A DNA stretch of 22,999 nt from a virus, in the IMG/VR virus record IMGVR_UViG_3300047560_000301, positions 1 through 22,999 of that record; one strand, written 5' to 3'. The notes under the pieces are model-generated. The model saw nothing but the letters and a program-made list of their open reading frames with translations. It was not told the DNA's origin and ran no database searches. The stretch's first letter is position 1, and each line of letters opens with the position of its first letter. Of the stretch, positions 1 to 22,999 are shown one piece after another. Position numbers and translations under genes: made by a program.

Positions 1-1
1 G

Positions 2-532
2 TTTGAAGGCATAGAAAAGATGAATCAACACTTTGCTTTCATTAAGCCTAAAGAAACAGAGTTTACGCCTATGCACATTATCAATGAGGCTTTACCATGG
101 CTAGAGCAATCTACTGTGCAACCTCGTGCGCTGGTGATTGACCCTTGGAATGAGATGGACCATTACAGACCAGCAGGATTAAGTGAAACTGAATATATCT
201 CTCGTGTGCTTACAGAATTGCGTAGAGCTGCTAGAGAGTTTAAGACGCATTTATTTTTGGTGGCTCATCCTATGAAGCTATCTAAAGGACCAGATGGTAA
301 TTATCCTGTGCCTAGACCTTACGATATATCAGGCTCTGCACATTGGTTTAATAAAGCAGATAACTGTATCGCTATTTGGCGTGACGTAATGAACAATCCA
401 CAGTTGACGCAGGTACATATTCAAAAGGTTAGATTTAACTCAACAGGGCATCCAGGCGTAGCTGAATTGATGTATGATTACAATCAAGCAAGCTATGTAT
501 ATGAGCAGGACTTTTATAGGAGCAAACAATGA
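2..532 (+). CDS. DnaB/Twinkle-like replicative helicase, C-terminal part (5' truncated by window edge)
   Basis: The frame is open from base 2, and the first ATG (base 20) is probably internal, so this is the 3' end of a larger gene. Visible pieces match the RecA-fold C-terminal domain of DnaB/Twinkle-type helicases, which unwind duplex DNA at the phage fork using NTP. There is a hydrophobic strand ending in acidic residues (LVIDPWNEMDH, Walker B-like). A second strand ends in the family's motif (FLVAHPMKL). The segment DISGSAHWFNKADNCIAIWR fits the last conserved helicase motif. The Walker A motif and any primase domain would lie upstream, outside the window. It overlaps the next gene by ATGA, which implies translational coupling. 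Alternative: another RecA-fold phage ATPase such as a RepA-like helicase. The domain call is firm; the subfamily is not. Confidence 0.8.
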   Translation, partial: FEGIEKMNQHFAFIKPKETEFTPMHIINEALPWLEQSTVQPRALVIDPWNEMDHYRPAGLSETEYISRVLTELRRAAREFKTHLFLVAHPMKLSKGPDGNYPVPRPYDISGSAHWFNKADNCIAIWRDVMNNPQLTQVHIQKVRFNSTGHPGVAELMYDYNQASYVYEQDFYRSKQ

Positions 533-744
533 ACTTCAATAAAACAGAATGGGCAAAAGCCTTTTGCTTATATGATGGCAGTAATGGCGGTATCAGCTAT
601 CGTGTCACATTAAACGATGGCACAGAGATTAAAAGTGGTAATTGGAGCAATACTTACGACCAAGATGGAACGTGGATTATTCCTTACACCAAGCCAAGAA
701 TTGAAAAAGAAGTAAAGCAAGTGCGAGGCAAACGTGGCAGATAA
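529..744 (+). CDS. Hypothetical protein, 71 aa
   Basis: I do not recognise this family. The start overlaps the helicase stop (ATGA), and AGGAG at 518-522 sits six bases upstream, so the start is well supported. The protein looks small and soluble, with beta-prone stretches (ISYRVTLNDGTEIKSG), a Trp-rich middle and a very basic C-terminus (KEVKQVRGKRGR) that could contact nucleic acid. No signal peptide or membrane segment is seen. It lies between a helicase and recombination genes, so a role in DNA metabolism is possible but is only inference from position. Confidence 0.65.
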   Translation: MNFNKTEWAKAFCLYDGSNGGISYRVTLNDGTEIKSGNWSNTYDQDGTWIIPYTKPRIEKEVKQVRGKRGR

Positions 745-1042
745 GTGTCCTACCTGTGGTCAGATTAAGCGCAGAAGCTCTGAACAAAATAGGCGCTTGC
801 ATAAGCTATTTAACTTGATGTCTGAACAGCTTAAAGGCAAAGATGGTTTGTATCACCCTGCTGCATGGTGGAAGGTAATGAGCAAGGACCAATGGCTAGG
901 CTATGACGAGTTTAATAAGCCTGATGGTAAAACTATCTATGTGCTTCGTGCAACATCAGAGCTTGACGTAGAGGCTTTGACAGAATTTATGAATGAAGTA
1001 GAACGTTACTGTGCTTTGAGAGGCGTATGGCTGCAAGATTAA
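734..1042 (+). CDS. NinB-like recombination protein
   Basis: This starts at GTG 734 with GAGG at 725-728, inside the end of the preceding gene; no ATG upstream fits. At 102 aa it is shorter than lambda NinB (about 146 aa). After a CPTCG pair (Cys5, Cys8) comes a segment of NinB/Orf style: RRSSEQNRRLHKLFNLM, a Trp-containing middle (AAWWKVMSKDQW), and a C-terminal ATSELDVEALTEFMNEVERY helix ending in ALRGVWLQD. In lambda, NinB (Orf) binds single-stranded DNA and SSB and helps recombination mediated by the phage Red system. The neighbouring NinG-like gene supports the call. The single CxxC is odd: no second Cys pair is present to complete a zinc site. The family call rests on pattern recognition and is moderately sure. 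Confidence 0.6.
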   Translation: MADKCPTCGQIKRRSSEQNRRLHKLFNLMSEQLKGKDGLYHPAAWWKVMSKDQWLGYDEFNKPDGKTIYVLRATSELDVEALTEFMNEVERYCALRGVWLQD

Positions 1043-1566
1043 AAATTTGCAAAATATGCAAGAAACAGTTTGAACAAAGACTATTTGCTCAAGTAGTTTG
1101 CGGAATTCCTTGCGCTATTGCCCATGCTAATGCGTTAAAAGCAAAAAAAGAAAAGAAAGAACACAGGGAAGCCAAGGCTAAACTAAAATCAAGGGCTGAC
1201 TATCTTAAAGAAGCTCAAGCAGTATTTAATAAATACATAAGGATGAGAGATGAAGCAGAACCTTGTATTAGTTGTTCACGACATCATGGAGGACAATATC
1301 ACGCTGGGCATTTCAGAACTGTTGGCGCAGCACCTGAACTCCGTTTCAACGAGTATAATTGTCACAAGCAATGTTCAGTTTGCAACAACCATCTGTCAGG
1401 AAACCTTCTCGAATATCGCAGAAAACTCGTGGCCAAAATCGGAATAGAAAAGGTTGAATGGCTAGAAGGTAAGCATGAAGCCAAGAAATACACGATAGAT
1501 GAGATAATTAAGATTAAGAAGCATTATCAACAAAAAATAAAGGATATGCAAAATGGCGGTTCCTGA
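1027..1566 (+). CDS. NinG/Rap-like recombination protein
   Basis: This 179-aa protein resembles lambda NinG (Rap, 204 aa), a structure-specific endonuclease that acts on recombination intermediates. The N-terminus has a zinc-ribbon arrangement (Cys8, Cys11, Cys25, Cys29). A long Lys/Glu/Ala-rich helix (residues about 35-70) follows. The C-terminal half has an HNH-like cluster: Cys80/Cys83, YHAGHF with His92 and His95, then Cys112, Cys116, Cys119, Asn120 and His122 in QCSVCNNHLSGN. These paired cysteines and the HAGHF motif are characteristic of the family. The start at 1027 overlaps the NinB-like gene by 16 bases, with a GAGAGG run at 1018-1023. Downstream translation restarts inside its last codons. 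This is one of the safer calls in the left block. Confidence 0.85.
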   Translation: MAARLKICKICKKQFEQRLFAQVVCGIPCAIAHANALKAKKEKKEHREAKAKLKSRADYLKEAQAVFNKYIRMRDEAEPCISCSRHHGGQYHAGHFRTVGAAPELRFNEYNCHKQCSVCNNHLSGNLLEYRRKLVAKIGIEKVEWLEGKHEAKKYTIDEIIKIKKHYQQKIKDMQNGGS

Positions 1567-1795
1567 TTATTTAGAAGACCAAGAAGAAGAATACATTAAA
1601 GCTAGGGGATATACTTTTAGGGATTTCTCTGCCGAACAAGTGATGGATATGTTAAAGCTACAAGAGATTTCAAAAAAATGCGAAGAAAAATATCCAGCAA
1701 TGAATTCATTTATTGATGAAATGTATAAGAAGCAAGGCTATAAACAGGTTAAATCTAATTCAATCGTTGGTGGTTATATGTGGAAGAAAGGTTAA
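1553..1795 (+). CDS. Hypothetical protein, 80 aa
   Basis: I do not recognise this family. The ATG at 1553 overlaps the end of the NinG-like gene by 14 bases, and AAGGA about eight bases upstream supports the start. The protein is highly charged (Glu/Asp/Lys), predicted mostly helical, with an acidic N-terminus (YLEDQEEEYIKARGY) and a basic, aromatic C-terminus (GGYMWKKG). No cysteines in a zinc pattern, signal peptide or membrane segment are present. Its position between a recombination gene and a possible late regulator gives no specific function. Confidence 0.65.
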   Translation: MAVPDYLEDQEEEYIKARGYTFRDFSAEQVMDMLKLQEISKKCEEKYPAMNSFIDEMYKKQGYKQVKSNSIVGGYMWKKG

Positions 1796-1798
1796 TTG

Positions 1799-2125
1799 AT
1801 GGAAAGTAGTCAAGTTTTACATTATCTTGATATATGGCGCACTTGGATGAAGAACGACAACCTAAAGCTAGGATACAAGACTAAATCAAGTGGCTTTCTA
1901 ACAGGCTCAATACATTCATTCGATGACCTGGAAGACGAAGTAGATAACAAAGCAGCTCAAACTGTGGATAAGTGCATAGATGATTTAAGCACGATTGAGA
2001 GAACAGCTATTTATGTAAGATGGATGGGGGAAAAGACATTGGTTAACCCTATTATGATTGACATGCACTATGACATAGCGTTAAGTAAACTAGCCAAGAA
2101 ACTACCAGAACAAGGATTATATTGA
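1799..2125 (+). CDS. Candidate late transcription regulator (antiterminator Q / sigma-region-4-like)
   Basis: I choose ATG 1799, not the TTG at 1796 just before it, because AAAGG lies about eight bases upstream of the ATG. The protein has 108 aa. Its second half contains VDKCIDDLSTIERTAIYVRW, followed by MHYDIALSKLAKKLPEQGLY. A helix with a 'LSxxERxAIYxRW' core, then a second helix with Tyr, Ala and Leu, is the general pattern of small phage late regulators of the Q/RinA/ArpU type with a sigma-region-4-like helix-turn-helix. These control transcription of lysis and virion genes. Position agrees: it is near the end of the early block and about 500 bases upstream of a strong promoter followed at once by a terminator. 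I see no zinc-finger cysteines, unlike lambda Q. The family call is tentative. Confidence 0.5.
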   Translation: MESSQVLHYLDIWRTWMKNDNLKLGYKTKSSGFLTGSIHSFDDLEDEVDNKAAQTVDKCIDDLSTIERTAIYVRWMGEKTLVNPIMIDMHYDIALSKLAKKLPEQGLY

Positions 2126-2436
2126 TGAATAAAAAAGACGAAGCAATACACAAAGCATTAAAAGTTTTAAATTGTTTAAATAACGACAGAGTATATGAAA
2201 CTGCATGGGTGAAAGGTGCAATCAATGCCTGTGAAGAAGCACTAGAACAACCAGCGCAAGAACCTGTGGCTTGGCTATCTACAAATAGTAAAGCCAATGA
2301 AGTGATAAAAACTCATCAATCGCAAGGATTAACGGATGATGAGATAAAAGAGATATGGTTAAAATTGCCACAATTTCCAAATCATTTTGATATTAGTCGT
2401 GCTATTGAACAAGCATTAAAGGAAAAGAATGGTTGA
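2125..2436 (+). CDS. Hypothetical protein, 103 aa, with an EPVAW motif
   Basis: ATG 2125 overlaps the previous stop codon (TGATG) and has AAGGA upstream. A TTG one codon earlier is possible but less likely. The protein starts with a helical segment (KDEAIHKALKVLNCL, then INACEEALEQ). The phrase AQEPVAWLST follows, and such EPVAW motifs recur in small accessory phage proteins of unknown role. The second half (GLTDDEIKEIWLKLP...SRAIEQAL) looks helical. No membrane segment is visible. The tight spacing to both neighbours places it in the same early operon. I assign no function. Confidence 0.65.
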   Translation: MNKKDEAIHKALKVLNCLNNDRVYETAWVKGAINACEEALEQPAQEPVAWLSTNSKANEVIKTHQSQGLTDDEIKEIWLKLPQFPNHFDISRAIEQALKEKNG

Positions 2437-2608
2437 TTGGGAAAAAGAAGCCAAGTATTGGAAAGAGAAATACGAGCGCCAATATAATAGCTGGTTAAGC
2501 CTACGCACATGCTGGAATAAGCTAATCCGTGAGGTAGATGACCATGAGATTAGAATGATTTTAGCTAAAAAAGCAGATGCTAATAGAATCAAAGACTTAT
2601 CAAAATAG
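2429..2608 (+). CDS. Small hypothetical protein, 59 aa
   Basis: This short frame begins at ATG 2429, overlapping the previous gene by eight bases, with AAAGGA at 2418-2423 five bases upstream. It reads MVDWEKEAKYWKEKYERQY at the N-terminus, then a Trp-containing helix (SWLSLRTCWNKLIREVDDHE), ending in IKDLSK. It looks like one or two amphipathic helices rich in Trp, Lys and Glu, possibly a coiled-coil dimer. The spacing, ribosome binding site and clean overlap make it probably real despite its size. Its stop codon abuts the first TTGACA of the promoter region, so it is likely the last gene of the early transcript. Function unknown. Confidence 0.6.
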   Translation: MVDWEKEAKYWKEKYERQYNSWLSLRTCWNKLIREVDDHEIRMILAKKADANRIKDLSK

Positions 2609-2631
2609 TTGACAAATAATGCAAAAAGTGC

Positions 2632-2646
2632 TTGACAAAAAGTCAA
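2632..2646. promoter_or_regulatory. Operator-like inverted repeat over the -35 element
   Basis: TTGAC (2632-2636) and GTCAA (2642-2646) are perfect inverted arms around five A residues. Related AAAAAGT units also occur at 2623-2629, 2637-2643 and (AAAAGT) 2645-2650. Such an arrangement could bind a dimeric regulator or an antiterminator, but the arms are short and chance is possible. Confidence 0.35.
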
Positions 2647-2660
2647 AAGTGTGCAATAAT
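2632..2660 (+). promoter_or_regulatory. Strong sigma70-type promoter, candidate late promoter (pR'-like)
   Basis: A perfect -35 hexamer (TTGACA, 2632-2637), a 17-base spacer and a -10 of AATAAT (2655-2660) give the best promoter-like sequence I saw. The start of transcription would be about 2667-2669. The -35 sits inside an inverted repeat TTGAC-AAAAA-GTCAA (2632-2646), and another TTGACA lies 23 bases upstream (2609-2614). It points at the virion genes. Confidence 0.75.
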
Positions 2661-2711
2661 GCGCGTGTAGGACAATTCCGTCTATAGGTTTTGTTCTAAC
2701 ATCTCCGTTTC

Positions 2712-2738
2712 GACCGTCTATATGGCGGTCTTTTTTTT
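2712..2738 (+). terminator. Rho-independent terminator just after the late promoter (tR'-like)
   Basis: GACCGTC (2712-2718) pairs with GGCGGTC (2724-2730), seven pairs with one G-U, around a TATAT loop. Eight T residues (2731-2738) follow directly. It lies about 50 bases after the -10 of the promoter, so the unmodified transcript would be only about 70 nt. It separates the promoter from every virion gene. Confidence 0.85.
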
Positions 2739-2742
2739 GGTA

Positions 2743-2875
2743 ATAGCGTGTAATAAAGAATAAGCAACCCTAACTAGCAAGGGATAACAATACCCATTGC
2801 AATAGCGTCTTACATTAAGAGATGTATTTAGCAAGCTAAAGCTAAATTGAAAGCTAAATCATTCGGGGATAGCGT
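2743..2875 (+). repeat. Three direct ATAGCGT repeats
   Basis: ATAGCGT occurs at 2743-2749, 2802-2808 and 2869-2875, spaced 59 and 67 bases apart (about six helical turns each). A 7-mer three times in 133 bases is more than expected by chance, but function is unknown. Confidence 0.5.
2827..2858 (+). repeat. GCTAAA repeat cluster with TTTAGC palindrome
   Basis: TTTAGC (2827-2832) and GCTAAA (2835-2840) form a perfect inverted repeat with an AA centre. Two more GCTAAA units follow at 2841-2846 and 2853-2858, at offsets of 6 and 12 bases. The layout resembles a multi-site protein binding element. Confidence 0.5.
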
Positions 2876-2957
2876 AATCATGCTTAATTGCCGATTATTT
2901 GTGACTATCTTAAACACAAGCTAGTGTTATTACCAAAATATATAAAAGGAATTTATC

Positions 2958-3119
2958 ATGCCTTACAATTTGCAGCAGCATAAGTTATTTGAGGCTGCCG
3001 CCCACTCTGCTGAAGTTGCAAAGCGTGTAGGCATCCCTCAAGAAACAGCAGCAAAAATGGCACATGAAGGTGTCAAGAAAAACCCAAAGAAGTTAGCTAA
3101 AGCGCTAATGACTAAATAA
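2958..3119 (+). CDS. Small hypothetical protein, 53 aa
   Basis: The short frame starts at ATG 2958 with AAGGA at 2946-2950, a good ribosome binding site. The product is helical and basic: an N-terminal YNLQQHKLFEAAAHSAEVAK helix, then VGIPQETAAKMAHEG, and a Lys-rich tail (KKNPKKLAKALMTK). The 'AKRVGIPQETAAKM' stretch is reminiscent of a helix-turn-helix turn, but I cannot call a fold. It is the first gene after the candidate late promoter and lies directly before the terminase genes. It might be a DNA-binding partner in packaging, or an unrelated small late protein. Confidence 0.6.
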   Translation: MPYNLQQHKLFEAAAHSAEVAKRVGIPQETAAKMAHEGVKKNPKKLAKALMTK

Positions 3120-3125
3120 TTTTAT

Positions 3126-3157
3126 GGAGCGTAAGACCACTCTTATGAACATATATG
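3126..3157 (+). promoter_or_regulatory. Ribosome binding site possibly bridged to the small-terminase start by a hairpin
   Basis: GGAG (3126-3129) is 25 bases from the ATG at 3155, too far for normal initiation. CGTAAG (3130-3135) can pair with CTTATG (3142-3147), six pairs with one G-U, around ACCACT. If this hairpin forms, GGAG is brought to seven unpaired bases from the ATG, an ideal distance. T4 gene 38 uses this kind of arrangement. No other ribosome binding site is visible for this start. Confidence 0.45.
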
Positions 3158-3481
3158 GCACAGGAACCTACAAATACTAAAGACTTGAATCTTAAAGAGA
3201 AATCTGTAACCTATGGCGATAGACGTAGAGCAGAGCGTAAAGAGGCTTTAAGAGAGCTATTAGAGGGTCAAAAGTACATCCAAGCTATTCATAACACATT
3301 GGATATGCCTATTGCTAATGATGAGTTAGCTGTTGCCAAGTTCAAGACAGAAACAAGGTTAAAGCTCCTAGCTAAAGTATTGCCTGACTTAAAAGCAGTC
3401 GAGGTAAGCGCTGATGACGATACATTGGCACAAGTATATGGCTGGCTAGATGCAAATGAACAAGACACCACTTCCGTATAG
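3155..3481 (+). CDS. Putative terminase small subunit
   Basis: This 108-aa protein lies directly before, and overlaps by 32 bases, the large terminase gene; that position is the main reason for the call. It is charged and mostly helical, with a basic segment (YGDRRRAERKEALRELLEG) suited to DNA contact. A longer helical region follows (ELAVAKFKTETRLKLLAKVLPDLK), then an acidic C-terminal part (VSADDDTLAQVYGWLDANEQD) that could contact the large subunit. Small terminase subunits recognise the packaging site and regulate the motor. I see no strong sequence signature. The ATG at 3155 lacks a normally spaced ribosome binding site (see the hairpin entry). A later TTG at 3184 is a weaker alternative start. 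Confidence 0.55.
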   Translation: MAQEPTNTKDLNLKEKSVTYGDRRRAERKEALRELLEGQKYIQAIHNTLDMPIANDELAVAKFKTETRLKLLAKVLPDLKAVEVSADDDTLAQVYGWLDANEQDTTSV

Positions 3482-4787
3482 ACCGAGAAGTGCGTTTATG
3501 CCATTACACAATGGCGACAAAAGATGGAGTGTTGTAGTAGCTCACCGTAGGGCTGGCAAGACAGTCGCCTGTATAAATCACTTAATCAGAGAAGCATTAA
3601 GGACCACAAGGCATGATTTCAGAGCAGCCTACATCGCTCCATTTTACAAACAAGCTAAAAGCGTTGCTTGGGATTACTTCAAGTATTACACCAAGATTAT
3701 TAAGGGCATCACAGTCAACGAGTCTGAAATGCGAATTGACTTTGCTAACGGTTCTCGTATTCAACTATTTGGTGCTGATAATGCTGACGCTTTGCGTGGT
3801 CTGTTCTTCGACTACATTGTTGCTGATGAATATGGCGATTGGAAGCCTTCGGTATGGCAATATGTTATACGCCCTGCTTTAGCAGATCGTCAAGGTAAGG
3901 CTATTATTATTGGTACGCCTAAAGGCAGAAACCAATTTTACGAAACATACAAGAGAGCTACAGAGTCTGATGACTGGTTAGCTTTAAAAGTAGTGGCTAG
4001 TGAGTCTGGCATATTACCAAAGAGTGAGCTTGATTCATTAAGAGCCGAGCTAACAGAAGATGCTTGGCGTCAAGAGATGGATTGTGACTTCGATGCAGCT
4101 ATCCCTGGTGCTATTTGGGGTCGTGAACTTTATCAGGCAGAACAAGATGGAAGGATTACTCATGTCGAATACGATACTTTTGTGCCTGTTCATACTGCTT
4201 GGGACCTTGGGTATTCAGATGATACTGCTGTCTGGTTCTACCAAGTCGTACATGGTGAGATTCATGTTATTGATTACTACGGCGCAAGTGGCAAATCTAT
4301 TGAACATTATGCTGCGGTAATTCTAGGAAAGAATTATAAATACGGTACACATCATCTACCTCACGATGCTAGAGCTAAAACCCTAGCTAGTGGTGGTAAG
4401 TCTGTCATTGAGCAATTAGCTGAACATCTAGACTGGAAGCATTTAGCGATAACTCCTAATCTTTCTGTGCAAGATGGTATTCAAGCTGCTCGCATGGCAT
4501 TTGCTCGCATCTGGATTGATAGGCATAACTGCGAAGAAGGGCTAGAAGCTCTCAAGCAATACCAGCGTGAGTGGGATGATGACAAGAAGCAGTTTAAAGA
4601 CAAGCCTCGTCATGACTGGACTTCACATGCGTCAGATGCGTTTAGATACCTAGCTGTATGCTGGCGTGAAGAATACAAAGAAACGCTAGAAGATAAACCT
4701 ATCAAGGGTATTACAGTAGGCGATAACGAAGTAACTCTAAACGAACTATGGGCCACGGTGCCTAAACAAACTAATAAAAGGATTTAA
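3450..4787 (+). CDS. terL: Terminase large subunit (packaging ATPase-nuclease)
   Basis: This 445-aa protein has the full two-domain terminase plan. The N-terminal ATPase has a Walker A variant AHRRAGKT (residues 31-38), Walker B IVADE (123-127) with the catalytic Glu, and a coupling motif IIIGTPKGR near 152-160. The C-terminal RNase H-like nuclease shows an acidic strand, TAWDLGYSDDTAVW (about residue 250), a middle region HHLPHDARAKTLASGG, and the last motif DWTSHASDAFRYLA near the end. The enzyme threads genomic DNA into the prohead through the portal and cuts it. ATG 3450 or ATG 3456 could be the start; both lie inside the small subunit gene, which implies coupled translation. The motifs are complete and nothing suggests decay. 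Confidence 0.95.
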   Translation: MQMNKTPLPYRPRSAFMPLHNGDKRWSVVVAHRRAGKTVACINHLIREALRTTRHDFRAAYIAPFYKQAKSVAWDYFKYYTKIIKGITVNESEMRIDFANGSRIQLFGADNADALRGLFFDYIVADEYGDWKPSVWQYVIRPALADRQGKAIIIGTPKGRNQFYETYKRATESDDWLALKVVASESGILPKSELDSLRAELTEDAWRQEMDCDFDAAIPGAIWGRELYQAEQDGRITHVEYDTFVPVHTAWDLGYSDDTAVWFYQVVHGEIHVIDYYGASGKSIEHYAAVILGKNYKYGTHHLPHDARAKTLASGGKSVIEQLAEHLDWKHLAITPNLSVQDGIQAARMAFARIWIDRHNCEEGLEALKQYQREWDDDKKQFKDKPRHDWTSHASDAFRYLAVCWREEYKETLEDKPIKGITVGDNEVTLNELWATVPKQTNKRI

Positions 4788-4789
4788 TT

Positions 4790-5065
4790 ATGTCAGGCAT
4801 TGCAACTCAAGTCGGTGGATACAAGCTATTAACAACAACAGGCAACGTAGCACCTATCCCTAAAAAGATGCTAGGTATTTTCTGCTCTGCATCATCAAGC
4901 GGTACTGTTACATTGTACGATTCAGCTACGACTACGACATCAACAAAGGTAATTGATACTTTCACATTGACCGCTGGTACATTCTATACAATCCCTGTGG
5001 CTTTTGCTTCAGGCATTTATGCTGTTGTTGGCGGCACATTAAGCGCAACTATCATCTACGCTTAA
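4790..5065 (+). CDS. Small beta-rich virion-type protein, 91 aa
   Basis: ATG 4790 follows the terL stop by two bases, with AAAGGA upstream. The protein is rich in Thr, Ser, Ala and Gly with alternating hydrophobic residues (GTVTLYDSATTTTSTKV, DTFTLTAGTFYTIPVAF, GIYAVVGGTLSATIIYA), so it looks all-beta. Small beta-sandwich proteins of this kind occur in phage virions as decoration or tail-associated proteins. Position between terminase and portal supports a structural role. I cannot name a family, and no signal peptide or membrane helix is convincing. Confidence 0.65.
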   Translation: MSGIATQVGGYKLLTTTGNVAPIPKKMLGIFCSASSSGTVTLYDSATTTTSTKVIDTFTLTAGTFYTIPVAFASGIYAVVGGTLSATIIYA

Positions 5066-5074
5066 GGATAACTC

Positions 5075-7228
5075 ATGGCTACGGTAAAACAGGTAACATC
5101 CGAGGTGCAAAAGTACCTTGATATGTTCAGCCAATACGAGAAAGACTTTCAGAAGTGGGAAGGTCGTGTAGAGAAGATTCTCAAGCGCTATCGTGATGAA
5201 AGAACTACGACTACTGCTCAATCTCACTACAACATCTTGTGGGCTAACGTACAAACATTGAAGGCTGCAACCTTTAGCCGTATGCCTCGCCCAGACGTAT
5301 CACGTCGCTTTAAAGACAATGACCCAGTAGCTCGTGTGGCTGCTTTATTGTTGGAACGTGCATTAGACTTTGAGATTACTCACGTTGATGACTTCCAACG
5401 CACATTGACATCATGCGTATATGACCGTTTCTTGGGTGGTCGTGGTACTGCATGGATTCGCTACGAGCCTATCATCGAAACTGACGATACATTTGTGTCT
5501 GAAGAAGATGAAGATTCAGATATGGTATCTGAATACCTAGACATTGAGCAAGCGCCTGTTGATTATGTTCATTGGCGTGACTTTGGCCATTCATTTGGTC
5601 GCACATGGGATGAAGTAAATACAGTATGGCGCAGAGTTTACATGACTCGCAAGATGCTCAAAGAGCGTTTCCCTGAAGAAACCTTTGGTGATTTGTGGAA
5701 GCAAGTACCACTAGACGCCTCACCTGAAGATACACGCACCAAAATGATGGAAAGCAATCCTAAACGTGCGTTGATTTACGAAGTATGGGATAGAGAAACC
5801 AAGTGTGTTTATTGGATTAACAAGTCCATGAACAAGATTCTTGACCATCGTGAAGACCCTCTACAATTAGAGGAATTCTTCCCTTGTCCTAAACCTTTGT
5901 ACGCTACATTGACTAATGAGTCTATCGTTCCTGTACCAGACTTTACACTATACCAAGACCAAGCTAACGAGTTAGATACGCTTTCTGACCGTATTAAAGG
6001 TCTTGTAGATGCCTTGAAGGTTCGTGGCTTCTATGACGCTGCTAACCCTGATTTAAACCGCTTATTTACAGAGGGTGACAATAACACCTTAATTCCTGTG
6101 AAAAACTACTCTGCCTTCGCTGAAAAGGGTGGCTTGGGTGGTGCTGTCGAGTTTGTTGACCTTAACCCTATCGCTAGTGCCTTGAATATGGCTTACACAG
6201 CTATGGGTCAAGTGAAACAACAAATCTATGACATTACAGGTATCTCTGACATTATTCGTGGTGCATCAGTAGCTTCAGAAACAGCTACAGCGCAACAAAT
6301 CAAAGGTCAATACGCTACATTGCGTCTAAAGACATACCAAGACGAAGTGGCTATGTTCGCTTCAGCTATCTTAAAGATTAAAGCGCAGATTATCTGTCAG
6401 CATTTCCAACCTGAAACCATCCTAAAGATTGGTGGTGCAGAGTTGTTGAATCCTGATGACCAAGCATTGATTCCTCAAGCGATGGAATTGTTAAAGAACA
6501 ATCCAATGAGAACCTTCCGTGTGGAAGTGGCTACCGATTCAATGTTATACGCTGACGAACAACAAGAGAAGGCTGACCGTGTAGAGTTTCTAACATCTAC
6601 ATCAGCATTTATCGAGAAGGCTGTACAGGCTGCTCAAGTAGCACCAGAGATTACACCTCTAATTCTTGACTTGTTGAAATTTGGCGTGACAGGCTACCGT
6701 GTGGGTAGAACTATCGAGGGTGAAGTAGATAATGTAGCTGACAAAATGAAACAAATCGCAGCTCAACCTAAACAACCTCAACCTAATCCTGATGAGATTA
6801 AAGCTCAAGCAGAAATGCAGAAGATGCAAGCAGAGATGCAACTCGAACAAATGAAGATGCAGTTAGAACAGCAGAAGCTAGAGTTTGAGAAGTGGAAAGT
6901 CCAAATGGATAATGACACTAAAGTCATCATTGCTGAAATGGCTGCGAAGAAAGACATCAAGACTACTGCAATGAACATCAATGGCGCTAAAGAAGCTGAA
7001 GGCTTAACAGAGCTAGATGACATGGGCGTAGAGCAACCAACATCTGCATTGCAGGGATTAGTGGAAGCAATCAACGCAAATATGGCGGTGATGACGCAAG
7101 CTCAAGCTCAACACAATCAAGACATCTTGATGCAACAACAAATGGCGCATCAAAACTTGGTACAACAATTAACGAAGCCGAAAATGGTTCAACGTGGCCC
7201 AGATGGTAAGATTACTGGAGTAGCTTAA
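5075..7228 (+). CDS. Portal protein, P22-like
   Basis: This 717-aa protein is close in length to the P22 portal (gp1, 725 aa) and follows terminase, the usual order. Portals form the dodecameric ring at one head vertex through which DNA passes. Features include a charged helical N-terminus (about 1-45), the conserved QSHYNILWANVQTLKAATFSRMPRPDV region, and RFLGGRGTAWIRYEP. The segment VPDFTLYQDQANELDTLSDR lies in the middle, followed by the DITGISDIIRGASVASETATAQQIKGQ stem-type region. The C-terminal part (about 580-630) is a Met/Gln/Glu-rich coiled coil that could form a P22-like barrel extending into the head. AAGGA precedes the ATG. The C-terminal tail is Gln/Met-rich and low in complexity. 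The stop overlaps the next start (TAATG). Confidence 0.9.
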   Translation: MATVKQVTSEVQKYLDMFSQYEKDFQKWEGRVEKILKRYRDERTTTTAQSHYNILWANVQTLKAATFSRMPRPDVSRRFKDNDPVARVAALLLERALDFEITHVDDFQRTLTSCVYDRFLGGRGTAWIRYEPIIETDDTFVSEEDEDSDMVSEYLDIEQAPVDYVHWRDFGHSFGRTWDEVNTVWRRVYMTRKMLKERFPEETFGDLWKQVPLDASPEDTRTKMMESNPKRALIYEVWDRETKCVYWINKSMNKILDHREDPLQLEEFFPCPKPLYATLTNESIVPVPDFTLYQDQANELDTLSDRIKGLVDALKVRGFYDAANPDLNRLFTEGDNNTLIPVKNYSAFAEKGGLGGAVEFVDLNPIASALNMAYTAMGQVKQQIYDITGISDIIRGASVASETATAQQIKGQYATLRLKTYQDEVAMFASAILKIKAQIICQHFQPETILKIGGAELLNPDDQALIPQAMELLKNNPMRTFRVEVATDSMLYADEQQEKADRVEFLTSTSAFIEKAVQAAQVAPEITPLILDLLKFGVTGYRVGRTIEGEVDNVADKMKQIAAQPKQPQPNPDEIKAQAEMQKMQAEMQLEQMKMQLEQQKLEFEKWKVQMDNDTKVIIAEMAAKKDIKTTAMNINGAKEAEGLTELDDMGVEQPTSALQGLVEAINANMAVMTQAQAQHNQDILMQQQMAHQNLVQQLTKPKMVQRGPDGKITGVA

Positions 7229-9537
7229 TGTCATATACCCTAAAGGATAGAGTATTAGAAAGCTCTGTATCTACGGGTACAGGTGACTTTGTACTCGATG
7301 GCGCACAAACAGGCTATCAAGGCTTCGTTAATGTGGGCGATGGTGTTTCAATCCCTTATACCATTCAAGGTAAGAACGCAGATGGTTCTTTAAACGGTGA
7401 ATGGGAAGTAGGTATTGGTACTTATCACCTATCAGGTAACTATATTTCTCGTGATACTGTACTTGAGTCATCAAACTCAAATAGCAAGGTAGCGTTTTCT
7501 AGTGGCTCTAAAGACATTTTCTTGGACTTACCAGGGGAATTAGTCGTACAAGGTCCTTCTAGCGCAACCAACAGCGATTTTGTGGCTTTTGACGGTACTT
7601 CTGGCAAGGTAATTAAGGATAGCGGATACAGTTCTGCTTCATTTGCGACTGCTGCTCAAGGTGCAAAGGCTGATACGGCTGTTCAGCAGTCAACAGTAGG
7701 CCAACCTAATGGCGTTGCAAGTCTAGATAACACAGGTAAGGTGCCTACAAGTCAAATCCCACAGATGGGTGACTTAAACTACCAAGGAACATGGAATGCA
7801 AGCACTAATACGCCTACTCTTACTTCCTCTGTTGGTACTAAAGGTTATTATTACGTTGTTAATGTGTCTGGTTCTACCAATCTTAATGGCATCACTGATT
7901 GGGTTGTTGGTGATTGGGCAGTTTTCAACGGAAGTATTTGGCAAAAGATAGACAATACTGACGCTGTAACAAGCGTAAACGGTCAAACTGGTACTGTTGT
8001 TCTAACTTACACAGACGTAGGCGCAGCACCAGCGACTTCAGGCACATCAATCCTTTATGGTAATGGTACTGGTGGCTTCAGTAACGTAACGATTGGCACA
8101 GGCGTAACCTTTGCTGGTGGTACATTGAGTGCTACAGGTACAGGTGGTGATGTAGTAGGGCCATCAAGTTCTACTGACAATGCGATTGTGCGTTTCGATG
8201 GTACAACAGGCAAGCTAATCCAAAACTCTGCTGTGACGATTGACGATGCAGGCAATATTATTAGCCCTGATTCAGTTCAATTTAGCGGTACAGTTCCTGC
8301 TACACAACCTATTGGTACATTGTGGTTTGATTCATCTAATGACAGTTTGAATCTGCAACAAAACAACATCACTCAACAGATTGGCGAAGAAATTTACATC
8401 TATGGTCGTGCTTCTGAAGCGATTACAGATGGTCAAGTGATTGCAGTAAGTGGTGCTTACGGTACAACAGGCTTTGTGACATTTGAACCTGCGCCTATCG
8501 GCACAACAGACCCAACACACATTATTGGTTTGGCTACAGAGCCTATTGCTAAAAATGGTTTTGGTCGTATTACTGCGTTTGGTATTGTGCATGGCTTATC
8601 AACTTCACCAGGCTTTGCTGATGGCGATACGTTATGGTATGACCCAACAGTCGTAGGTGGATATACAAAGACACAACCTTCTGCGCCTAACATTAAAGTA
8701 CAGGTTGGTGTTGTTACCAAAGCTGCTGGTGGTACAAACGGTTCTATTCAAGTCAAAGTATTTAATGGCCCTACCATTAATGACATTGCGAATATCCAAG
8801 TAGCTACTCCAACTGGCGGTCAGTTATTAACCTATAACGCAACTGGTGGCTATTGGAAGAATACTAGCTTAACAGCAGGTACAGCGATTACTGTAACTCC
8901 TGCTGCTGGTGGTGGCATCACAATCACTAACTCTGCACCTGACCAGACAGTAGTTTTAACTGGCGCTGGTACGACAACCGTAACAGGAACATATCCTAAC
9001 TTTACGATTACGTCTAACGACCAATACACAGGTACAGTCACTTCTGTATCAGGCACAGGCACAGTAAATGGCATCACTTTAACAGGTACAGTTACATCAT
9101 CAGGCAATTTAACTTTAGGTGGCACACTATCTAATGTTAGCTTGACTACACAAGTGACAGGCACATTGCCTATTGCTAATGGTGGTACAAATGCTACGTC
9201 TGCTGGTGCTGCTGTTGCTAACTTATTTGGATTTACATCTACTGCAACTGCTGGTGGCTCAACAACGCTCACTAATACAAGCACAGTATTCCAATTATTT
9301 ACTGGCACAGCTAACCAAACGATTGTATTGCCTGTTGTAAGCACTTTGGCTCAAGGTTGGACTTTCACTTTGACTAATACAAGTACAGGCACTCTGACTT
9401 TAAACAGCTCTGGTGGTAACTTGGTTGCTTCTATTGTGCCTAATTCTAGCGTATCCGTAGTTTGCATTTCTACTTCTGGTACAAGTGCAGCTTCATGGGT
9501 AATCTCTAGCTCAACAACAGCCGTCTGGTCAACATAA
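7228..9537 (+). CDS. Tail fibre / receptor-binding protein, 769 aa
   Basis: The start TAATG overlaps the portal stop, with GGAG at 7217-7220. The N-terminal 75 residues (SYTLKDRVLESS..., NYISRDTVLESS) match a domain often seen at the N-terminus of phage fibres that attach to the virion. The middle has NGVASLDNTGKVPTSQIP and a Trp-rich GDLNYQGTWNASTNTP region typical of fibre shafts. A module GPSS-T-----V-FDGT-GK-I--S appears twice (residues 109-132 and 311-334). LPIANGGTNATSAGAA is also a common fibre motif. The C-terminal third is almost all Thr, Ser, Gly, Val and Ala and is probably beta-structured. The protein would bind the host surface. Its place between portal and scaffold, rather than with the tail genes, is unusual. 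Confidence 0.8.
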   Translation: MSYTLKDRVLESSVSTGTGDFVLDGAQTGYQGFVNVGDGVSIPYTIQGKNADGSLNGEWEVGIGTYHLSGNYISRDTVLESSNSNSKVAFSSGSKDIFLDLPGELVVQGPSSATNSDFVAFDGTSGKVIKDSGYSSASFATAAQGAKADTAVQQSTVGQPNGVASLDNTGKVPTSQIPQMGDLNYQGTWNASTNTPTLTSSVGTKGYYYVVNVSGSTNLNGITDWVVGDWAVFNGSIWQKIDNTDAVTSVNGQTGTVVLTYTDVGAAPATSGTSILYGNGTGGFSNVTIGTGVTFAGGTLSATGTGGDVVGPSSSTDNAIVRFDGTTGKLIQNSAVTIDDAGNIISPDSVQFSGTVPATQPIGTLWFDSSNDSLNLQQNNITQQIGEEIYIYGRASEAITDGQVIAVSGAYGTTGFVTFEPAPIGTTDPTHIIGLATEPIAKNGFGRITAFGIVHGLSTSPGFADGDTLWYDPTVVGGYTKTQPSAPNIKVQVGVVTKAAGGTNGSIQVKVFNGPTINDIANIQVATPTGGQLLTYNATGGYWKNTSLTAGTAITVTPAAGGGITITNSAPDQTVVLTGAGTTTVTGTYPNFTITSNDQYTGTVTSVSGTGTVNGITLTGTVTSSGNLTLGGTLSNVSLTTQVTGTLPIANGGTNATSAGAAVANLFGFTSTATAGGSTTLTNTSTVFQLFTGTANQTIVLPVVSTLAQGWTFTLTNTSTGTLTLNSSGGNLVASIVPNSSVSVVCISTSGTSAASWVISSSTTAVWST

Positions 9538-9899
9538 TGCTTGGCTTTGGTGCTTTAGCTAGTCGTGCGTTTAACGCATTATTGCAGGTTGTTGCTCCAA
9601 CCCCTGCTCCTACATGGGGTCAAAAGGGTGGTATTGGTCGCAAGCATAAAGACCATATTAAGAAATCTCAACGTGCAGAGCTTAAAGAGTATTTAGCAAC
9701 GGTATTTGATGAGCCAGTCGCTGAACAATTAAAAGAAGAAGTCAAAGAGTACGTCAAACCATCACAAGGCTTGTCAGTTCACTCGATTGATTACGGCAAA
9801 TTAGCCAAAGATATTGAATTAGTACAACGCATCATACAGAAAGCTCAAGAATTGCAACAAGAGCAAGAAGATGAAGCAATCTTGTTAATGTTAATGTGA
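9537..9899 (+). CDS. Hypothetical protein, 120 aa, downstream of tail fibre
   Basis: The ATG overlaps the fibre stop (TAATG), so translation is probably coupled. The protein starts with an amphipathic helix (LGFGALASRAFNALLQVV), followed by a Pro/Ala linker and a basic GQKGGIGRKHKDHIKK segment. It ends in a long Glu/Gln-rich helix (IELVQRIIQKAQELQQEQEDE) likely to form a coiled coil. I do not recognise a family. A fibre chaperone, fibre connector or virion protein are all possible. Its close link to the fibre gene suggests they act or move together. Confidence 0.6.
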   Translation: MLGFGALASRAFNALLQVVAPTPAPTWGQKGGIGRKHKDHIKKSQRAELKEYLATVFDEPVAEQLKEEVKEYVKPSQGLSVHSIDYGKLAKDIELVQRIIQKAQELQQEQEDEAILLMLM

Positions 9900-9906
9900 G
9901 GATAAT

Positions 9907-10260
9907 ATGAGTTTCTTACCTGATTGGTGGTCACAAGGTGTTCAAGGCATGGATTCCAATGGTGGCTTTGGTACTGCTGGCATGTTTAACAAGCCAACAG
10001 CAGGTCAAACTGGTGATTTTGGTGGTTATTTACCTAAATTGATTGATATGTTACGCAATCGTGGGGAAATGAACCCATCTGCAACACCAGACATGACGAA
10101 TAAAGCTGATAATGCTCCGCAAATGGATAATATGCCTTCTTTTACGCCATATCAAACAACACCAATCGGTCCAGACATGAATAAAGTGCAACGTGCTTAC
10201 GGCATGAGTCCAAATGGGCAGATTATGCCTAACTGGAATCGCACTTATGGTGGTTACTAA
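9907..10260 (+). CDS. Low-complexity virion-associated-type protein, 117 aa (paralogue 1)
   Basis: GAGGA sits just before ATG 9907. The protein is rich in Met, Asn, Pro, Gly and Gln with little predicted regular structure. It starts with FLPDWWSQG, has a MFNKP motif, an LIDMLRNRG helix, and ends in MPNWNRTYGGY. The next gene has the same order of motifs (LPDW, MF-NP, MLR, NW-YGGY), so the two are probably tandem paralogues. I know of no function; a disordered structural or scaffold-linked role is possible because both sit inside the head module. Confidence 0.6.
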   Translation: MSFLPDWWSQGVQGMDSNGGFGTAGMFNKPTAGQTGDFGGYLPKLIDMLRNRGEMNPSATPDMTNKADNAPQMDNMPSFTPYQTTPIGPDMNKVQRAYGMSPNGQIMPNWNRTYGGY

Positions 10261-10262
10261 TC

Positions 10263-10544
10263 ATGGGTATGCTGCCTGATTGGTCTATTAAAGGTTCACG
10301 CCCTATGGGTAGTTTTGGTCAATACACGCAAAACAATATGTTTACCAATCCTAGCTATGAACAACAAGGCAAGCCTCAAGCATTAGCGAATATGTTAAGA
10401 CAACCTACCATGCAGCAACAGGTTCAACCTAATCCTATGCAACCTCAACCGTATCAAGCAGGTATTACGCAACAAACAAATATGATGGGCGGTGGCAATC
10501 CGCAAGGCATTCAGAATTGGAATTCACAATATGGCGGCTATTAA
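10263..10544 (+). CDS. Low-complexity virion-associated-type protein, 93 aa (paralogue 2)
   Basis: This ATG lies two bases after the previous stop, with only a weak GGTGG upstream, so translation may depend on the gene before it. The N-terminus (MLPDWSIKGSRPMGSFG), NNMFTNP, LANMLRQ and the C-terminal NWNSQYGGY echo the preceding gene. The middle is Gln/Pro/Met-rich (QPNPMQPQPYQAG). Sequence identity outside these motifs is low, so any duplication is old. The 3' end overlaps the next gene by 14 bases. Function unknown. Confidence 0.6.
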   Translation: MGMLPDWSIKGSRPMGSFGQYTQNNMFTNPSYEQQGKPQALANMLRQPTMQQQVQPNPMQPQPYQAGITQQTNMMGGGNPQGIQNWNSQYGGY

Positions 10545-10938
10545 CGATATAACAGGTCATTCAATTCAGACCCGTGAGATAACAAAAGAATACGAAGATA
10601 ATCACGAAAAGATTTTCGGTAAAAAAGAAAAAAGTTCAGTTAAACGCTGGATACAAGACCCAGTTACTTTTAAGTTAGTTCCTGCTGATGAATACTATGC
10701 TCCAGCAGAAAACGCTGGCCCTTACATTCGTGATGACATCAAACCTTATCAGTCAATGATTGATGGTCGAATGATTGAAGGTCGCAAGATGCACCGAGAA
10801 CATTTAAAAAGTAATAACTGTATTGAGGCAGGTGACATGCCTATCAAGAATCCTGAAAGACCCAAGGATAACAGCTTGAAAGAGCGTTTAATTTATGAAG
10901 TAATGCACAACCCTGCCAACAGGGCTAGATGGAAATAA
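10531..10938 (+). CDS. Conserved phage head-region protein, 135 aa, function unknown
   Basis: I choose ATG 10531, with GGAA nearby. A longer frame reaches ATG 10492 but would run further into the previous gene without a clear ribosome binding site. The protein contains KRWIQDPVTFKLVPADEYY, GPYIRDDIKPYQSMIDGRMI, and REHLKSNNCIEAGDM. This set (a 'KLVP' strand, a 'Dd-pY-S-iDG' stretch, then 'R-HLk---C-E-G') recurs in podovirus head modules as an uncharacterised protein. It is basic and soluble. It could be a zinc-free DNA-binding or head assembly protein, but that is a guess. Confidence 0.65.
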   Translation: MAAINDITGHSIQTREITKEYEDNHEKIFGKKEKSSVKRWIQDPVTFKLVPADEYYAPAENAGPYIRDDIKPYQSMIDGRMIEGRKMHREHLKSNNCIEAGDMPIKNPERPKDNSLKERLIYEVMHNPANRARWK

Positions 10939-10956
10939 TTTAACAAGGAGTAACAA

Positions 10957-11313
10957 ATGGCAAAAGTAGCAAACTTAACAGGCTCTGGCATCGCTGGCGG
11001 TGCAGCACAGTCTATCGTAGGTCGTGTATCTCTAGCACAAACAGCTAGTGGCTCTGCACAAGGTGGTCAAACAGTTGTAAATGATATTGTTCAATACACA
11101 TCATCTACATCTAACTACGGCCCAACACTATCTGCAACAGCAGCACCTGGCGATACAGTAACTATCGTTAATGGTTCAGCTAACACAATCAAAGTATGGC
11201 CAGCATCAGGCAAGTCTATCGATGGCGGTACAGCAGATGCAGCAGTAACTCAAGCAACATTAGTAACAAAACAATACGTTTCACTCGGTAACGGTAATTG
11301 GGTAACACTATAA
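10957..11313 (+). CDS. Small beta-rich structural protein, putative capsid decoration
   Basis: AAGGAG just before ATG 10957 gives a strong start. The 118-aa protein has a Gly/Ser/Ala-rich N-terminus, then beta-strand stretches: QTVVNDIVQYTSS, GDTVTIVNGSANTIKVWPASGKSIDGG, TLVTKQYVSLGNGNWVTL. The 'NTIKVWPASG-SI-GG' and 'LGNGNWV' phrases recur in phage structural proteins, often beside capsid or fibre genes. Codon choice is biased (many AAC and GGT), like the capsid gene, which suggests high expression. A decoration or head fibre protein fits; direct evidence is lacking. Confidence 0.6.
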   Translation: MAKVANLTGSGIAGGAAQSIVGRVSLAQTASGSAQGGQTVVNDIVQYTSSTSNYGPTLSATAAPGDTVTIVNGSANTIKVWPASGKSIDGGTADAAVTQATLVTKQYVSLGNGNWVTL

Positions 11314-11333
11314 TTTAACTCAAGGAAAAGATA

Positions 11334-12347
11334 ATGGAAAGCCAGACTACTCTGGAGCAACCTGAATCTTTGCGTGATAGCATTGCAAACGCATTAGAAG
11401 CAGCAGAAACTCCAAACACTCAAGAAACGACCTCACAGGAAGCGTCAGAAACGCCTAAATCATCACGAGCAAGGGATGAGTCAGGTAAATTCACAAAAAC
11501 GCAACCTGAAGCTGATGTGCAAGAAATAGAGGCTATCGAGGCTCAAGAGGAAGAAAAACCTGCTGTAAAACCAAGACCAAGCTCTTGGAAGAAGGATTAT
11601 GAAGAACATTGGGGTAAATTAGACCCCCAATTACAAGATTATATCCAGCAACGTGAGGCTGATTATGCTAAAGGCGTATCAACTTACAAAAATCAATGGG
11701 AACAAGCAGCTCCAATTTTGGAATCGCTTAATCAGTTCCAGCCTTTATTAAGGCAATATGGTGTAGCTCCACAACAATGGATTACACAATTAGGAAATGC
11801 ACATGCACAACTTGTTACTGGTACGCCAGAACAAAAGATGCAGATTTTCCAACAACTCGCTAACGACTATGGTGTGAATTTAGGTGCTGTAACTGGTCAA
11901 ACTAGTTATGACCCACAGTTCTCATCTTTGGCGCAAGAGTTAAATGCAATTAAGAATCAATGGGGTCAGTTCCAAGCACAACAAGAAGCAATGGAGCAGA
12001 CTCAATTAAGAAGTGAGATTGACAGTTTTAAAGCTGACAAACCTTATTTCGAGGAAGTTCGTGAAGTCATGGCTGGATTACTCCAGTCAGGTATGGCAGA
12101 TGACCTTCAATCAGCCTATGAAAAGGCTATCCGATTAAACGATGACGTATTTCAAAAAGTAAGTGCTGAACAGGCACAGAAATCTGAAGCGGTTCAACGA
12201 GAAAAGGTAGCACAAGCCAAGGCAAAGGTACTTTCTCCAAAGTCAACCACCCCTACAGGGTCAGCGACTGGTGGTAGTAAGTCCGCAAGTTCGGCTAGAG
12301 AAGCAATCATGGCTGCAATGGAGCAGCACTCTAGCAGTTTAATCTGA
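11334..12347 (+). CDS. Scaffolding protein
   Basis: This lies directly before the major capsid gene, the standard place for scaffold, and has AAGGA upstream. The 337-aa protein has an acidic, Thr/Ser/Glu/Pro-rich, probably disordered N-terminus (1-75). A helical region (about 78-160) with SSWKKDYEEHWGKLDPQLQDYIQQREADY follows, a segment often present in podovirus scaffolds. After it come QYGVAPQQWITQLG, a Gln-rich helix, and a basic C-terminus (KAKVLSPKSTTPTG... AREAIMAAMEQ) that could bind coat protein as in P22. Scaffold directs coat protein assembly into proheads and then exits. Composition, length and position all agree. Confidence 0.85.
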   Translation: MESQTTLEQPESLRDSIANALEAAETPNTQETTSQEASETPKSSRARDESGKFTKTQPEADVQEIEAIEAQEEEKPAVKPRPSSWKKDYEEHWGKLDPQLQDYIQQREADYAKGVSTYKNQWEQAAPILESLNQFQPLLRQYGVAPQQWITQLGNAHAQLVTGTPEQKMQIFQQLANDYGVNLGAVTGQTSYDPQFSSLAQELNAIKNQWGQFQAQQEAMEQTQLRSEIDSFKADKPYFEEVREVMAGLLQSGMADDLQSAYEKAIRLNDDVFQKVSAEQAQKSEAVQREKVAQAKAKVLSPKSTTPTGSATGGSKSASSAREAIMAAMEQHSSSLI

Positions 12348-12365
12348 TAATTAAGGAGTGATATT

Positions 12366-13361
12366 ATGGCATTTGCCAATTCAACCGTATCAGACATTAT
12401 TGCAACTACCATTCAATCTCGTAGTGGCAAATTGGCTGACAACGTAACACTAAACAACGCAGTTCTTGACCGCCTACGCAAACGTGGCAATGTTCGCCCA
12501 TTCAGCGGTGGTAACGTGATTCTTGAAGAAATCATGTACAACGACAGCAACACAAACAACACTAACTCATACAGCGGTTATGAAACTCTGAACATTGCGC
12601 CTAACAGCCCAATTTCTGCAGCTCAATTCTCTATCGCTCAATACGCTAGTGCTGTAACAATCTCTGGCCTAGAAATGTTGCAAAACAGTTCTAAAGAAGC
12701 AATCATCGACTTGTTAGAAGGTCGTGTACAGGTTGCTGAAGGCCAATTGATGAACCGTATCCAAACAGACATCTACGGTAACGGTACAGGTAACGGTGGT
12801 AAAAACTTGACTGGTTTGGCTGCTGCTGTAGCTGATAGCCCAGCAACAGGCGTGTATGGCGGTATCAACCGTGCTACATGGTCTTTCTGGCGTAACCAAG
12901 CGTTCTCTGGCGTAACAGACGGAGGCGCTGCTGTTTCTGCTGCTAACATTCAATCTTACATGACACAATTAGCTATCAAGCTAGTTCGTGGTAATGACAA
13001 GGCTGACTTGATTGTAGCTGACAACAACTACTACAGCCTATATGTAAACTCATTGCAAGCTATCCAACGTGTAACTTCTGCTGAAGAAGGCGCTGCTGGT
13101 TTCGCTTCATTGAAATTCTACGGTGGCGGTACATCTGCTGACGTGGTACTTGGTGGTGGTATTGGTAACCAAGCAACTGCAAACCATATGTGGTTCTTGA
13201 ATACAAACTACATCTACTTCCGTCCACATGCAGACCGTAACTTCACACCAATCGGTGGCGAACGTCAATCTGTAAACCAAGACGCAGTAGTGAAATTGAT
13301 TGGTTGGGCTGGTAACTTAACTAGCTCTGGCCCACAATTCTCTGGCGTATTAACAGCTTAA
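12366..13361 (+). CDS. Major capsid protein (HK97-fold)
   Basis: The strong AAGGAG and position after scaffold support the call. The 331-aa protein opens with AFANSTVSDIIATTIQSRSG, then NVTLNNAVLDRLRKRGNVRPFSGGNVILEE, an N-terminal pattern I associate with major capsid proteins of podovirus-like phages. The middle ASAVTISGLEMLQNSSKEAIIDLLEGRVQVAE and C-terminal RPHADRNFTPIGGERQSVNQDAVVK fit the same family. It would form the icosahedral shell. P22 coat is longer (430 aa) with an extra inserted domain; that insertion seems absent here. Codon use is strongly biased to AAC, GGT and CGT, as expected for the most abundant virion protein. Confidence 0.9.
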   Translation: MAFANSTVSDIIATTIQSRSGKLADNVTLNNAVLDRLRKRGNVRPFSGGNVILEEIMYNDSNTNNTNSYSGYETLNIAPNSPISAAQFSIAQYASAVTISGLEMLQNSSKEAIIDLLEGRVQVAEGQLMNRIQTDIYGNGTGNGGKNLTGLAAAVADSPATGVYGGINRATWSFWRNQAFSGVTDGGAAVSAANIQSYMTQLAIKLVRGNDKADLIVADNNYYSLYVNSLQAIQRVTSAEEGAAGFASLKFYGGGTSADVVLGGGIGNQATANHMWFLNTNYIYFRPHADRNFTPIGGERQSVNQDAVVKLIGWAGNLTSSGPQFSGVLTA

Positions 13362-13377
13362 TTAAGGAGAATTAGAC

Positions 13378-13677
13378 ATGGCATATTCAGTAACCCCAAT
13401 TTCAGGCGTTGACCTTACTTCAGCAGCTCAAACACAAATCGCATCTGATGGTTCTACACTCATTCCTAACATGGGTCCATTAGGTAACGAAGTATTTGGC
13501 TCTGACGGTTTGCGTTATGTTTTCGCTAAAGCAGGTAATGACTTTACTGCTGGTGAAACATCATGCTCAATCAGCACAACTACATTTGTTGCAACTTCAA
13601 CAGGTGGCGCTTATATCGCTCCTGCTGTAGCTTTGTTGACAGGTCAATATGGCTGGTTCGGTAAGGCTTCAGTTTAA
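13378..13677 (+). CDS. Small structural protein after capsid, 99 aa
   Basis: AAGGAG lies about ten bases before ATG 13378, and the gene ends just before a terminator, so it shares the capsid transcript. The protein has an N-terminal VTPISGVDLTSAAQTQIASDG and LGNEVFGSDGLRYVFAKAGNDFTAGE, then beta-type stretches and a C-terminal TGQYGWFGKASV. Proteins like this often follow the major capsid gene in podovirus genomes. A capsid decoration or stabilising role is plausible from position and codon bias, but I cannot assign a known family. Confidence 0.6.
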   Translation: MAYSVTPISGVDLTSAAQTQIASDGSTLIPNMGPLGNEVFGSDGLRYVFAKAGNDFTAGETSCSISTTTFVATSTGGAYIAPAVALLTGQYGWFGKASV

Positions 13678-13690
13678 TAACTGATTGATT

Positions 13691-13713
13691 CTCCTCCCTT
13701 CGGGGAGGGGTTT
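13691..13713 (+). terminator. Stem-loop terminator with UUCG tetraloop after capsid genes
   Basis: CTCCTCCC (13691-13698) pairs with GGGAGGGG (13703-13710), eight pairs with one G-U, closed by a very stable TTCG loop and followed by TTTCT. The U tract is short, so termination may be partial, letting some transcription reach the tail genes. It may also shield capsid mRNA from 3' decay. Confidence 0.8.
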
Positions 13714-13771
13714 CTACTAGGTTTTCATGGTGAGAGTCTAGTACAAACCCAAACCACTTTGGAGAATATCA

Positions 13772-14365
13772 ATGTATCAAACTGACACAAACAGCCCAGA
13801 CTCACGTCTGAATATCAAGTTTTACCAACGAGCAGTACAAAACAACTTCAAGACAGCATTAGAAGGCCGCCCAATTATGGAAATGCGTGACTTCATTTTG
13901 ATTGAAGTTCCTGGCAACCAAACTTTGAGCATTGATACTTTTGCTCAAGATGAAGATAAAAAACGCTTCCCTATCGAATGGGCAAGATACCAAAACGAAA
14001 AGGTAGATGGTGAAATCGAGGGTACATTACTCAATGATTGGCCTGTACTAAATGCAGCCGTAGCTGCTGAACTCAAACATTTTAAATTCTACACAGTAGA
14101 GCAGATTGCTGGTGCTTCTGACGCACAATTAAACACAATCGGTATGGCAGCAGGTATGTCACCATTTGCTCTGCGTGATAAAGCAAAGGCTTTCTTGTCA
14201 AGCGCAAAAGACACAGCTTTAGTTCAACAACAAGCTGACGAGTTATCTAAACGAGATGAAATCATTGCTCGTATGGAAGCGCAAATTGCCGAGTTAGCTG
14301 CTCAAGCAAATAAACCCAAAACCAAAGCGAAAGCAAAGGTAGAGGAAGAAACTACAGAGGAATAA
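13772..14365 (+). CDS. Conserved phage protein of unknown function, 197 aa
   Basis: ATG 13772 has TTGGAG upstream. The N-terminal 100 residues form a conserved pattern seen in many podovirus tail-side modules: FYQRAVQNNFKTALEGRPIMEMRDFILIEVPGN, then RFPIEWARYQNEK, GEIEGTLLNDWPVLNAAVAAELKHF and YTVEQIAGASDAQL. The last part is a helix-hairpin-like stretch that looks suited to protein or DNA binding. The C-terminal third is a coiled coil (ADELSKRDEIIARMEAQIAEL) ending in a Lys/Ala/Glu-rich tail. It is the first gene after the capsid terminator. It might act in head completion or tail assembly, but no activity is known to me. Confidence 0.65.
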   Translation: MYQTDTNSPDSRLNIKFYQRAVQNNFKTALEGRPIMEMRDFILIEVPGNQTLSIDTFAQDEDKKRFPIEWARYQNEKVDGEIEGTLLNDWPVLNAAVAAELKHFKFYTVEQIAGASDAQLNTIGMAAGMSPFALRDKAKAFLSSAKDTALVQQQADELSKRDEIIARMEAQIAELAAQANKPKTKAKAKVEEETTEE

Positions 14366-14366
14366 T

Positions 14367-15284
14367 ATGGCACTAACTCTCTTGCAACTGGTACAACAAG
14401 CATCCGTAGAAATGGGTCTTGCTTTGCCTAACTCCGTAGCAGGGAATACTGCTGCTGATGTGCAACAACTTTACTATTTAGCTAACGCTTTAGGAAATGA
14501 GCTTGCGAGAGAGTATCCTTGGGAAGCCCTTAACATTGAATACGATTGGTACTCACAATATACCCAATCTGATGGCGCTATTATTGAGGGAACTTACGAC
14601 ATCGTAGGCGTTGACCCTGCAACAGTCGCATTTATCAATGCTCAAGGCGCCACAAATTTCCAAGTACAAGGTTTAGGCGTTATTCAAAGTACAGCAGTCG
14701 TATCTGCATTAGGTACAACAGTTACTATTAACAGCGCTGCAACTAGCGATGGCAATGGTCAATATACATTCGGTCAAGTTAAATATCCTCTACCAGCAGG
14801 GTTTGACCGTATCACAGACAGAACACAATACGATAAGTCTAAACGCTGGGAAATGCTTGGCCCAGAAACACCACAACAATGGCAATGGTTGAAGTCATCT
14901 TATATTTCAACTGGTCCTCGTATTCGCTGGCGTATCATGGGTTCAGAGTTCCAAATCTGGCCTTTGACATCTACTAACGAATATTTAAGTTTTGAATACG
15001 TTTCAACAGATTGGGCGAGGACTACTGCTGGCGCTTCATTGCCACAGTTTACAAATGATAGTGACACTTCAATCTTCCCTGACCGTTTGATGGTTTTGGG
15101 ATTGAAAAAGAAATACTTTGAAGTTAAGGGCTTTGATACTTCATCTTATCAACGTGATTACGATATGCAACTTAACATTGCTAAATCTAATGACCAAGGC
15201 TCACCAACATTGTCACTTGCACCAAGAACAGCCAACGTATTGATTGGTTGGGAGAATATTCCAGACGCAAATTATGGAGCTTAA
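14367..15284 (+). CDS. Head-tail adaptor / tail tubular A-like protein (P22 gp4 / T7 gp11 type)
   Basis: ATG 14367 follows the previous stop by one base with GAGG upstream. The 305-aa protein begins with ALTLLQLVQQASVEMGLALP and a helical YLANALGNELAREYPWEAL stretch, as in podovirus adaptor proteins that bind beneath the portal. An internal beta-rich insert follows (about 66-133, GTTVTINSAATSDGNG). The C-terminal half has PAGFDRITDRTQY, SEFQIWPLTSTNEYLSFEY and FPDRLMVLGLKKKYFEVKGFD, typical of this family. The adaptor ring would join portal and tail nozzle. Order (capsid, adaptor, gp10-like protein) is as in related phages. The exact family name is inferred from pattern and position. Confidence 0.7.
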   Translation: MALTLLQLVQQASVEMGLALPNSVAGNTAADVQQLYYLANALGNELAREYPWEALNIEYDWYSQYTQSDGAIIEGTYDIVGVDPATVAFINAQGATNFQVQGLGVIQSTAVVSALGTTVTINSAATSDGNGQYTFGQVKYPLPAGFDRITDRTQYDKSKRWEMLGPETPQQWQWLKSSYISTGPRIRWRIMGSEFQIWPLTSTNEYLSFEYVSTDWARTTAGASLPQFTNDSDTSIFPDRLMVLGLKKKYFEVKGFDTSSYQRDYDMQLNIAKSNDQGSPTLSLAPRTANVLIGWENIPDANYGA

Positions 15285-15286
15285 TT

Positions 15287-16807
15287 ATGGCTATCGCTAA
15301 AAGAGCAGTATCACAGCCAATTAGCTTGCCAGCTCCTACAGGTGGTTGGAACGCACGAGATGGTTTAACAGCAATGGGTCCTTTGGATGCCGTTACTTTA
15401 ACTAACTGGTATCCAGCAACCACAGAAATGCAATTGCGTAATGGCTATGCAAAATGGGCTACAGGGATTAGTGGTCAAGTTCAAACCTTAATGGCTTATG
15501 CAGGTGGCACAACAAACACATTATTTGCGATTGCAGGTGGTAGTGTTTATGACGTTACTTCACAAGGCGCAGTAGGTTCAGCAGTTCTAACAGGATTGTC
15601 TAACTCTAAATGGGGTTATCTCAATCTAGCGACTTCTGGTGGCAATTACTTATCTATGGCGAATGGTGTAGATGCACCTCGTAACTATAACGGTTCTGTA
15701 TGGTCAACGCCTTCAATAACAGGCGTTACAGCCACGAAATTGCGTGACCCTATACTCTATGCCCAAAGACAGTTTTTTATTGAAGATGGCACGTTAAAAG
15801 TATGGTATTTGCCAGTTCAATCTATCTCTGGTGCAGCGAATGTTGTAGATGTATCAGCATGGGCTACAAAAGGTGGCTATGTTGTATCTCACGGCACTTG
15901 GACTATTGATGCAGGACAAGGTGTTGGCGACCATTATGTGATTATGACATCACGAGGTCAGGTGATTGTTTATCAAGGTGATGACCCTGCTTCTCCAACA
16001 ACATGGTCTATGGTTGGTGTATGGGATATTGGCGCACCTGTTGGTAATCGTTCATTGTACAAATATGCTGGTGATATGCTAGTCGTTTGTCAGGATGGTG
16101 TGATTCCTATGTCTGCTGCTTTGCAGTCATCTCGTGTCAACCCTAAAGTAGCGATTACTGATAAAATTCAATTTGCTATCTCTGAAGCTGTGACTGATTA
16201 CGGTGCTAACTTTGGATGGCAATTATTATACGTTCCTACCATCAATCAACTATGGTTAAATGTACCTGTTCAAGAGGGACAAAATCAGCAACAATTCGTA
16301 ATGAATACGATTAACGGTGCATGGTGTAATTACACAGGCTGGAATGCTAACTGTTTAGAATTGTTTGAAGATAATCCTTATTTTGGTGGTAATGGTTATG
16401 TTGGTCGTGCTTGGTACACCAATGGTGACAACGGAAATAATATTAACGCATATGGCTTACAAGCATTTAATAGCTTTAACGGTGCTGGCACATTAAAACG
16501 ATTCACTATGTCACGCCCTATTTTAAGAGCTGATGGTAACCCTGGTATTTATGCAGGTATTGATATTGATTTTAATATTAACGATTTGTCTGCTCCACTT
16601 ACAACAACGCCTGTCAATATTGGTAAATGGGATACAGGTGTGTGGGATAGTGCAAATTGGGGTGGTGGCTTGCAAGTGATTCAAAACTGGCAAGGTATTC
16701 ATGGTGTAGGTTATTACGCAGCACCTATTGTTAAGGTAGCTTCTAATAATTTACAAGTACGTTGGGTATCTACAGACATCGTAATGGAAGGTGGAGCAAT
16801 CCTCTAA
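15287..16807 (+). CDS. P22 gp10-like tail / packaged-DNA stabilisation protein
   Basis: I choose ATG 15287, two bases after the adaptor stop with GGAG upstream. An ATG at 15248 would overlap the adaptor gene without a good ribosome binding site. The 506-aa protein has LPAPTGGWNARDGLTAMGP near the N-terminus, followed by TLTNWYPATTEMQLRNGYAKW. Repeated beta-blade-like phrases (LMAYAGG-TNTLFAIAGGSVYDV, GDHYVIMTSRGQVIVYQGDDP, LVVCQDGVIPMSAAL) suggest a beta-propeller. This pattern is shared by T7 gp12/P22 gp10-type nozzle proteins, which plug the tail tube and keep DNA in the head. The last segment (about 415-500) is Trp/Asn-rich. It is followed at once by a GNAT-like gene. Confidence 0.7.
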   Translation: MAIAKRAVSQPISLPAPTGGWNARDGLTAMGPLDAVTLTNWYPATTEMQLRNGYAKWATGISGQVQTLMAYAGGTTNTLFAIAGGSVYDVTSQGAVGSAVLTGLSNSKWGYLNLATSGGNYLSMANGVDAPRNYNGSVWSTPSITGVTATKLRDPILYAQRQFFIEDGTLKVWYLPVQSISGAANVVDVSAWATKGGYVVSHGTWTIDAGQGVGDHYVIMTSRGQVIVYQGDDPASPTTWSMVGVWDIGAPVGNRSLYKYAGDMLVVCQDGVIPMSAALQSSRVNPKVAITDKIQFAISEAVTDYGANFGWQLLYVPTINQLWLNVPVQEGQNQQQFVMNTINGAWCNYTGWNANCLELFEDNPYFGGNGYVGRAWYTNGDNGNNINAYGLQAFNSFNGAGTLKRFTMSRPILRADGNPGIYAGIDIDFNINDLSAPLTTTPVNIGKWDTGVWDSANWGGGLQVIQNWQGIHGVGYYAAPIVKVASNNLQVRWVSTDIVMEGGAIL

Positions 16808-17205
16808 TGTTGGTTCAAGGTGAACATGTAGCTCGTTGGGTCATGTCAAAAGTCGGTGCTTTTACCGAAGGCATGACTGCTTTAGGCTGGGAAGTAGATG
16901 GCGTAATAGTCGCAGGTACAGCCTTTGAGAATTACAACGGTAATAATATGTTTGGGCATCAACGCATAGATTCACCACCGCCAAGAGATTATTGGTTTCA
17001 AGTAGCAAATTATATTTTTAATCAATGCAAGGTTAAACGCTTCACCGCTACCGTTGAGGCAGATAACTACAAAGCAATTAAGCTAAACAAAAAGATTGGC
17101 TTTGAAATAGAAGCCGTATTAAAAGATGCAGGTCGTAATGGGGATATGTTAGTCATGACTTTGTGGCCTCATAACTGCCGTATGTTAAATTGGAATAAAG
17201 GATAA
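16807..17205 (+). CDS. GNAT-fold N-acetyltransferase-like protein
   Basis: I choose ATG 16807 (TAATG overlap with the previous stop, GGAG upstream), not the longer frame from 16762. The 132-aa protein has GNAT features: strands around WEVDGVIVAGTAFENY, a helical DYWFQVANYIFNQCKVKRFTATVE, and the motif-B pattern N-x-x-A-x-x-L-x-x-K-x-GF at residues 87-99. The usual acetyl-CoA loop (R/Q-x-x-G-x-G/A) is not obvious; PPPRDYWFQV stands there. GNAT-like proteins occur in other podovirus structural modules, with no firm function known to me. It could acetylate a virion or host protein, or serve as a structural or assembly factor if catalysis is lost. Confidence 0.7.
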   Translation: MLVQGEHVARWVMSKVGAFTEGMTALGWEVDGVIVAGTAFENYNGNNMFGHQRIDSPPPRDYWFQVANYIFNQCKVKRFTATVEADNYKAIKLNKKIGFEIEAVLKDAGRNGDMLVMTLWPHNCRMLNWNKG

Positions 17206-17208
17206 GAA

Positions 17209-18237
17209 ATGGGTAAATCTTCAGCACCTCCAGCTCCTGATTATACAGGTGCAGCTCAAGCGACTGCTGCTGGCAATTTGGAAGCGGCTCGTGCTACGGC
17301 TGCTGCTAATCGTGTCAATCAATACACACCGTATGGCAATTTGGTTTATGCACCAACTGAAACAGACAAATTTGGCAATCAGCTATATCAAGTTACCCAA
17401 ACTCTTTCACCAGCGGAACAGCAAAAACTTAATCAATCAAATGCACTTGATATTGGATTATTAGGTACTGCACAAACAGGTTTAAATTATGCTCAAGGGG
17501 TATTGAGCAAGCCTGGTGTAGATATGACTGGTTTGCCACAAATGCCTATCAATGCTGGCGAAACTTATTCTGATGCGATTATGCGTAGATTGCAACCGAC
17601 TATGACTGCATCTCAAGCTGCTTTCGATACCAAAATGGCTAATCAAGGTATTGCTCCAGGTTCAGAGGCTTATGCTAATGCTAATCGTGAGTTCCAACAA
17701 CAACAAAATGACTTGCTCACTTCTGCACAAATTCAAGGTATGCAAACAGGTCTTGGCGCACAACAACAAGCATTCAATCAACAAGCCTACAACCAAATGC
17801 AACCTATCAACGTTATTAACGCATTGCGTACAGGCACACAAGTTCAGAATCCTAACTTTGTATCACCAGTTCAACAAGCTGGCACAGCAGGTGCAGATTT
17901 GCTAGGCGCAGCTAACCAACAATATAACGCTCAAGTAGCAGCTACTAACGCAGCTAATGCAGGTGCTGGTGGCTTTATGGGTGGTTTAATGAGCTTGGGT
18001 GGAGCTGCACTTCGATATTCTGATGAAAACTTGAAAGACAATGTTAAAGAAATTGGTGCATTGAATAACGGCATTAAGATTTACTCATTTGAATACAAAC
18101 CAGAATACAAAGATATTGCTGGTCATGGTACTCAAGTCGGTGTTATGGCTCAAGAGGTTGAAAAAGTCATTCCTGATGCTGTTGTTACAATGCCTAATGG
18201 CTTCCGTGCCGTTAATTACTCTATGCTAGGAGCTTAA
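17209..18237 (+). CDS. Ejection-type Ala/Gln-rich protein with short C-terminal Peptidase_S74-like domain
   Basis: AAAGGA precedes ATG 17209. Residues 1-265 are rich in Ala, Gln, Asn and Gly, mostly helical, resembling the small DNA-ejection proteins of podoviruses rather than a fibre. NRVNQYTPYGNLVY and TLSPAEQQKLNQ are recurring phrases in such proteins. The end (residues 270-342) is an S74-type intramolecular chaperone: YSDENLKDNVKEIG, IKIYSFEYK, QVGVMAQEVEKVIPDAV, AVNYSMLGA. In endosialidase-type chaperones cleavage occurs before the Ser of the Ser-Asp pair, here Ser271-Asp272. The domain stops right after VNYSMLGA, so the usual long C-terminal helices are missing. The glycine-rich hydrophobic FMGGLMSLGGAAL precedes it. 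The next gene starts two bases later. Confidence 0.75.
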   Translation: MGKSSAPPAPDYTGAAQATAAGNLEAARATAAANRVNQYTPYGNLVYAPTETDKFGNQLYQVTQTLSPAEQQKLNQSNALDIGLLGTAQTGLNYAQGVLSKPGVDMTGLPQMPINAGETYSDAIMRRLQPTMTASQAAFDTKMANQGIAPGSEAYANANREFQQQQNDLLTSAQIQGMQTGLGAQQQAFNQQAYNQMQPINVINALRTGTQVQNPNFVSPVQQAGTAGADLLGAANQQYNAQVAATNAANAGAGGFMGGLMSLGGAALRYSDENLKDNVKEIGALNNGIKIYSFEYKPEYKDIAGHGTQVGVMAQEVEKVIPDAVVTMPNGFRAVNYSMLGA

Positions 18238-18238
18238 T

Positions 18239-19510
18239 ATGGCCTTTATGGATTACATACCTCAATTTGGTCAAAACATTCCTAATCAAAATGTTGGCGT
18301 ACAAAATGATACTACTGCACAATTATTATTAAAGCGCAGACTTGCTCAAGCTGATGCTTTACGCAATCAAGAAGCGCCTCAAGGTCAAATGGTATCTGGT
18401 CATTATGTAGCACCTTCATGGACTCAATATCTTGCTAATATCGCAAACCAATATGTTGGTGGCAAAGAAGAAGAAAAAGCCATGCAACAATATGGTGAAT
18501 ACGAAACAGGCAAACAAAAACGTCTTGCTGATGCTCTTGAGCAATACAATAAAGACATCGCTGACCGCACAATACAACCTGAACAACAAGCTCCAACCAT
18601 TACAGGTTCAACAGGCGAAATGGCTCCTAATATGGGCATGGTAAATGCACCTGCTCGTACAGTTCCTGTATCTGCCGCAGACCGCTACAATGCTTTAATG
18701 AGATATAGCGCTGCTACACAAAATCCTGAATTGACACAACGTGCTATGTTGGGTGGTATTGAGTTTGCTGGTAAACAAGAAGAAACAGCAGGTGAACGTG
18801 CATGGCGTGAAAAACAAACTGCTAATGAACAAGAGTTTACTCGTATTCGTGATAAAGAGCGTCAAGGTTTTGAGCTTACCCAGCAAGAGAAAAACTTTGC
18901 TAATCAGATGGCATTGCAAAAATCTAGTCAAAACTTCCAAGCAGCTAACGCACCTCTTGTTTCTGTACTTGACACAGTTACTGGTAAGCCAAAATTGGTT
19001 ACTCGTCAACAAGCTCAAGGAATGCAGCCTTATAGTGCAGCTCAAGAAGCTAAAGATGTTGTTAAAGTTCAACAAAAAGCTCAAAATGAAATTTCTGCTC
19101 AACAAGTATTAGACCAAGCTCAATTATTGTTTAGTCATCCTGGAAGAAAAGCTGGAACTGGCGCAAGCAGTTGGATGGGAATAATTCCAAATACAGACGC
19201 TAAAGACTTTTCTGTGAATTTGCAAACATTTAAAGCTCAAACTTTTGTTCCAATGGTGCAAGCTCTTAAAGGCATGGGTGCATTATCTGATGCAGAAGGT
19301 AAGAAACTTGTAGATTCTGTTGGTGCGCTTGACCCTAGTGTAAATGAAGCTGCTTTTGTAAGAAACTTGCAAAATGCTACTCGCACACTATATCAAAAAG
19401 CCAAAGCTGCTGGATTAAATGTAGTTGAACCTGACTTTTTACAAAATCAAACAAAAGCCGCAGCGCCAAGTGCTGTAAGACAACAAGCTGATGCAATTTT
19501 AGGATTATAA
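18239..19510 (+). CDS. Putative DNA-ejection / internal virion protein, 423 aa
   Basis: AGGAG precedes ATG 18239. The protein is long, helical and rich in Gln, Ala and Glu. It has an N-terminal LLKRRLAQADALRNQEAP segment, the phrase VSGHYVAPSWTQYLANIANQYVG, and a charged coiled-coil-like region (residues about 180-235). The C-terminal region (about 290-400: GTGASSWMGIIPNT, FKAQTFVPMVQALKGMGALSDAEGKKLVDSVGAL) is a pattern I associate with DNA-transfer proteins of podovirus prophages. Together with its two neighbours it would form the set of three ejection proteins known in P22 (gp7, gp20, gp16), which leave the head to make a channel through the cell envelope. Assignment to one specific P22 gene is not possible here. 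Confidence 0.65.
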   Translation: MAFMDYIPQFGQNIPNQNVGVQNDTTAQLLLKRRLAQADALRNQEAPQGQMVSGHYVAPSWTQYLANIANQYVGGKEEEKAMQQYGEYETGKQKRLADALEQYNKDIADRTIQPEQQAPTITGSTGEMAPNMGMVNAPARTVPVSAADRYNALMRYSAATQNPELTQRAMLGGIEFAGKQEETAGERAWREKQTANEQEFTRIRDKERQGFELTQQEKNFANQMALQKSSQNFQAANAPLVSVLDTVTGKPKLVTRQQAQGMQPYSAAQEAKDVVKVQQKAQNEISAQQVLDQAQLLFSHPGRKAGTGASSWMGIIPNTDAKDFSVNLQTFKAQTFVPMVQALKGMGALSDAEGKKLVDSVGALDPSVNEAAFVRNLQNATRTLYQKAKAAGLNVVEPDFLQNQTKAAAPSAVRQQADAILGL

Positions 19511-19511
19511 T

Positions 19512-21827
19512 ATGGCAAATGCTGAAGATTACGCAAGTTGGATAGTAGCTAATCAATCTAAAAAAGGCACTCCTGAATTTAATACTGTAGCTCAAGCATA
19601 TAAAGAAGCTAAATCAGAAGAGTCTGGCGGAATTGATTACAAAAAATTATATGCACAAAAGGCTCAAGAGGAGCAATTGCGCTCTAAATTAAGGCAAGAG
19701 CCTTGGATTCAACGCAATATTGAAGGGGCTATGACTGCTCCATCTAATTTGTGGGAAGGTGTTAAACAAACTGCCTATGAATTAACTCATGCAAAAAATC
19801 CATTAGATGTTGAAACTCGTGGTATTCCACAACAAGGCTATGATACATCAAAAATCCGTGAAAATAGAATTATTGCTAGTGAAGCTCCTGTTGGTGCAAT
19901 AACTGGGAACGTTGCTACTGCACTTCCTTTAGCTTTTGCTCCTGGTGGAACTACAGCTTTGGGTGGAGTTGGTTATGGCGCTTTATATGGTGCAGCTCAA
20001 CCAACATTGCCAGGTGAAAGCAGATTTGAAAATATCGTTACTGGTGGATTGTCAGGCGGTGTAGTTCCTACTTCAACTGCAACTGCAAAAACTGTTAAAG
20101 CTATTGCAGAACCATTGACTGAAGCTGGTAAAGAAAGAATTATTGGTCGAACATTACAAGAAGTAACTGGCACTCAATCTCCTGAAGTTTTACAACGTCT
20201 TAAGCTAGCTAAAGAAATTATTTCTGGAAGCAAGCCTACGGCAGCAGAAGTGGCTGAAAGCGGTGGAATTTCAGCGTTGCAACGTGCTGCTAAATCAGCA
20301 TTTCCTGAAGAATATACAGCTAGAGAATTGCAACAAAAATCAGCAAGAATTGGAGCTTTGCAAAGTATTGCAAAAGATTCAGAGGCTTTGGCTGCTTCAG
20401 AGAAAGCTAGAGAAGCTGTTACTAAACCAATGTATGAGCAATTTTCTAAAACTCATGTTATTGGTGGCGATGAATTAAATGATTTATTGTCAAGAATGCA
20501 CTCTGCTGGAGCTTTGCAAGAAGCTCAAAAAATTGCTAAAGTTCGTGGCACTAAATTTGATATTCCTGTAATTGAAGCTCCAGTTTATGGAGAAATGGCT
20601 CAAGCTGAAGTTCCATCTTTAATTAAAACAGTATCTAAAATGCCAGAAAAGGTTAAATTAGAAAAAGAACCTATTGGCATTACTGGATATTTAAAGAAAA
20701 CTGGCGGCATCAACATGAGTCACATCATGGATGTTACTGGTGAGAAAGTTCCTAAAAAATCAGGTGCCACAGTAGGGTTGTTTACTAAAAATGGTCGTGG
20801 ATTAGATGATGCAGTTCAAATTGCTGTAGAAGGTGGATATTTACCAGAGTCAGCATTAAGCGAAGTTGATGGTGGAATTGAAACATTGACTAATTTAATT
20901 GATAACGAAATTCGTGGCAAAAAAGCATATCCTATGAATTATGATGCTTTTGCTGCTAGTCAATTAAAACAATATAATCAAACCCCACAAGAATTTGCAG
21001 AATTGATTGGCAAAGTTGGTGGCGTAGAAGCGCCTAAAGCCGCTGAAACTGTTGTTGGTAGAAGAATTAAAGGCGAAGATTTATTAAATCTTAAAAAAGG
21101 CATTGATGAGCAAATCAAAAATGCTCAACCTGGAAGTCCGTTGCAAGCTGAATTGCTTAATTTAAAATCAGATTACATGAAATGGCTTGATAATCGTAGC
21201 GCTGGATTTTTAGAAGCAAATAATAAATTTGCTGAAATGAGTAAGCCAATCAATCAAATGAAGGTTGGTCAAAATCTTTTAGATAAAATTGAGCCTGCAT
21301 TAAGCGAATATGGCGCTTTAGGTAAAGAAACTGCTGCTAAATATGCAAAAGCATTAAAAGATTCATTGCAAACAGTTAAAGAAGCTACTGGATTTAAGCA
21401 GCCAATTGAAAAGCTAATGACACCAAAACAAATGGATACATTGCAAAATGTAGCAAAAGATTTAGCTAGAAAATCTAATGCTCAAGAATTAGGATTAGGT
21501 GCTGGCTCTAATACTTTCCAAAATTTAGCCATGAATAGCTTAATCAATCAATCAGCAACACCTAAATTGACTAATGCAACTATTAAAACAATTGATGCTT
21601 TAATTAGCAAAGCTCCTTTTGGAGTGAATTTATTAGCTCCTAGCAATTTAGTAAAAGCAGAAAATATTGCATTACAGCAAAAACTTGCTAAAGCATTATT
21701 AGACCCTCAAGAAGCTGCACGATTGATGGAATTAGTAAATAAACAACCTTCTGCAAAGGCTGAAATGATTAAAAAATTGATTCAAGGTGGAATGTTGTCT
21801 ATTCCAGCTCAAAATAAAGGAGAGTAA
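19512..21827 (+). CDS. Large DNA-ejection / internal virion protein, 771 aa
   Basis: AGGA precedes ATG 19512, one base after the previous stop. The N-terminus (AEDYASWIVANQSKKGTPEF) recurs in large phage structural proteins. Residues about 125-164 form a Gly/Ala-rich hydrophobic stretch (VGAITGNVATALPLAF, LGGVGYGALYGAAQP) that could insert into a membrane during ejection. The rest is mostly helical with many Lys, Glu and Ala. No lysozyme or transglycosylase motif is visible. The gene uses AAT, AAA and GCT codons heavily and looks more AT-rich than the capsid gene. It is the largest of the three ejection-type genes and lies before the second fibre. The general role is likely; the mechanism is inferred from P22 gp16/gp20. 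Confidence 0.65.
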   Translation: MANAEDYASWIVANQSKKGTPEFNTVAQAYKEAKSEESGGIDYKKLYAQKAQEEQLRSKLRQEPWIQRNIEGAMTAPSNLWEGVKQTAYELTHAKNPLDVETRGIPQQGYDTSKIRENRIIASEAPVGAITGNVATALPLAFAPGGTTALGGVGYGALYGAAQPTLPGESRFENIVTGGLSGGVVPTSTATAKTVKAIAEPLTEAGKERIIGRTLQEVTGTQSPEVLQRLKLAKEIISGSKPTAAEVAESGGISALQRAAKSAFPEEYTARELQQKSARIGALQSIAKDSEALAASEKAREAVTKPMYEQFSKTHVIGGDELNDLLSRMHSAGALQEAQKIAKVRGTKFDIPVIEAPVYGEMAQAEVPSLIKTVSKMPEKVKLEKEPIGITGYLKKTGGINMSHIMDVTGEKVPKKSGATVGLFTKNGRGLDDAVQIAVEGGYLPESALSEVDGGIETLTNLIDNEIRGKKAYPMNYDAFAASQLKQYNQTPQEFAELIGKVGGVEAPKAAETVVGRRIKGEDLLNLKKGIDEQIKNAQPGSPLQAELLNLKSDYMKWLDNRSAGFLEANNKFAEMSKPINQMKVGQNLLDKIEPALSEYGALGKETAAKYAKALKDSLQTVKEATGFKQPIEKLMTPKQMDTLQNVAKDLARKSNAQELGLGAGSNTFQNLAMNSLINQSATPKLTNATIKTIDALISKAPFGVNLLAPSNLVKAENIALQQKLAKALLDPQEAARLMELVNKQPSAKAEMIKKLIQGGMLSIPAQNKGE

Positions 21828-21830
21828 TAA

Positions 21831-22999
21831 ATGTCACGAAACGGTTCAGGAACCTACTCATTACCTGCTGGTAATCCAGTTACCACAGGCACCACCATAT
21901 CATCAACATGGGCTAACGGCACATTATCAGATATTGCCACCGCTTTAACGCAATCTATCGCTTATGATGGTCAAACAACCCCTGTTGCTAACCTTCCTAT
22001 GGGTACTTATGCTCATACAGGCGTAGGTAATGCAACTGTGCGTACTATGTATGCTTCAGCAGCTCAAGTAGAAGATGGTACTCTAAACTATCTCACAAGT
22101 GTGTCTGGAACGAACACAATCACCGCCACAGCGCCTGTTGGTATGACAGGATATGTAGCAGGTCAAGTATTCCGTTTTATCGCTGCTGGTGCGAATACAG
22201 GTGCTTGTACACTTAACCTTAACTCTATTGGTGCTAAATCTTTAGTTAAAACTGATGGCTCTGCTTTGGTGTCAGGTGATATTGCTTCTGGCGCTGCTGT
22301 GCAAGTGATGTACGATGGCACTAACTTCCAATTATTGTCAGATGCTAATGGTGCTACTGAAACAGTCACTAACTTAACTGTAACAGGTACTTTAACTGCT
22401 AACAATGATGCTACTATTCATGGTTTAAAAGTTGGTACAGGATATTCTTCAGATACTGCATCTACTGTTTTTGGTAATGGTGCTGGCAATTCAAATGTAG
22501 GTGGTATGGGTGGTGGTATAGCTATTGGTTATCAATCAGCATATAATTCAAATGCTTTTAATATTTCAATTGGTTATCAATCTTTATATACAAATACTAC
22601 TGGTGCTAATAATACTGCAATTGGATATAAATCTTTATATACTAATAACGCATCAAACAACACAGCCGTAGGTCAACAAGCATTACAAGCTAACACCACA
22701 GGTACACCTAACGATGCTTTCGGTTATCAAGCCTTATATAGCAACACTACAGGTTCAGCTAACGTAGGTATTGGAAATTCTGCTTTATATACATTAACAA
22801 CAGGTTCAAGCAATACAGCCGTTGGTACAGAATCTTTATATACAAACTCAACTGGAAATTACAATACAGCTTTAGGTTTCCGTTCATTGTATGCAAATAC
22901 TGCAGCCAACAATACATCCGTTGGTTATGCTTCATTGCGTAATAATACAAGCGGTACGCCTAATGATGCTTTTGGCTTCCAAGCTCTTTATAACAATAC
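21831..22999 (+). CDS. Tail fibre with YadA-like repeats (3' truncated by window edge)
   Basis: ATG 21831 has a strong AAAGGAG eight bases upstream, and the frame stays open to the window end (389 residues). The N-terminus (SRNGSGTYSLPAGNPVTTGTTISSTWANGTLSDIA) and the region VAGQVFRFIAAGANTG...YDGTNFQLLS are common fibre-attachment and shaft domains. From about residue 228 a repeat of about 17 residues begins with core N-T-A-(I/V)-G-x-x-(A/S)-L-Y-x-N-T-T-G. Its glycines fall at 233, 248, 265, 281, 298, 315, 332, 349, 365 and 382. Such units resemble the beta-roll repeats of YadA-type trimeric adhesins. It would be a host-binding fibre, and its receptor tip, possibly with an S74 chaperone, should lie beyond the edge. 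Confidence 0.85.
   Translation, partial: MSRNGSGTYSLPAGNPVTTGTTISSTWANGTLSDIATALTQSIAYDGQTTPVANLPMGTYAHTGVGNATVRTMYASAAQVEDGTLNYLTSVSGTNTITATAPVGMTGYVAGQVFRFIAAGANTGACTLNLNSIGAKSLVKTDGSALVSGDIASGAAVQVMYDGTNFQLLSDANGATETVTNLTVTGTLTANNDATIHGLKVGTGYSSDTASTVFGNGAGNSNVGGMGGGIAIGYQSAYNSNAFNISIGYQSLYTNTTGANNTAIGYKSLYTNNASNNTAVGQQALQANTTGTPNDAFGYQALYSNTTGSANVGIGNSALYTLTTGSSNTAVGTESLYTNSTGNYNTALGFRSLYANTAANNTSVGYASLRNNTSGTPNDAFGFQALYNN
22515..22999 (+). repeat. Coding repeat array of about 51 bp in the second tail fibre
   Basis: About ten units of 15-17 residues are visible, reaching the window edge. The phrase GTPNDAFGYQALY (from residue 291) recurs as GTPNDAFGFQALY (from 375), 84 residues or five units apart. 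Codons differ between the two copies, so the protein repeat is kept while the DNA has diverged. Confidence 0.75.

Follow-up and report, generated by a model that had tools for sequence, protein, structure and literature searches.

A probable Q-type late antitermination switch with a short, divergent phage 21 Q relative and a covarying leader hairpin in an environmental phage

A strong promoter that is followed almost at once by a strong terminator, with virion genes beyond, raises the question of how such genes come to be transcribed. This arrangement occurs in the window analysed here, the whole stretch of 22,999 nucleotides of IMG/VR virus record IMGVR_UViG_3300047560_000301, for which an earlier note had suggested a Q-type antitermination switch with a 108-aa protein as the Q-like factor. 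Very probably, the unit controls late transcription by Q-type antitermination, and its regulator is a short, divergent member of the phage 21 Q superfamily. The kind of switch is already known, and the protein family is a very divergent, previously unannotated form. The best of 9 promoter sites in 1-6000 is the pR'-like late promoter TTGACA-17-AATAAT at 2632-2660 (+ strand), which scores 11/12, carries an extended -10 TG and places the transcription start near 2667. The best terminator-like site of the same region is the tR'-like intrinsic terminator at 2712-2738 (+ strand), with its stem at 2712-2730 (7 bp, 5 GC) and a T8 run. The near-consensus promoter and the clear Rho-independent terminator that had been noticed by eye are thus both confirmed. 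The window contains one pair in which a promoter scoring 11/12 or better has a stem of at least 6 bp with T6 no more than 110 bp downstream, and no pair of this kind was present in any of 200 dinucleotide-shuffled windows. No TGAGCA-type Q-binding repeat lies between the -35 and -10 elements of the window promoter, and a direct repeat of AAAAGT inside the promoter (2638-2643 and 2645-2650), read from the sequence and not widely conserved, is no more than a candidate Q-binding element. Directly 5' of the -35 element, GTTGACAAATAATGCAAAAAGTGC (2608-2631, + strand) is retained in the close relatives L001, L004, L012, L036 and L059 although the coding genes around it differ, and this is possibly a site for a regulator or for Q.

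The genes on both sides of this unit fit a late switch. The 108-aa gene (1799-2125, + strand) comes after a NinB-like recombination gene (734-1042, + strand; PHROG 72, E 3e-15, with Pfam NinB just under its cut-off) and a NinG gene (1027-1566, + strand; Pfam NinG, E 5e-60), and in lambdoid phages Q usually stands next to nin genes. Two small ORFs, at 2125-2436 and 2429-2608, separate the 108-aa gene from the promoter. Past the terminator, the first recognisable virion gene encodes the large terminase (TerL, 3450-4787, + strand; Pfam Terminase_6C), and a portal gene follows at 5075 (P22_portal, below cut-off), which bears out the expectation that late genes lie beyond the terminator. The approximately 218 bp (2739-2956) that separate the terminator from the first late ORF appear to be non-coding and contain short internal repeats. 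That ORF, at 2958-3119, is conserved, encodes 53 amino acids (MPYNLQQHKLFEAAAHSAEVAKRVG...) and has relatives in L001 and L004.

The identity of the 108-aa protein is central to this reading. In Pfam, PHROG and NCBIfam it has no match to a Q family, the lambda-type Q family included, nor to the RinA or ArpU families. Pfam matches to Med2 and GST_C_3 were below cut-off and were dismissed. More than 400 relatives were found in IMG/VR, and none was confirmed in GTDB genomes by the family search. Two annotated relatives recovered by tblastn, from Methylophilales phage Venkman and ctXG6705, are both labelled antitermination or Q, and the only Pfam match of the Venkman protein is PF06530 (E 0.0086, 16.4 bits, below the cut-off of 26). 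When a profile of 19 diverse family members was aligned by hhalign with seven QuuD-type PF06530 proteins, the E value was 2.2e-4 and the score 29.1, as against at most 18.0 for 30 shuffled-column profiles and 10.2 for a reversed control. The alignment spans helix 1 and the loop after it, with the motifs L-x2-W and S/A-x-G-F. PF06530 itself is identified with Q21, because the Q protein of Pm34 matches both PF06530 and the 6p18 structure. The profile search proposed for this protein thus gave no direct match to Q, RinA or ArpU, and reached PF06530 through the Venkman relative and the profile-profile alignment.

The predicted fold points in the same direction. The AlphaFold2 model of the window protein consists of a helix at residues 3-21, a flexible or disordered stretch at 22-44, and helices at 41-61, 65-76 and 84-104. 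In a VIA-align comparison with the PDB, its top match is Q21 in the 6p18 loading complex (Z 7.6 over 92 residues), and the other high rows are mostly Q21 or sigma region 4 structures. A second AlphaFold model, from a clade only 25% identical, again ranks Q21 first (Z 7.8), with 21Q in the arrested complex second; as Z is under 8, the fold alone would not settle the Q21 identity, and is supportive rather than proof. Many of the matches being to sigma region 4, and weak Sigma70_r4_2 matches occurring in relatives, the protein could also be read as a conventional activator, sigma-region-4-like in fold, that binds DNA and works at the promoter, the terminator being incidental. This is very unlikely, since a promoter so close to consensus (12/12 in the displayed loci of the L008-like clade) leaves little to activate, the terminator is retained at a short distance, and the Q21 match extends over residues 1-108 and takes in helix 1, whereas most sigma matches are confined to about 40-108. 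The link to a phage-21-type Q is drawn because the Pfam match of a relative, the profile-profile alignment and the fold agree. These sequence comparisons and models support the view that the protein is a short, very divergent member of the phage 21 Q superfamily. Its proposed role as the Q-like factor is strengthened accordingly by the three lines, and the idea that it might represent a different Q family, suggested by its lack of zinc cysteines (the sequence contains a single cysteine), must be corrected to that of a remote Q21 relative.

The promoter-leader-terminator unit follows the Q-like gene in most of the family. In the window-like clade, Q is followed, mostly within 60-1300 bp, by a promoter, a leader of 50-69 nt and a terminator. 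In the L008-like clade, a promoter of at least 10/12 whose -35 element starts at the Q stop codon, and then a T-run terminator, are present at 77/77 loci, that is, at all loci with enough sequence. In EBPR podovirus 1, TTGACA-17-CAGAAT, a short hairpin and a terminator were read by eye after gp41, at a place that the automatic scan did not list. By the same criteria, the QuuD-type loci L291-L295 show no clear promoter-leader-terminator unit adjoining Q. The Venkman genome (L298) has a Q-like gene and carries its virion genes on the opposite strand; the leader was not recognised beside Q or elsewhere in it, and late promoters in this clade may be of a different design. On the minus strand of this genome, near 1478, a TTGACA promoter with a short hairpin and no terminator was not convincing as a leader candidate. 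A scan of IMG/VR with one 14-base leader motif, made independently of the protein and counted in distinct contexts, returned 27 contexts in which leader and Q occur together, one leader context that lacks Q and looks like chance, 51 with neither, and two adjoining Q in which the full leader context was not recognised. In a terminator context, therefore, the motif adjoins a Q-like gene in 27 of 28 cases. A separate IMG/VR scan, for TGCGTCTAN{8,34}TCTCCG, was rejected and kept as a control; of its 120 stretches, one had a T-run and no Q homologue was present in any, which marks the matches as chance. Directly after the late terminator of one relative (L036:3724-3791) there is an Rfam int-alpA RNA (RF02996, 50.1 bits).

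Within the leader, 36 distinct promoter-anchored sequences share a G at +5, an A/T-rich -10-like element at about +6 to +11 and, at +12 to +16, a CG block. In the window, the -10-like element is GACAAT (2671-2676, + strand, about +5 to +10), which appears in the same register in relatives as TATAGT, TATAAT or GATAGT. The block after it is CCGTCTA (2678-2684, + strand, about +12 to +18), conserved as GCGTCTA, TCGTCCA or TCGCCCA. This register is that of the sigma-dependent pause described for Q systems (PMC6606751). By this likeness in sequence, GACAAT is likely to be the element for a sigma-dependent pause, and the CCGTCTA block is the probable pause position. The TATAGG that had earlier been singled out as the pause element is indeed present at 2683-2688 (about +17), but it is not conserved as such in relatives, whereas GACAAT is.

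The leader RNA holds one unexpected feature, a covarying hairpin whose function is putative. Hairpin 1 (2668-2698, + strand) has arms at 2668-2675 and 2691-2698 that form 8 bp, and in the predicted folds of the window and its relatives the 5' arm overlaps the -10-like element. When the arms of 15 divergent leaders were permuted, none of 100,000 permutations was as good as the true pairing for hairpin 1, and 7 of 100,000 were for hairpin 2. The complementarity of hairpin 1 is thus not a by-product of shared composition. An alignment of 18 sequences shows double-sided changes in 10 of 22 pairs, with a covariation score that none of 500 shuffles and no slid control reached. When a covariance model was built from other leaders, the window left out, its best match in the window was 2663-2710 (E 0.02; next 0.54). 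Exceptions occur, as the hairpin is weak (3-4 bp) in the short-form L008 clade, and leaders L223, L261 and L286 break a pair among those displayed. Rfam gives no match at gathering score at the window leader, and a weak anti-hemB match (E 0.54) was dismissed. Between hairpin 1 and the terminator lies the nearly invariant TCTCCG (2702-2707, + strand). In relatives, a second covarying hairpin carries UCUCC in its loop; the window lacks this second hairpin but retains UCUCCG.

Two other readings of the unit were considered. In one, the unit constitutively makes a short terminated regulatory RNA, as an attenuator or small RNA, and the late genes are expressed from elsewhere; promoter and terminator are both strong enough for this, and UCUCCG could conceivably be an exposed loop resembling an anti-Shine-Dalgarno sequence. 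However, CGGAGA is absent from the window, which led us to reject the idea that UCUCCG pairs with ribosome-binding sites, no + strand site in 3100-22999 scores better than 10/12 as a promoter, and in relatives the unit directly precedes late genes and adjoins a Q21-like gene, so that this reading is extremely unlikely. In the other, the leader hairpins act in the manner of put or nut RNA, on polymerase alone or by recruiting a protein, with the 108-aa protein as an accessory. HK022 putL is, like the window leader, a promoter-proximal RNA of about 70 nt with stem-loops, two in number, and a -10-like element (PMC9378689), and the covarying hairpins with conserved loop sequences would suit such a role. 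HK022 putL differs in acting without a protein and at early promoters, an always active put RNA would leave the immediate terminator without effect, and the leader tracks the Q-like gene. Moreover, just one strong hairpin is present in the window leader, and the leader covariance model, with filters off, finds no match at the HK022 put locus, as it shows no relation to lambda. We regard put- or nut-like action as decidedly unlikely, and the Q-type switch remains our preferred reading.

Comparison with known systems places this switch beside that of phage 21. As in the window, the Q genes of phage 21 and of other phages with PF06530 (Phage_antitermQ), namely HK75, HK639 and Proteus phage Pm34, stand at the end of the nin region, and the annotation of HK75 likewise has a pR' overlapping the end of Q, a short leader and Tr' right after it. 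The PF06530 Q proteins share with the window family the N-terminal L-x2-W motif, the S/A-x-G-F loop and the Q21 fold match, and the leaders are alike in sequence (GGTAAGTTGC in Pm34 and TATATGTTGCC in HK639, against GGTATAGTTGCG in window relatives). In contrast, the window protein has about 108 residues instead of about 162 and no Pfam match at cut-off, and its system has no TGAGCA repeats, a pair of small genes separating Q from the promoter, and a separate hairpin and ATCTCCG block before the terminator. A comparable hairpin is seen in six PF06530 or Q21-like phage leaders (HK639, yong1, ST15-VIM1phi2.1, Pm34, IKEMa6-1 and 535AP2), for which 5 of 720 permutations were as good, a result that is suggestive only because the arm boundaries were chosen by eye. 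In SE10 and HK75, it is the terminator hairpin that begins at this position. The hairpin is thus probably not special to the family of the window protein. Lambda Q, with pR' and tR', follows the same logic, although its protein has no detected similarity and its leader is much longer. The lambda leader, too, folds the RNA of its -10-like element into a hairpin; in lambda and HK022 (L297:700-1040 and L401:12790-13090), AACGA of this element can pair with UCGUU some 15 nt farther on, which makes an analogous hairpin in a Q family that is unrelated. AlpA of Pseudomonas aeruginosa is a promoter-loaded antiterminator with a terminator that starts 54 nt past the start site (PMC7969949). Unlike phage Q it is a cellular regulator, and the likeness noted is one of arrangement.

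Q21 loads at a promoter-proximal pause, and its ring admits only single-stranded RNA (PMC6606751). By analogy, we infer pausing, Q loading and read-through in the window phage, a proposal for which the protein family and fold match, the order of Q, promoter, leader, terminator and late genes, the fixed register in which the -10-like element and the CG block stand, and the covarying hairpin over the pause region offer sequence support. Polymerase would initiate at the late promoter and pause a few bases downstream, as sigma rebinds GACAAT. Without Q it would terminate at 2712-2738 and release a leader RNA of about 70 nt, and with Q loaded at the pause it would read through into the terminase and virion genes. 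In late leaders of the Q21 superfamily, the conserved hairpin is conceivably a working part of the switch, and our preferred model of its role is no more than a tentative guess: its 5' arm, an RNA copy of the sigma-pause element, might fold outside the Q ring, block the nascent RNA from slipping back, and so keep Q threaded and limit backtracking. The hairpin is probably not needed for loading, since the 21Q arrested complex formed on a template in which C:G pairs between +1 and +20 had been changed. No published account of a conserved hairpin over the pause site was found in the open-access literature, in a search that was not exhaustive. If the hairpin matters, it adds an unrecognised RNA component to a textbook mechanism described so far as protein and DNA. 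With this analysis, the reach of Q21-type antitermination grows to include hundreds of contigs from environmental phages in which standard profiles miss the Q gene, and the leader features provide a simple marker for their late promoters. Farther along the window, a second terminator-like hairpin, CTCCTCCC-TTCG-GGGAGGGG (13689-13710), with a weak T-run, lies between late genes and has no good promoter after it, so that polymerase would have to pass such a site by processive antitermination or partial read-through.
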